Of a DNA stretch of 64,000 nt, positions 1 to 64,000 are shown one piece after another. Within the stretch, counting starts at the first letter, position 1. Each line of letters begins with the position of its first letter. Below the pieces are notes generated by a model, which searched no databases, was not told the origin of the DNA, and saw nothing but the letters and a program-made list of their open reading frames with translations. The DNA is from Panorpa germanica (taxonomy: Eukaryota > Arthropoda > Insecta > Mecoptera > Panorpidae): positions 1,612,001 through 1,676,000 of the forward strand of contig OY783208.1 in the NCBI GenBank assembly GCA_963678705.1, given 5' to 3'. The position numbers were made by a program, and so were the translations under genes.

Positions 1-457
1 ATTAAAGGGATTCAACGTTGTACACATTCTAAATGCATGTGACATCACAACCGCTGCCAACTTTACATCTCATAAATCTCTGCTATATGTATTTATATAT
101 CAAAATATCAAATATTATTTACAGCTATTTCAAGGAACAATAAAGCTTCAATATTATGTCTGCCGTAACAGGGTTAAATAAAATAAAAATTTATTATTCT
201 TTGACTTGACTTGATTATTTCGACTACCAACGGCTACAAAACATTACCACAGCACTGACCTACTCAACAAATAACTGACGTTAAAATGCATTTCACGTCA
301 TACAAATATGGCCGACCATTTCTAGCGCTAAAACTACAATTCAAACTTTTAATTGCTATATATTCGTCAACATTTAGATATTTAATAAAATAGACACGTC
401 AATACTACATATTTATTAACATCAATCGACCACTAAAAAATGAGGACACAAGCCCAT
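1..457 (-). mobile_element. Non-autonomous TIR element, family A (partial, cut by window start)
   Basis: Family A is a roughly 600-bp, AT-rich element. One end reads TGGGCTTGTGTCCTCATTTT and the other TGGGCTTGTGTCCTATGTCT, so the terminal inverted repeat is about 14 bp. It has no transposase. In this copy only the first type of end is inside the window. It is shared with 27311-27840 at the same flank. Confidence 0.75.
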
Positions 458-996
458 TTCATCAAAGAATTATTATATTTTATAGAATAAAGTATTTAAT
501 AATTTAGAATTAGAATATATTTTCTTTTTTTTTAAGTTTTGATGGAATCTTAAAAATAATATAGTAAATTTGTCTTCTTCGTGTAGTGATACAAATCTAT
601 CCTTGCACAATCCCTTAACTACACAAAGTAATTAAAATTTCTTGCCCTTAATCTACAAAATAATTATCATCTTGCTAACAGCTTCTAGAAGGAACGAATC
701 TTAGTTTATTACACTTAGTTTCTAAAACCTTTCTTTTTCTTTAAAATTTAATTTAAGTGCATCAACTTTCGGTAGTTATTAGCACTTAAATCAATATATA
801 CATTTGTAAAACACAATTAACAATCTATAAACACGAGTATGTGTCATTAAAATACAGAGATTAAATTAGATTCATTAACTTTATCATCAGAAATAGTATT
901 TTACATTCTTTATCGACAATAAATCTTTAAAACATATCGATAGAGGTGTACACAAAAGAAATTAGCATATATTGAAGAATAAAAGACACCATTGAC

Positions 997-1246
997 ATGA
1001 AATTAATCAGTAAAGTTGAAAAATGGCTAAAAATGAAAATGATTGACTTTGGAAACGTTTCTGGGGATGGAAGCAGCTTTATTCCTTTAACATCATCACA
1101 ATCTGTTACCCCATTGGATAATCAGACATCTTTGAATCGAAAAAACACCCCGTGTCAATTATAGTAGCTCCTGCTTTGATCATATAAAAATAAATAAGAA
1201 ATTCTTTAAAATTGTCCTTCTGTTTTGTACTAGTTCCGCTTTATAG
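997..1246 (+). pseudogene. Unknown small ORF, frameshifted copy
   Basis: This is the left-arm copy of the 82-codon ORF at 26516-26764. Translation starts at the same ATG (MKLISKVEKW...) and matches for about 49 residues. A run of six A instead of five near 1140 then shifts the frame and a stop follows at 1162-1164. The remaining nucleotides, up to the equivalent stop at 1246, are still present. I do not recognise the protein. It has a basic N-terminus, a Ser/Thr-rich middle and a hydrophobic C-terminal end, and no clear signal peptide. It may equally be non-coding sequence that happens to be open in one copy. Confidence 0.35.
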
Positions 1247-1670
1247 AATTTGATGAAATTTAAATATGATGTTAATATAAGTGTCCTTAATTTCACTACA
1301 AAGTTTCAAATGTTTTGACCAGCTGTAAAGCGAGATATTATTAATTTAAATGTGCATTATCACTTAGAACGCAAATACCCAGGACGCAAACCAATTTGCT
1401 AAAGATATCTTCTGTTACAATGATAAGTGACAATTAAGAAATATATTTAAAAGTGTTTCTTTATGCATTCCCTTAAATATGATATTAAAAATGATCTTTA
1501 CTCGAAAGAAGATTTTTACGTTTAATTATTTACACAAAAACTGCTGAAAATAGTTAAATACAAATAAAAGTTTAAATAGTGTATAAAAGGTTGCGAGTAT
1601 ATTAGGCGTTTATTTATATTTACCTTTACTTAAATATTTAAATAATAATAAACTCTTTAATAGGCTTGTG
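1247..1670. other. Intergenic, with short dispersed repeat
   Basis: No gene is seen. Bases about 1243-1345 are similar to 4945-5043 in the MTHFD2-like intron (motif TTTCAAATGTTTTGA followed by CAGCTG and AAGCGAGATATTA). The same pair recurs at 22680-22757 and 26415-26517 in the right arm. It is a short repeat that predates the large duplication. Confidence 0.5.
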
Positions 1671-2077
1671 TACTCATTTTTTAGTGGTCGATTTTTCAAT
1701 TGATGTTAATAAATGTATATTGGCGTTTTTATTTTATTAAATATCTAAATGTTGACGGAGATATAGCAATTAAAAATTTGAATTGTAGTTTTAGCTTTAG
1801 AGATATCGGCCATATTTATGACGTAACATGTAGTGGGATAGGTCAGTGCTGTGGTAATGTTTTGTAGCTGTTGGTAGTCCTGTGTATCTAGTACGCAAAG
1901 AATAATAAGTTTTTATTTTATTTAACCCTGTTACAGCAGACATAATATTGAAATTTGATTGTTCTTTGAAATAGCTGTAAATAATATTTGATATATAAAG
2001 ATTTGAGGTTCTAGTAACCCACTTTATCAATATGTAGTACACTTTTATAGAAATGAAGACATAGGACACAAACCCAT
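1671..2077 (+). mobile_element. Family A element, internally deleted
   Basis: The TAGGCTTGTGTACTCA end is at 1671 and the ACAAACCCATT end at 2077. The middle is shortened compared with full copies. The mirror copy is at 25659-26099. Confidence 0.7.
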
Positions 2078-3014
2078 TTTCTATAAGTTCTTGTTTGGTT
2101 TAAATCTTAACTATATAATCCGATGCACCTAATTGATATGCAACACTTCAAACTTTTAGTAATAAAAGGTCTTAATTTCTACATATTGATAAAATTGACT
2201 ATCAGAATCACAAATATTCAATTATTTGTTAATAAGATGCATTATTAACAATCTGAGCAAAAAGTAAATCGTCGTGTGATGTCACATGTGTGATATACCA
2301 GATATATGATTGTTACGAGTAAAGAAAAAGACCCTACATTACTTATTTCTTCTATTACGTCATACGCAGAACTAAAGCTAAACTTAAAATACCGTAAACT
2401 TTTAGATATTTACAAAATAGAAGCGCCAACATGTAGTTCATTTGTATTGTTACATAATTTTACATAAAAAGTTTTATTATCGCCAAAAAACATACATTTA
2501 TAAATGTAAATAAAACTAACACTTATGTAACTAGGTATGAAATAAACTCAACGAAAGAAATTTTCAATATTTATTACAAAAATACAAATAAAATTAATAT
2601 AAATACAAAAAACACCTAATTGAAATATTATAGTAGTTCAAACTCCGATTTGGAAGTTTAATATTTATGTGTTACAAAATTGACGAACTTATCAGCCAGT
2701 TAAACTAACTGTCTCGTTTCTTCTCGTACTAAACAAACATAAGTGCATCTTGCTTACGCATTGACAGATGTTAAATGATAAGATTCAAATGTTTCTTTTT
2801 ATTTTAATTGGATTTTTAATTACAACTAATAATCTATTAACAATAAAAGTCTTTTAACGATCACAAAAATTGACAAATCTTTTTCAAAATTTGTGACAAA
2901 AATTTACCTATTTACCAAATTTCTTCCTTCTAGGACCAATTTTACGCTCTTTAGATTATCATAGAATCGAACATTTCAACTGTCTATCTTTTTATACAAA
3001 ATATTAAAACGTAT
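2078..3014. other. Intergenic, no gene seen
   Basis: AT-rich sequence without a supportable ORF, mirrored in the right arm at about 24715-25658. I see no RNA gene or tandem repeat. Confidence 0.4.
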
Positions 3015-3400
3015 AGAGCAGAGTTACATCCAAATTTAAGTAAGAAAAGATGGTAATAAGTAACGACGCTAGCCCTGAGCCACGGGGCTCGTTGCTAGGA
3101 TTAAAAAAAAACTTATATTTGCGCCATCATCGTCGCCAGATGTCATATGTCATATACAGATAATTAATAGACAAATAATTAGCAATAAGATAAATAAATG
3201 GACATGTAAGGTATCCTATCTTTCAAGTTGGATCAAACTGCACCCGGTGTACAAATTTGATTAAAATCGGTTAAGTAGTTTAGGAGTCCATCGCGGAGGA
3301 ACAACGTGACACGTAATTTATATATATTAACATGTATAAAAAATGTTTGATGGTGGCTATGACGAAAGAAAGTCAAGGCAAATAAATAAATAAATATAAA
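3015..3400 (+). mobile_element. Nested repeats: retrotransposon 3' scraps around another insertion
   Basis: Bases 3023-3053 match the coding strand of the non-LTR element at 5225-5905 (ACATCCAAATTTAAGTAAGA). Bases 3342-3395 match its 3' end (GATGGTGGCTATGACGAA then a TAAATAAATAAAT tail). Between them lies a different insertion that starts with a GC-rich hairpin (CTAGCCCTGAGCCACGGGGC) and contains an insect interspersed-repeat block (AAAATCGGTTAAGTAGTTTA). It interrupts the retrotransposon fragment. The mirror copy is at about 24340-24715. Confidence 0.6.
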
Positions 3401-3429
3401 TAGAGCAGTCTTAGATTCTCTTTACTCTC

Positions 3430-4308
3430 TAAAAAATAAGCATATTTCAAAAACCATGGAAGGAGGAACCATACAAAATTAACCCTGCGTGTGTCACTGG
3501 GTCATTTAAGGAACAGTTGAAATTTCAAACTCCTATTTCTCTATCCTGAGTACAGAACGCGTTTCACCTATGCCCCCTTAAAAATCTATGTAGTGGTAGG
3601 GACTTAAGGGTCCTAAAATGGTTTTTGCTTTTCTCGTTGTTTTACAGTTTTTTCATAGTTGTTGTAATTTAATTTATTATTTCTTAGATTATGTATATAG
3701 ATTGTCTTTTATTCGTTCTTCTTTTTACTACAATAAGTTTTTGAAGATGGGTGACCAGTCAACGGGTCAACTAGAAAAGCGAAAACGATGTTCTCTTTGC
3801 AGTTGAAAGGAAAATAGAAAAACAACGTATTCTTGTGCATCGTGCTTTAATTAATAATTAATAGTTTTTCTATTTTCAACAATAAAAACTTATTTCGTGC
3901 CAAATAATCACCGTTCCGTTTATTATGACATGCCTGAATCCGTAAAATATTCTCCACTTTCAGGTGCACAAATAATTCAACTTTTTGGTGCCCACGCCAA
4001 AGACACTACTTTCTTTCGAAAGCTTATAGTCTAAGGTAAAAAAGTCTACAACCGTTTTTCTTAATATTTGTTTGTTATAAAGTTACAAATTTTTTTAACA
4101 AGATTCCGTTTTTTTCACTATTTGTGAATTTTTATTAACAACGGTTTTAAACTTTGGACTTTGGCAACTTCTGGACCATGTAGTAGACACTTCAAGAACT
4201 GGAAAAACTCAACTGTTCCTTCAAGGACCCAGTGTACACATCATGACTCGAAAAATATATTGTTCACACGCAGGACTAATTAGCAAACCTAAAAGAAAAA
4301 ACCAACAA
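3430..4308. other. 3' flank of the left MTHFD2-like gene
   Basis: Mirrored at 23372-24290. The two copies keep blocks such as the polypyrimidine tract near 3640 and the ACTTCAAGAACTGGAAAA region near 4190. ORFs here are short and differ between the copies, so I call no gene. The minus-strand poly(A) site of the gene must lie here, but no AATAAA position is clearly better than the others. Confidence 0.35.
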
Positions 4309-6358
4309 TTAAAGAATCACTTTAAAATGTGATGATTGGGACATTGTCTGCTTGGTTTGTTGGTGTGCTGCTATCATCAAATTCTTCATTAGGAAAGTCT
4401 GTGTAAGATATCCAATCGAACCAGGAGTCGGTAACATTGTAATCCCTGAAACGTCCCTGCAATCAGTGCACCCCGTTATTGCCAATTCATGACTTTTTGT
4501 CTTATAAACAAACCCTTGAGTATCGATAATGCAAGCGCCCTCCTTTACCATGTCCCCAGTTATAATCTTCATCAAACCTTAAAAAAAATAAAACACAGGT
4601 ATTAAAGAAGCATAACACCTACAAATAACATTAAAATAGTAGCTGTGAATGGTACTTAATCAAACTTACGGACTGCGCAAATTAGAATATCCATTTGTTT
4701 ACAAAATTCTTCAAGATTTGATTTTTTTGTATTTTTAGTGTAATGGAGTGTTTGTATGGTGGTATTATGTGTACTTCCTGCGTGTCTTGTTCGCACTACT
4801 TCCTTTAGACAGTCTTCAAGATCTTCTATATAGACCACATCGATGCCTACAATTCCAATTCTTTTCTTAGTTAAAGGAATATTGTATCTAAAAAAGAAAA
4901 AAACGGGGTTAACTTTAAAAATCAATAGTTGCACCAATTTTCAACAGAATTTGATAAAATTTAGATATGATGTTAAGATAAGTGTCGTTAATTTATTGAG
5001 AAAGTTTCAAATGTTTTGATCAGCTGCGAAGCGAGATATTAGTAATAAAAGTTCGCATATTTGAAGAATACAAAGTATTATTGTTTTCACGTATATCTCA
5101 AGAACTGTTTTACAATTGTGTTTTAAAACAGTAGAGGAAAAAATTACGAGAATTTTTACTGTTTTTTAAATTGTTTGACCGGTTAGTACAAAAGATATGA
5201 AGGTTTAAAGTTGAACTATTACTAAAGTTAATCAACTTGCCTTTAAATTCTAATGATCACAAATCAAATAATGATATTTTGACACGCAAAATTAAGGAGA
5301 TGTATTTCAATTTAATAAATAAAAATAATACCATAAAATTTATGTGGATACCAGGACATTGTGGAATAAGAGGAAACGAAATTGCGGATAAATCGGCAAA
5401 GGAATCAATAAATTTAGAAATTGAGATGAAAGTGAAATTACTAATTAATATAATCAAAAAATTAAACTTCAATTTGAGAAACCAAGATTTCATTAACAAA
5501 AGTCAGTTAAAAGGAAGAGATTATTATATGTTACATCCAAATTTAAGTAAGAAGAGATGGTTTAGAAATGAGTCCCGCAAAATGATAGCAACTATAATCA
5601 GAATCAAAAGTAATCATTGTAAAACTCACCTGTCCAGCTCACCTGTACAAAATTAATATTAAATCTGACGATAGATGTCAATGTGGTGAAGAGGGAACTT
5701 TGGATCATATTATATTTGAATGCATAAATTATAGTTTAGAAAGATCTAAATTCAATAGTGAAATATTAGATGTGATTAAAACTTTTCCTGTTAATACTAA
5801 ATTTTTGTTAAGTGATTCAAAATTAATTAGTGAATTATTTAAATATTTAGAATTTAGTTGGATGGTGGCTATGACGAATAAAAGTCAATGCAAATAAATA
5901 AAAAAGAAAATAACTTACCGTAAGATTATGTATTTAACAGCGTAAATGTCAAGCCTCTCAAAAATGCGCTCCCCTATAGAACGATGATGGTAATATCCAC
6001 CCACATCCTTGGCAGGAAGTATACGTCTTCCAAGTTCGTAGATCACCTCGTAGTCGTAATTTCCATTGCACAATAAAATGCCAGTGACGTCATCATTGTT
6101 ATTTAACTGATCGATGAGTTCAAGAATTTCTTCTTCTTTAACAATATCAGAAAATTCGTAGAAGATGAATCGCGTACAAAGTTGTTTTACCCAAGTTTTC
6201 AACTCCTTCCTGTACGAATCTCTCGGCGAAAGAAAAACCATAGCCATAATGGGTCGCTTTTCACCAAGGGAGCAACATTTCTTCAACCCATCCATTCCTT
6301 TGAAGAAGTTTTGAAAAATATCTTGCTGCATTTGTTCCCCATGAATACAGAAAGCCAT
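4309..6358 (-). CDS. Diverged MTHFD2/FolD-like protein, probable pseudo-enzyme (left copy)
   Basis: There are three exons: 6358-5919, 4887-4670 and 4577-4309, all with GT-AG borders and matching phases, giving about 309 residues. The family converts methylene-THF to formyl-THF with NAD(P). Similarity is seen across the whole fold: the N-terminal H-G-E-Q block, K-R-P-I-M-A, I-L-E-L-I-D-Q-L-N-N-N-D-D-V-T-G-I-L, I-L-P-A-K-D-V-G-G-Y, the insert before Q-T-L-H-Y-T that is typical of MTHFD2, I-T-G-D-M-V-K-E-G-A and P-T-P-G-S-I-G-Y-L-T. Key residues are lost. With ungapped E. coli FolD spacing, Lys54 is Leu53, Gln98 is Cys97 and Asp121 is Gly120; only the Tyr is kept (Tyr49). The G-R-S-x-x-V-G-x-P nucleotide loop is also gone. 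The start shown is the ATG in AAAATGG, three bases after an acceptor-like TTGCAG, so an upstream exon is possible. A retrotransposon fragment sits in intron 1. Relative to the right copy, TCA replaces the TGA stop and adds nine residues. Confidence 0.8.
5225..5905 (+). mobile_element. Non-LTR retrotransposon fragment (RNase H and CCHC end)
   Basis: The plus strand encodes the C-terminal part of a LINE ORF2 of the I/Jockey/R1 type: an RNase H segment (W-I-P-G-H-C-G-I-R-G-N-E-I-A-D-K), then after a frame break a C-Q-C-G...H...C zinc knuckle, then a TAAATAAA-rich 3' tail. It is truncated at the 5' end and inactive. It lies antisense in intron 1 of the MTHFD2-like gene, and the right arm has the same insertion. 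Confidence 0.85.
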
Positions 6359-6529
6359 TTTCTGCAATAAAAAATGTTAAAACTTGATTAATGACCTCAA
6401 AATTATAAAGTCTCAATATTAATTAGGACTTGCGACGTTTTCAGTAGGGTGTAGTCGAATTATTATGGTCTTGACAGGCATGCATATTTGTATATAACGT
6501 GAGTTGCACCAAGGCTGTTCATTAAAACA

Positions 6530-6705
6530 GTACTTTACTGTTTCAAACATTATGTCTTAATTTCTATAAAAGTGTACTATATATCTCTTATAATATCTCT
6601 TAACATATAATGAGTTATTAACAAATAATTGAACATTTGAGGTTCTAGTAACACACTTTATCAATATGTAGTACACTTTTAAAGAAATTAAGACATAGGA
6701 CACAA
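6530..6705. mobile_element. Family A end fragments
   Basis: Two facing pieces of the CTATAAAAGTGTACTATAT end of family A, with no middle. The mirror copy is at about 21028-21165. They lie in the region just upstream of the MTHFD2-like first exon. Confidence 0.55.
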
Positions 6706-7529
6706 ACCAATACTAGTTTTGTCAAAAAAATGTAACTTAGGTATTTTTCTTGGTTATTATATATTTAAACCTTTTGTAAATTTATTTTATCATCTATTCT
6801 AACCTATCACATATATTAATAATTGGTTTGAACCTTGGGAAGTTTGTATTACCGAAATTATGTCTAAAATGTCACATTTTTTGGTCAACTTTAAACCTTA
6901 ATATCTGCTATTTATTATTAAAAAGAGGTAAAATAAATGTTACGTAATGATTTTTACATGTTTTGAGTATAAACAAGCATTGTAAAACATACGGAAATGT
7001 AGTACTTTTTTTTTATAAATAAAAAAAGAACCTGTATTGGTACATCGAATAATTCTACAAAGTGTTATTTACTTTAAAATGATAAATTTATGTAACAGGA
7101 TAATTCTTGTTTGTAATTTTTGAAAACTCTTAATATTTACAAACATAACTATTGATTTTTCCAAGAGAAAAGGTTCTAAAGTGTTCGAAAAACAAATTTC
7201 TTAGCTGAGAAAATGTCCCCCATCAATTTATCAATACGCATATTTATCGATTATCTAGAACTGTCTAGAACGATTTGACAATTTGACTTATGTGAAATAA
7301 ATTTACTTTTAAACATTAAAAAAATGAGCACAGTATTTATAATCGTCTCTCAAAATGATTTTAGCAACATACTAATTAGTTAATAAGCAATAAATAAATA
7401 TATTGAATATAGCGTTCTAACAGATCAAACCTAACCTCAAATTTATATCAACTTTAATATTAATTCTCGGTACATTTCATCGAAGTAAATTAAATGTATT
7501 ATATTTATTGTTATTTATAAAACACATAC
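6706..7529. other. Upstream intron or intergenic stretch with old repeat
   Basis: This is probably the first intron of the MTHFD2-like gene if the leader exon at 7530-7697 is real. Bases about 6760-7060 are a diverged piece of the foldback family B, which is better preserved at 45786-46188 (shared GTAAAATAAATGT, TACATGTTTTGAGTATA). Nothing else is recognised. Confidence 0.4.
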
Positions 7530-7697
7530 CTTAGCGTTGGTAAATATTCCTGATATAGCTGGTGCAGCAATTAGTTTAAATGTAAAACTATAAACACAAT
7601 AATTGATGCAATTACAAATCAAACCAACTGCATTGGAACAGGGTTGCCCTATATGTAGCAGGGATGACAATTTCAATGGGCGTGTGTGACAATTCAT
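7530..7697 (-). other. Candidate leader exon of the MTHFD2-like gene
   Basis: It has 56 open codons from an ATG at 7697 and ends at a good donor (GCTAAG|GTATGTG). It can splice in phase 0 to the acceptor at 6362, giving N-A-K then K-M-A-F-C. The 56 residues contain no Asp or Glu and several Lys/Arg, as expected of a mitochondrial targeting leader, and the total length (365) would then suit MTHFD2 (human is 350). However, the ATG and the next few codons resemble the terminus of an old family A element. The right-arm equivalent (20036-20203) has GTG for ATG and an in-frame TGA two codons later. Confidence 0.4.
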
Positions 7698-7884
7698 TTT
7701 ATTAGGGTTGATTTTTTAATCCTTTATTGAAATATTGATTAATAAACGATTTTGTTTGATTAAATATCCAAAAATTGACGGATATATATCTATTTAAAGT
7801 TTTACTGCGTAATATTCCTGAAGTAATGTTATTTATTTTTTGTTTGGTAAATGTTTGCAAATGGTAGTGGGGAAGCAATGACAA
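7698..7884. mobile_element. Old, diverged family A relative
   Basis: This stretch resembles the first third of family A (the TTGACGGA...TATATCTATTTAAA block) but is much diverged. A further piece is at about 16395-16485, and the mirror copy is at about 19862-20035. It probably supplied the promoter-side sequence of the candidate leader exon. Confidence 0.45.
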
Positions 7885-8374
7885 TGGGCTTGTGTCCTCA
7901 TTTTTTAGTGATCGATTTTTCAATTGTTGATTGAACTTGATGTTTATAAATGAGTATTGACGGAGATATATCAATTAAAAGTTTCAATTGTAGTTTTAGC
8001 TGTGAAATGCATTTTAATGTCAGTTATTTGTCGAGTAGGTCAGTGCTGTGGTAATGTTTTGTAGCTGTTGGTAGCCAAGTAATCAAGGCAAATCAAAGAA
8101 TAATAAGTTTTTATTTTATTTAACACTGCTAAGGCAGACATAATATTGGAATTTGAGTGTTCCTTGAAATAGCTGTAAATAATATTTGATAGTTTGATAT
8201 ATAAATACATATAGCAGAGATTTATGAGCTGTAAGGTTGGCAACCTTACACAAGGATTGTGATGTCACATGCATTTGGAATTAAAAAATAATTGAACATT
8301 TGAGGTTCTAGTAACCCACTTTATCAATATATAGTACACTTTTATAGAAATTAAGACATAGGACACAAGCCCAT
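7885..8374 (+). mobile_element. Family A element at the inner duplication breakpoint (left)
   Basis: Both ends are present. It shares private deletions and variants with the copy at 19253-19849. Outside this copy on the centre side (8375 onward) homology between the arms stops, so the breakpoint is in or at this element. Confidence 0.8.
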
Positions 8375-8591
8375 TCATCATATATTTGATCAACATCTTT
8401 AGAAATAAATTTTCGATTAATTATTAATAAGGCAACACTAATTTTCATAACTGTCAGACTGTTTTACCAAAACAGTTTTTAAAGAATAATTGTTTTTTTA
8501 ATTTTATTATATTATATAATATATATATTTATTTAAAGTTATAAATTTATATCTTAGTTTACTAATTGTTTAAATTTATTATGTAATAAAT

Positions 8592-9686
8592 ATGGGCGAT
8601 GATATATTTGAACAATTCAGTGCAAATAGTAATTATAAAAAATCTGTGGAAAATATTTACATAAAGAATGAACCTATTGATTCATCAATAATTAAAATTG
8701 AAGTTGAAATATTTAACAATGAAAATACAGAAACTTCATATAGTGATAAAAACATTTTTAAATCAGAAAGTAAAACTAATTTTAAAGTGACAGAATTTGT
8801 AGAATCTAAATCAAAAAATAATTCTTACACTTGTGAAATTTGTAGCAAAGAATTTCAGAAACTTTCAGCATTAAAAAAACACTTACAAGGATATGTACGT
8901 TTAAAAATATATCCATGTAATGAATGTGATTCAAAATTTGCATATCCAAGTGAACTAGTAATTCATAAAAGAAATCATAGTGGTGAAAAACCTTTTACAT
9001 GTGGAGTATGCACAAAATCATTTGCAAGAATTGGTGATCTTAAAAAACATAATCAAACCCACTTAGATAAAAAATATAAACTAAAAAACCAATTTAAAAA
9101 ACTCTTTGCGTGTAATATATGTAATAAAAACTTTTCGCATTCAACGTATTTAAAACAACATATAAAACTTCATTTTGATAAAAATATATTTTCATGCAAA
9201 GTTTGTAAAAAGACATTTACAAGTTTAGGCAACTTAAAAATACACAATAAATTACATGTTGAAGACGGTGTAAGTTATTCTTGTAATCAATGTAATAAAA
9301 TATTTAAAAGTTCTAAACGTCTAAAGGAACATGAGCATATACATACCACTGCGAAGCCATTTTCTTGTCATCAATGTCATAAGTCATTTGGACAATTAGG
9401 TTATTTAAGACAACATGAAAGAATTCATTTGAAAGATAAGCCATTTGCTTGTAGTCAATGTGATAGAACGTTTGCAAGTTTAAGTTCTTTAAAATATCAT
9501 AACAATACACATTTGAAAGATAAACGTTTTTCATGTGATACTTGTAAGAAAACATTTATTTGTTTAGGTCATTTAAAAAAACATATCGACACTCATATCG
9601 ATGGCAGTTTTTCTTGTGAAAAATGTGGGAAAATCTTTAATAGTGTCTATAATTTAAGAAGGCATACTAAGAGGTATGGTGGCTAA
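8592..9686 (+). CDS. C2H2 zinc-finger protein, 10 fingers
   Basis: A single open exon encodes 364 residues. An acidic N-terminal part of about 75 residues contains I-K-N-E-P and I-K-I-E-V, which fit the SUMO-site pattern. It is followed by ten C2H2 units from about residue 78 to the C-terminus. Such proteins are usually nuclear DNA-binding regulators; the target is unknown. Only one linker is the classical H-S-G-E-K-P; others are H-L-K-D-K, H-F-D-K-N and similar. The first and the last fingers each have Tyr where the second zinc-binding His should be (H-L-Q-G-Y and H-T-K-R-Y). The upstream 130 bases are almost pure A/T. No ZAD domain is seen. It differs clearly from the pair at 46-52 kb. Confidence 0.85.
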   Translation: MGDDIFEQFSANSNYKKSVENIYIKNEPIDSSIIKIEVEIFNNENTETSYSDKNIFKSESKTNFKVTEFVESKSKNNSYTCEICSKEFQKLSALKKHLQGYVRLKIYPCNECDSKFAYPSELVIHKRNHSGEKPFTCGVCTKSFARIGDLKKHNQTHLDKKYKLKNQFKKLFACNICNKNFSHSTYLKQHIKLHFDKNIFSCKVCKKTFTSLGNLKIHNKLHVEDGVSYSCNQCNKIFKSSKRLKEHEHIHTTAKPFSCHQCHKSFGQLGYLRQHERIHLKDKPFACSQCDRTFASLSSLKYHNNTHLKDKRFSCDTCKKTFICLGHLKKHIDTHIDGSFSCEKCGKIFNSVYNLRRHTKRYGG

Positions 9687-9770
9687 AAGCTTTTAAAACT
9701 AGATTCATTATTAACGCTATAAAAAGAACATGTTTAAGTAATAATTGGAAATTATATTCATAGGCTTGTG

Positions 9771-10367
9771 TCCTCATTTTTTAGTGGTCGATTTTTCAAT
9801 TGTTGATTAAAATTGATGTTAATAAATGTAATAAATATCTAAATGTTGACGGAGATATAGCAATTAAAAATTTGAATTGTAGTTTTAGCGGTAGAAATGG
9901 TCGGCCATATTTGTATGACGTGATATGCATTTTAACGTCAGTTATTTGTTGAGTAGGTCAGTGCTGTGGTAATGTTTTGTAGCTGTTGGTAGTCAAGTAA
10001 TCAAGTCAAATCAAAGAATAATAAGTTCTTATTTTATTTAACCCTGCTAAGGCAGACATAATATTGTAATTTTATTGTTCTTTGAAACAGCTGTAAATAA
10101 TATTTGATATTTTGATATATAAATACATATAGCAGAGATTTATAAGCTGTAAGGTTGGCAGCGGTTGTGATGTCACATGCATTTGGAATGTGTACAACGT
10201 TGAATTCCTTTAATAATTAAAGAAACAAAATGACTTTTTTAATTGTTAATATCTCCTAACATATAAGGAGTTATTAAAAAATAATTGAACATTTGAGGTT
10301 CTAGTAACCAACTTTATCAATATATAGTACACTTTTATAGAAATTAAGACATAGGACACAAGCTTAT
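9771..10367 (+). mobile_element. Family A element, full length
   Basis: The ends are TAGGCTTGTGTCCTCATTTT and the reverse of AATAAGCTTGTGTCCTATGT, and the internal sequence is complete. It lies 84 bp after the zinc-finger stop codon. Confidence 0.78.
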
Positions 10368-10452
10368 TGTGCTTATGGCAATTTGAATGACCTCTTGTTT
10401 TCCAGCTTTTAAAAAATATTTAATTCGTTTGCAAGTTGATAGGTGAAAATAA

Positions 10453-11004
10453 TGGGCTTGTGTCCTATGTCTTAATTTCTATAAAAGTGTACTACATATT
10501 GATAAAGTGGGTTACTAGAACTCCTTATATGTTAGGAGATATTAACAATTAAAAAAGTCATTTTGTCTCTTTAATTATTAAAGGGGTTCAACGTTGTTCA
10601 CATTCCAAATGCATGTGACATCACAACCTTACAGCTCATAAATCTCTGCTATATGTATTTATATATCAAAATATCAAATATTATTTACAGCTATTTCAAG
10701 GAACAATAAAATTTCAATATTATGTCTGCCTTAGCAGGGTTAAATAAAATAAAAATTTATTATTCTTTGCGTACTAGATACACAGGACTACCAACAGACT
10801 GACTGACCTATCCCACTACATGTTACGTCATACAAATATGGCCGACCATTTCTAGCGCTAAAACTACAATTCAAACTTTTAATTGCTATATCTCCGTCAA
10901 CATTTAGATATTTAATAAAATAGACACGCCAATACACATTTATTATAGTTTATTTAAATAAAAAAATAACAAAACGACCTCTAAAAATAGAGTTCACAAT
11001 CCCA
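10453..11004 (-). mobile_element. Family A element, one diverged end
   Basis: The TGGGCTTGTGTCCTATGT end is at 10453. The opposite end is altered (GAGTTCACAATCCCATT). It faces the copy at 9771-10367, so the two form an inverted pair about 85 bp apart. Confidence 0.7.
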
Positions 11005-11108
11005 TTTGCATGTTTTGTGTTCAATTAACAATATGTATATATTTTTTTATTAATTAATAAATAAGTGTTCAATAATTCTGTGTTTTTGTCTTCCTTTTGA
11101 GTTTTTTA

Positions 11109-13829
11109 TTACAGCAAGATAAAGGACATCGCAACAGCTACAGTAATTGTCAATAGAACTGAAAACAGAAAATTTCATAAATATACGATATAACTACACC
11201 TTTTGTTTTGAATCTTATAGAAAAACTATTGCACATTTGTCCATTTAATGGCGGTTTTAATATACTCAACATATGTACAATTAAATATGTAATACTCATT
11301 ATACCTCTATTTATTTAGAAATACATAATATTATAGATAAAAGTTGAAGTTTTAAATTTGAGGTTAGATATACAATGGCATTGTTCCATATATAAATGAC
11401 GTATTTTTTTTAAATTTATTTATTTATTTGCCTTGACTTCTATTCATCATCCAACATTTTTTTTACAAATTTCTAAATATTTAAATAATTCGCTGATTAA
11501 TTTTGAATCACTTAACAAAAATTTAGTATTAACAGGAAAAGTTTTAATCACATCTAATATTTCACTATTGAATTTAGATCTTTCTAAACTATAATTTATG
11601 CATTCAAATATAATATGATCCAAAGTTCCTTCTTCACCACATTGACATCTATCGTCGGATTTAATATTAATTTTGTACAGGTGAGCTGGACAGGTGAGTT
11701 TTACAATGATTACTTTTGATTCTGATTATAGTTGATATCATTTTGCGGGACTCATTTCTAAACCATCTTTTCTTACTTAAATTTGGATGTAACATATAAT
11801 AATCTCTTCCTTTTAACTGACTTTTATTAATGAAATCTTGGTTTCTCAAATTGAAGTTTAATTTTTTGATTATATTAATTAGTAATTTCACTTTCATCTC
11901 AATTTCCAAATTTATTGATTCCTTTGCCAATTTATCCGCAATTTCGTTTCCTCTTATTCCACAATGTCCTGGTATCCACATACATTTTATGGTATTATTC
12001 TTATTTATTAAATTGAAATACACCCCCTTAATTTAGCGTGTCAAAATATCATTATTTGATTTGTGATCATTAGAATTTAAATTTTTTAAAACACTTAAAG
12101 AATCCGTTATTATTTTAATTTTATTATTGTTGATATTTTCATTAATTTCCAATGCTTTTAATATTGCTAATTGTTCTCCAGTATAAGAGCTAACTTTGTT
12201 ATTTCATTTAAATTTATCAAATAATAAATGTATTTGTTCATATTTAGCAAATCCTGCTTTATTTCTTTTTAAATCAATGGACCAATGCATCTGTATATAT
12301 TTATTTCACATTTATTGATCAACTCTAACCTCAAAAACCGTCTATTTTCTAATAGTAAATGCATTTTTAATGTACCTTCAATAAATAGCTTAAAGATTCT
12401 GTTGTAAGAAAGGTATGTGATCAAAGCCTTAAATAATGTACTTACCAAACGAAATCTTTAAAACAACTCCTGAAGAAGGTTCCCCAAATGATGAATTTTT
12501 GTGTAGTCCATACGGCAGGGTAAGAATTCTAGCGTTAATTTTACTAAAAGTGTTCGGAGCCAAATACTGCAATGGATTGCTATCCAAAACCAGCATATCC
12601 ATCTTGGTTAACCCTTTAAACATTCTGGGGTAGAAATCACTTATCGAATTATTGGACAGAAATAAAACGTTTAAACCGACGTTATATTTAAAGGTATCTC
12701 CTTCTATCCTCCGAATTTTGTTATTCTCCAGCTTAAGTATATATAACCAGGTAAGATTTTCGAAAGTGTCACTTTGGATTTTTTCTATTTCATTATTACT
12801 TAGGTCCAAATGTGATAATGATCCTAATCCTCGTAAATTCTCCCTCGTAATTTCTGTAATCCTATTATAAGATAAAACTAATAAGTTGAAATGACTACTG
12901 CATTCGAAGGTTCCAGGTGTAATTGTTTTGATGTTGTTATAATCTAAGTAAACAGAAACTAATCTTGGAAGTCCTTTAAAAACATTGACATCCAAGTCTT
13001 GGATAGTATTATGTGATAATTGCAGTTCTTCTAAGGATAAAAGTCCTTTAAAAGTGTAATCGTTTAACGTTGAAATCTTGTTATCTGACAATCCTAACAC
13101 TCTTAACTTATCATTGCGTAAAAATGTATCTTCTTCAATTATTTTAATATTATTTTTGTTGATGTACAAAGTTTCTAATTTCTGGAGGTGATAGAACGTG
13201 TTGTTTGTTAATTCTTCGAGAAGGTTATCCCCAAGAAGGAGATAGGTCAATCTTGACAATCCTCTAAACGTCTCTTTATTAATTCTTTTGATTTTATTAT
13301 TATTTAGGAAAAATAAATTCAATTTTGATAAGTCTTCAAATAAACCATCATCAAGACTTTCAATCAAGTTTTTATCTAAATACAACCTGTCCAGATTTGT
13401 CAGATTGTGAAGAGTGGTCAATTTAATAGATGTCAATTGACTTCCTTCTATAGAAAGCGTTTGTAGATTAGGAATTCCAATAAATGCATCTTCTTCAAGG
13501 TTTGCTATTTCACTGTTTTCAAACCAAATAAAATGAAGTTTGTCTGATCCTTCGAAGGCTCCTGATGTTACATTTAAAATCTTACAGTCCTTAATTTTTA
13601 ACAAATTTATGTTACCAACAGAATATTGACGAGTTTCTAAGTTTCTGGGCAATGCATATGGATTCTTACATGAAATTTCAAGAACTTCAGCATCTTGCTG
13701 TAAGATGGTCTTTGGGACATCCAATCCATCACAAATTTTATTACGGTTAGCAACACGGCATGAAACTTCCTCACCAAATGCCACAGAAGAAAGTAAAATT
13801 ACAAACGACACTAATGACAGATAATCCAT
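11109..13829 (-). CDS. Leucine-rich-repeat protein, predicted GPI-anchored, two exons
   Basis: Exon 1 (13829-12446) encodes a signal peptide (M-D-Y-L-S-L-V-S-F-V-I-L-L), a Cys-containing N-terminal cap (Cys at about 24, 33 and 53) and roughly 14 LRRs of about 24 residues. The open frame seems to end at 12429, but its last codons read through a consensus donor, G|GTAAGTAC. A phase-matched acceptor (TTTTCTGTTTTCAG) at 11159 leads to exon 2 (11158-11109), which adds V-L-L-T-I-T-V-A-V-A-M-S-F-I-L-L and a stop that merges into AATAAA. The result is 477 residues with a small-residue region (S-S-G), a short spacer and a hydrophobic end, the layout of a GPI-anchor signal. This suggests a surface LRR protein of the chaoptin/connectin kind, probably for adhesion or recognition. 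The 1.3-kb intron holds a retrotransposon and a foldback fragment. Confidence 0.82.
11170..11405. mobile_element. Foldback family B, partial
   Basis: It starts with CGATATAACTACACCTTTTG and continues as in family B (better copies at 45786-46188 and 50432-50830) until it meets the retrotransposon tail. It lies in the LRR gene intron. Confidence 0.6.
11415..12400 (-). mobile_element. Non-LTR retrotransposon 3' part, RNase H domain
   Basis: On the minus strand this is the same element as 5225-5905 but longer. It includes the upstream RNase H part (S-Y-T-G-E-Q-L-A-I-L and I-I-T-D-S-L-S-V-L), the G-H-C-G-I-R-G-N-E-I-A-D-K-L-A-K core, a zinc knuckle and a TAAATAAATAAAT tail. In-frame stops and frame breaks show it is dead. 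It is inserted in the intron of the LRR gene, in the same orientation. Confidence 0.85.
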
Positions 13830-13877
13830 GTTCTAGCGAAACTTTGATTTTAAATTGATTGATGACTTGACAGGATC

Positions 13878-13893
13878 TCTATTTATATATATA
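13878..13893 (-). promoter_or_regulatory. Likely TATA box of the LRR gene
   Basis: On the minus strand TATATATATATAAATAG lies about 50-60 bases before the ATG at 13829, a fitting distance for a short 5' leader. The AT background makes chance matches common. Confidence 0.45.
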
Positions 13894-13975
13894 TATGTTA
13901 TCACATATTCTTAATAAGGCTCAGTACTTCCAAATCCACGAAACTAAATCCCGACAAAAAACACAAATTTATAAT

Positions 13976-14597
13976 ATGCTTGTGTCCTCATTTTTAATGG
14001 TCGCTTTTCAATTGTTGATTGAAATTGATGTTAATAAATGTGTATTGGCGTGTCTATTTTATTAAATATCTAAATGTTGACGGAGATATTGCAATTAAAA
14101 GTTTGAATTGTAGTTTTAGCGCTAGAAATGGTCGGCCATATTTGTATGACGTGAAATGCGTTTTAACGTCAGTTATTTGTTGAGTAGGTCAGTGCTGTGG
14201 TAATGTTCTGTAGCTGTTGGTAGTCAAATAATCAAGTCAAATCAAAGAATAATACGTTTTTATTTTATTTAACCCTGCTAAGGCAGACATAATATTGAAA
14301 TTTGATTGTTCCTTGAAATAGCTGTAAATAGTATTTGATATTTTGATATATAAATACATATAGCAGAGATTTATGAGCTGTAAGGTTGGCAGCGGTTGTG
14401 ATGTCACATGCATTTGGAATATGTGCAACGTTGAATCCCTTTAATAATTAAAGAGACAAAATGACTTTTTTAATTGTTAATATCTCCTAACATATAACGA
14501 GTTATTAACAAATAATTGAACATTTGAGGTTCTAGTAACCCACTTTATCAATATATAGTACACTTTTATAGAAATTAAGACATAGGACACAAGCCCA
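13976..14597 (+). mobile_element. Family A element, full length
   Basis: It runs from TGCTTGTGTCCTCATTTTTA to the reverse of TGGGCTTGTGTCCTATGTCT. It lies about 150 bp upstream of the LRR gene start. A second, partial copy abuts it. Confidence 0.75.
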
Positions 14598-14940
14598 TTA
14601 TAGTTTTAGCGCTAGAAATGTCAGCCATATTTATGACGTAACATGTAGTGGGATAGGTCAGTTATTTGTTGATTCGGTCAGTGCTGTGATAATGTTTTGT
14701 AGCTGTTGGTAGTCTAATAATCAAGTCAAGTCAAGAATAATAAGTTTTTATTTTATTTAACCCTGCTAAGGCAGACGTAATATTGAAATTTGATTGTTCC
14801 TTGAAATAGCTGTAAATAATATTTGATATTTTGATATATAAATACATATAGCAGAGATTTATGAGCTGTAAGGTTGGTACCCTGTAAACTGTCATAAATA
14901 TGCTATCTCTTTTACGCTGTGTTGTATACGTTGTCAATAT
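14598..14940 (+). mobile_element. Family A, partial variant copy
   Basis: It begins in mid-element (AGTTTTAGCGCTAGAAATG) directly after the previous copy. It ends in a variant 3' half (ATATGCTATCTCTTTTACGC) that is also seen near 27655 and 53665. This variant marks a subfamily. Confidence 0.6.
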
Positions 14941-15048
14941 GACAACGGACCAGTAGGCGGGGCTTAAGAAACATGGCTACTTCTGGTGTGCAACCAAAGA
15001 ATTAACCATAAGTTTACATTGAATTAGTGTCATGAATTTTAATTATTT

Positions 15049-15210
15049 ATGTTTTCTTTAAACCAACTTTTTCACTGGGTTGGATCAAATCCAGCTCAGA
15101 AAATTGTTAGAAATGCAGAAAAAATTCTGCAAGCTGGACATTTGATAAAATGTGGTAAAAATAATGATAATCCAAACAGTGACGTTGTGATACACAAGTA
15201 TATGGTTTAG
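15049..15210 (+). CDS. Small ORF of unknown origin beside the palindrome
   Basis: It has 53 codons from ATG to TAG, with a balanced composition unlike the A/T-driven reading of its surroundings (F-H-W-V-G-S-N-P-A-Q-K-I-V-R-N-A, then I-L-Q-A-G-H-L-I-K-C-G-K). The last codons overlap the first bases of the palindrome. It could be a captured exon or a remnant of the element's own protein. I do not recognise a domain. Confidence 0.3.
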   Translation: MFSLNQLFHWVGSNPAQKIVRNAEKILQAGHLIKCGKNNDNPNSDVVIHKYMV

Positions 15211-15824
15211 TATAAATTTTTTAACCGTACGGAAAAAATGCAAGTTAGATAAATTGTAGAGAATTTAAATGCGCATCTAGCCGTACTATTTTAAAAATTT
15301 TAAAAAAATATTTTACCATAGTTTTTGTGATTTTCTGTTTTTGACCTCACGTTTTTTGAATATAACTAGGCGACAAAATCAAAAAGTCCACGTTGTTTGT
15401 TCTACAAGTTGTAAAACTTATTGTTTTAAACATATTTATACATTAGAAAAAAAAACACTTTTCATATAATTTTATGAAAAAACGTGAAAAAACGTGGACC
15501 AACAAAAATTAATTTTCAACATTTACGAAACGTTTTTTCACGTTTTTTTCATAAAATTATATGAAAAGTGTTTTTTTTTCTAATGTATAAATATGTTTAA
15601 AACAACAAGTTTTACAACTTGTAAAACAAACAACGTGGGCTTTTTGATTTTGTCGCCTAGTTATGGTCAAAAAACGTGAGGTCAAAAACAGAAAAACACA
15701 AAAACTATGGTAAAATATTTTTTTTAAAATTTTTAAAATAGTACGGCTAGATGCGCATTTAAATTCTCTACAATTTATCTAACTTGCATTTTTTCCGTAC
15801 GGTTAAAAAATTTATACTAAACCA
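15203..15824. repeat. Near-perfect 622-bp palindrome
   Basis: The left arm 15203-15495 and right arm 15530-15824 are reverse complements with only scattered differences (for example TTTTGAATATAACTAGG against CCTAGTTATGGTCAAAA). A 34-base loop separates them. A transcript would fold into a hairpin of about 290 bp. The arms contain CCGTACGG and GATGCGCATTTAAATTC. Confidence 0.92.
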
Positions 15825-15855
15825 ATCAAAATTGTGTATCAAGTGCACACCAGAA

Positions 15856-16744
15856 CTAGTACTTCTTTTGACCACCAGGCGTCGTGGCCAAAGTGGTCAG
15901 TTGTCAATATACTCAATTGTTAATATCTCCTAACATATAACGAGTTATTAGCAAGTAATTGATTTTAAACATTTTAAGAAGCGCTGGTTTTAAGAAATAT
16001 GTGATTACAAATTATCACTGTTGAACTCAGGACCTTTGAACTCATGCTATTTCTTCTTATCATTGATTATTATTATTTTTCCTTAAAGTATTTCACAATT
16101 GGGTTGTGAACTCACTTTTAAATCGATATTTGAATTCCTTATTGAACTAGTAGTTAATAAACGTTTTACTTAAATAATATTTATTTGAGCTAATAATCAC
16201 TGCGCGATACAGCTTATGCCTAGTCTCAAATGGTGAGCCAGCCAATTACTATCTGCGCGATGCAGATTATACATGAACTTGAACTAACTAGATTAAGATT
16301 AACATATTACTTATATACTATTTTATTATCTCTAAAGTGCATGGTCAGCAAAGATACTGAAGAGGCATTGTTAGTTTGTGATTGTATGGGATGTGAGTTA
16401 TAACAATATCCAAGAATTGACGGAGGTATATCTATTTAAAGTTTTACTGCGTAATATTCCTGAAGTAATGTTATTTATTCTTCGTTTTATATCACGACAT
16501 TATATTGAAACATTATGGGTCGACGCAACAGCTGCTATAGCTTTGACGTTTAATTCTGCATCTCTTTTGCACTTCTTTTGTTTAACAGAGATGGTAAAAG
16601 TTGTAATTGAACAAAAATAATTGGATATTTGAGGTTATGATAGTCAAGTTTATCAGATAGTTACCATACTTAACACAGAACTATTATACATACAGCAAAT
16701 AACTGACCTACCCTTAATAGTAACTAACCCAGAGTATACTACAA
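15856..16744. other. Intergenic, no gene seen
   Basis: It holds a short scrap of family A (TTGTTAATATCTCCTAACAT near 15918) and a scrap of the diverged relative (about 16395-16485). The 80-codon open stretch at 16378-16620 crosses that repeat and has no family resemblance, so I do not call it. Confidence 0.4.
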
Positions 16745-17403
16745 TGGCCTTGTGTCCTATGTCTTAATGGGCTTGTGTCCTATGTCTTAATTTCTATAAA
16801 AGTGTACTATATATTGATAAAGTGGGTTACTAGAACCTCAAATGTTCAATTATTTTTTAATAACTCCTTATATGTTAGGAGATATTAACAATTAAAAAAG
16901 TCATTTTGTCTCTTTAATTATTAAAGGGATTCAACGTTGTACAAACTCCAAATGCATGTGACATCACAATTCTTGTGTAAGGTTACCAACCTTACAGATC
17001 ATAAATCTCTGCTATATGTATTTATATATCAAAATATCAAATATTATTTACAGTTATTTCAAGGAACAATAAAATTTCAATATTATGTCTGCCTTAACAG
17101 GGTTAAATAAAGTAAAAACTTATTATTCTTTGACTTGACTGGATTGTATGAGTACCAACAGCTACAAAACATTACCACAACACTGACCTACTCAACAAAT
17201 AACTGACGTTAAAATGCATTCCATGTCATACAAATATGGCCAACCATTTCTAGCGCTAAAACTACAATTCAAATTTTTAATTGCTATATCTCCGTCAATA
17301 TTTAGATATTTAATAAAATAGACACGTCAATACACATTTATTAACATCAATTTCAATCAACAATTGAAAAATCGACCACTAAAAAATGAGGACACAAGCC
17401 CAT
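16745..17403 (-). mobile_element. Family A element with duplicated end
   Basis: The terminal motif occurs twice at the left (GGCCTTGTGTCCTATGTCTT at 16746 and again at 16768), followed by a complete body to 17403. It is followed directly by another copy in the same orientation. Confidence 0.75.
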
Positions 17404-17980
17404 TTCTATAAAAGTGTACTATATATTGATAAAGTAGGTTACTAGAACCTCAAATGCTCAATTATTTGTTAATAACTCCTTATATGTTAAGAGATATTAA
17501 CAATTAAAAAAGTCATTTTGTCTCTTTAATTATTAAAGGGATTCACCGTTGTAGAACATTCCAAATGCATGTGACATCACAACCGCTGCCAACCTTACAG
17601 CTCAAAAATCTCTGCTATATGTATTTATATATCAAAATATCAAATATTATTTACAGCTATTTCAAGGAACAATCAAATTTCAATATTATGTCTGTCTTAG
17701 CAGGGTTAAATAAAATAAAAACTTATTAGACTTGACTTGATTATTTTGACTACCAACAGCTACAAAACATTACCACAGCACTGACCTACTCAACAAATAA
17801 CTGACGTTAAAATACATTTCACGTCATACAAATATGGCCGACCATTTCTAGCGCTAAAACTACAATTCAAACTTTTAATTGCTATATCTCCGTCAATATT
17901 TAGATATTTAATAAAATAGACACGCCAATACACATTTATTAACAACAATTGAAAAATCGAACACTAAAAAATAAGTACAT
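17404..17980 (-). mobile_element. Family A element, tandem second copy, ends eroded
   Basis: It starts at TTTCTATAAAAGTGTACTAT without the outer 20 bases and ends in a worn ACTAAAAAATAAGTACATT. It is tandem to 16745-17403, as expected of a nested or recombined insertion. Confidence 0.7.
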
Positions 17981-18134
17981 TGCTTTATTATTTAACAGTG
18001 TTGCCTGATTGGCCAGCAGAAACCCGATTGTTGTAATCAATCTATCTGAAAAACAAAAGCAAAATTATTTCATAAATTCAAACATCAATTAAATTACATG
18101 TATGAAGTTTTAAGTGAAATTTTGTTAAATTAAA

Positions 18135-19100
18135 ATGAAATTATTTCGAGTGGGGTTAGCGGCCATTGGCCTGGGTGTTCTTATTGTCCATTTCGTTTCA
18201 TCTTTGGCTATTAGAGAAGAAGAAACTCTTCCGTACTTCGTTGACGACAGTAACAAAAATTGCCAAGGTGGTCCTTGCTGTCCTTCCGTTGAAGAAGATG
18301 TTAAGGTAGCAACAGAGGAATTTCCTGGAGGAGAAAAAGGACATTGCAACTGTCGCTGCACAGAGCACACACCGCAACACCACAAAAAAGACTCAGACGT
18401 AAGTGTCCCCACATTTTTGCTAATTTACTAAAGCGTCAACAAAGTCAGTTTAAAAATGTATTAAGATTTTAGAATAGCTTCAAGTGTAGAATAACTGTCG
18501 AACTGTCAAAACTTATATTAGTAACGACGCATGCGCACCAACTAAATTAACTAACCTCAAAATAAAACACGAATGTGACAAGGAATTCCTAACCTAAAAT
18601 CTAAAATAAAATATTCAGTAATTATTGGATATAGCTACTCTCCTATTTATTAATTAAAAGTGGTAAAATAAATGTGACGTAGTAATTTTGACATGTTTTG
18701 AGAATACAATAAGCATAATAAAACATACAAATATGCAGTAGTTTTTTTATAAAGTGAAAAACAAAAGGTTCCAAATATTCAATTAATGTAAAATAAATAT
18801 TAAAACAGTGAGTGGGAGTTTGGTAGTTTTAGTATATAGGTTTCCCTGTTATTAAATGTATGTTTTCTTTTACAGGGTCCCAACACAAACCACGTCTACT
18901 GTAAGAGAGGACAAGGTTACACCTCAACCGCTCACACTATGAGACCTAAATTTCAGAGCGCAGTTGTGCCAATTATTGGAGGATTTGGATCTGGGGATGC
19001 CTCCACTATATCTACTAATTTTATTTCAAATGCTAAATTACTATTATTTGTGACTGCTATTATTATCTTTATTATTGGAATTCTTCTGAACCCTTTTTAA
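18135..19100 (+). CDS. Small secreted Cys-containing protein with C-terminal membrane anchor
   Basis: There are two exons, 18135-18398 and 18876-19100, with donor GAC|GTAAGT and acceptor TTTTACAG|GGT in phase 0. The predicted protein has 162 residues: a signal peptide (about 1-24), seven cysteines (43, 48, 49, 71, 73, 75, 97) in the clusters G-G-P-C-C-P and H-C-N-C-R-C, a His-rich stretch, a Gly/Ser/Thr-rich spacer, and a hydrophobic C-terminus (about 142-159) that ends three residues later. That end fits a GPI signal or a tail anchor. A poly(A) signal AATAAA follows at 19110. I do not recognise the family. It lies 150 bp from the duplication breakpoint and has no second copy in the window. 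The intron carries a foldback family B scrap and a piece of another repeat. Confidence 0.72.
18399..18875 (+). other. Intron with repeat scraps
   Basis: Bases 18490-18550 match, in reverse, 57690-57745 (GACGCATGCGCACCAACT). Bases 18610-18790 match an internal part of foldback family B. Confidence 0.5.
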
Positions 19101-19252
19101 ATGATTTAAAATAAAAACTAAGTTCCTAAAATATGGCTGATTTTCTTAACCAAATAAAAGTTTTTTAAAATGTAAAATTTAAGTTTTTCTTTCTCGTCTG
19201 GTATTTAGTTTTGTTGTTAATTTATAGAAGTATCTAACCATCAAAAAGTGAA

Positions 19253-19849
19253 TGGGCTTGTGTCCTATGTCTTAATTTCTATAAAAGTGTACTACATATT
19301 GATAAAGTTGGTTACTAGAACCTCAAATGTTCAATTATTTGTTAATAACTCCTTATATGTTAAGAGATATTAACAATTAAAAAAGTCATTTTGTCTCTTT
19401 AATTATTAAAGGGATTCAACGTTGTACACATTCCAAATGCACGTGACATTACAATCGCAGTCAACCTTACAGCTCATAAATCTCTGCTATATGTATTTAT
19501 ATATCAAAATATCAAATATTATTTACAGCTATTTCAAGGAACACTCAAATTCCAATATTATGTCTGCCTTAGCAGAATTAAATAAAATAAAAACTTATTA
19601 TTCTTGGACTTGACTTGATTACTTGGCTACCAACAGCTACAAAACATTACCACAGCACTGACCTACTCAACAAATAACTGACATTAAAATGCATTTCACA
19701 GCTAAAACTACAATTCAAATTTTTAATTGCTATATCTCCGTCAATATTTAGATATTTAATAAAATAGACACGCCAATACACATTTATTAAGATCAATTTC
19801 AATCAACAATTGAAAAATCGACCACTAAAAAATGAGGACACAAGCCCAT
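19253..19849 (-). mobile_element. Family A element at the inner duplication breakpoint (right)
   Basis: It is a full-length partner of 7885-8374. The flank at 19250 (ATCAAAAAGTG) does not match the flank beyond 8374. Confidence 0.8.
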
Positions 19850-20203
19850 TGTGATTGCTTCCCCACTACCATTTACCAACATTTACCAAACAAAAAATAA
19901 ATAACATTACTTCAGGAATATTACGCAGTAAAACTTTAAATAGATATATCTCCGTCAATATTTGGATATTTAATCAAACAAAATCGTTTATTAATCAATA
20001 TTTCAATAAAGGATAAAAAAATCAACCCTAATAAAGTGAATTGACACACACGCCCATTAAAACTGTCATCCCTGCTACATATAGGGCAACCCTGTTCCAA
20101 TGCAGTTGGCTTGATTTGTAATTGCATCAATTATTGTGTTTGTAGTTTTACATTTAAACTAATTGCTGCACCAGCTATATCAGGAATATTTACCAACGCT
20201 AAG

Positions 20204-21350
20204 GTATGTGTTTTATAAATAACAATAAATATAATACATTTAGTTTACTTCGATAAAATGTACCGAGAATTAATATTAAAGTTGATATAAATTTGAGGTT
20301 AGGTTTGATCTGTTAGAACGCTATATTCAATATATTTATTTATTGCTTATTAACTAATTAGTATGTTGCTAAAATCATTTTAAAAGACGATTATAAATAC
20401 TGTGCTCATTTTTTTAATGTTTAAAAGTAAATTTATTTCACATAAGTCAAATTGTCAAATCGTTCTAGACAGTTCTAGATAATCGATAAATATGTGCATT
20501 GAGAAATTGATGGGGGACATTTTCTCAGCTAAGAAAATTGTTTTTTGATTACTTTTGAACCTTTTCTTTTGGAAAAATCAATAGTTCTGTTTGAAAATTT
20601 TAATAGTTTTCAAAAATTACAAACAAGAATTATCCTGTTACATAAATTTATCATTTTGGAGTAAATAAAACTTTGTAGAATTATTCGATGTACCAACACA
20701 GGTTCTTTTTTAATTCATAAAAAAAAAGTACTACATTTCAGTATGTTTTACAATGCTTGTTTATGCTCAAAACATGTAAAAATCATTACGTAACATTTAT
20801 TTTACCACTTTTTAATAATAAATAGAAGATATTAAGGGTTAAAGTTGACCAAAAAATGTGACATTTTAGACATAATTTCGGTAATACAAACTTCCCAAGG
20901 TTCAAACCAATTATTAATATATGTGATAGGTTTGAATAGATGACAAAATAAATTTACAAAAGGTTTAAATATATAATAACCAAGAAAAATACCTAAGTTA
21001 CATTTTTTTTGACAAAACTAGTATTGGTTTGTGTCCGATGTCTTAATTTCTATATATCTCTTAACATATAAGGAGTTATTAACAAATAATTGAACATTTG
21101 AGGTTCTAGTAACCCACTTTATCAATATATAGTACACTTTTATAGAAATTAAGACATAATGTTTGAAACAGTAAAGTACTGTTTTAATGAACAGCCTTGG
21201 TGCAACTCACGTTATATACAAATATGCATGCATGTCAAGACCATAATAATCCGACTACACCCTACTGAAAACGTCGCAAGTCGTAATTAATATTGAGACT
21301 ATATAATTTTGAGGTTATTAATCAAGTTTTAACATTTTTTATTGCAGAAA
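20204..21350. other. Upstream intron or intergenic of the right MTHFD2-like gene
   Basis: Mirror of 6362-7529. It contains the same donor-like GCTAAG|GTATGT at 20203/20204, the family B scrap (about 20690-21000) and family A end pieces (21028-21165). The exon equivalent to 7530-7697 is at 20036-20203 but lacks an ATG. Confidence 0.45.
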
Positions 21351-23371
21351 ATGGCTTTCTGTATTCATGGGGAACAAATGCAGCAAGATATTTTTCAAAA
21401 CTTCTACAAAGGAATGGATGGGTTGAAGAAATGTTGCTCGCTTGGTGAAAAGCGACCCATTATGGCTATGGTTTTTCTTTCGCCGAGAGATTCGTACAGG
21501 AAGGAGTTGAAAACTTGGGTAAAACAACTTTGTACGCGATTCATCTTCTACGAATTTTCTGATATTGTTAAAGAAGAAGAAATTCTTGAACTCATCGATC
21601 AGTTAAATAACAATGATGACGTCACTGGCATTTTATTGTGCAATGGAAATTACGACTACGAGGTGATCTACGAACTTGGAAGACGTATACTTCCTGCGAA
21701 GGATGTGGGTGGATATTACCATCATCGTTCTATAGGGGAGCGCATTTTTGAGAATCTTGACATTTACGCTGTTAAATACATAATCTTACGGTAAGTTATT
21801 TTCTTTTTTATTTATTTGCATTGACTTTTATTCGTCATAGCCACCATCCAACTAAATTCTAAATATTTCAATAATTCACTAATTAATTTTGAATCACTTA
21901 ACAAAAATTTAGTATTAACAGTAAAAGTTTTAATCACATCTAATATTTCACTATTGAATTTAGATCTTTCTAAACTATAATTTATGCATTCAAATATAAT
22001 ATGATCCAAAGTTCCTTCTTCACCACATTGACATCTATCGTCGGATTTAATATTAATTTTGTACAGGTGAGCTGGACAGGTGAGTTTTACAATGATTACT
22101 TTTGATTTTGATTATAGTTGATATCATTTTGCGGGGCTCATTTCTAAACCATCTCTTTTTACTTAAATTTGGATGTAACATATAATAATCTCTTCCTTTT
22201 AACTGACTTTTGTTAATGAAATCTTGGTTTCTCAAATTGAAGTCTCATTTTTTGATTATATTAAAAATTTCATATGAAGGTAATTTCACTTTCATCTCAA
22301 TTTCCAAATTTATTGATTCCTTTGCCAATTTATCTGCAATTTCGTTTCCTCTTATTCCACAATGTCCTGGTATCCACATAAATTTTATGGTATTATTTTT
22401 ATTTATTAAATTGAAATACACCCCCTTAATTTTGCGTGTCAAAATATCATTATTTGATTTGTTATCATTAGAATTTAAAGTTAAGTTGATTAACTTTAAA
22501 CCTTCACATCTTTTGTACTAACCGGTCAAACAATTTAAAAAACAGTAAAAATTCTCGTAAGTTTTTCCTGTACTGTTTTAAAACATATTTGTAAAACAGT
22601 TCTTGAGATATATGTTAAAACAATAATACTTTGTATTCTTCAAATATGCGCACTTTTATTACTAATATCTCGCTTCGCAGCTGGTCAAAATATTTGAAAC
22701 TTTGTCAATAAATTAACAACACGTATCTTAACATCATATCTAAATTTTATCAAATTCTGTTGAAAATTGGTGCAATTATTGATTTTTAAAGTTAACCCCG
22801 TTTTTTTCTTTTTTAGGTACAATATTCCTTTAACTAAAAAAAGAATAGGAATTGTAGGCATCGATTTAGTCTATATAGAAGATCTTGAAGACTGTCTAAA
22901 GGAAGTAGTACGAACAAAACACACAGGAAGTACCCATAATACCACCATACAAACACTCCATTACACTAAAAACACAAAAAAATCAAATCTTGAAGAATTT
23001 TGTAAACAAATGGATATTCTAATTTGCGCAGTCCGTAAGTTTGATTAAGTATCATTCACAGCTACTATTTTAATGTTATTTGTAGGTGTTCTGCTTTTTT
23101 AATACCTGTGTTTTATTTTTTTTAAGGTTTGATGAAGATTATAACTGGGGACATGGTAAAGGAAGGGGCTTGCATTATCGATACTCAAGGGTTTGTTTAT
23201 AAGACAAAAAGTCACGAATTGGCAATAACGGGGTGCACTGATTGCAGGGAGGTTTCAGGGATTACAATGTTACCGACTCCTGGTTCGATTGGATATCTTA
23301 CACAGACTTTCTTAATGAAGAATTTGATGATAGCAGCACACCAACAAGCCAAGCAGACAATGTCCCAATGA
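21351..23371 (+). CDS. Diverged MTHFD2/FolD-like protein, probable pseudo-enzyme (right copy)
   Basis: The exons are 21351-21790, 22817-23034 and 23127-23371, with GT-AG borders (CG|GTAAGT, TTTTAG|GTAC, CC|GTAAGT, TTTAAG|GTTT). They total 903 bases, or 300 residues. It has the same domain order and the same catalytic losses as the left copy (Leu53, Cys97, Gly120 at the Lys, Gln and Asp positions). About seven residues differ from the left copy, for example Phe19 to Tyr and Arg134 to Asn. Both copies stay open and spliceable, so selection or youth has kept them. The family is mitochondrial when a leader is present. Here the candidate leader exon has no start codon, so the product may begin at the AAAATGG start and stay in the cytosol. 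It may still dimerise or bind folate or NAD; that is inference. Confidence 0.8.
21805..22480 (-). mobile_element. Non-LTR retrotransposon fragment in intron 1
   Basis: Mirror of 5225-5905. It has the RNase H core (G-H-C-G-I-R-G-N-E-I-A-D-K-L-A-K) and the zinc-knuckle segment. It carries a 9-codon difference (P-S-Y-E-I) from the left copy. Confidence 0.85.
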
Positions 23372-25658
23372 TCACATTTTAAAGTGATTCTTTAATTGTT
23401 TGTTTTTTCTTTTAGGTTTGCTAATTAGCCCTGCGTGTGAACAATATATTTTTCGAGTCATGATGTGTACACTGGGTCCTTGAAGGAACAGTTGAGGTTT
23501 TCCAGTTCTTGAAGTGTCTAATACATGGTCCAGAAGTTGCCAAAGTCCAAAGTTTAAAACCGTTGTTAATAAAAATTTACAAATACTAAAAAACGGAATC
23601 TTGATAAAAAATTCGTAACTTTATAACAAACAAATATTAAGAAAAACGGTTGTAGACTTTTTTACCTTAGACTATAAGCTTTCGAAAGAAAGTAGTGTCT
23701 TTGGTGTGGGCTCCAAAAAGTTGAATTATTTGTGCACCTGAAAGTGGGGAATATTTTACGGATTCAGGCATGTCATAATAAACGGAACGGTGATTATTCG
23801 GCACAAAATAAGTTTTTATTGATGAAAATAGACAAACTATGAATTATTAATTATTGCACGATGCACAAGAATACGTTGTTTTTCTATTTTCCTTTCAACT
23901 GCAAAGAGAACATCGTTTTCGCTTTTCTAGTTTACCCGTTGACTGGTCACCCATCTTCAAAAACTTATTGTAGTAAAAAGAAGAACGAATAAATGACAAT
24001 CTATATCTATAATCTAAGAAATAATAAATTGAATTACAAAAACTATGAAGAAACTGTAAAACAACGAGAAAAGCAAAAACCCTTCTAGGACCCTAAAGTC
24101 CCTACCACTACATAGATTTTTAAGGGGGCATAGGTGAAACGCGTTCTGTACTCAGGAGAGAGAAATAGGAGTTTGAAATTTCAACTGTTCCTTAAATGAC
24201 CCAGTGACACACGCAGGGTTAATTTTGTATGGCTCCTCCTTCAATGGTTTTTGAAATATGCTTATTTTTTAGAGAGTAAAGAGAATCTAAGACTGCTCTA
24301 TATATATATATATTTTTTGTTTTTTTATATTTATTTATTTATTTGCCTTGACTTTCTTTCGTCATAGCCACCATCAAACATTTTTTATACATCTTAATAT
24401 ATATAAATTACGTGTCACGTTGTTCCTCCGCGATGGACTCCTAAACTACTTAACCGATTTTAATCAAATTTGTACACCGGGTGCAGTTTGATCCAACTTG
24501 AAAGATAGGATACCTTACATGTCCATTTATTTATCTTATTGCTAATTATTTGTCTATTAATTATCTGTATATGACATATGACATCTGGCGACGATGATGG
24601 CGCAAATATAAGTTTTTTTTTAATCCTAGCAACGAGCCCCGTGGCTCAGGGCTAGCGTCGTTACTTATTACCATCTTTTCTTACTTAAATTTGGATGTAA
24701 CTCTGCTCTATACGTTTTAATATTTTGTATAAAAAGATAGAAAGTTGAAATGTTCGATTCTATGATAATCTAAAGGGCGTAAAATTGGTCCTAGAAGGAA
24801 GAAATTTGGTAAATAGGTAAATTTTTGTCACAAATTTTGAAAAAGATTTGTCAATTTTTGTGATCGTTAAAAGACTTGTTTTATTGTTAATAGATTATTA
24901 GTTGTAATTGAAAATCCAATTAAAATAAAAAGAAACATTGGAATGTTATCATTTAACATCTGTCAATGCGTAAGCAAGATGCACTTATGTTTGTTTAGTA
25001 CGAGAAGAAACGAGACAGTTAGTTTAACTGGCTGATAAGTTCGTCAATTTTGTAACACATAAATATTAAACTTCCAAATCGGAGTTTGAACTACTCTAAT
25101 ATTTCAATTAGGTGTTTTTTGTATTTATATTAATTTTTTTTGTATTTTTGTAATAAATATTAAAAATTTCTTTCGTTGAGTTTATTTCATACCTAGTTAC
25201 ATAAGTTTAGGTTTTATTTACATTTATAAATCTATGTTTTTTGGCGATAATAAAACTTTTTATGTAAAATTATGTAACAATACAAATGAACTACATGTTG
25301 GCGCTTCTATTTTGTAAATATCTAAAAGTTTACGGTATTTAAAGTTTAGCTTTAGCTCTGCATATGACGTAATGGAAGAAATAAGTAATGCAGGGTCTTT
25401 TTCTTTACTCGTAACAATCATATATCTGGTATATCACACATGTGACATCACACGACGATTCAATTTTTGCTCAGATTGTTAATAATGCGACTTATTAACA
25501 AACAATTTAATATTTGTGATTCTTATAGTCAATTTTATCAATATGTAGAAATTAAGACCTTTTATTACTAAAAGTTTCATTGTTTGAAGTGTTGCATATC
25601 AATTAGGTGCATCGGATTATATAGTTAAGATTTAAACCAACCAAGAACTTATAAAAAA
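23372..25658. other. 3' flank of the right MTHFD2-like gene, mirror of 2078-4308
   Basis: Includes the nested retrotransposon and interspersed-repeat block (about 24300-24715) and a (TA)n run at 24299-24313 that is short in the left arm. No gene is supported. Confidence 0.4.
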
Positions 25659-26099
25659 TGGGTTTGTGTCCTATGTCTTAATTTCTATAAAAGTGTACTA
25701 CATATTAATAAAGTTGGTTACTAGAACCTCAAATCTTTATATATCAAATATTATTTACAGTTATTTCAAGGAACAATAAAATTTCAATATCATGTTTGGC
25801 ATAACAGGGTTAAATAAAATGAAAACTTATTATTCTTTGACTTGACTTGATTATTTCGACTACCAACAGCTACAAAACATTATCACAGAGCTGACCAAAT
25901 CAACGAATAACTGATCTATCTCACTACATGTTACGTCATACAAATATGGTCGACCATTTCTAGTGCTAAAACTACAATTCAAATTTTTAATTGCTATATC
26001 TCCGTCAATATTTAGATATTTAATAAAATAGAAACAACAATATACATTTATTAACATCAATTGAAAAATCGGCCACTAAAAAATGAGGACACAAGCCAA
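25659..26099 (-). mobile_element. Family A element, internally deleted
   Basis: Mirror of 1671-2077. The ends are TGGGTTTGTGTCCTATGTCT and GAGGACACAAGCCAATT. Confidence 0.7.
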
Positions 26100-26515
26100 T
26101 TAAAGAGTTTATTATTTTTTAAATATTTTAGTAAAGGTAAATATAAATAAACGCCTAATATATATGCAACTATTTATACACAGTTTAAATTTTTATTTGT
26201 ATTTAACTATTTTCAGCATTTTTTGTGTAAATAATTAAACGTAAAGATCTTCTTTTGAGTTAAGATCATTTTTAATATCATATTTAAGGAAATGCATAAA
26301 GAAATACACTTTTAAAGATATTTCTTAATTGTCACATATCATTATAGCAGAAGATATCTTTACCAAATTGGTTTGCGTCCTGGGTAAATTCGTTCTAAGT
26401 GATAATGCACATTTAAATTAATAATATCTCGCTTTACAGCTGGTCAAAACATTTGAAACTTCGTAGTGAAATTAAGGATACTTATATTAACATCATATTT
26501 AAATTTCATCAAATT

Positions 26516-26764
26516 CTATAAAGCAGAACTAGTACAAAACAGAAGGACAATTTTAAAGAATTTCTTATTTATTTTTATATGATCAAACCAGGAGCTACTA
26601 TAATTGACACGGGGTGTTTTTCGATTCAAAGATGTCTGATTATCTAATGGGGTAACATTTTGTGATGATGTTAAAGGAATAAAGCTGCTACCATCCCCAG
26701 AAACGTTTCCAAAGTCAATCATTTTCATTTTTAGCCATTTTTCAACTTTACTGATTAATTTCAT
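26516..26764 (-). CDS. Unknown 82-residue ORF, intact copy
   Basis: This is an open frame from ATG at 26764 to a stop at 26516. The N-terminus is basic (M-K-L-I-S-K-V-E-K-W-L-K-M-K), the middle is Ser/Thr/Asn-rich and the C-terminus hydrophobic (F-K-I-V-L-L-F-C-T-S-S-A-L). The left arm copy is frameshifted. It lies tail-to-tail with the MTHFD2-like gene. No family is recognised; it may be a small gene, part of a longer spliced gene, or chance. Confidence 0.35.
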   Translation of the reverse strand: MKLISKVEKWLKMKMIDFGNVSGDGSSFIPLTSSQNVTPLDNQTSLNRKTPRVNYSSSWFDHIKINKKFFKIVLLFCTSSAL

Positions 26765-27310
26765 GTCAATGGTGTCTTTTATTCTTCAATAAGTGCTAAT
26801 TTCTTTTGTGTACACCTCTATCGATATGTTTTAAAGATTTATTGTCGATAAAGAATGTAAAATACTATTTCTGATGATAAAATTAATGAATCTAATTTAA
26901 TCTCTGTATTTTAATTACACATACTCGTGTTTATAGATTGTTAATTGTGTTTTACAAATGTAGATATTGATTTAAGTGCTAATAACTACCGAAAGGTGAT
27001 GCACTTAAATTAAATTTTAAAGAAAAAGAAAGGTTTTAGAAACTAAGTGTAATAAACTAAGATTCGTTCCTTCTAGAAGCTGTTTGCAAGATGATAATTA
27101 TTTCGTAGATTAAGGGCAAGAAATTTTAATTACTTTGTGTAGTTAAGGGATTGTGCAAGGATATATTTGTATCACTACACGAAGAAGACCAATTTACTAT
27201 ATTATTTTTAACTTCCACCAAAACTTAAAAAAAATTAATTATTATTTATATATAATTAATAATTATTTTAAATACTATATTCTATAAAATATAATAATTC
27301 TTTGATGTAA

Positions 27311-27840
27311 TGGGCTTGTGTCCTCATTTTTTAGTGGTCGATTGTTGTTAATAAATGTGTATTGGCGTGTCTATTTTATTAAATATCTAAATGTTGACGG
27401 AGATATAGCAATTAAAAGTTTGAATTGTAGTTTTAGCGCTACAGATGGTCGGACATATTTGTATGACGTGAAATGCATTTTAACGTCAGTTATTTGTTGA
27501 GTAGGTCAGTGCTGTGGTAATGTTTTGTAGCTGTTGGTAGTCAAAATAATCAAGTCAAGTCAAAGAATAATAAATTTTCATTTTATTTTATTCTTTATTT
27601 TTACAGCAGAGCTGTTCGGTTGGTAACCTGTAAACTTGTCAGAGTTCTGTCGAGAATATGCTATCTCTTTTACGCTTTGTTGTATAAAAGAGTTGGAATG
27701 TTGAATCCCTTTAATAATTAAAGAGACAAAATGACTTTTTTAATTGTTAATATCTCTTAACATATAAGGAGTTCTAGTAACACACTTTATCAATATATAG
27801 TACATTTTTATAGAAATTAAGGCATAGGACACAAGCCCAT
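27311..27840 (+). mobile_element. Family A element, variant
   Basis: Both ends are present. The first third has the same short deletion as the copy at 1-457. The later part switches to the variant seen at 53665 (ATGCTATCTCTTTTACGC), so this copy may be recombinant. Confidence 0.7.
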
Positions 27841-28346
27841 TGTCATTGGGTCGTTACAATATATTTTCTAAGAGATGTTCTAGACGTAATCGTTAGTGCG
27901 GTCATTATCTTTCTGGAAAATCACACACTGTAACTTTAATTTGGTGTAAGTCACATTGAAATTTTAATTTTATTATTTGTCAATTTCCTTCCTGTGACAA
28001 ATTTGTTCCATGTAAATGACTAAATCCAATTAATTAATATTTTGTGGTTTGAAAGGCCCCGGGTCTCGTTTTTTTTCGAGTCATCCTCTCAGGAAATTTG
28101 AGGTTGTTAAAATGAACGGATGCAAAATTGAACAAAATAATTAACCAAAGGAAATGCGTCAGTGATAACCCGATGGAACCCAATGACAAAACGTTGCAGA
28201 AAATGAGAAGTGGAATCAGTTAAAAGAGGCCGCGCGTCCAAGCAGCACCTATTAAGACTACAGTGTGTAGAGTGATTGAAAGTGTGTTAAAGAAAAAGAA
28301 GAAGAACAGTTTACTTTATAGAATAGTTTTTGGTATCTAAATCAAA
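27841..28346 (+). other. Upstream region and 5' leader of LRR receptor 1
   Basis: From about 28000 to the ATG it aligns with 40400-40759 upstream of LRR receptor 2 (shared GTGATAACCCGATGGAACC and GAACAGTTTACTTTATAGAA). The tandem duplication therefore included the promoter and leader. No strong TATA box is seen. Confidence 0.5.
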
Positions 28347-31300
28347 ATGAGCGGTTTAAGGATTTGTCTGTTTATTGCATTTCTTGCGATTGTGGATGTT
28401 CGGGCAATCATTAGTGGCGCACTTGTTGGGTTTGATGATGAAAACCAATTAAAATCTATCCCAGGCGACTGGGACGTTGAACACCCGTCGATTGTGATAG
28501 ACATTCATGTACGTAATGTAAATGTTGATAAGATAAACACCGGTGCTTTTAAAGACTTCACCAGTCTCGAAGAACTGAAGCTAACAGGAAGAATAGCCGC
28601 CATAGAGGACGATGCCTTCGCTGGATTGGTCAAATTGGAGCGCATAAAACTAAGTGAAGTTGGAATTCAAGACATTGGGCCTAAAGTGTTCCATAATTTA
28701 AAAAGTTTGACGTTGTTAGACGTGGCAAATAATAAAATTAGTGAAATACATCTAACTAACTTAACAATGTTGACAGAACTGATTTTATCCCATAATGCAA
28801 TCACCGAATTAAGTAATGACACTTTTGTAAACTTAGAGAACGTGAAATCTATTGAATTAAGTGGAAATAAAATCCGTTCAGTAAAGAACGGGTCGTTCGA
28901 CGATTGTCCAAATCTTGCTACTGTAAATTTGAATAACAATCAGATTGCAGATATTGAACCAAATGCTTTTATACACCTGCCTAAGTTGGAAGTATTGTTG
29001 TTAAGCAATAACAACTTAAAGACATTAACAGTGCAACAGTTGCCGAATTTAAAGACATTAGAATTGTCATATAACAAATTCACATTTCTTGAAGAGAACA
29101 CTTTATTGCAGTTGCCTGAACTGATTTACATCTGGTTGAATCGTAACTTAATAACGAGAGTAGATAAAGATTATTTTGTTAACACACCTAAATTAGAATA
29201 TTTAAACTTAGATTTTAATTCATTAAAAGAATTTTATTTACCTGATAAATTAGAAAAGTTAGGCTATGTCTCTTTGCATCACAATAAATTAGAGTCCATA
29301 GAGTTATCAGCTGCAACCCAAATGAACATAAAGGTATTAAATTTAGAGTACAACAACTTGACTCACCTTAACGAATCGTTTCAACATTTAATTAACCTTC
29401 AACAACTGTTTTTAAACAACAATAAACTTAAAAGTTTTCCTCTGTGTATACCGGGTAGTTTAAATGATTTGTATTTATCGCACAATGAACTTCATGGGAT
29501 AGCACTGGATAAATTCTGTGGCTCTGCAACTCAAGGGAAGCTGCAAAAAGTAGATTTGTCTTATAACGCAATTACAGAATTAAATAACAACAGTTTTGGA
29601 AACTTGCCAGAGCTGATTTATATTGTGATGAATAATAATAAAATCCGTTCAATAAAGTCGGGCACATTAGCTGGTTGTCCTAATCTAAATGTATTGTATT
29701 TGTATGACAATCAGCTGACAGATATCGAACCAGACGCATTTAGGGACCTCCATAAGTTGAAAGTGTTAATTTTAAGGATCAACAATTTAAAGACGATAAC
29801 GTCAAGTCATTTCAAGGGGTTGATGAGTTTAGAGAGATTAGATTTATCACGTAACAAAATCACATCCCTTGATCCGTTTCTTTTAAACAATTTGACAGAA
29901 TTGACTCTCATTTGGTTCCACAACAATTTAATAACGAGTTTACCTGAAAGATTTTTTAACAACACGCCTAAACTAGAATATTTATACTTTAATTTTAATT
30001 TGTTAAAAGAATTTCATTTGTACGATAACTTAGTCCGTCTGAGAGGTGTCTTCTTACACTACAACCAAATTGAGTCTATCAAAATACCACCAGCAGTTCA
30101 GAATAACATCATTACCATAACTTTAGAGGACAACAACTTGACTCACCTTGGCGAATCGTTACAACATTTAATTAACCTTGAAGAATTGTCATTGAACAAC
30201 AACACACTTAAAAGTTTTCCTCTGTGTATACCGGGTAGTTTAACATATTTGGATTTATCTGACAATGAACTTCATGGAGTAGCACTGGATAAATTCTGTG
30301 GCTCTGCAACTCAAGGGAAGCTGCGAAGAGTAGATTTATCTTCTAATCAGTTTACATCTTACAATTTGACCTACACCAACAAATCTTTACAAGAAACGCA
30401 ACCAAATTTGAACGAAATTGATTTAAGAAGGAATTTCTTGAATGCCGACTCAGTGAAGCTAATTAAGGATTTTAAGTCGCGTCATATAGCAGTTCTAAAA
30501 ATTGAGCCACAGCGAAAAGATGACGTCAACATCAATCTTAATGAGAACATGAACGGGGAGGGGAACACAACATGGATCGTGGTAACTTCGGCTGCACTGG
30601 TTGTTGCTGTATTTGCAGGTTAGCATTACAATCCTATTTATCTGAATTGTAGAATAGGCAACCCTCCTTACAATTAACTGTGGGCTACAATCTTAATTCA
30701 GAGAGAGTTCAGATAGTGGGGATGATATGCGTTTTTTGTTCCTGGTCGATGTTTTCCTACTCTGAACATTCTCGTAGCTATTTTGTGCTATTTTAGTTAT
30801 TTATCTCTGGTGCACAACTTCCCTTCCCCCGTACCCCCATAGTAAATATTCAGGGGCGCCACATTTTGACGTTATTCCGTTCGAGAAAAGTTTCTCGCGA
30901 AATTTACATCGCAGCACGGTCCTGTAGGAACCACGTGTCCTGTAGGTCCACGTTACAGCATCCTGAATTAAATAACACCGACCTGGAACATAAAACGCTC
31001 CCTGCACAACCAGAGTAAAATGAATTTCAAATTTATTGAGGACAAAACATAATTAAGTGCTCCTAACTCATAATATTAATAATTACTACATGGAAAACCT
31101 GTTCCTTTTCAGTAATTACCGCCATTTTGTTATATAAACAACAGAGAAGGACGAACCCGAATGTCAACGATGCAGTTATGTTAGATGAACTTTACGATGA
31201 CGTTGGACCTGCGAGGGCTGATGATGATGACAGATCCAGTCCATTTTATCATTATCCCATTTTTCCAATTTACGACTCCTTGGGAAGACCTCACATTTAT

Positions 31301-31653
31301 CACTACCCCACGTTCCGTCCATGGTATGACGAAGTTCGCCCACAACCTATCTATTTATCGGTCCTGCCCGATATTCCAGGTACGTAATTAGAGAACGCCC
31401 AACGTGAATTGAACCTAATTATTGAAAAGTCAATTAGTTGCTTTTACAAGCACATTGTGTAACATTGTTACCTAAAGCTTCAAATACAACAATTAAACAA
31501 TAATTAAAAATGTAAATACAAAGAAAGTAAGGTAGTTTTAATTGGGTATGTTCACTATTATAAGTTGATGTGTTTTTCAATGTTATAGGGCCCCAACAAT
31601 TGGAACAACAGGACAACGGGCCGGAAGAAAATATTTATGAGGAAATTGACTGA
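28347..31653 (+). CDS. Type I membrane LRR receptor 1 with tyrosine-rich tail
   Basis: The exons are 28347-30618, 31113-31379 and 31589-31653, with consensus borders (GCAG|GTTAGC, TTTTCAG|TAA, CCAG|GTACGT, TTATAG|GGC), giving 867 residues. It has a signal peptide (about 1-20) and about 28 LRRs to residue 720. A module containing S-F-P-L-C-I-P-G-S-L and L-D-K-F-C-G-S-A-T-Q-G-K-L occurs twice, which shows an internal duplication. One membrane helix (about 743-767) is split by intron 1, then a basic stop (K-Q-Q-R-R). The roughly 100-residue tail has about ten tyrosines: E-L-Y-D-D-V, P-I-Y-D-S-L, a Y-D-E-V and Y-L-S-V pair five residues apart, and the final E-N-I-Y-E-E-I-D. The Y-E-E-I motif is the known Src-type SH2 ligand, and the pair is ITAM-like. 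This suggests a surface receptor signalling through tyrosine phosphorylation; the ligand is unknown. AATAAA is at 31758. Confidence 0.85.
30619..31112 (+). other. Conserved intron 1 of LRR receptor 1
   Basis: This intron is nearly as similar to 43032-43525 as the exons are. It includes a GC-rich block with a tandem CCTACAGGAC(A/C)-type repeat (minus strand) around CACGTG, and a minus-strand open frame (30801-31007) that is also open in the other copy. It may be an old repeat, a regulatory block or a non-coding RNA; I cannot tell. Confidence 0.45.
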
Positions 31654-31924
31654 ATATGGTTTTGTTCTGATGAAGATTTTCTTTATTTTTAGTTAAGCTT
31701 AGTTTATATTAAACTTGGATTACCTGGCAGTAGTTTATATTATATTTATACGTTCTAAATAAAAATCTTATTTAATGAAAAACAATTTTATATTTATTTT
31801 TAGTTCCTACTTTTTATTTGTAATTATATTTCTTATCTGCTGATATACTTGTCACAGAAAAACCATTAATGGTCCTATTTTTGAGCCAAACATGTAAACA
31901 AATACACCTGAACATTATAATATA
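31654..31924. other. 3' untranslated region of LRR receptor 1 and short spacer
   Basis: The poly(A) signal AATAAA is at 31758-31763. The segment at 31898-31924 (ACACCTGAACATTATAATAT) matches the end motif of the Helitron-like copies. Confidence 0.5.
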
Positions 31925-32220
31925 CTAGCGTTCAGCCCGTCTCGAAGCGACGTTGAGTAAAATAATTTGTATTTTCAAATTTGAATTCCATTTTTAAATT
32001 AGAATGTGTGACTTGACTATAATGGCCGTCGTTTCTATAAAATGGCGCCGTACTCGTTTATTGATAAAGTTTTAATTTGGGTTAATGCAGACTTATATGT
32101 AAAATTGTACCCTTCATCTGTTTCAATACTCAGACAACTCGAATATTTATTTCGTCGTTCTTTCAAAACTCAATATTTTGAGTTGTCTCACTAATGAACT
32201 ACACGATCGATATATTTTAA
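31925..32220 (-). mobile_element. Helitron-like 3' end
   Basis: On the minus strand an imperfect hairpin (CGTCGCTTCGAGACG) is followed nine bases later by CTAG and then T, the layout of a Helitron 3' terminus (hairpin, CTRR, insertion before T). Immediately after CTAG comes TATATTATAATGTTC, the motif at the other end of the related copies, so two elements may be joined head to tail. No Rep/helicase gene is present. Confidence 0.5.
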
Positions 32221-32365
32221 TATAAATGTAAAAAACCCAACTTTAAAATATGATTTCACAGTCCGATTTGAATCATTTCCAATCAAAACGGAAATGCGGT
32301 ATCAGATCCGCTCCGTGCGTCCATCAAACAACGAACACAGACCGCCATTACGCAGCTAACGTGTA

Positions 32366-32526
32366 AGGGCGCTCTCACACTGGTTCAAAATACTTGCAGC
32401 GTCCGAGTTATGCAGTAGGGTGTGGTCGCATTTATTTCATAAAGTGTGCTAATGCGAAATAACTTCAATACTCGTTACTAAAAAAGTCGGCATCACTAGT
32501 AGACAGTTGCAGTGTGAGAGCAGCCT
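32366..32526. mobile_element. Short 161-bp MITE with TA target duplication
   Basis: The ends are AGGGCGCTCTCACACTG and the reverse complement of AGGCTGCTCTCACACTG, flanked by TA on both sides (Tc1/mariner-type target). It is non-coding and less AT-rich than its surroundings. Confidence 0.7.
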
Positions 32527-33874
32527 TAACCAACACGCTGCGCTGGTTCCTACGTAGGCCCGGTCTGTCTTACAGGGGATCCGGATGCGGACAACCTCAT
32601 GACCCCCCTCTCACTCCACTTCTACTTACATGACTAAAATTTATCAAAAGTTAGGACCTACGTAATTTAAGTTTATTAAATAAATTTTTAATTTGAAATT
32701 GATTGAATTTCTTAAAATTAATTTTATGATAATATTTTAAAACTTCATTGATGTATAGATTACGTAACATATATATAACTTAGATAACATATCATAATAT
32801 CAGTGAAATAATTAATTAAAATAGAATATAAATTTTAGATATTTTAAGCGCACCACGCTTTTATTATTATGATACGGCTAAAATGTTTTTCTCTTCCATT
32901 AATTACTTCATTCACTTGAAACAAATTAAAGATTATTTTATAAAAAACATTTTCCATTTAATTTTAATTTTCTTTTTTAGTCACTTTAGTTATCAAAGTA
33001 AAACGTGGAAAAGTAAATAAAGAATCTTTTGTATTTATTATCTAGTGCAAGCATTGGACGTGTCATTTCTTTCTGGTTGCAATTTATCCATCAGCAACGC
33101 ATAGGGGAGAAACAGCCTCTATGATGGGTCGTACTGGAATTACGCGCACGTGTCTATTCAAAATGGAATCATAACCAATTTGTGAACAACGTCATAATAG
33201 TTCAACTGTCAAACATCCAATGGGTTTGTGGTCCTTTGTCTTAATTTCTATAAAACTGTGTAATTCTCCCTTTATTGTAATGTTCCGGGTGTATGTTTAT
33301 ATTCTTATATGATTATTCTTGCAACTCAGGCGGCACCGCAAGGGGCGGCATAACTAGCGACATGAAATTACAACATTTAAAAAATTAATTCATGATTTGT
33401 TGCACGCCACTGCTTATGCGCTGTTAGTGTATTTTGACCATTTGACGACCATTTGATGATTTTGATAAATTTACAAAAAACCTGCTCAATTAAATTCAGG
33501 ACGTAGCCCTTAATTCTCCAAATAAACGACGCGCCCTTATTGAAATCCGTAGAAAAAACTTGCTGTTCCAATTTTACATTTAAACCTCAAGGAGAGAGAG
33601 AGTCCTGCCCATTCCCAATTCACGAATTTTCTAAAGCTAAAGCTAGGAGGGTTGAACTGTAGCAGATCATCATTTCAATGTTGTTTTTATTTTCAAGATG
33701 TAAATAGCGTTTGTAGATTTTGTGCTGTTTCCCCTTAAATCACAATCAAAGTTCATTTTAAGGAAAGAACATTCAAGGGGCGGCATTTCAAGGGGCTTGC
33801 ATAACCCTGGGATAATCCACTGCACTGCATTTTAACAGAAAACCAAATCATCCCCAACATAAACAAGAATTCCA
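32527..33874. other. Intergenic, no gene seen
   Basis: Contains a family A end scrap at 33219-33270 (GGGTTTGTGGTCCTTTGTCT) and a Helitron-like end motif near 33278 (TGTAATGTTCCGGGTGTATG). The rest is unassigned. Confidence 0.4.
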
Positions 33875-34140
33875 CCTGAAAACGTCCGGAAGAGACAACG
33901 ACGACCTATTTGCGACACTTGTCATAAAGAATTGACATTCGAACACCTGCTACTGCGTGTAATACATTTTACCACTAGACGGCAACATTCCTGGCCTACT
34001 TTATGACAACGGCACTAATATTAACAAACTATTAAAATGTTTACAGGACACAAAATTAACAAATAAAACAGGAAAAGGATCTGTGCAATTACACTGTCCT
34101 AAAACTAAATTAAATAAATTAGGAAAATCTGCAACATAAA
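33875..34140 (+). pseudogene. Decayed non-LTR retrotransposon C-terminus
   Basis: The plus strand reads R-R-P-I-C-D-T-C-H-K-E-L-T-F-E-H-L-L-L, the zinc-knuckle block at the end of Jockey/I-type ORF2. The last Cys is replaced and a frame break follows. The next frame reads L-L-K-C-L-Q-D-T-K-L, typical of the family's final segment. It is inactive. Confidence 0.55.
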
Positions 34141-35798
34141 AGAAAATGCTTGCGTGAATTTAAGGTTTATTTAACATAATTAAAGGTACCTGTTTAGTAA
34201 ATAATGTTACCTAATGCACAACGTTTTGTGACCTATTTTGAGTAGCATTGGGTTCTTCCTTTTTCAAAGAAATACAGTTTGGTGTGATTTTATTTTGCAA
34301 AGACTTAAATTTATTTTTATATTAGCCTTAGTCCTGAGCGCTGTACCCCTTAAGACATTTTGTCCATCAAATTCAATTCATCGCGTAAACCGAACTATGA
34401 TAACGTTATCAACGAATTTGCTGTAGAACCAAGCAAGAAAGGAACCGGAAATCACACTTTGGAACCGTGCTCCAGTGAGACGCATACGAAATTATATTTT
34501 GTGTGAATCATTTTTCTTCAATTTCATTTATTCATGATTTTTTGTTCGATTTGAAAAATCAATTTTATTCAAATAATTCAATGACCTGACGCACAAACGT
34601 TGGTGCGTTGTTCTTGATACAATTTGCTGTTGTTTTTATGTAAAATATATGTAATACACAGAACATAAATATTACGAATATGTAGAACTTAAATAAGTAT
34701 ATATAAAATACTTTTTGTATTAAATTTACCGCCATTATGGCTCCAAGAAAGTGACGGTGGTGTAAAGAAGCCTAAGCGTATTACAGTAGAAACGAATAAT
34801 AACTTGTGGCCTTGAATCTAGCGGTATTTCACTTGACCAACAAATATTAGTTGTTTTTGGTTTGTGACAATATTTCATCTATTTTTTATTGTATTCATTA
34901 TTTTGCTAATTTCTTCTTGTTTTTTTAATTTGATGACGTGGACCTGTGTCCAGGGCTCGAGGGGGCCTTCAGCTCAGGCCGTTTTGAAATTTAGTTTTGC
35001 AGTAATGGACCATTCTAACTTTTTGGTGATTTGGAATCTATTTTGCATCGACGATAAACGTCAGAGCGAATAAGTTGTTATTTTTGTGTTTTGGAACACC
35101 GCACGGACCTGATGTCTGGGACGCCATGGTTTTTGGTATTTTATTAATTTCTATTCGTGCGGTGTTCTCTTTATTTTAGGTTTTGCTTATTCCATTAATT
35201 ACTCATTTTGTTATCATCAACGCAAAAAGGATTTTTATTGGTTTTCTTTCCAGTTATCATTATTGGGATAAATCTAACATCTCTAGATGCAACATTTTAT
35301 GGATTAAATTGTTACTTAACTTTACTAGTGAATCCATTATTTATTTAATCCTAGTTCCGGCTCATTGTCACCCTGGTTAATCACTGATCCGGCCCATCTG
35401 ATACCTGATAAATATGTCATGATGGAATTGCATCCCCATGGTTTCTTCGCTGCAAACTAAACCCATCAAACAAACCAGTACTACCTTAAAGAAACAAGAT
35501 GCGCTAAGGACGGTTTGTCGGCTGTAGTTTTATTAATTAGTAGGAAAGAGACCTATATCGTAATCAGTAGAAACATAACACATTCATGTACACGACGTAT
35601 GCGAGTTTTTAATGCTCTGAATTATTGAATAATTTTCGGGTGGTCGCTGAAACCTTAGATTTAAAATGGACTGTCTGATTTGTTAACTTGAAACAGAAAT
35701 ATAATATTTCTTGTTATTACGAGTGATTTGTTGTTTTATACTAAAACGATGATTCTACTAACTATATCTATTGTGTTGCAACGATAGGTTAAAACTAG
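34141..35798. other. Intergenic, no gene seen
   Basis: Short open stretches at 34238-34426, 34864-35073 and 35183-35380 have hydrophobic, phase-random composition and no recognisable family. The GC-richer patch at 34940-34985 may be part of an unidentified repeat. Confidence 0.35.
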
Positions 35799-35806
35799 TT
35801 AATAAT

Positions 35807-36986
35807 CAGAGATGTGCACAAATGCTTTTCAAAAGCATTTAAATACAAAATGCAAATACCTCGTTATTTTCCTATTTCAAATACACAAATAAAAAATAAA
35901 TATCATGTTAGTATTTAAATACGAAATACGTATTTTAAAAATACTTTTGAGAAAATAGAATTCTCTTTATGTTACTAATATAAATGTTATTTATGTCACG
36001 GATTTTAATGCCACTATTTGTTCAAACAATTTATCTTTCATTTTTCGTCGATGAGGTCTCATTATCATTGAAACAGGTGTTGCATTTTAAAAATATTTTC
36101 TTTATGTATGGATAATTAATTAAAGAATCTAAGTTAGTATTATTGTCTTTTAAATACTGCAATGTTTCTATGCAGTTCTATGGTTGTGTTACCATGGTCA
36201 CTGGCTGTCGAAGAGTCCAAGTCATCCACAAACATATAATAAGATTCGTTGTTTTCCTTTTTCTTATTAGTTGTATCACATACAGTTTTCATATTTTCCT
36301 GTTTTATTTTCCGTACTTCAGAGACAAACAATTCTTTTACGTATTCCTTGTTTGGCTGCGGCACCCCATTTAAGTTTAAAAAATTGATAATGAATAACTT
36401 AACTATAGGCAGGTAGTTTTAACAGGAATTAGTTTTATTTTGTAGAAGGATAAAATATTTATATGTAGTTGGGGTAGTTTAGGGATTAAAGCGAAGGGTA
36501 GTAGGTAAAATAATATTTATTTATGTATATATATTTCAGTAAGGAATGTAGTGGAGTGATTGTCTTGTAGTAAAACAAATAATGAACGAGAAAATATGAT
36601 AAACAAATTTAGGAAAACGAAAATCATATCTCTTATGGTGGGGTGGTGGTAACAGGAAGGATAATAAAATAATAGGCACATCTATCATTTTAAATTAGAA
36701 TTATTAAGACAATTGTGCAGATACTTTTAGATCATAGATGGTGCTAATGTTGGTGGGGTTTTAAGTTTATATTAAAAAAATAATATTTACTGATTAACAC
36801 TATGAAGTAACAAAAATGAAAAAAGTATTTTGTATTTTCCAAATAGGAAATAGGTTTGTAAAAGTTTTCAAATAAAATATAAAATTCTATACTCTTAAAA
36901 GATATTTAAATACGAAATAGAAAATAGGTATTTACTATTTTGTATTTGCATTTTGAGTATATGTATTTGAAAAACGCACATCTCTG
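35807..36986 (-). mobile_element. hAT transposon with decayed transposase C-terminus
   Basis: The ends are CAGAGATGTGC and GCACATCTCTG, flanked by TTAATAAT (35799-35806) and TTTATAAT (36987-36994), an 8-bp target duplication with one mismatch. On the minus strand, 36364 down to 35991 reads as the end of a hAT transposase. One frame has D-D-L-D-S-S-T-A-S and T-T-I-E-L-H-R. The next has N-Y-P-Y-I-K-K-I-F-L-K-C-N-T and S-S-T-K-N-E-R. The last has L-F-E-Q-I-V-A-L-K-S. These match the order of the dimerisation domain, broken by at least two frameshifts. Confidence 0.75.
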
Positions 36987-36994
36987 TTTATAAT

Positions 36995-37498
36995 GATATA
37001 CACTAGGTTCTACGACAACGATGGGTTCTACTAACTATATCCATTGTAAATAAGTTTGCTAGAACGAGGTTATATTGAATATATTTAATACACATCTGTG
37101 GCTATGTTAATGATGGAATAATTCTAATTACCAAACGTAAACTACTAATTACTACAGCGAAGTGTTTTGCTTTAAACCATTTGGGCGGTAACAATATTTG
37201 GAATAGCGGAATGCTTTTTACTAGAAACAACTAGGCAGCGGTTTGGTTGTATTAACTATTTTTATTAGGTATAAGTTTATTTGTCGTATTTTATATTTAT
37301 TATATTATTAGCATATGGTGGTTTGCAGATTGTTACGAGTTTGTACGGAAATTGTCATTTTATAATGTTTCAATAATAATGTCACCCTGTAGTTACTTTA
37401 TATTAATTATATTTTTAAATGAATATTTTCTTAGACATTAGCAGCATATGTTATTTTGATTGAAGTTAAAATTATTTCTTTAAGACTTTATACTTATA
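36995..37498. other. Intergenic, no gene seen
   Basis: AT-rich. It contains a second copy of the sequence just left of the hAT element (CTACTAACTATATC at 35755 and 37030), a short duplication outside the element. Confidence 0.4.
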
Positions 37499-38250
37499 CT
37501 AGAGTTTACCCCCGTCGCAAAGCGACGTCTTTTTGGCGTGTATGATTTGAATCCAATAAAATAATTCGTAATTACATTTCATATTTAATTCTATTTTTAA
37601 ATTGAAATAATAAACTCGCACAATAATAAAATAATTTCTCAATTTATCAAAATAAAAAATATTTTCAATTTATGCGTTATTTGATCAATTTTTTTTTTCA
37701 AAAATTGGGATTTTTTTTGCGATTCGTAAATAAGTTACCAAGGTTAGTCTATATACAAAATTTCAACTTTCTAGCACAATTTTTACTTTTGGCAAATACT
37801 GCCCCCGTGCCCCCAAATAAAATTTTGAAATTTTGAATTTCTTTTTATTAATAATATACTTAATTATTCTAGAATCCAGAATATGAACTTTCTCCAAAGT
37901 TCCCTACCGGGCCCCCGAATTTCTTCAACCCCCCTTTTTTTAATTTCTGAATTTCTAATTTTTGAGAAATGTCAGCATTGAATACCTTAATACACATGCA
38001 AAATTTCAACTTTCTATCTTTTACGAATTAAATGTAATGTAAAGGGCTCACTTTTTTTCTAGTTTGTCCAAAATTACGACTTTTCAGGAAATTCAGGGAA
38101 AAATTCGGGGACGCCAAGAATCTTAGAATTTTTTTCTCTACGAAATAGGAAATTTTCAAAAACATTGACGAAGCTGTTTTCGCGCTGCCATACAAAATTC
38201 ACTACCAAAGATATAAGATCATAAACATACACTTGGAACATTATAAATAA
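37499..38250 (-). mobile_element. Helitron-like element, family C, with 3' terminus
   Basis: On the minus strand the 3' end has a perfect hairpin CGTCGC-TTT-GCGACG (37513-37527), then about 10 bases, then CTAG at 37499-37502 followed by T. The body (AAAATTTCAACTTTCTA, TGCCCCCGTGCCCCCAAAT) recurs inverted at 39658-40345 and in the same orientation at 57975-58475. The far end carries CACTTGGAACATTATAA in all three copies. It is non-coding, hence non-autonomous. Confidence 0.65.
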
Positions 38251-39410
38251 GAAGTAATTTGTAGATAACGGAAGTTGTCACGACAGACTCACATTACTCA
38301 CTTATTACCTAAATTAAACACACGGACAACGCCGGGTGATACAATCAAAACACGATGATAAGTCCCTACTATCAGACTTCTAAAACTCATATCACAACTT
38401 CAGTATTTTTCTTTGGTCATTTCTTATAATTTTTTCTTTTTGTTTTCTAATTCTCAATCTCAAACCAAACCCTTCAATAATTCAATAAATATTCAACATC
38501 CAACATCAATCAACAAACAACAACGAAATCGAAATTGTCAAATTAATAGAACACAGAGAACTTATATATAAAATGAATTATATTTTATGTGTGAGAGCTA
38601 ATTGTGAAACATAAAATTGTATTGAATTGTGAAAGTTAAACTTAATTTTATTATTATCAAAATTTTAATTTTAATTGTATTATATTATTATTTTATTGAA
38701 CGAAATGTTCCTTAAATCAGCTTAGCACCGGGCCCCTCTTTTGTTCACGTCGGCCCTGACTAATTCATTTAAAATAGTTTTAAAGATTAAAAACTTTAAG
38801 TCAAGCCATGGCGTCTAAAACGGAAACTTGTAGAAAATGTTTATCAAAATGACCGCAATTAAAAATTATCGAAATAATGAACCAACGGAAGTGCGAAACC
38901 GTTGGGCTATGGAACAAACGTTGAAGCGTGTACACTGTCTGTTGACCATTAGAAAAGTTGATAGAAATTATTTTGTCTTTCAATTTGCCGCCGTTCTGAA
39001 ATGTAGACCACGTGGGCCCTTAGAAACGGCCCTGCTTAAGTAAGACCAGCGTTCAAATGTCATAAAAAGTGTTTGATCGGAAGGGCGCGTATAATTTGTG
39101 GACCCTAAGGGTACGCCTAAGTACACGGGCGCTTTTAACAGCCCCTTGGTTCTAACGAACTAAAATATCCAACTTTTTGACATTTGACGCATTCAGACCC
39201 CGGTGCATTAATTTTCATAGAATTGTTCAACAAATTCAGACAACAATTCGTCTTGAAACAAAAATTAATAACCGGCTCTTAATTCTAATGAGCATTTGTC
39301 TATTGAATTTGTATTAAAGTTAGGAATAATTTTAACAGTGTAGATGATAACCATATCTGCGTTTTACAGGAACAATATTCCAGAAATTCGTACGAAAATA
39401 AAATTAGTTT
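38251..39410. other. Intergenic, no gene seen
   Basis: AT-rich sequence with GC-richer patches near 38730 and 39010 (CACGTGGGCCC). No ORF is credible. Confidence 0.35.
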
Positions 39411-39483
39411 AATGGGAAAGTGTCCTATGTTTTAATTTCTATAAAACTGTGCTATATATTGATAAAGTTGGTTACCAGAACCG
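39411..39483 (-). mobile_element. Family A end fragment
   Basis: AATGGGAAAGTGTCCTATGT through GGTTACCAGAACC matches only the outer 70 bases of family A. Confidence 0.55.
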
Positions 39484-39657
39484 CATGAATTTATGAGGTC
39501 ATTAAAGAAATTAAAGTTAAGAAGTTAAGTTCGATTGCCGCCCTATTTTCACGTCTATGCATTGCCAACTCGTTTGTAAAAGAAAGGCACAAAGGAACTT
39601 GTCAAACGTCAGTTAATACTGACAGCTGTCACGTGCAACACATAAAGTTTTCTATAT

Positions 39658-40345
39658 TATAATGTTCCAAGTGTATATTTATATGTTTGTTTGTTGCTGA
39701 AATTCGTATGGTAGAATGAAAACGGCTTAGTCAAAGTTTTTGAAAGTTTCCTATTTCGTAGAGAAAAAAATTCTAAGACTTTTGACGTCCCCGGATTTTT
39801 CCCTGAATTTCTTGGAAACCCGTAATTTTGGAAAAACTAAAAAAACATTTTTTACTTTTTACTCTATAACTTTTAATTCGTATAAGATAGAAAGTTGAAA
39901 TTTGGTTTGTGTATTAAGGTATTCAATGCTGACATTTAGAAATTGATAAATTGGAAATGAGAGCGTTGAGAAAATTAGAGGGCCCGGTAGGAAACTTTAG
40001 AAAAAACTCAAATATTGGATTACTTAATAATAGAACACGTAATTAAAAAAAAATCAAAATTCATAAATTTTATTTGGGGAACGGGGGCGGTTTTTGCCGA
40101 GAGTAAAAATTGGGCTAGAAAGTTGAAATTTGATATATGGGCTAACTTTGGTACCTAATTTACGAATCGAAAAAAAAAATCCCAAATTTTGAAAAAAAAG
40201 TTGGTCAAATAACGCAATAAATTGAAAAATTATTTTATTATTGTGCGAGTTTATTATTTCAATTTAAAAATAGAATTAAATATGAAATGTAATTACGAAT
40301 TATTTTATTGGATTCAACTCATACACACCAAAAAATCACGCCAAT
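39658..40345 (+). mobile_element. Helitron-like family C, inverted copy without 3' hairpin
   Basis: Reverse orientation relative to 37499-38250. It runs from ATAATGTTCCAAGTGTATAT to CACACCAAAAAATCACGCCA, where the terminal hairpin is missing. It sits just before the upstream region of LRR receptor 2. Confidence 0.65.
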
Positions 40346-40759
40346 TAGTCTGCAGATTTAAATACTAGTCGATTGATGTCAAAGTATAGCATCTGTTCTT
40401 TCCTGTACAAATTTGTGCAATGCAATATATAGCAAAGTACTTTCAGTTAATATTTTGTGGTTCGGAAGGCCCGGGGCTTGCCTTTGTTCGGGCCTGTCTT
40501 TAAGAAAATTTGACGTTATCAAAATAAGCAGATGCAAAAATAAATAAAATAATTAACCAAAGGAAATGCGATAGTGATAACCCGATGGAACCAAATGGCA
40601 AAATGTTGCAGAAAATAAGAAGTGGAATTAGTTAGTAGAGCCTCACGCGTCTAAGCAGCATCTATTAAGACTACAGTGTTTAGAGTGATTGAAAGTGCGT
40701 TAAAGAAGAAGAAGAATAACAGTTTACTTTATAGAATAGTTTTTGGTGTCTAAATCAAA

Positions 40760-43700
40760 ATGAGCGTTTTAAGGATTTGTCTGTTTATTGCATTTTTTGC
40801 GATTGTGGATGTTCGGGCTTTCTTTCGTAGCACATTTGTTGCGTTTGATAATGAAAACCAATTAGGATCTATTCCAGACGACTGGTACGTTGAAGACCCG
40901 TCGATTGTGATAGACATTGAAGTGATTAATGTAAACGTTTACAAGATAAAAACCGGTGCTTTTAAAGATTTTGTCAATGTCAAAGAGCTGGAGCTAACAG
41001 GGAGAATAACCGCCATTAAGGACGACGCCTTCACTGGAATGGACAAATTAGAACGCATAACACTAAATGGAGTTGGCATTCAACACATCGGTCCAAAAGT
41101 GTTCCATAATTTAAAAAGTTTAAAGTGGTTAGACTTGGCGAGAAATGAGATTATGGAAATAATTCTAACTAACTTAACAATGTTGACAAAACTGGATTTA
41201 TCTCAAAATAATATCACGGAATTAAGTAATGACACTTTTGTAAATTTAAAAAATGTGACATCTATTAACTTAAGTGAGAATAAAATCCGTGCAGTAAAGA
41301 ACGGGTCGTTCGACGATTGTCCAAATCTTGCTACTATAGATTTGAATAACAATCAGATTGCAGATATTGATTCAATTGCGTTGGTAAGCCTGTCCAAGTT
41401 AGAAGCATTGTCCTTAAGTCATAACAATTTAACGAAAGTACCAGTGCAACAGTTGCCGAATTTAGTGGCATTAGATTTGTCACATAACAAAATCACATTT
41501 CTTGAAAGGGACATTTTAATGCAGTTGCCTGAATTGACTGACATCGTGTTGCATCATAACTTAATAACGAAAGTAGATAAAGATTATTTTATTAACACAC
41601 CTAAATTAGAATATTTAGACTTAGATTTTAATTCATTAAAAGAATTTAATTTACCTGATAAATTAGAAAAGATAACAAATGTTTATTTAAAACACAATAA
41701 ATTACAGTCTATAGAATTACCAGCCGCAACTCTGAGTAACATAAAGGTACTAGATTTAAGTGACAACAACTTGACTCACCTTAACGAATCGTTTCAACAT
41801 TTAATTAACCTTCAACAACTGTATTTAAGAAACAACACAATTAAAAGTTTTCCTCTGTGTATACCGGGTAGTTTAACACATTTGAATTTATCTCACAATG
41901 AACTTCATGAGTTAGCACTGGATAAATTCTGTGGCTCTGTGACTCAAGGGAAGCTGCGAATAGTAGATTTATCTCATAACGCAATTACAGAATTAAATAA
42001 CAATAGTTTTGGAAACTTACAAGAGCTGATTTCCATTAGAATGAATAATAATAAAATCCGTTCAATAAAGTCGGGCACATTCTCTGGTTGTAGAAACCTA
42101 ACTAAATTGCATTTGTATGACAATCAGCTGGCAGATATCGAACCAGACGCATTTAGGGACCTTCATAAGTTGGAAGTGTTAATTTTAAGAAACAACAATT
42201 TAAAGACGATAACGTCAAGTCATTTCAAAGGGTTGACGAGTTTAAAGGAATTAGATTTATCATTTAACAATATCACATCCCTTGATCCGTTTCTTTTAAG
42301 CAATTTGACGGAATTGACTCTCATTTGGTTTGACTACAATAAAATAACGAGTTTACCTGAAAGATTCTTTAACGGCACACCTAAACTAGAACTTATAAAC
42401 TTTGGATTTAATTTGTTAAAAGAATTTCATTTGTACGATAACTTAGTCCGTCTGACAGATGTCATCTTACACCACAATGAAATAGAATCTATCAAATTAT
42501 CAGCCACAAGCCAGAATAACATCATTATCATAATTTTAAGTGACAACAAATTGACTCAGCTTGACGAATCGTTTCAACATTTAATTAACCTTCAAGGATT
42601 ATCATTAAGAAACAATAAACTTAAAAGTTTTCCTCTGTGTATACCGGGTAGTTTGACTGAATTGGATTTAGCTCACAATAAACTTCATGGGATAGTACTG
42701 GATAAATTCTGTGGCTCTGCAACTCAAGGGAAGCTGCAAGCAGTAGATTTATCTTCTAATCATTTTACATCTTACAACTTGACCTACACCAACAAATCTT
42801 TACAAGAAACGCAACCAGATTTGAACGAAATTGATTTAAGCGGGAATTTATTGAATGCCGACTCAGTGAAACTAATTCAAAATTATGAGTTGCGTCATAT
42901 AGAAGTTCTAAAAATTGAGCCGCAACTAAAAGATGACGTCAACATCAATCTTAATGAGAACATGAACGGGGAGGGGAACAACACATGGATCGTGGTAACT
43001 TCGGCTGCACTGGCTGTTGCTGTATTTGCAGGTTAGAATTACAATCCTATTTCTCTTAATTGTAAAATAGGCAACCCTCCTAACAATTAACGGTGGCCTA
43101 CAATCTTAATTCAGAGAGAGCTCAGAAAGTGGGGATGGCATGCGTTTTTTGTTCCAGGCCCATGTTTTCCTACTCCTAACATGCTCGTAGCTATTTTGTG
43201 CTAGTTTAGTTATTTGTCTCTGGTCCACATCTTCCCTTCCCCCGTACCCCCAAAGTAAATATTCAGGGGCACCACATTTTGACATTATTCCGTTCAGGAA
43301 AAGTTTCTTGCGAAATTTACATCGCAGCACGGTCCTGTAGGAACCACGTGTCCTGTAGGTCCACGTTACAGCATCCTGAATTAAACAACACCGACCTGGA
43401 ACATAAAACGCACCCTGCACAACCAGAGTAAAATGAATTTCAAATTTATTGAGGACAAAACATAATTAAGTGCTCCTAACTCATAATATTAATAATTACT
43501 ACATGGAAAACCTGTTCCTTTTCAGTAATTGCCGCCATATTGTTTGTGTGCAAACAACGGAGAAGGACGAACCAGAATCCGAATGTCAACGATGCAGTTA
43601 TGTTAAATGAGCTTTATGATGACGTCAGAGGCGCTCCATTTTATGATTATCCCACGTTTCCAATTTACGACTATGTGAGAAGACCTCACATTTATCACTA

Positions 43701-44054
43701 CCCCACGTTCCGTCCATGGTATGACGAAGTTCGCCCACAACCTGTCTATTTAGCGGTCCTGCCTGATATTCCAGGTACGTAATTAGAGAAAGCCCAACGT
43801 GAATTGAACCTAATTATTGAAAAGTCAATTAGTTGCTTTTACAAGCACATTGTGTAACATTGTTACCTAAAGCTTCAAATACAACAATTAAACAATAATT
43901 AAAAAATGTAAATACAAAGAAAGTAAGGTAGTTTTAATTGGGTATGTTCACTATTAACTCGATGTGTTTTTTCAATGTTTTAGGGCCCCAACAATTGGAA
44001 GAGGAAAACCGCGAGCCCGAACCCGAAGAGAATATTTACGAGGAAATTGACTGA
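40760..44054 (+). CDS. Type I membrane LRR receptor 2 with tyrosine-rich tail
   Basis: The exons are 40760-43031, 43526-43774 and 43984-44054, giving 863 residues, with introns in exactly the same places and phases as receptor 1. The first exon has the same length (757 codons plus one base). Layout: signal peptide, about 28 LRRs with the same internal duplication, membrane helix (about 743-767), stop-transfer K-Q-R-R-R, tyrosine-rich tail. The ectodomain differs from receptor 1 at many LRR surface positions. The tail keeps E-L-Y-D-D-V, the Y-D-E-V and Y-L-A-V pair, and the terminal E-N-I-Y-E-E-I-D, while losing the acidic insert after D-D-V and gaining P-E-P-E before the end. A conserved tail under a diverging ectodomain suggests shared signalling with different ligands. 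It is a tandem duplicate of receptor 1 in the same orientation, with 9 kb between them. Confidence 0.85.
43032..43525 (+). other. Conserved intron 1 of LRR receptor 2
   Basis: Same content as 30619-31112, including the CACGTG block. The minus-strand open frame is longer here (43106-43420). I call no gene. Confidence 0.45.
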
Positions 44055-44260
44055 TGACTAACATGACTTCATTTTGGCTCTAAAGTCAGTTTTCTTTATT
44101 TTTGGTTAAACTTAAGCCACACTTGTTTTTAGTTTTAATTTAAGATTTAACCTTAAATGTAGTTTTGAACTTGCCATACGTCATGCGTCAGTAATATATT
44201 ATTTTGTATAAAATTAATAATTAATATTTTTGTATAATATTTAATATAAATTGTTGTATT

Positions 44261-44778
44261 AAGTTAGGAGATATTAACAATTAAAAAAGTCATTTTGTCT
44301 CTTTAATTATTAAAGGGATTCAACGTTGTACACATTCCAAGTGCATGTGACATCACAACCGCTGCCAACCTTACAGCTCATAAATCTCTGCTATATGTAT
44401 TTATATATCAAAATATCAAATATTATTTACAGCTATTTCAAGGAACAATACAATTCCAATATTATGTCTGCCTTAGCAGGGTTAAATAAAATAAAAACTT
44501 ATTATTCTTTTACTTGACTGGATTATTTCGACTACCAACAGCTACAAAACATTACCACAGCACTGACCTACTCAACAAATAACTGACGTTAAAATGTATT
44601 TCACGTCATACAAATATAGCCGACCATTTCTAACGCTAAAACTACAATTCAAACTTTTAATTGCTATATCTCCGTCAACATTTAGATGTTTAATAAAATA
44701 GACACGCCAATACACATTTATTAACATCAATTTCAATCAACAATTGAAAAATCAACCACTAAAAAATGAGCCCATTTC
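44261..44778 (-). mobile_element. Family A element, outer parts missing
   Basis: It begins at AGTTAGGAGATATTAACAAT inside the element and ends at CCACTAAAAAATGAGCCCAT, where the terminal motif is shortened. It lies just after the 3' end of LRR receptor 2. Confidence 0.7.
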
Positions 44779-45785
44779 ATTTGCTGCTAATTGCCTCTTC
44801 CTAGTCCTGAAAAGTTTCATAAAGTCGAATAAAATAGTTTGTTATATATAAAATACGAGAAACTTTAATTAAATTTGCACTTTTAAATTATTTATTACTT
44901 TATATTGAAAGTAAAACAACAATCCCTTAGAAATATGACAGTACGGCAACCATATGCATAAAACTCGGTGATGCTCGGAAATATGACGTCAGAGGACGAA
45001 GATAAATTTGTATATTAGTAAGAGGCGTATTCAGAAGTTTCAGTGAAGGCGTTTTTTAAAAGCAATGTTGTTTTGTTGAAATACTGAAGGTAATCTAAAG
45101 CAAAAATTCAAAAGTCTATTATTATTTGTACATTACAAAATTTCCTAAGTTTATCCATAAAGAAATGTAATTAATTACATCTATACTTAATATAGAAGAT
45201 TCAATTCTTCTAATGGTGACCCTAAAGTACTTATTCGAAATAATTATAACTAAAATCAACAAGAAAGGGAAATATAAATGTTGTTTCTTTTATTTTCTAG
45301 TTCTGTTCATTTTTCTTACCTTTTAAATAAGATAATTTAATTCTTTTTATATTCTAGGGCACTTTAATAACTCTCCCTGAATTGGCACCTGGATTAAATG
45401 GCGTCTGTCTGACATATGTACAGTCTAGCCAATAAACTTTCATATAAAATAAAGTGCATTTGTTTGTGTCGAATGAATTTATCATTGTACCAGTTGTCAT
45501 TATAACACTTCAAATCTCAAACAAATTATCATACACTTAATTTGCATCTTATTCATTTAAGTATTGATTAAAAATAGTATAAAGTAATATATAAAAGTAT
45601 TTTTAAGTGAAAATTGTTCAGGATTTAATTTGTTACTTCATATATTTGAGAGTAAGAAACACAAACTATTAATAAAAACGTTTTAAAGGACTAATCCTGC
45701 TTTTCATATTAACTTTATTATATTTATTTACGTATTACTAAGTATTAATTAATTACAGAAAAGATTTGACATTAATTAAGGTAAT
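44779..45785. other. Intergenic, no gene seen
   Basis: AT-rich. A TGACGTCA palindrome, the CRE/ATF type of site, is at about 44985. No other feature is supported. Confidence 0.35.
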
Positions 45786-46188
45786 TATTCGCTATAGCTA
45801 CGCCTTTTGTTTTGAATCTTATAAAAAAACTATTGCACTTTCGTATATTTAATGTTGGTTTTATTATAGTAAAAACATGTACAAATCACACGTAATATAC
45901 ATTATACAATTTATTATTAAAAAATAGATGTGAAATGAATGTGAAATATGACGATATTTTCATTTGTATATGGTACATTGTCATATTATTTCTAACCTCA
46001 AATTTGACATTTTAACTTGAACCATTAATATTGTTTTTTACTAAATAGAAAATGCTATAATGTATATTGGGTAAGATTTGTACATGTTTTTAGTATACAA
46101 CAAATGCCATGAAACATACAAAGATGCAGTAGTTTTTTAATGAGATTCGAAACAAAAGGTGTAGCTATATCGAATAATTACCTTAATT
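45786..46188. mobile_element. Foldback element, family B
   Basis: About 400 bp with long inverted ends: GGTAATTATTCGCTATAGCT on the left and the matching AGCTATATCGAATAATTACC on the right, continued inward through CCTTTTGTTTTGAATCT and TGTACAAATC-type blocks. TTAA occurs on both flanks. It lies 115 bp before the zinc-finger ATG at 46303. Confidence 0.75.
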
Positions 46189-46302
46189 CAATTTAACCTC
46201 ATTTATCTTTATTTTATTGTATTTATTTGTTTTACTTTATAACATTTTTATTGTTGTCATAAATTTAGTTTTGTTTTTAGTGTACTCTAAGATTGGACTA
46301 TA

Positions 46303-47346
46303 ATGGAAGATTGCAAATCACAAATAAAACTAGAAATAGATTTGGGGTTAAATGAACAAATGGAAACAGCAGATGTAAACGATGTTATTAAAATAGAAAT
46401 AAGACCAGCAGAAGACGTCAAAAATGAGCCATTTCATGAAATTAAAGAAGATAATTTATCAGTGTGTGAACAAGTAGAAGATGAAAATTTAATTAAAAAG
46501 TGCAAGCATTTTATTTGTGACGTATGTAACAAAGTGTTTGACAACAAAGTGGGTATCGTAAAACATTTGCCCGAGCATTCAACAAAAGAAAAACATTCTT
46601 GTAATATATGTAACAAGTCGTTTAAATACCTATCTCTTTTAAAACGACATAAGAATTCACATTTAGGTATAAAACCGTTTTCTTGCGACAAATGTAATAA
46701 AAGATTTATTCAATCAACTACTTTAAAAAATCATCAAAAAGAACATTTAGGTATAAAACCGTTTTCTTGCGATGAATGTAATAAATCGTTTTTTCATTTA
46801 TACCTTTTAAAACGACATTTAAAAACACATTTAGGTTTAAAACTATTTTCTTGCACTTTTTGTAACATATCTTTCACGCAGGCTAATTCTTTAAGGAATC
46901 ATCTAAATACACATTTAACTGTGAAACCGTTTTCTTGCGATGAATGTAGTAAAACATTTAGTAATAAAACATTTTTAAAACAACATAAAAACAGACATTT
47001 AGGTTTAAAACTATTTTCTTGCACTTTTTGTAAAAAGAGTTTTGTGGGGTCTGGAGTTTTAAAAAAACATCAAAAGAGACATTTAGGTATAAGACCGTTT
47101 TCTTGCGATGAATGCTGTAAAACGTTTTGTGATTTATATCATTTAAAACGGCATAAAAGCACACATTTATGGCTAAATACGTTTTCTTGCGACCAGTGTG
47201 ATAAAACATTTAATAAGTCATCTAATTTAGAAAGGCATAAAAATATACATTTAGGTATAAGACCGTTTTCTTGCGGTATGTGTAATAAGAGTTTTGCGGA
47301 AGCTAAGAATCTAAAGAATCATCAAAAAACTCATTTACATTCCTAG
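46303..47346 (+). CDS. C2H2 zinc-finger protein, 10 fingers (paralogue 1)
   Basis: 347 residues in one coding exon. An acidic N-terminus (M-E-D-C-K-S-Q-I-K-L-E-I-D) of about 65 residues has I-K-I-E-I and V-K-N-E-P, SUMO-consensus-like sites. Ten C2H2 fingers run from about residue 68 to 345. Linkers are mostly H-L-G-I-K-P-F or H-L-G-L-K-L-F instead of the usual H-T-G-E-K-P-Y. The second finger base (S-L-L-K-R-H) and several others recur almost unchanged. A likely acceptor (TTTTGTTTTTAG) 25 bases before the ATG, shared with 50898-52334, points to an untranslated first exon. The probable role is a nuclear DNA-binding regulator of an insect-expanded type; target unknown. Confidence 0.85.
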   Translation: MEDCKSQIKLEIDLGLNEQMETADVNDVIKIEIRPAEDVKNEPFHEIKEDNLSVCEQVEDENLIKKCKHFICDVCNKVFDNKVGIVKHLPEHSTKEKHSCNICNKSFKYLSLLKRHKNSHLGIKPFSCDKCNKRFIQSTTLKNHQKEHLGIKPFSCDECNKSFFHLYLLKRHLKTHLGLKLFSCTFCNISFTQANSLRNHLNTHLTVKPFSCDECSKTFSNKTFLKQHKNRHLGLKLFSCTFCKKSFVGSGVLKKHQKRHLGIRPFSCDECCKTFCDLYHLKRHKSTHLWLNTFSCDQCDKTFNKSSNLERHKNIHLGIRPFSCGMCNKSFAEAKNLKNHQKTHLHS

Positions 47347-47417
47347 CCTAACCTTAATTCATTTTTGATAAAGTTTTACATATGTACAGCTAATTTAATT
47401 ACAATAGAAACAAAATA

Positions 47418-48450
47418 CGGTAATTATTCAATACAGCTACACCTGTTGTTTTGAATCTCATTAAGGGGTTACATGGGTTTCGTCGGGTAAAAAAAGGCCT
47501 ATTTTCAATATTTTTTTTTCTATGTAAAAAATTATTTATTTAATTCAAACTTTTTTCTGTCTTATTGATACATATTTAAAGAATAATTTGTGAAATTAAA
47601 AAAAAAAAAAAATTAAAACTCCTCTATTGTGACGTCATTTCCGGTGACGCCTCGAAAAAAAGGTGCGTCCGCGTTGTCAGCATAACTCCTGACAGGATTA
47701 TCTAAAGTGAAAAAACAAAAATAAGTGTTTTAGGTAAGACCATGAACTCGTGCTTAACAGAAGGAAAGAAAAAAAAAGTAAAAATTGGAATTTTGGCAAA
47801 CATTTTTCCAAAAAAATGAAAATTTCGGTAAATTTCGGACAACCGACTTTGAAAATACGGTTCCCAGAAAAACGCGTTTAAACTTGCGAGTAAACTGCTC
47901 ACTATACCTGAGGCGCCCTGACCCTGACTTGGAGCGCACACCTTCCAAAGGCTGTATCTCCGAAACTATTATTCGGATCGACTTGAAAATTTAGGATAAT
48001 ATTCTTGAGATGTTGTAGAAATTAATAAGCCAAAAAAAAAAATCGATTTTTTAAAACAACGAAACCCATGTAACCCCTTAAAAAACTACTGCATTTTTGC
48101 ATGTTTTATGGCATTTGTTGTATACTAAAAACATGTACAAATCTTACGCAATATACATTATAGCATTTTTTATTTAGAAATACACAATATTAGTGGTCAA
48201 ATTTGAGGTTAGAAATAACATGACAATTTTCCATATATAAATGAAAATGACGTCATATTTCACATTCATTAGTCAACTTTAAGCATAAATTCTGTCTAAT
48301 TTTTAATTAATAAATTGTATAAGGTATATAACGTGTGATTTGTACATGTTTTCGCTATAATAAAAGCATCATGAAATATACGAAAGTGCAATAGTTTTTT
48401 TTATAAGATTCAAAACAAAAGGTGTAGCTATATCGTATAATCACCATCCT
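47418..48450. mobile_element. Foldback family B copy split by another insertion
   Basis: The left end is GGTAATTATTCAATACAGCT and the right end AGCTATATCGTATAATCACC. The element at 47465-48077 interrupts the left inverted arm. Confidence 0.72.
47465..48077. mobile_element. 613-bp TIR element with TTAA target duplication
   Basis: The ends are GGGGTTACATGGGTTTCGT and its exact reverse complement (19 bp). The flanks are TTAA at 47461-47464 and 48078-48081, and uninterrupted family B copies have a single TTAA there. The TTAA duplication is as in piggyBac-type elements; a TA duplication with AGGGG...CCCCT ends cannot be excluded. There is no transposase. The right end is followed by the rest of the host repeat. 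Confidence 0.82.
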
Positions 48451-48868
48451 TTCTATGTTTTGTATTAAAATTTACTTTTACAATTTTACTTTTTAATAAT
48501 AAAATAATCCGCTTTATATTTAATTGAATGTAATTTTGTTTTGAATAAATTTGTTATTTTCAATATTTATTAGACAATGTGTTATATTTGTTGCCGTCGA
48601 TTCAGGCGTTTCAATTAGCAAGTGATATTTGCAAATAAACAAAAGTATAGGGGCCTATTTTTGCAACTACTTAGCTTAAATCTATTACAAATTAGGCTAC
48701 TTATGTCAGTTTCAAGGTATAGGATCCATTTTACTCTTTATTTAAGGTCTTCTGATAGTTTTGTATTAGTTTAAAAGATATAGGGCTATGAAAAATTGTC
48801 AGATGTTACAAAATAGGCGCTTTAGTGACAAAAGTAGAAGGTTCATTACTTTACTACGTTTATTTTAA
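48451..48868. other. Intergenic, no gene seen
   Basis: AT-rich. The block TGTTATATTTGTTGCCGTCG at 48580 recurs at 53105, so a small unnamed repeat is present. Confidence 0.4.
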
Positions 48869-49600
48869 TGGGCTTGTGTCCTATGTCTTAATTTCTATAA
48901 AAGTGTACTACATATTGATAAAGTGGGTTACTAGAACCTCAAATGTTCAATTATTTGTTAATAACTCCTTATATGTTAAGAGATATTAACAATTGAAAAA
49001 GTCATTTTGTCTCTGCAATTATGGGCTTGTGTCCTCATTTTTTAGTGGTCGATTTTTCAATAGATGTTAATAAATGTGTATTGGCGTGTCTATTTTATTA
49101 AATATCTAAATGTTGACGGAGATATAGCAATTAAAAGTTTGAATTGTAGTTTTAGCGCTAGAAATGGTCGGCCATATTTGTATAACGTGAAATGCATTTT
49201 ACCGTCAGTTATTTGTTGAGTAGGTCAGTACTGTGGTAATGTTTTGTAGCTGTTGGTAGTCAAATAATCAAGTCAAGTCAAAGAATAATAAGTTTTTATT
49301 TTATTTAACCTTGCTAAGGCAGACATAATATTGAAACTTTATTGTTCCTTGAAATAGCTGTAAATAATATTTGATATTTTGATATATAAATACATATAGC
49401 AGAGATTTATAAGGCTGGCAGCGGTTGTGATGTCACATGCATTTGGAATGTGTACAACGTTGAATCCCTTTAATAATTAAAGAGACAATAGAGATGTAAG
49501 GAGTTATTAAAAAATAATTGAACATTTGAGGTTCTAGTAACCCACTTTATCAATATATAGTACACTTTTATAGAAATTAAGACATAGGACATAAACCCAT
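48869..49600 (+). mobile_element. Family A element next to a partial, reversed one
   Basis: The end type TGGGCTTGTGTCCTATGTCT at 48869 runs about 150 bases and is cut by a complete element that starts TGGGCTTGTGTCCTCATTTT at 49022 and ends ACATAAACCCAT at 49600. Confidence 0.72.
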
Positions 49601-50047
49601 TCAGAAAAAAACTCCTGGACACCAAAAGACTTTTTTCTACGAACATACAATTTTCAACAACATATAAGAATATAAATATACACCTGGAACATTATCTTCT
49701 TGTTGCTATTATAACAGGCATTAAAATATATTTATATATTATGATAAAAAAATATTGTCTTCTATTTTTCGAGTACATTTAAAAAACCCGCCAAAAATAT
49801 TATCTATAGCAATAGAAAACCTTATACAGATCGAGTTGTTAATAAGATCACAAACTGTCAAAAACAATTTATCCTATTTGTATCTTATTCATTTAATATT
49901 TTATCTAAAAGAAGCAGCAACAGATATTTAAGATTAGTGTGAATTAATATATTAATTGAAAATTTTGTAAGATTTATTAATTACTTAATTTGTTCTTTAT
50001 ATTTAATCAAACTAATAATTAAAACAGTTTGTTTGCACATAAACCTT
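49601..50047. other. Intergenic, no gene seen
   Basis: AT-rich. Near 49685 is a CACCTGGAACATTAT motif like the end of the Helitron-like family C. Confidence 0.4.
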
Positions 50048-50830
50048 GGTAATTATTCGATATAGCTACACCTTTTGTTTTGAATCTCATTAAAAAACTA
50101 CTGCATTGTTGTATGTTTTATGGCGATTGTTGTATACTAAAAACTTGCACAAATCTTACGTAATATACATTATACCATTTTTTATTTAAGAAAAAACAAT
50201 ATTAATAGTTAAAGTTAAAATTCCTAATTTGAGGTTAGAAATAATATGATAATGTATCATATGCAAATAGCACAACATTTTACAATTATTGGTCAAGTTT
50301 AGCCATTAATATTGTCTGTATCTTAATTAGAAGTGGTATAATTAATATTAAGAAGTATTTGTACATATTTTACTATATTAAAAGCATCATAAAATATACA
50401 CAAGTGCAGCAGTTTTTGTTACAAATATTGGTAATTATTCAATATAGCTACACTTTTTGTTTTGAATCTTATAAAAAAACTACTGTATTTTTGTGTGTTT
50501 TATGGTATTTGTTGTATACTAAAAATATGTACAAATCTTACAAAATATACATTATACCATTTTTTATTTAGAAATACACAATATTAATGGTTAAAGTTAA
50601 AATTCCTAATTTGAGGTTAGGTTAGAAATAAAATGATAATTTTCCATATATAAGTAAAAATGGTGTTATATTTCACATTTATTAATCAACTTTCAGCATA
50701 AATCCTATCTATTTTATTTACGTGTGATTTGTACATGTTTTCACTATAATAAAAACATCATAAAATATGCGAAAGTGCAATAGTTTTTTAATAAGATTCA
50801 AAACAAAAGGTGTAGGTATATCGAATAATT
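50048..50830. mobile_element. Two foldback family B copies in tandem
   Basis: The first copy spans about 50048-50430 and the second about 50432-50830. Both start GGTAATTATTC(G/A)ATATAGC. The second ends 67 bp before the zinc-finger ATG at 50898, a position close to that of the copy before 46303. Confidence 0.68.
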
Positions 50831-50897
50831 ACTTTTTATGTTAATATGTCGAACTAAATTTAGTTTTGTTTTTAGTAAACCCTAAAATTGGACAATA

Positions 50898-52334
50898 ATG
50901 GAAGATTGTAAATCACAACAAATAAAATTAGAAATTGATGAACAAATTACATCAGAAAACGAAAATATGAAAATAGAAATAAAACAAGCAGAGATTGTCA
51001 AAGATGTCGTATATGAAGAAATTGAAATAGAAATTAAAGTAGAACCAGAGGATAGTTCAGAGGAAGATGATATTTTAGAAGAGAACAACGAATACCAAGA
51101 AGAACCACTGACTTACATCTGCGAAGTTTGTAAGAAGACGTTCGACAATATAGAGGAAATCAGAACACATTTTCAAATCCACTCACCAATTAAATCCTTT
51201 TCTTGTGACGAGTGTAATAAAACGTTCAAATACCTATCAGACTTAAAACGACATAAAAACACACATTTAGCGATAAAACCATTTCCTTGCGATGTCTGCA
51301 GCAAATCGTTTAGTTATTTATCAGGTTTAAAACACCATAAAAAGAAACATTTACTTTTAAAACCATTTTCTTGCGACGAATGCAGTAAAACATTCGGTCA
51401 AGCAATACAATTAAAACAACATAAAAACATTCATTCAAAATTAAGACCATTTTCTTGCGATGAATGCGGTAGAATGTTTAAAGTGAAATCAGCTTTGAAA
51501 CAACATAAAAAGAAACACTTAGGATTGAGAACTTTGTCGTGTAACCAATGCAGCAGGATGTTTAGTGACCCAACACATTTAGAAGAACATAAAAGCAGAC
51601 ATCTAGGTTTAAACCCATTTTCTTGCGATGAATGTGATAAAACGTTCAGTCTATTACATAACCTAAAAAAACACAAACAAACCCATCTAGGTTTGAAACC
51701 GTTTTCCTGCGATGAATGTAAGAAAACATTCAGCAACGCATTAGGTTTAAAATATCATAAAAATACACATTTAGAATTAAAACCGTATTCTTGCGACGAA
51801 TGTGAAAAAACATTTAGTAGTGTATCTTCTCTAAAAGGTCATAAAGTGAAACATTTGCTTGTGAAACCGTTTTCTTGTGACCTATGTAGTGAAACGTTTA
51901 ATTTAAATTCTTCTTTACAACATCATAAAAACACACATCTAGGTTTAAAACCATTTTGTTGCGATAAATGTGGTAAAAGCTTCAGTTGTTTAGCGCATTT
52001 AAGACGGCATTTAAGAAGACACTTATCACAAGGTATAAAACAATTTTCTTGCACTATATGTAATAAGTCTTTCGCAAAAGCGTCGTTTTTAAAAATACAT
52101 CAAAATACTCATGCGGGAGAGAAACCGTTTTCCTGTGATGAATGCAATAAGACGTTTACTTGCTTATTGTATTTAAAACGACATAAAAATAGACATTCAG
52201 GTTCAAAAACAATTCCTTGTACGCTGTGTCATAAATTGTTTTCGGAAGTTCGCTATTTAAAGCAACATCAAAAAACACATTTACGTGCTTCATTGCCCAC
52301 TGAAGATTCGGTAATCGATAATTCGATAATTTAA
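50898..52334 (+). CDS. C2H2 zinc-finger protein, 14 fingers (paralogue 2)
   Basis: 478 residues in one coding exon. The N-terminus M-E-D-C-K-S-Q-Q-I-K-L-E-I-D-E-Q and the 5' flank (AAATTTAGTTTTGTTTTTAG) match the gene at 46303, so the two are paralogues. The acidic region to about residue 70 is rich in Glu and contains I-K-V-E-P and M-K-I-E-I. Fourteen C2H2 fingers run from about residue 72 to 463, most with H-L-G-L-K-P-F linkers; only one is H-A-G-E-K-P. All fingers keep both Cys and both His. Neighbouring fingers are very similar, pointing to expansion by internal duplication. A short polar tail follows. The role is presumably as a nuclear regulator. Confidence 0.86.
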   Translation: MEDCKSQQIKLEIDEQITSENENMKIEIKQAEIVKDVVYEEIEIEIKVEPEDSSEEDDILEENNEYQEEPLTYICEVCKKTFDNIEEIRTHFQIHSPIKSFSCDECNKTFKYLSDLKRHKNTHLAIKPFPCDVCSKSFSYLSGLKHHKKKHLLLKPFSCDECSKTFGQAIQLKQHKNIHSKLRPFSCDECGRMFKVKSALKQHKKKHLGLRTLSCNQCSRMFSDPTHLEEHKSRHLGLNPFSCDECDKTFSLLHNLKKHKQTHLGLKPFSCDECKKTFSNALGLKYHKNTHLELKPYSCDECEKTFSSVSSLKGHKVKHLLVKPFSCDLCSETFNLNSSLQHHKNTHLGLKPFCCDKCGKSFSCLAHLRRHLRRHLSQGIKQFSCTICNKSFAKASFLKIHQNTHAGEKPFSCDECNKTFTCLLYLKRHKNRHSGSKTIPCTLCHKLFSEVRYLKQHQKTHLRASLPTEDSVIDNSII

Positions 52335-52394
52335 TCTTGATAAAGTAAAAACAAACACAAATTTATGTTATATTTTGAATCTATATATATATAT

Positions 52395-52895
52395 TCTATA
52401 TGTTAAGAGATATTAACAATTAAAAAAGTAATTTTGTCTCTTTAATTATTAAAGGGATTCAACGTTGTACACATTCCAAATGCATGTGGCATCACAACCG
52501 CTGCCAACCTTACAGCTCATAAATCTCTGCTTTATGTATTTATATATCAAAATATCAAATATTATTTACAGTTATTTCAAGGAACAATAAAATTTCAATA
52601 TTATGTCTGCCTTAGCAGGGTTAAATAAAATAAAAACTTATTATTCTTTGAGTTGACTTGATTATTTGACTACCAACAGCTACAAAACATTACCACAGCA
52701 CTGACCTACTCAACAAATAACTGACCTTAAAATGCATTTTACGTCATACAAATATGGCGGACCATTTCTAGCGCTAAAACTACAATTCAAACTTTTAATT
52801 GCTATATCTCCGCCAACATTTACATATTTAATAAAATAGACACGCCAATACACATTTATTAACATCAATTGAAAAATGGACCACTAAAAAATGAG
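52395..52895 (-). mobile_element. Family A element, ends worn
   Basis: From TATGTTAAGAGATATTAACA to CCACTAAAAAATGAGGAC. The outermost motif is missing on both sides. It lies 60 bp after the zinc-finger stop. Confidence 0.7.
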
Positions 52896-53173
52896 GACTA
52901 CTACTTTAAGACGACGGTATATTTTTTAAAGAAAAAAATTTCCTGTTCGATGGAGAAAATGTATTTCTATTGTAGGATAATAAGATATTTAATTTGTATT
53001 TTTATAATAAATCTGTATTAAAATATTCTACTTTATATTTGAATAAATTTGTAATTTTGCTTTGGCACTAATAAATTTTTTTGAACATTTGAATTTTTGA
53101 CTATGTGTTATATTTGTTGCCATCGATTCAGGCGTTACAATTAGCTAGTAGCATATACAAATATATAAAAGTA

Positions 53174-53780
53174 ATGGGCTTGTGTCCTATGTCTTAATTT
53201 CTATAAAAGTGTACTATATATTGATAAAGTGGGTTACTAGAACCTCAAACGAACCTTTTATACAACAGAGCGTAAAAGAGATAACATACTTAAACACAGA
53301 ACTCTTATACATATAGTGCGACATGTTACATCATAAATATTGAAAGAATTGTAGTTTTAGCGCTAGAAATGGTCGGCCATGTTTATGACGTAACATGTAG
53401 TGGGATAGGTCAGTTATTTGTTCATTCGGTCAGTGTTGTGGTAATGTTTTGTAGCTGTTGGTAGTCAAATAATCAAGTCAAGTCAAAGAATAATAAGTTT
53501 TCATTTTATTTAACCCTGTTAAGGCAGACATAATATTGGAATTTGATTGTTCCTTGAAATAGCTGTAAATAATATTTGATATTTTGATATATAAATACAT
53601 ATAGCAGAGATTTATGAGTTGTAAGGTTGGTAACCTGTAAACTTGTCAGAGTTCTGTCATCAATATGCTATCTCTTTTACGCTCTGTTGTATAAGAGAGA
53701 TAGCAACTGACTTTTGACACAATGACTGTTTTAATTGTTAATATCTCTTAACATATAAGGAGTTATTAACAAATAATTTA
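53174..53780. mobile_element. Family A element, rearranged variant
   Basis: The terminus TGGGCTTGTGTCCTATGT is at 53175. The inner parts are in the opposite order or orientation (AGTTTTAGCGCTAGAAATGG at 53350, then the variant with ATGCTATCTCTTTTACGCTC). A short inverted pair (CAACAGAGCGTAAAAGAGAT at 53263 and its reverse near 53670) brackets the middle. Confidence 0.62.
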
Positions 53781-54888
53781 TAAATAGGTCAACTAATTTA
53801 GGACAGAAGGAATTCTACATTGAATAAAGCACAGTCATACAATGAATAATTAATTATATTTTTACATATATTTTATATAGCAATAACATTTTATAGATTA
53901 AACAAAACTTTACAATATTTACAACTTTTTTAAATATTTAAAAAAAAAAATTAAATTGATCATAAACTTCATTTCACAGTTTTATATTTTCTTTACTTTA
54001 AAAAAAACAGAAAAACTGGTAAATTAAATAGTTACATTGATATAATTTTATTAAATATACAGATCGCCTACAAATTTGTCCCCCCTTTGAATATATCAGT
54101 AAGTTTAGTTTAGGGTAGATATTGTATCTAGTTTTAGTATTATATTGTACTATTTGAGATTCCTCGAGCATTTGACAAGTTTATCCAATGTAGCTTGTAA
54201 CTGTTTTGATATTTAATTTACATTTTTATTTAACAAGATTTTGACAGTTCGATTGAATGTGGAATAATTAAAATTGCTGTTTTTAATAACAATTAGTAAT
54301 AGAAATTGTTTTTACTTCTTTATTTTTGACAAACTGACATTGAACTTCTTTTAAAAATAAATCCTACTGCGTTTTGACAGATTGTCACATTTTGGAGGTT
54401 AGAATATGATATAGTTTTCTTTAATAAAAGTGTGAGTGGTAATGACACTTGCAATGACTGCGATGAGGAGTAAAGGGGGAGGGGGGGGACTAATTTTAAT
54501 CACTGAAATTATCACTTACATTATACATACAAATAAACATTTTAATAAGATTCACATTTTTAACAATAAGACATGCCATATCAGGTTTTCTTAAGTAACA
54601 ATTATTACATATGCAAGCTTGGAAGGTTCAAAAATCGTTGTATTTGTAACCTTTAAAACTATTGACCTTATTTTGCAACACTTTCTAACGTATGCGTCAT
54701 TAATTATTTGTCAAATAGAGTAGCCATGTTTTATAAAAGATTATATTGGCATGGAATTAAATTAAAACGTAAAAATAATGTATTGTAAGAAGAATCTGAT
54801 AAAAACAATGAAATTTTTGTACATCTTAAAGCGTTTCTATTACATTATAAGTAAATTAGTGAGTCAATGTTTTTGAATTTATACTTTT
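53781..54888. other. Intergenic with one long direct repeat
   Basis: Bases 54240-54420 are repeated, with few changes, at about 57730-57915 (CAGTTCGATTGAATGTGG through TGTCACATTTTGGAGGTT). A G-run of nine is at 54480. No gene is seen. Confidence 0.5.
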
Positions 54889-55285
54889 GATAATTATTCG
54901 ATATACCTACACCTTTTGTTTTGAATCTTATAAAAAAACTATTGCACTTTCGTATATTTTATGATGGTTTTATTATAGTAAAAACATGTACAAATCACAC
55001 GTCATATACCTTATACAATTTTTTTAACTAAAAATCGACAGAATTTATGCTTAAAGTTGACTAATAAATGTGAAATATGATGTCATTTTATTTCTAACCT
55101 CAAATTAAGAATTTTAACTTTAACCATTAATATTGTCTATTTCTAAATAAAAAATGGTATAATGTATATTACGTAAGATTTGTACATGTTTTTAGTGCAC
55201 AACAATCGCTATTGAACCTACAAAAATGCAGTAGTTTTATAATGAGATTCAAAACAAAAGGTGTAGCTATGTCGAATAATTTCCC
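54889..55285. mobile_element. Foldback element, family B
   Basis: Complete, from GATAATTATTCGATATACCT to AGCTATGTCGAATAATTTCC, with long inverted arms. Confidence 0.7.
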
Positions 55286-55401
55286 AAATTTGTAACAAAA
55301 ACTGCTGCTCTTGTGTATGTATATTTTATGACGCATTTAATATAGTAAAATATGTACAAATACTTCTTAATATTAATTATACCACTTCTAATTAAGATGC
55401 A

Positions 55402-56532
55402 GACAATATTAATATATAGTCCAAGATCCCAGAGCGATCTGACATAACTTATTTTCAAAAGCATAAAACTTTCGGTTCTAAGTAGTCTCTACATGTATTT
55501 TTAATACCTGCGTATTTGTGGAGTTCGCTCGGTGACACCTGGGCAGGTACCAGGTGAGAAAGGTAACTAAAAATCAGAGTTACTTTACTTAAATTTGTAT
55601 GACTGATTTTTAAATATATTTTGTAGAATCCCAGTAAACAATTTGGTGAAGTGTCCTATTTGGTGAAGTTCGAGTCACTCGTACAATTCTATTCTAACGC
55701 TTTACAAGTTCTCTACCTGTCACATATTTTGTGTTAGTTTTTCATAATAATATTCTTTCTTTTTCCAACATCATTCATTAAGTATTTCTCTTTCTTTCCC
55801 ACATGGGTATATTTTTATTATCCGGTCATAAATCATAAACCTACTCCGTTTTTAATTCAGCAGTGAACCGTCGTTGCAATGTCTGTAGCTCATAAAAAGG
55901 ACCTTTCCTATGAACGACTGAATAGAAAACGAACACGTTCCAGACAAAAAATTCATGATATGTAATAGAAATTAAGTAGAATTTACTCCAAAATGTTTAC
56001 TGGGATGTTATTCTGAAGTAAAATTAAAAGTGTCAGACGCTTTCCATGGGCCAGAACTTTTGTCAGACGCTTTAAAGCTCTGTAAAAAATAAGAGCGAGT
56101 GAGACATCCATGGTAACTCGGTTCCCCTTCTTAAACTCACAATCTGTTTCAGTTTATTGTGGATGCGTATATACTATTGCGCACACCGTATTATATACAG
56201 TATATAGTATACAGTGTAGTTGTGTTTATGAGACCACTAACATGTTTTTGTCAGTTATAAAGTTCTGGCCCATGGAAAGCGTCTGACACTTTTAATTTTA
56301 CTTCAGAATAACATTCTACAAAATATATTTAAAAATCAGTCATACAAATTTAAGTAAAGTAACTCTGATTTTTAGTTACCTTTCTCACCTGGTACCTGCC
56401 CAGGTGTCACCGAGCGAACTCCACAAATACGCAGGTATTAAAAGTACATGTAGAGACTACTTAGAACCGAAAGTTCTATGCTTTTGAAAATAAGTTATGT
56501 CAGATCGTTCTGGGATCTTGGACTATTAATAT
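55402..56532. mobile_element. Palindromic foldback element with about 225-bp arms
   Basis: Left arm about 55402-55629 and right arm about 56300-56532 are near-exact reverse complements (AGTCCAAGATCCCAGA...GCTCGGTGACACC). The left arm continues after the inner MITE at 56005-56060, pairing with 56255-56300 (GTCAGACGCTTTCCATGGGC). An AT dinucleotide palindrome (TATATACAGTATATA) is near 56190. Confidence 0.8.
55630..56004. mobile_element. 375-bp MITE inside the palindromic element
   Basis: The ends are CCCAGTAAAC and GTTTACTGGG, flanked by AT on both sides. The right arm of the host palindrome shows the empty site (GTAGAATGTTATTC), which proves the insertion. Confidence 0.8.
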
Positions 56533-56791
56533 TGTCTATTTCTAAATAAAAATAGGTAAAATGAATATTACATAAGATTTGTGCATGTTTTTAGTTTACA
56601 AAAATAGCCATAGAATATACGCAAGTGCAATAGTTTTTTAATGAGATTCAAAACAAAAGATGTAGCTATATCGAATAATTAACCCACTTAGTGTTTTTAA
56701 GTTAGAAAAGTAACGGTCGTTACTACAGAAACCCTGATAGACATTTAGGGATAGTATATAACATATAAAAGTACTTTGGTGTGTATTTATT

Positions 56792-59700
56792 TTAAACTAT
56801 ACTTTCTTTTTCCGATTGCAAATCGTTGTATCCTGTCAGGACCCCTTTGCGGAGAGAGGCGTCACTATTTCTTAGTCCACTCCCGTTAAAAAGCCCCAAA
56901 AACCAAGATTTAAACGACGCCCTAGCTAACAACTTCTTGGACCCTGTGTCGTCATTACTATTGGGCCCGGAGACCGTCTCCAGAGACTTCCATCGCTTCG
57001 TGGTGAACGTGATATCATTATCATCATTTCTATGTTGCCTCCTTCGTTGTCCAGGGACATTTGCCACGTCTGGGAGGATAGCCCCATCTGTCAGACTGTT
57101 TTTCCGTAACAAAGGAAAATCGACACCTTCCCCATTAATATTATCCTCACTAATTAAAACCGCATTTCCATTCGCACAATTATTATTATTTAAATGTTTA
57201 TTATTTGTGCGTAAGTTAATTGTTGAAATATTTGTTTCACAATTTTCTAAACTTTTAGAACTTTTTTTGGGTAATTTTGTAAATAATCTAGGAGATTCGG
57301 ATTTTTTGTTTTTTATATTTGGGAAAAGATCCAACGATTTGGATTCTCTGATGCAGGGATATTTTGTTTCGCGTAGTGTCACTGATGTTGCAGCTGTAGA
57401 ATTGTGGAACTTTCTGGATTTTAAAACTTTCTCTTCTAGAAGGCGGTCCATCGTTTGATCAGAATTGGCGTCGATTGTATTCAGAGTTGTTTTAGAACTG
57501 TCGTTGCCCAATAGGTATAATGGCGCTCTGGTTAGTGGTTTGTTAATTGCGCCGTAAATACCTGAACCGTGCAGACTGGTGGTGCTATCTCTGTCTGTAC
57601 TGGCCCCTCGAAGGACTCCTGATTGACGACGGCTTCCTGCTCCAGGACCTGGACGAATTAAAGAAGATTTTAGATTAAGCATTCGTCCTACTTAATTCAG
57701 TTGGTGCGCATGCGTCGTTAGTAATATAAATTTTGACAGTTCGATTGAATGTGGAATAATTAAAATTGCTGTTTTTAATAACAGTTAGTAATAGAAATTG
57801 TTTTTACTTCTTTATTTCTGACAAACTGACATTGAACTTCTTTTAAAAATAAATCCTACTGCGTTTTGACAGATTGTCACATTTTGGAGGTTATAATATA
57901 ATATAGTTTTGGCGTATTGCCATATGCTAAATAATTTAAATTAAATTAAAGCAGTGAGTGGAAATGATACTTAATTCCTTTCAAATTTTAATTCTATTTT
58001 CAAATTGAAATATTTAACTCGTTAATAATAAAATTTTTTGAATTTATTCGTTATTTGACCAACTTTTTTTCAAAATTTGGGATTTTTTTTTCGATTCGTA
58101 AATTAGATACTAAAGTTAGCCCATATATAAAATTTCAACTTTCTAGCCCTATTTTTGCACTAGGCAAAAACTGCCCCAGTGCCCCCAAATAAAATTTTTG
58201 AATTTTGAATTTTTATTTTTTAATAATATATTTTATTATTAAGTAATCCGAAATTAGAGATTTCTCCTAATTTTCTAAACGCCCCAGTTTCCAATTTTTC
58301 AATTTCTAATTTTCAAAAAATATTAGCATTGAACACCGTAATACACATACCAAATTTCAACTTTCTATCTTTTACGAATTGAAACTTATAGAGCAAAACG
58401 TAAAAAAAAATTAATTAGTTTTTCCAAAATTACGATTTTCAAACATATGAACAAATAAACATGCACTTGGAACATTATAATATAGAAGGATTTATTATTT
58501 AATACTTACCAAAAGGAAAAGCAATTAGAGAAGGTTGTCGTGAATCCGAATTCAGCTTCGGGCTTCTCCGTGGTCGACAAAACAATGGAGGCAATTCATT
58601 TAAATCTACATCTCTTTTTTGTATTGCCTTCTCTGTCGCTCCAGTAAGCCAGTGTGTTAAAACAAAACCCTAAAAAACATATATTCATCATTTAAGGAGG
58701 TATAGGACGTTAACGTAAATGATGAAAACGTTGTGAAATTTGGAGGGTCGATACAAATAGTTAAAATACATGCTGTCTCAAAATTTTAGAGATCTAGGGT
58801 TCATAGTTTTCTTTTTATACATGATTAAAAATAGTCATTTTCCATACAAATCATAATTTTTAGCTCAATTTCACCACATAATATAACTTTTAACTATAAA
58901 AAAATGGTGACACGGCTTTCAAAAACTATGTGTATATAAAAGAATCTTTTCTGTAACTATTGCAAAAAGAAAATTATCAAATGGATACCTATATACGAAA
59001 ATATTTAAATAAAACCTTTAAGAAACAGTAAATGTAGGTTATAAGCCGGCAACGTTGCAAATGCCAATTTGAGCGGGAAATTCAAAATCGGAATAAATGT
59101 TATATAAAATATAACAATTTATTGGTCAAAGAACCAAATCACGCATGCGTCAACACACGTAAATTTACAGCGTTGCACAATTTATTATTCCTTTTTCAAA
59201 ATATTTAATTTGTATTAATATAAATTTGATATTAATTATAGGTAATTTTTAATTTATTAAACTATTATATGCATAAAAAATCATTTTAACAAGCAAAAAG
59301 CAGTTTAATAGGGAATTGAAAAATTCATTTTCAAAGGTACAGTCCCAATATTTGCTCGTCCCTCATGTACTTCGTATTTTGCATTCCGTATTACCGAGAG
59401 ATAAACTTTTTGCATTGACGGTACGTCCTGTACCTTCTTAAAAATTCGTGAATTAATAAAATATCACTCCAAGGTGTTTTAAATCCATACCTTTCCTTTC
59501 ATATTCACGTAACCTCGTTCTTCAGTGGTATATCCTCCCAATTTATCAAGAGCATCCTTACATTGTGGAGATATATGAATTTTTAAGGGTTCCCCATTAC
59601 TTTCTAAGCGGCTAGCTGTGTTTACAGTGTCCCCAAATAAGCAATACCTTGGCATCGTTAACCCAACGACTCCAGCAACTACAGGACCTGGTTTAATAAA

Positions 59701-62700
59701 ACACATTCATGGTGTAAGAATAGTTGCATATAATTCAGGGGCTGCTATACAAATCCAATTTACTTACCAGTGTGAATTCCGATTCTAAGTTTCAATGTTT
59801 CATTGGGACGGTGTTGTATTTGATGTGTTCTAACTGCAGCTAATAAATCTAACGCCATTGATGCGATTTCTCCAACGTGCCGGTCATCATTTTCTATTGG
59901 AAGTCCAGATACCTAAGAAATAGGTATAAATATAGTATTTTCAAATACATATACTTAAAATACAAATACAAAATACTTTTTTCATTTTTGTTACTTCATA
60001 GTGTTAATCAGTAAATATTATTTTTTGAATATAAACTTAAAACCCCACCAACATTAGCACCATCTATGATCTAAAAGTATCTGCACAATTGTCTTAATAA
60101 TTCTAATATAAAATGATAGATGTGCCTATTATTTTATTATCCTTCCTGTTACCCCCACCCCACCATAAGACATCTGATTTTCGTTTACCTAAATTTGTTT
60201 ATCATATTTTCTCGTTCATTATTTGTTTTACTACAAGACAATCACTCCGCTACATTCCTTACTGAAATATATATACATAAATATATATTATTTTACCTAC
60301 TACCCCCACCCCACATGCGACATCCAATATTTATATATTTTTATTCATAAGTTGACATTATTTAGACATGAGTGTACTAAATGTGTTGTACTTTTAACGT
60401 ACAGACTAGTGCGACATAAACATGCGACACTAATAAAACCCTTATTAAAAATTCTAGGTAGTATTCTTATGAAGCAAAAATGTTTCAAAGCGAAGTCGGT
60501 CTTTGTTAAAGAGAATTCTCAGAATTATTAAAAAAAATAACTTGGGGACATTATTACAAATAAAACACTAAAAGTCCTCACCGATCGCACATCTGCATAA
60601 AAAGTTATTCAAGATTAAAGGACAACAAAAATAGTTTTTTCAATTTTTTCGGTAAACGGTAGGTTTTATCATAAAAATATATCAGACCAAAGTTGTAGAC
60701 CATGAAATTATCTACAATAATTGTTCTTATAATTTTGTCTCTAAGAATCACCATTCCTGAGATATTGCGATTCTAAAAGTTGAAGAAGTCGTATTCTACA
60801 TAATATGCACACATTTCCGCACCACCTGTGAGGTAGTGTTTCGTTCTAGTGTTTTTGAATCTAATTTGTGGTAGTGTCAATAAAATGCGATAAAAATTGA
60901 CTATAACTGAATCAAGATAACACTATTGTGATGTTATCCTAGAGATCCTTGAGCACGTGAAAGTAAAATGATCTCATAATTCTTGTATTATGTGAATATC
61001 TTAACATGTGTTAAGTTTATTGGTGCTTTACATAAAATATTTTAACTTGTACTTTAAATAGTCAATTCAGATCACATTGCATAACTGTGTAATTTCGGAA
61101 CACTCTGTATATTCTCACAATCGTATAATTTGTATTTACAAGTTACACAAAACAATATTTTTACTCATATTAAACATCCGATGGCGTGTACACCATTAAG
61201 GCGGTTCAGCGTACATATTATTGTTTTCTGTGAATTAGAATCGCAATATCTCAGGAATGGTGATTCTTAGAAAAAAAAGTATAAGAACAATTATTGTAGA
61301 TAATTTCATGATCTACAACTTTGGTCTGATGTATTTTTATGATAAAACTTACCGTTTACCGGAAAAATTGGAAAAACCATTTTTATTGACTTTTGATCTT
61401 GAATCACTTCTTTTGCAGATGTGCGATCGCTGAAGACTTTTAGTATTTTATTTGTAATAATGTCCCCAAATGTCTACCAACGCATAAACAATTATTAAAA
61501 CTTTGTTAAACACTTGTGTCAACCTCATTTTGTAATTCACAGCACAATAAACAATATGAAGTATGTTTAAAGAGTTGCATAGTTTCAAGGCGTTTCAATA
61601 TAGTTAAATTATAAACTGACCACCATATATGCGTCTCCGATAGTTTCTACTTTATAGACATCGTATCCTTTTATAATTCTATCAAACACAGTGTAGAGAT
61701 CGTTCAAGAAGTTGACAACTTGCAGGGGTGTACTTTCGGCTGACATTGATGTAAATCCAACGATGTCACTGAAGTAAATAGTTACAGAGTCGAATGAGAC
61801 GGGTTCTACACCGTGGCCCTTTGTTAAACGTTCCGCCACTGGCCTGAAATCATAATTATGTTTTATTCGTTGTTTTATTATATTTAGTGGTCGCTTTTTC
61901 AATTGTTGATTGAAATTAATGTTAATAAATGTGTATTGGCGTGTCTATTTTATTAAATATCTAAATATTGACGGAGATATAGCAATTAAAAGTTTGAATT
62001 GTAGTTTTAGGGCTAGAAATGGTCGGCCATATTTATGGCATAACATGTAGTGAAATCGGTCAGTGCTGTGGTAATGTTTTGTAGTTGTTGGTAGTCGAAA
62101 TAATCAAGTCAAGTCAAAGAATAATAAGTTTTTATTTAATTGTTCCTTAAAATAGCTATAAATAATATTTGATATTTTGATATATAAATACATATAGCAG
62201 AGATTTATGAGCTGTAAGGTTGGCAGCGGTTGTGATGTCACATGCATTTGAAATGTGTACAACGTTGAATCCCTTTAATAATTAAAGAGACAAAATGACT
62301 TTTTTAATTGTTAATATCTCCTAACATATAAGGAGTTATTAACAAATAATTGAACATTTGAGGTTCTAGTAACCCACTTTATCAGTCTCTTTAATTATTA
62401 AAGGGATTCAACGTTGTACACATTCCAAGTCCATGTGACATCACAATCCTTGTGTAAGGTTACCAACCTTACAGCTCATAAATCTCTGCTATATGTATTT
62501 ATATATCAAAATATCAAATATTATTTACAGCTATTTCAAGGAACAATAAAATTTTAATATTATGTCTGCCGTAACAGGGTTAAATAAAATAAAAACTAAT
62601 TATTCTTTGACTTGACTTGATTATCTGACTACCAACAGCTATAGAACATTACCACAGCACTGACCTACTCAACAAATAACTGAAGTTAAAATACATTTCA

Positions 62701-63045
62701 CGTCATACAAATATGGCCGACCATTTCTAACGCTAAAACTACAATTCAAATTTTTAATTGCTATATCTCCGTCAACATTTAGATATTTAATAAAATAGAC
62801 ACGCCAATACACATTTATTAACATCAATTTCAATCAACAATTGAAAAATCTACCACTAAAATGAGGACACAAACCCATTGGTGTGTTTCTTGACTACTTA
62901 CTCTGGCAGCATCCGATGCAACAAATCTTCTGTTTTTCTTTTTTCTTCACATAACAATCTAGTTCTTTCATTGACTAAATCTTCTAAATTATTAGCGTAT
63001 TTCTCCATTATAGCCATCATTTGGTCCATGATATTTCTTGATCTA
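56792..63045 (-). CDS. Gyc76C: Receptor guanylyl cyclase, C-terminal six exons (probably Gyc76C type)
   Basis: The exons, in coding order, are 63045-62902, 61843-61621, 59912-59768, 59687-59491, 58669-58510 and 57648-56792. All borders are GT-AG with matching phases, giving about 574 C-terminal residues. The gene begins beyond the right edge. In order: the dimerisation coiled coil ([17 protein letters not shown]), M-L-P-E, then the cyclase domain with [24 protein letters not shown] and [13 protein letters not shown]. Both metal Asp, the Glu and Cys that select GTP, and the transition-state Asn and Arg are present, so it should make cGMP. A tail of about 330 residues ([13 protein letters not shown]) ends E-S-I-V, a class I PDZ ligand. 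The long tail and PDZ end point to Gyc76C. The introns are filled with transposons. Confidence 0.85.
57690..57960. repeat. Intronic direct repeat of 54240-54420
   Basis: It lies in the last intron of the cyclase gene. It starts beside TGGTGCGCATGCGTCG, which also occurs reversed at 18520. It is probably a copy of an unidentified short element. Confidence 0.55.
57975..58475 (-). mobile_element. Helitron-like family C, third copy
   Basis: The body matches 37499-38250 (ATTTCAACTTTCTAGC, GTGCCCCCAAATAAAAT) and ends with GCACTTGGAACATTATAATA. The terminal hairpin and CTAG are missing. It lies in the cyclase intron, 35 bp from the exon at 58510. Confidence 0.65.
58670..59490 (-). other. Cyclase intron, no repeat recognised
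   Basis: A 0.8-kb AT-rich intron. The block near 58860-58930 (TAACTTTTAACTATAAAAAA...GGTGACAC) resembles 63310-63350 in reverse, so a small repeat may be present in two introns. Confidence 0.4.
59930..60335. mobile_element. Fragment of the same hAT family as 35807-36986
   Basis: Reverse-complement match to about 36480-36960 (CACCAACATTAGCACCATCT, ACTACCCCCACCCCAC). There are no termini and no coding part. It lies in a cyclase intron. Confidence 0.68.
60542..61469. mobile_element. Foldback element of about 930 bp in a cyclase intron
   Basis: The inverted ends are TTGGGGACATTATTACAAAT and its reverse complement at 61469. The arms extend inward about 240 bp (GCACATCTGCA, CGGTAAACGGTA, CAAAGTTGTAGA, CAGGAATGGTGATTCTTAGA). 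The centre is unique. It has no coding sequence. Confidence 0.82.
61883..62879. mobile_element. Inverted dimer of family A
   Basis: Copy 1 (61883-62384, plus) and copy 2 (62385-62879, minus) are joined at inner positions, both lacking the ATGTCTTAATTTCT end. The result is a hairpin-capable structure with arms of about 490 bp inside the cyclase intron, close to the exon at 62902. Confidence 0.78.
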
Positions 63046-63684
63046 CTGCAAAATTGAATAAAGTTTGATGGGTTAATTAAAACTATTAAAAAATCGAGTA
63101 CTATTTCAATTAAATGACCTTTTGCTTGTTAAATTTATGATTTGATGCATATAACAGTTTGTTAATTAAAAAATGGCCTATAATTAATGACAAATTCATA
63201 TTAAACAACGCTGTCAAAAGAAACGTAAGATGGTGTGACACTTAGCCTAATTTACTTTTGAATCTTTGTGATAATCATATTTAATTTTTTATATACACGT
63301 GGTTTTTGAAAACTGTGTCACCATTTTCTCTAGTTAAAAGTTATGATAAATTGAAATTGATTATTTTTAATCATTTAAAGGTAAAACTATGAACCCTAAG
63401 TCACTAAAATGTTGAGACAGCGTGTGTTTTAACGATAAATTTAACGATATGTTCTTCATTTACATAAAAATGTTGTACATTCTTAAACAAAGATAGTAAA
63501 TCTTAAATTAAAACTGAAATCAGTGAGTAAAAATAATAAATAAGCCTCTAAAGTATCACTCACAGCTATTGTTTTCATTTTAATTTAAACTATGTATATA
63601 TAATACTTATTAATACTAGATTTATTGATTTCAAAACAAATACCCCTGATAAATATGCAACTAATAGTACTTACTTACTTACTT
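63046..63684 (-). other. Cyclase intron, start
   Basis: AT-rich intron sequence running upstream towards the next exon, which is beyond the window. It ends in a (TACT)n run at 63668-63684. Confidence 0.4.
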
Positions 63685-64000
63685 AGAAGAGAGGGAGGCG
63701 CAAGTGTGGAAGAGGAGCTAAGGAGAAGGGATAAGAAGATACAACAACAGGAAAGAATGGGAAAAATTGAAAAAATCAACTACAATACAAGATATAAAAG
63801 GATTTGGGAAAGTAATATACCTCAGTACCTTATAGAAAAAGATATAAAACACATAAGAAGGACAGCAAGGTTTAGATTGGGAAATGAGGAAAAAGGAAAC
63901 AGATACTGGGAAAGTAGTGAGGAAAGAATGTGTAGAGTGAGCGGAACGGAGGACGAAACACTGAAACACATTAAGTTTGATTGTAAGGAAAAAGTAGGGA
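63685..64000 (+). mobile_element. Non-LTR retrotransposon ORF2 C-terminal part (cut by window end)
   Basis: This is one open frame to the window end. It contains Y-K-R-I-W, R-T-A-R-F-R-L-G-N-E, R-Y-W-E-S and C-R-V-S-G-T-E-D-E-T-L-K-H-I-K-F-D-C. That is the layout of the C-terminal zinc knuckle of LINE ORF2, with Ser in place of the second Cys. It differs from the element at 5225-5905 and is higher in Glu/Lys and G content. It is inserted next to a (TACT)n run in the first visible cyclase intron, antisense to the gene. Confidence 0.65.

Follow-up and report, generated by a model that had tools for sequence, protein, structure and literature searches.

The 64,000-nucleotide stretch of Panorpa germanica DNA analysed here (the window; contig OY783208.1, positions 1,612,001 to 1,676,000 of the forward strand) holds two open, apparently intact genes, A and B, that encode probable cell-surface LRR receptors. 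Gene A lies on the plus strand in three exons: exon 1 (28347..30618), an open frame that encodes a signal-peptide-like leader, the LRR array and the start of a transmembrane helix; exon 2 (31113..31379), recognized by its frame and splice sites, which supplies the rest of the transmembrane helix, a basic stop-transfer stretch and most of a tyrosine-rich tail; and exon 3 with the stop codon (31589..31653), which encodes the C-terminus NIYEEID and recurs in gene B. Both introns are phase 1 with GT..AG borders (intron 1, 30619..31112, 494 nt; intron 2, 31380..31588, 209 nt). Once joined, the exons form one uninterrupted frame with 867 codons before the stop. The product runs from a hydrophobic leader through the LRR array and a TM-like segment (residues 744-762, Kyte-Doolittle 2.7) to a basic stretch, behind which lies a tail of 102 residues; the leader and the TM-like segment were detected by Kyte-Doolittle hydropathy only. 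We infer a single-pass membrane topology for A and B. This order of leader, LRR array and one transmembrane segment, with no further domain, is that of the extracellular LRR-only transmembrane class.

A search of the window against itself with BLAST revealed that 3.7 kb around gene A recurs at 40396-44114 with 87% identity. This segment contains gene B, a tandem paralogue overlooked in the initial annotation, also on the plus strand: exon 1 (40760..43031) encodes an ectodomain and has a product 77% identical in amino acids to that of A, exon 2 (43526..43774) encodes a tail with three YDxV motifs, and exon 3 (43984..44054) again ends in NIYEEID; the introns (43032-43525, 494 nt; 43775-43983) are counterparts of those of A. 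The gene B product has 863 aa, with three exons, splice sites, phases and frame as in A. Four indels, of 3, 6, 27 and 6 nt in the nucleotide alignment, separate the two copies in exons 2 and 3, all of them multiples of three, and there are zero in exon 1. The initial annotation had placed a spliced receptor tail at 31113-31653, an interval whose ends coincide exactly with the beginning of exon 2 and the stop codon of gene A, and its three-exon model held up as well, with an open frame across GT..AG introns and the same sites and frame in B. Because gene B shows the same exons and motifs, the gene model of A is supported independently of RNA data. A pseudogene or a chance open reading frame is ruled out by the paralogue, the frame-keeping indels and an omega of 0.10 at the core LRR positions. 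It may be asked whether the pair is a false duplication, with two haplotypes assembled side by side, but the 87% identity over 3.7 kb, a match that stops on both sides, and an alignment whose final 100 columns at the 3' end include 43 mismatches argue against such an artefact.

The LRR domain of gene A itself contains an internal tandem duplication (28784..30346, plus strand), in which 28784-29566 and 29555-30346 are 73.5% identical, and the same duplication of about 260 aa is present in gene B (41188-42759, plus strand). The introns of A and B are 94% (intron 1) and 98% (intron 2) identical, closer to each other than much of the adjoining coding sequence is, a pattern that either patchy gene conversion or constrained introns could produce.

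The window has several further features. Another LRR gene lies on the minus strand (13829-12446 and 11158-11109): it encodes 477 aa in two exons, with splice sites placed by eye and the intron phase of A and B, it ends in a hydrophobic segment without a cytoplasmic tail, and its LRRs are up to 30% identical to those of A and B; the gene is a possible GPI-anchored or decoy relative. Within its intron of 1287 nt, part of the repeat at 5242-5905 recurs at 95% identity; in that repeat an open reading frame resembles, by eye, a retrotransposon RNase H. An inverted duplication of 8.2 kb joins 176-8281 and 19430-27588 at 94% identity; each arm carries a 153-aa open reading frame (5915-6376, minus strand; 21333-21794, plus strand) weakly like tetrahydrofolate dehydrogenase/cyclohydrolase, a family that scored below the cut-off in a Pfam scan of the 5915-6376 frame alone. 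An interspersed repeat of about 500-600 bp occurs in both orientations at 9760-10363, 13978-14600, 16765-17404, 17402-17979, 19251-19850, 44246-44770, 49021-49601, 52397-52898 and 61883-62879, the last copy being palindromic and about 1 kb long. C2H2 zinc-finger arrays were found at 8574-9686 (by Pfam) and at 46291-47346 and 50886-52334 (by eye); the latter two align, together with upstream DNA, at 65% identity and are thus probably duplicates. Scans of the window with Rfam and for tRNAs gave 0 hits each.

The ectodomains match Pfam LRR_8 with E-values of 1.3e-90 (A) and 9.1e-96 (B). Among Pfam hits up to E 0.001, LRR families scored above their cut-offs, and there was neither an LRRNT or LRRCT family nor an Ig domain; the LRR horseshoe of A and B would thus lack recognisable cysteine caps. 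An AlphaFold2 model from a two-sequence input is an LRR solenoid (pLDDT 76, pTM 0.68) that places repeat position 5 on a beta strand in 25/25 repeats, and Foldseek ranks TLR8, TOL-1 and TLR13 as its top three matches, with E-values from 2.6e-17 to 9.0e-17 and TM scores, normalised by query length, of 0.45-0.57. When the exon-1 product of gene A was compared with PDB sequences, the top hits among the best 60 of 372 were the IGF-binding acid labile subunit, LGR5 and TLR13, matches that probably reflect the fold only. The exon-1 product of gene B (ectodomain plus start of the transmembrane helix) gave 47 pattern matches and 10 relatives in prokaryote genomes; all 10 are bacterial records with 24-31% identity, and we take them as generic LRR matches.

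We defined the ligand face, before any result was seen, as the variable positions x2, x3, x5, x7 and x8 of LxxLxLxxNxL; according to PMC3138743, consulted afterwards, binding commonly takes place on the concave side formed by the beta strands, where each repeat has five variable residues. In each of the 25 repeats used, A or B carries Asn at position 9, and the repeats lie at least 18 residues apart, which gives 125 concave codons; hits of the pattern at columns 10, 14, 73 and 552 of the alignment were left out, and the irregular N-terminal repeats (about residues 50-110) were counted in the "other" class. Between A and B the concave codons show dN 0.388 and dS 0.185 by NG86, that is, an omega of 2.09 (bootstrap 1.12-4.38) at 44% amino acid identity; the core LRR positions have an omega of 0.10 at 95% identity and the remaining ectodomain one of 0.56 at 80% identity (concave vs. 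rest, Fisher P 1.4e-4). Maximum-likelihood fixed-site codon models put the concave omega at 2.95 with four partitions sharing a branch length (2dlnL 37.6), at 3.17 for the ectodomain only (2dlnL 39.9) and at 3.80 for the concave codons alone (2dlnL 12.9). As the ML omega exceeds 1, relaxed constraint on the concave face is ruled out.

The signal follows the repeat pattern closely. Differences between A and B per 25 repeats number 13 at x2, 17 at x3, 16 at x5, 10 at x7, 14 at x8 and 11 at x10, and 0 to 2 at positions 1, 4, 6, 9 and 11; when 24 registers of the pattern were compared, the true LRR register ranked top (omega 2.09) and the next reached 1.24. The concave omega stayed within 1.93-2.45 when single repeats were omitted in turn; the concave set holds 92.7 nonsynonymous changes vs. 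a maximum of 58.2 among 5000 random 125-site sets; concave dN exceeds the divergence of the 5' flank (0.17) and of the introns (0.06 and 0.02); and both halves of the array show the effect (A1/B1 omega 1.66, A2/B2 2.85). The older split, between the internal LRR blocks of a single gene, gave concave omegas of 0.88 and 0.95, not above 1, at diverged synonymous sites (concave dS 0.71 and 0.58). The concave face has been positively selected for change between A and B, two sequences being compared, and this is the strongest new result of our analysis. A recognition role for A and B is well supported by this two-sequence test, and the positively selected concave LRR positions of the two paralogues lend support to the initial proposal of a candidate recognition receptor.

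The cytoplasmic tail of A had been described as having about ten tyrosines, and it has nine beyond the membrane and one at the membrane edge. Its motifs, all on the plus strand, are YDDV (31193..31204), YPIF (31253..31264; YPTF in B), YDSL (31271..31282; YDYV in B, the third YDxV there), YPTF (31304..31315), YDEV (31325..31336), YLSV (31352..31363; YLAV in B) and YEEI (31636..31647); YDDV and YDEV are YDxV motifs of the Nck type, and YEEI is of the Src-family SH2 type. The initially annotated series of YDEV, five residues, YLSV and a terminal NIYEEID is thus present in full, and the motifs are in excess over shuffled tails. With 5000 shuffles per test of the tail's own composition, for motifs that were picked after being seen, YxxPhi occurs 7 times per tail vs. 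means of 1.9 (A) and 2.1 (B) (P 0.0004 and 0.0006); YDxV 2 times in A and 3 times in B vs. a mean of 0.06 each (P 0.001 for A); Y[DE][DE][VI] 3 times per tail vs. a mean of 0.04, a count reached in 0/5000 shuffles for A; and YEEI in the A tail has P 0.004. Strict ITAM (Yxx[LI]x6-8Yxx[LI]), strict ITIM ([SIVL]xYxx[IVL]) and ITSM each occur 0 times in the A tail and 0 times in the B tail, and NPxY is absent from both. Relaxed pairs of the form Yxx[LIVMF]x5-12Yxx[LIVMF] number 3 in A and 4 in B vs. 0.22 and 0.28 by shuffle, and those with a 7-residue gap are YDSL-YPTF in A and YDDV-YPTF and YDYV-YPTF in B. Neither tail has a Pfam match up to E 10, the TIR domain included; the A tail has four weak matches among PDB sequences (best E 0.099), taken as chance, and its exon 2 part gave 22 pattern matches and 0 relatives in viral contigs.

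Gene B retains every one of the nine tyrosines in the A tail and adds one that creates its third YDxV, but because 77/93 aligned positions of the tails are identical and retention of 9/9 has a chance probability of 0.17, the retention proves nothing alone. Counting gives a tail omega of 0.39 (bootstrap 0.18-0.81), and ML gives 0.49 when the tail is fitted alone (2dlnL 2.9) and 0.83 when the branch length is shared (P 0.46). Since neither ML value lies significantly below 1, the tail gives no firm evidence of purifying selection. Tail and ectodomain do not differ significantly (Fisher P 0.23), nor do motif and linker columns in the proportion changed (4/28 vs. 12/65, Fisher P 0.77; outside the identical stretch, 4/20 vs. 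12/52, P 1.0); in raw counts, tyrosine and +3 columns are changed in 1/16 cases vs. 15/77 elsewhere. The RPHIYHYPTFRPWYDEVRPQP segment and introns 1 and 2 are nearly or fully identical between the copies. Since intron identity lies above that of the ectodomain synonymous sites (dS 0.19) and exon 2 has a difference-free stretch, gene conversion between A and B is likely there: it probably lies behind the identical stretch with YPTF and YDEV, and partial conversion can explain part of the tail conservation. The conservation of YDEV is therefore uninformative. YDDV and YEEI lie outside that stretch, where the adjoining linkers carry replacements and indels; YDDV is kept in B through two synonymous changes between changed flanks, and the residues of YEEI are unchanged through one synonymous change beside a changed linker, which is suggestive, but only suggestive, of selection on the two motifs.

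We propose that A and B are tandemly duplicated recognition receptors whose concave face was re-tuned by positive selection and whose tail is a phosphotyrosine scaffold that works in the manner of nephrin, a reading that we place about halfway between doubt and acceptance. The concave face of the horseshoe would bind a ligand outside the cell, positive selection would have re-tuned this binding face between the copies, and the roughly 100-residue tail, which has no recognisable domain, would serve as the scaffold. Clustering by ligand would lead a Src-family kinase to phosphorylate the tail and to dock on the terminal pYEEI; the phosphorylated YDxV sites would then recruit SH2-SH3 adaptors of the Nck/Dreadlocks type (the fly Nck is Dreadlocks, Dock), and the adaptors would drive actin remodelling, engulfment or adhesion, much as with nephrin. 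Docking of Src at pYEEI and of Nck/Dock at YDxV is proposed because of three precedents, given here as their sources describe them: pYEEI is the peptide in a v-Src SH2 structure, the YDXV motif of Tir recruits Nck (both PMC3507883), and in nephrin three YDxV sites serve as Nck-binding sites, with Fyn as their main kinase (PMC12203975). The initial annotation had called YEEI an established Src-family SH2 ligand: the motif match is correct (PMC3507883), but its use as a ligand here is putative. A phosphotyrosine role of the tail is plausible from its motifs; we infer the phosphorylation itself, the identity of kinase and adaptor, the output, and an immune rather than a gametic or neuronal role.

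To our knowledge, few insect cell-surface recognition receptors signal by tyrosine phosphorylation, with Draper as the standard case. More tentatively, and with a good deal of doubt, A and B might represent an insect receptor family apart from Toll, in which a diversifying LRR face, driven by pathogens or parasites, is combined with a nephrin-like Src/Nck tail that triggers actin-based engulfment or encapsulation. A duplicated LRR receptor with a selected face and an SH2-type docking tail would stand out directly as a candidate for Toll-independent specific recognition. Neither this gene nor the combination of a positively selected LRR face with YDxV and YEEI was found among the matches listed in our searches of open-licence PMC papers, and YEEI or YDxV appeared in none of the related open-licence PMC papers among the matches listed.

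Against the scaffold reading stands the fact that YxxPhi can also be taken for an endocytic signal. A and B could be recognition receptors whose YxxPhi motifs act mainly, in unphosphorylated form, as AP-2/AP-1 sorting signals that carry ligand to endosomes with little kinase signalling: all 7 motifs of each tail fit YxxPhi and are enriched over shuffles, and two of them are YPIF/YPTF in A and YPTF/YPTF in B. One or two sorting signals are usually enough, and sorting leaves unexplained the acidic +1/+2 residues of YDDV, YDEV and YEEI, which are features of SH2 ligands; we regard this account as unlikely, with a precedent in the LRR protein windpipe, which is described as promoting receptor endocytosis (PMC4414558). 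Rather improbable, in our judgement, is a true ITAM/ITIM-type receptor that acts through Shark/Syk (activating) or Corkscrew/SHP (inhibitory). Such a receptor has precedents, as far as the sources describe them, in the Drosophila Src42A-Draper ITAM-Shark pathway and the Corkscrew-recruiting ITIM form of Draper (PMC4503800), and in BbLcLRR, with its Lck-phosphorylated tyrosines and SHIP1/SHP association (PMC8211107); relaxed tyrosine pairs above shuffle, some with a 7-residue gap, also point that way, but strict ITAM, ITIM and ITSM are all at 0 in both tails. The strict ITAM reading was dropped, the motif being absent, and the initially annotated ITAM-like pair YDEV/YLSV proved weak, with a gap of five residues, Val at +3, and YDEV in the stretch identical between A and B. 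Nck-type YDxV fits the tail sequence better than ITAM/Syk.

An LRR protein of the Gp150/kekkon type that serves adhesion in development or in neurons, its tyrosine-rich tail being incidental and its ectodomain change reflecting partner sorting after duplication instead of immunity, has in our estimate little probability. Gp150 is reportedly a tyrosine-phosphorylated substrate of PTP10D. A concave omega well above 1, as found here, would be unusual for developmental adhesion proteins and speaks against this type, for which it can be said that the fly LRR-only class includes, as described in PMC2235866, several transmembrane proteins, some of them neural.

Known systems share individual parts of the scaffold reading. 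The ectodomains of Toll/TLR proteins and of C. elegans TOL-1 are LRR horseshoes like those of A and B, whereas the A and B tails lack a TIR domain and any Pfam match. The ectodomain of Draper is made of EGF repeats. Like A and B, Draper-I is an insect receptor with tyrosine motifs, and in Draper a Src-family kinase acts upstream (PMC4503800); unlike Draper-I, A and B have tails without a strict ITAM and without NPxY. Drosophila Gp150, as summarized in PMC2235866, is an LRR-only transmembrane protein as A and B are, but it has 1051 aa and LRRNT and LRRCT caps. In architecture, the closest precedent that we found among insects is the protein uk1_LRR from the leafhopper Euscelidius variegatus, which is comparable in size at 781 aa, is likewise LRR-only and spans the membrane once; its knock-down accompanies lower binding of a phytoplasma adhesin; it differs, in a comparison by description, in that no paralogue was found and its tail goes undescribed, with zero mentions of tyrosine in the text examined (PMC10662966). 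Gp150 counts as a further candidate relative.

The nearest functional precedent that we found is amphioxus BbLcLRR, a transmembrane LRR protein with cytoplasmic tyrosines of which Lck, a Src-family kinase, phosphorylates three, two of them in YxxV, and which associates with SHIP1 and less with SHP1/2; compared by description, its sites are ITIM or ITIM-like and its partners SHIP1/SHP, whereas A and B have no strict ITIM and carry YDxV and YEEI (PMC8211107). Nephrin resembles A and B in having several YDxV in its cytoplasmic tail (3 in nephrin, 3 in B, 2 in A, so at least two in each) and is a Src-family substrate (PMC12203975), but its ectodomain is of the Ig type, with no LRR. By this analogy, A and B may work like nephrin without being members of the nephrin family.
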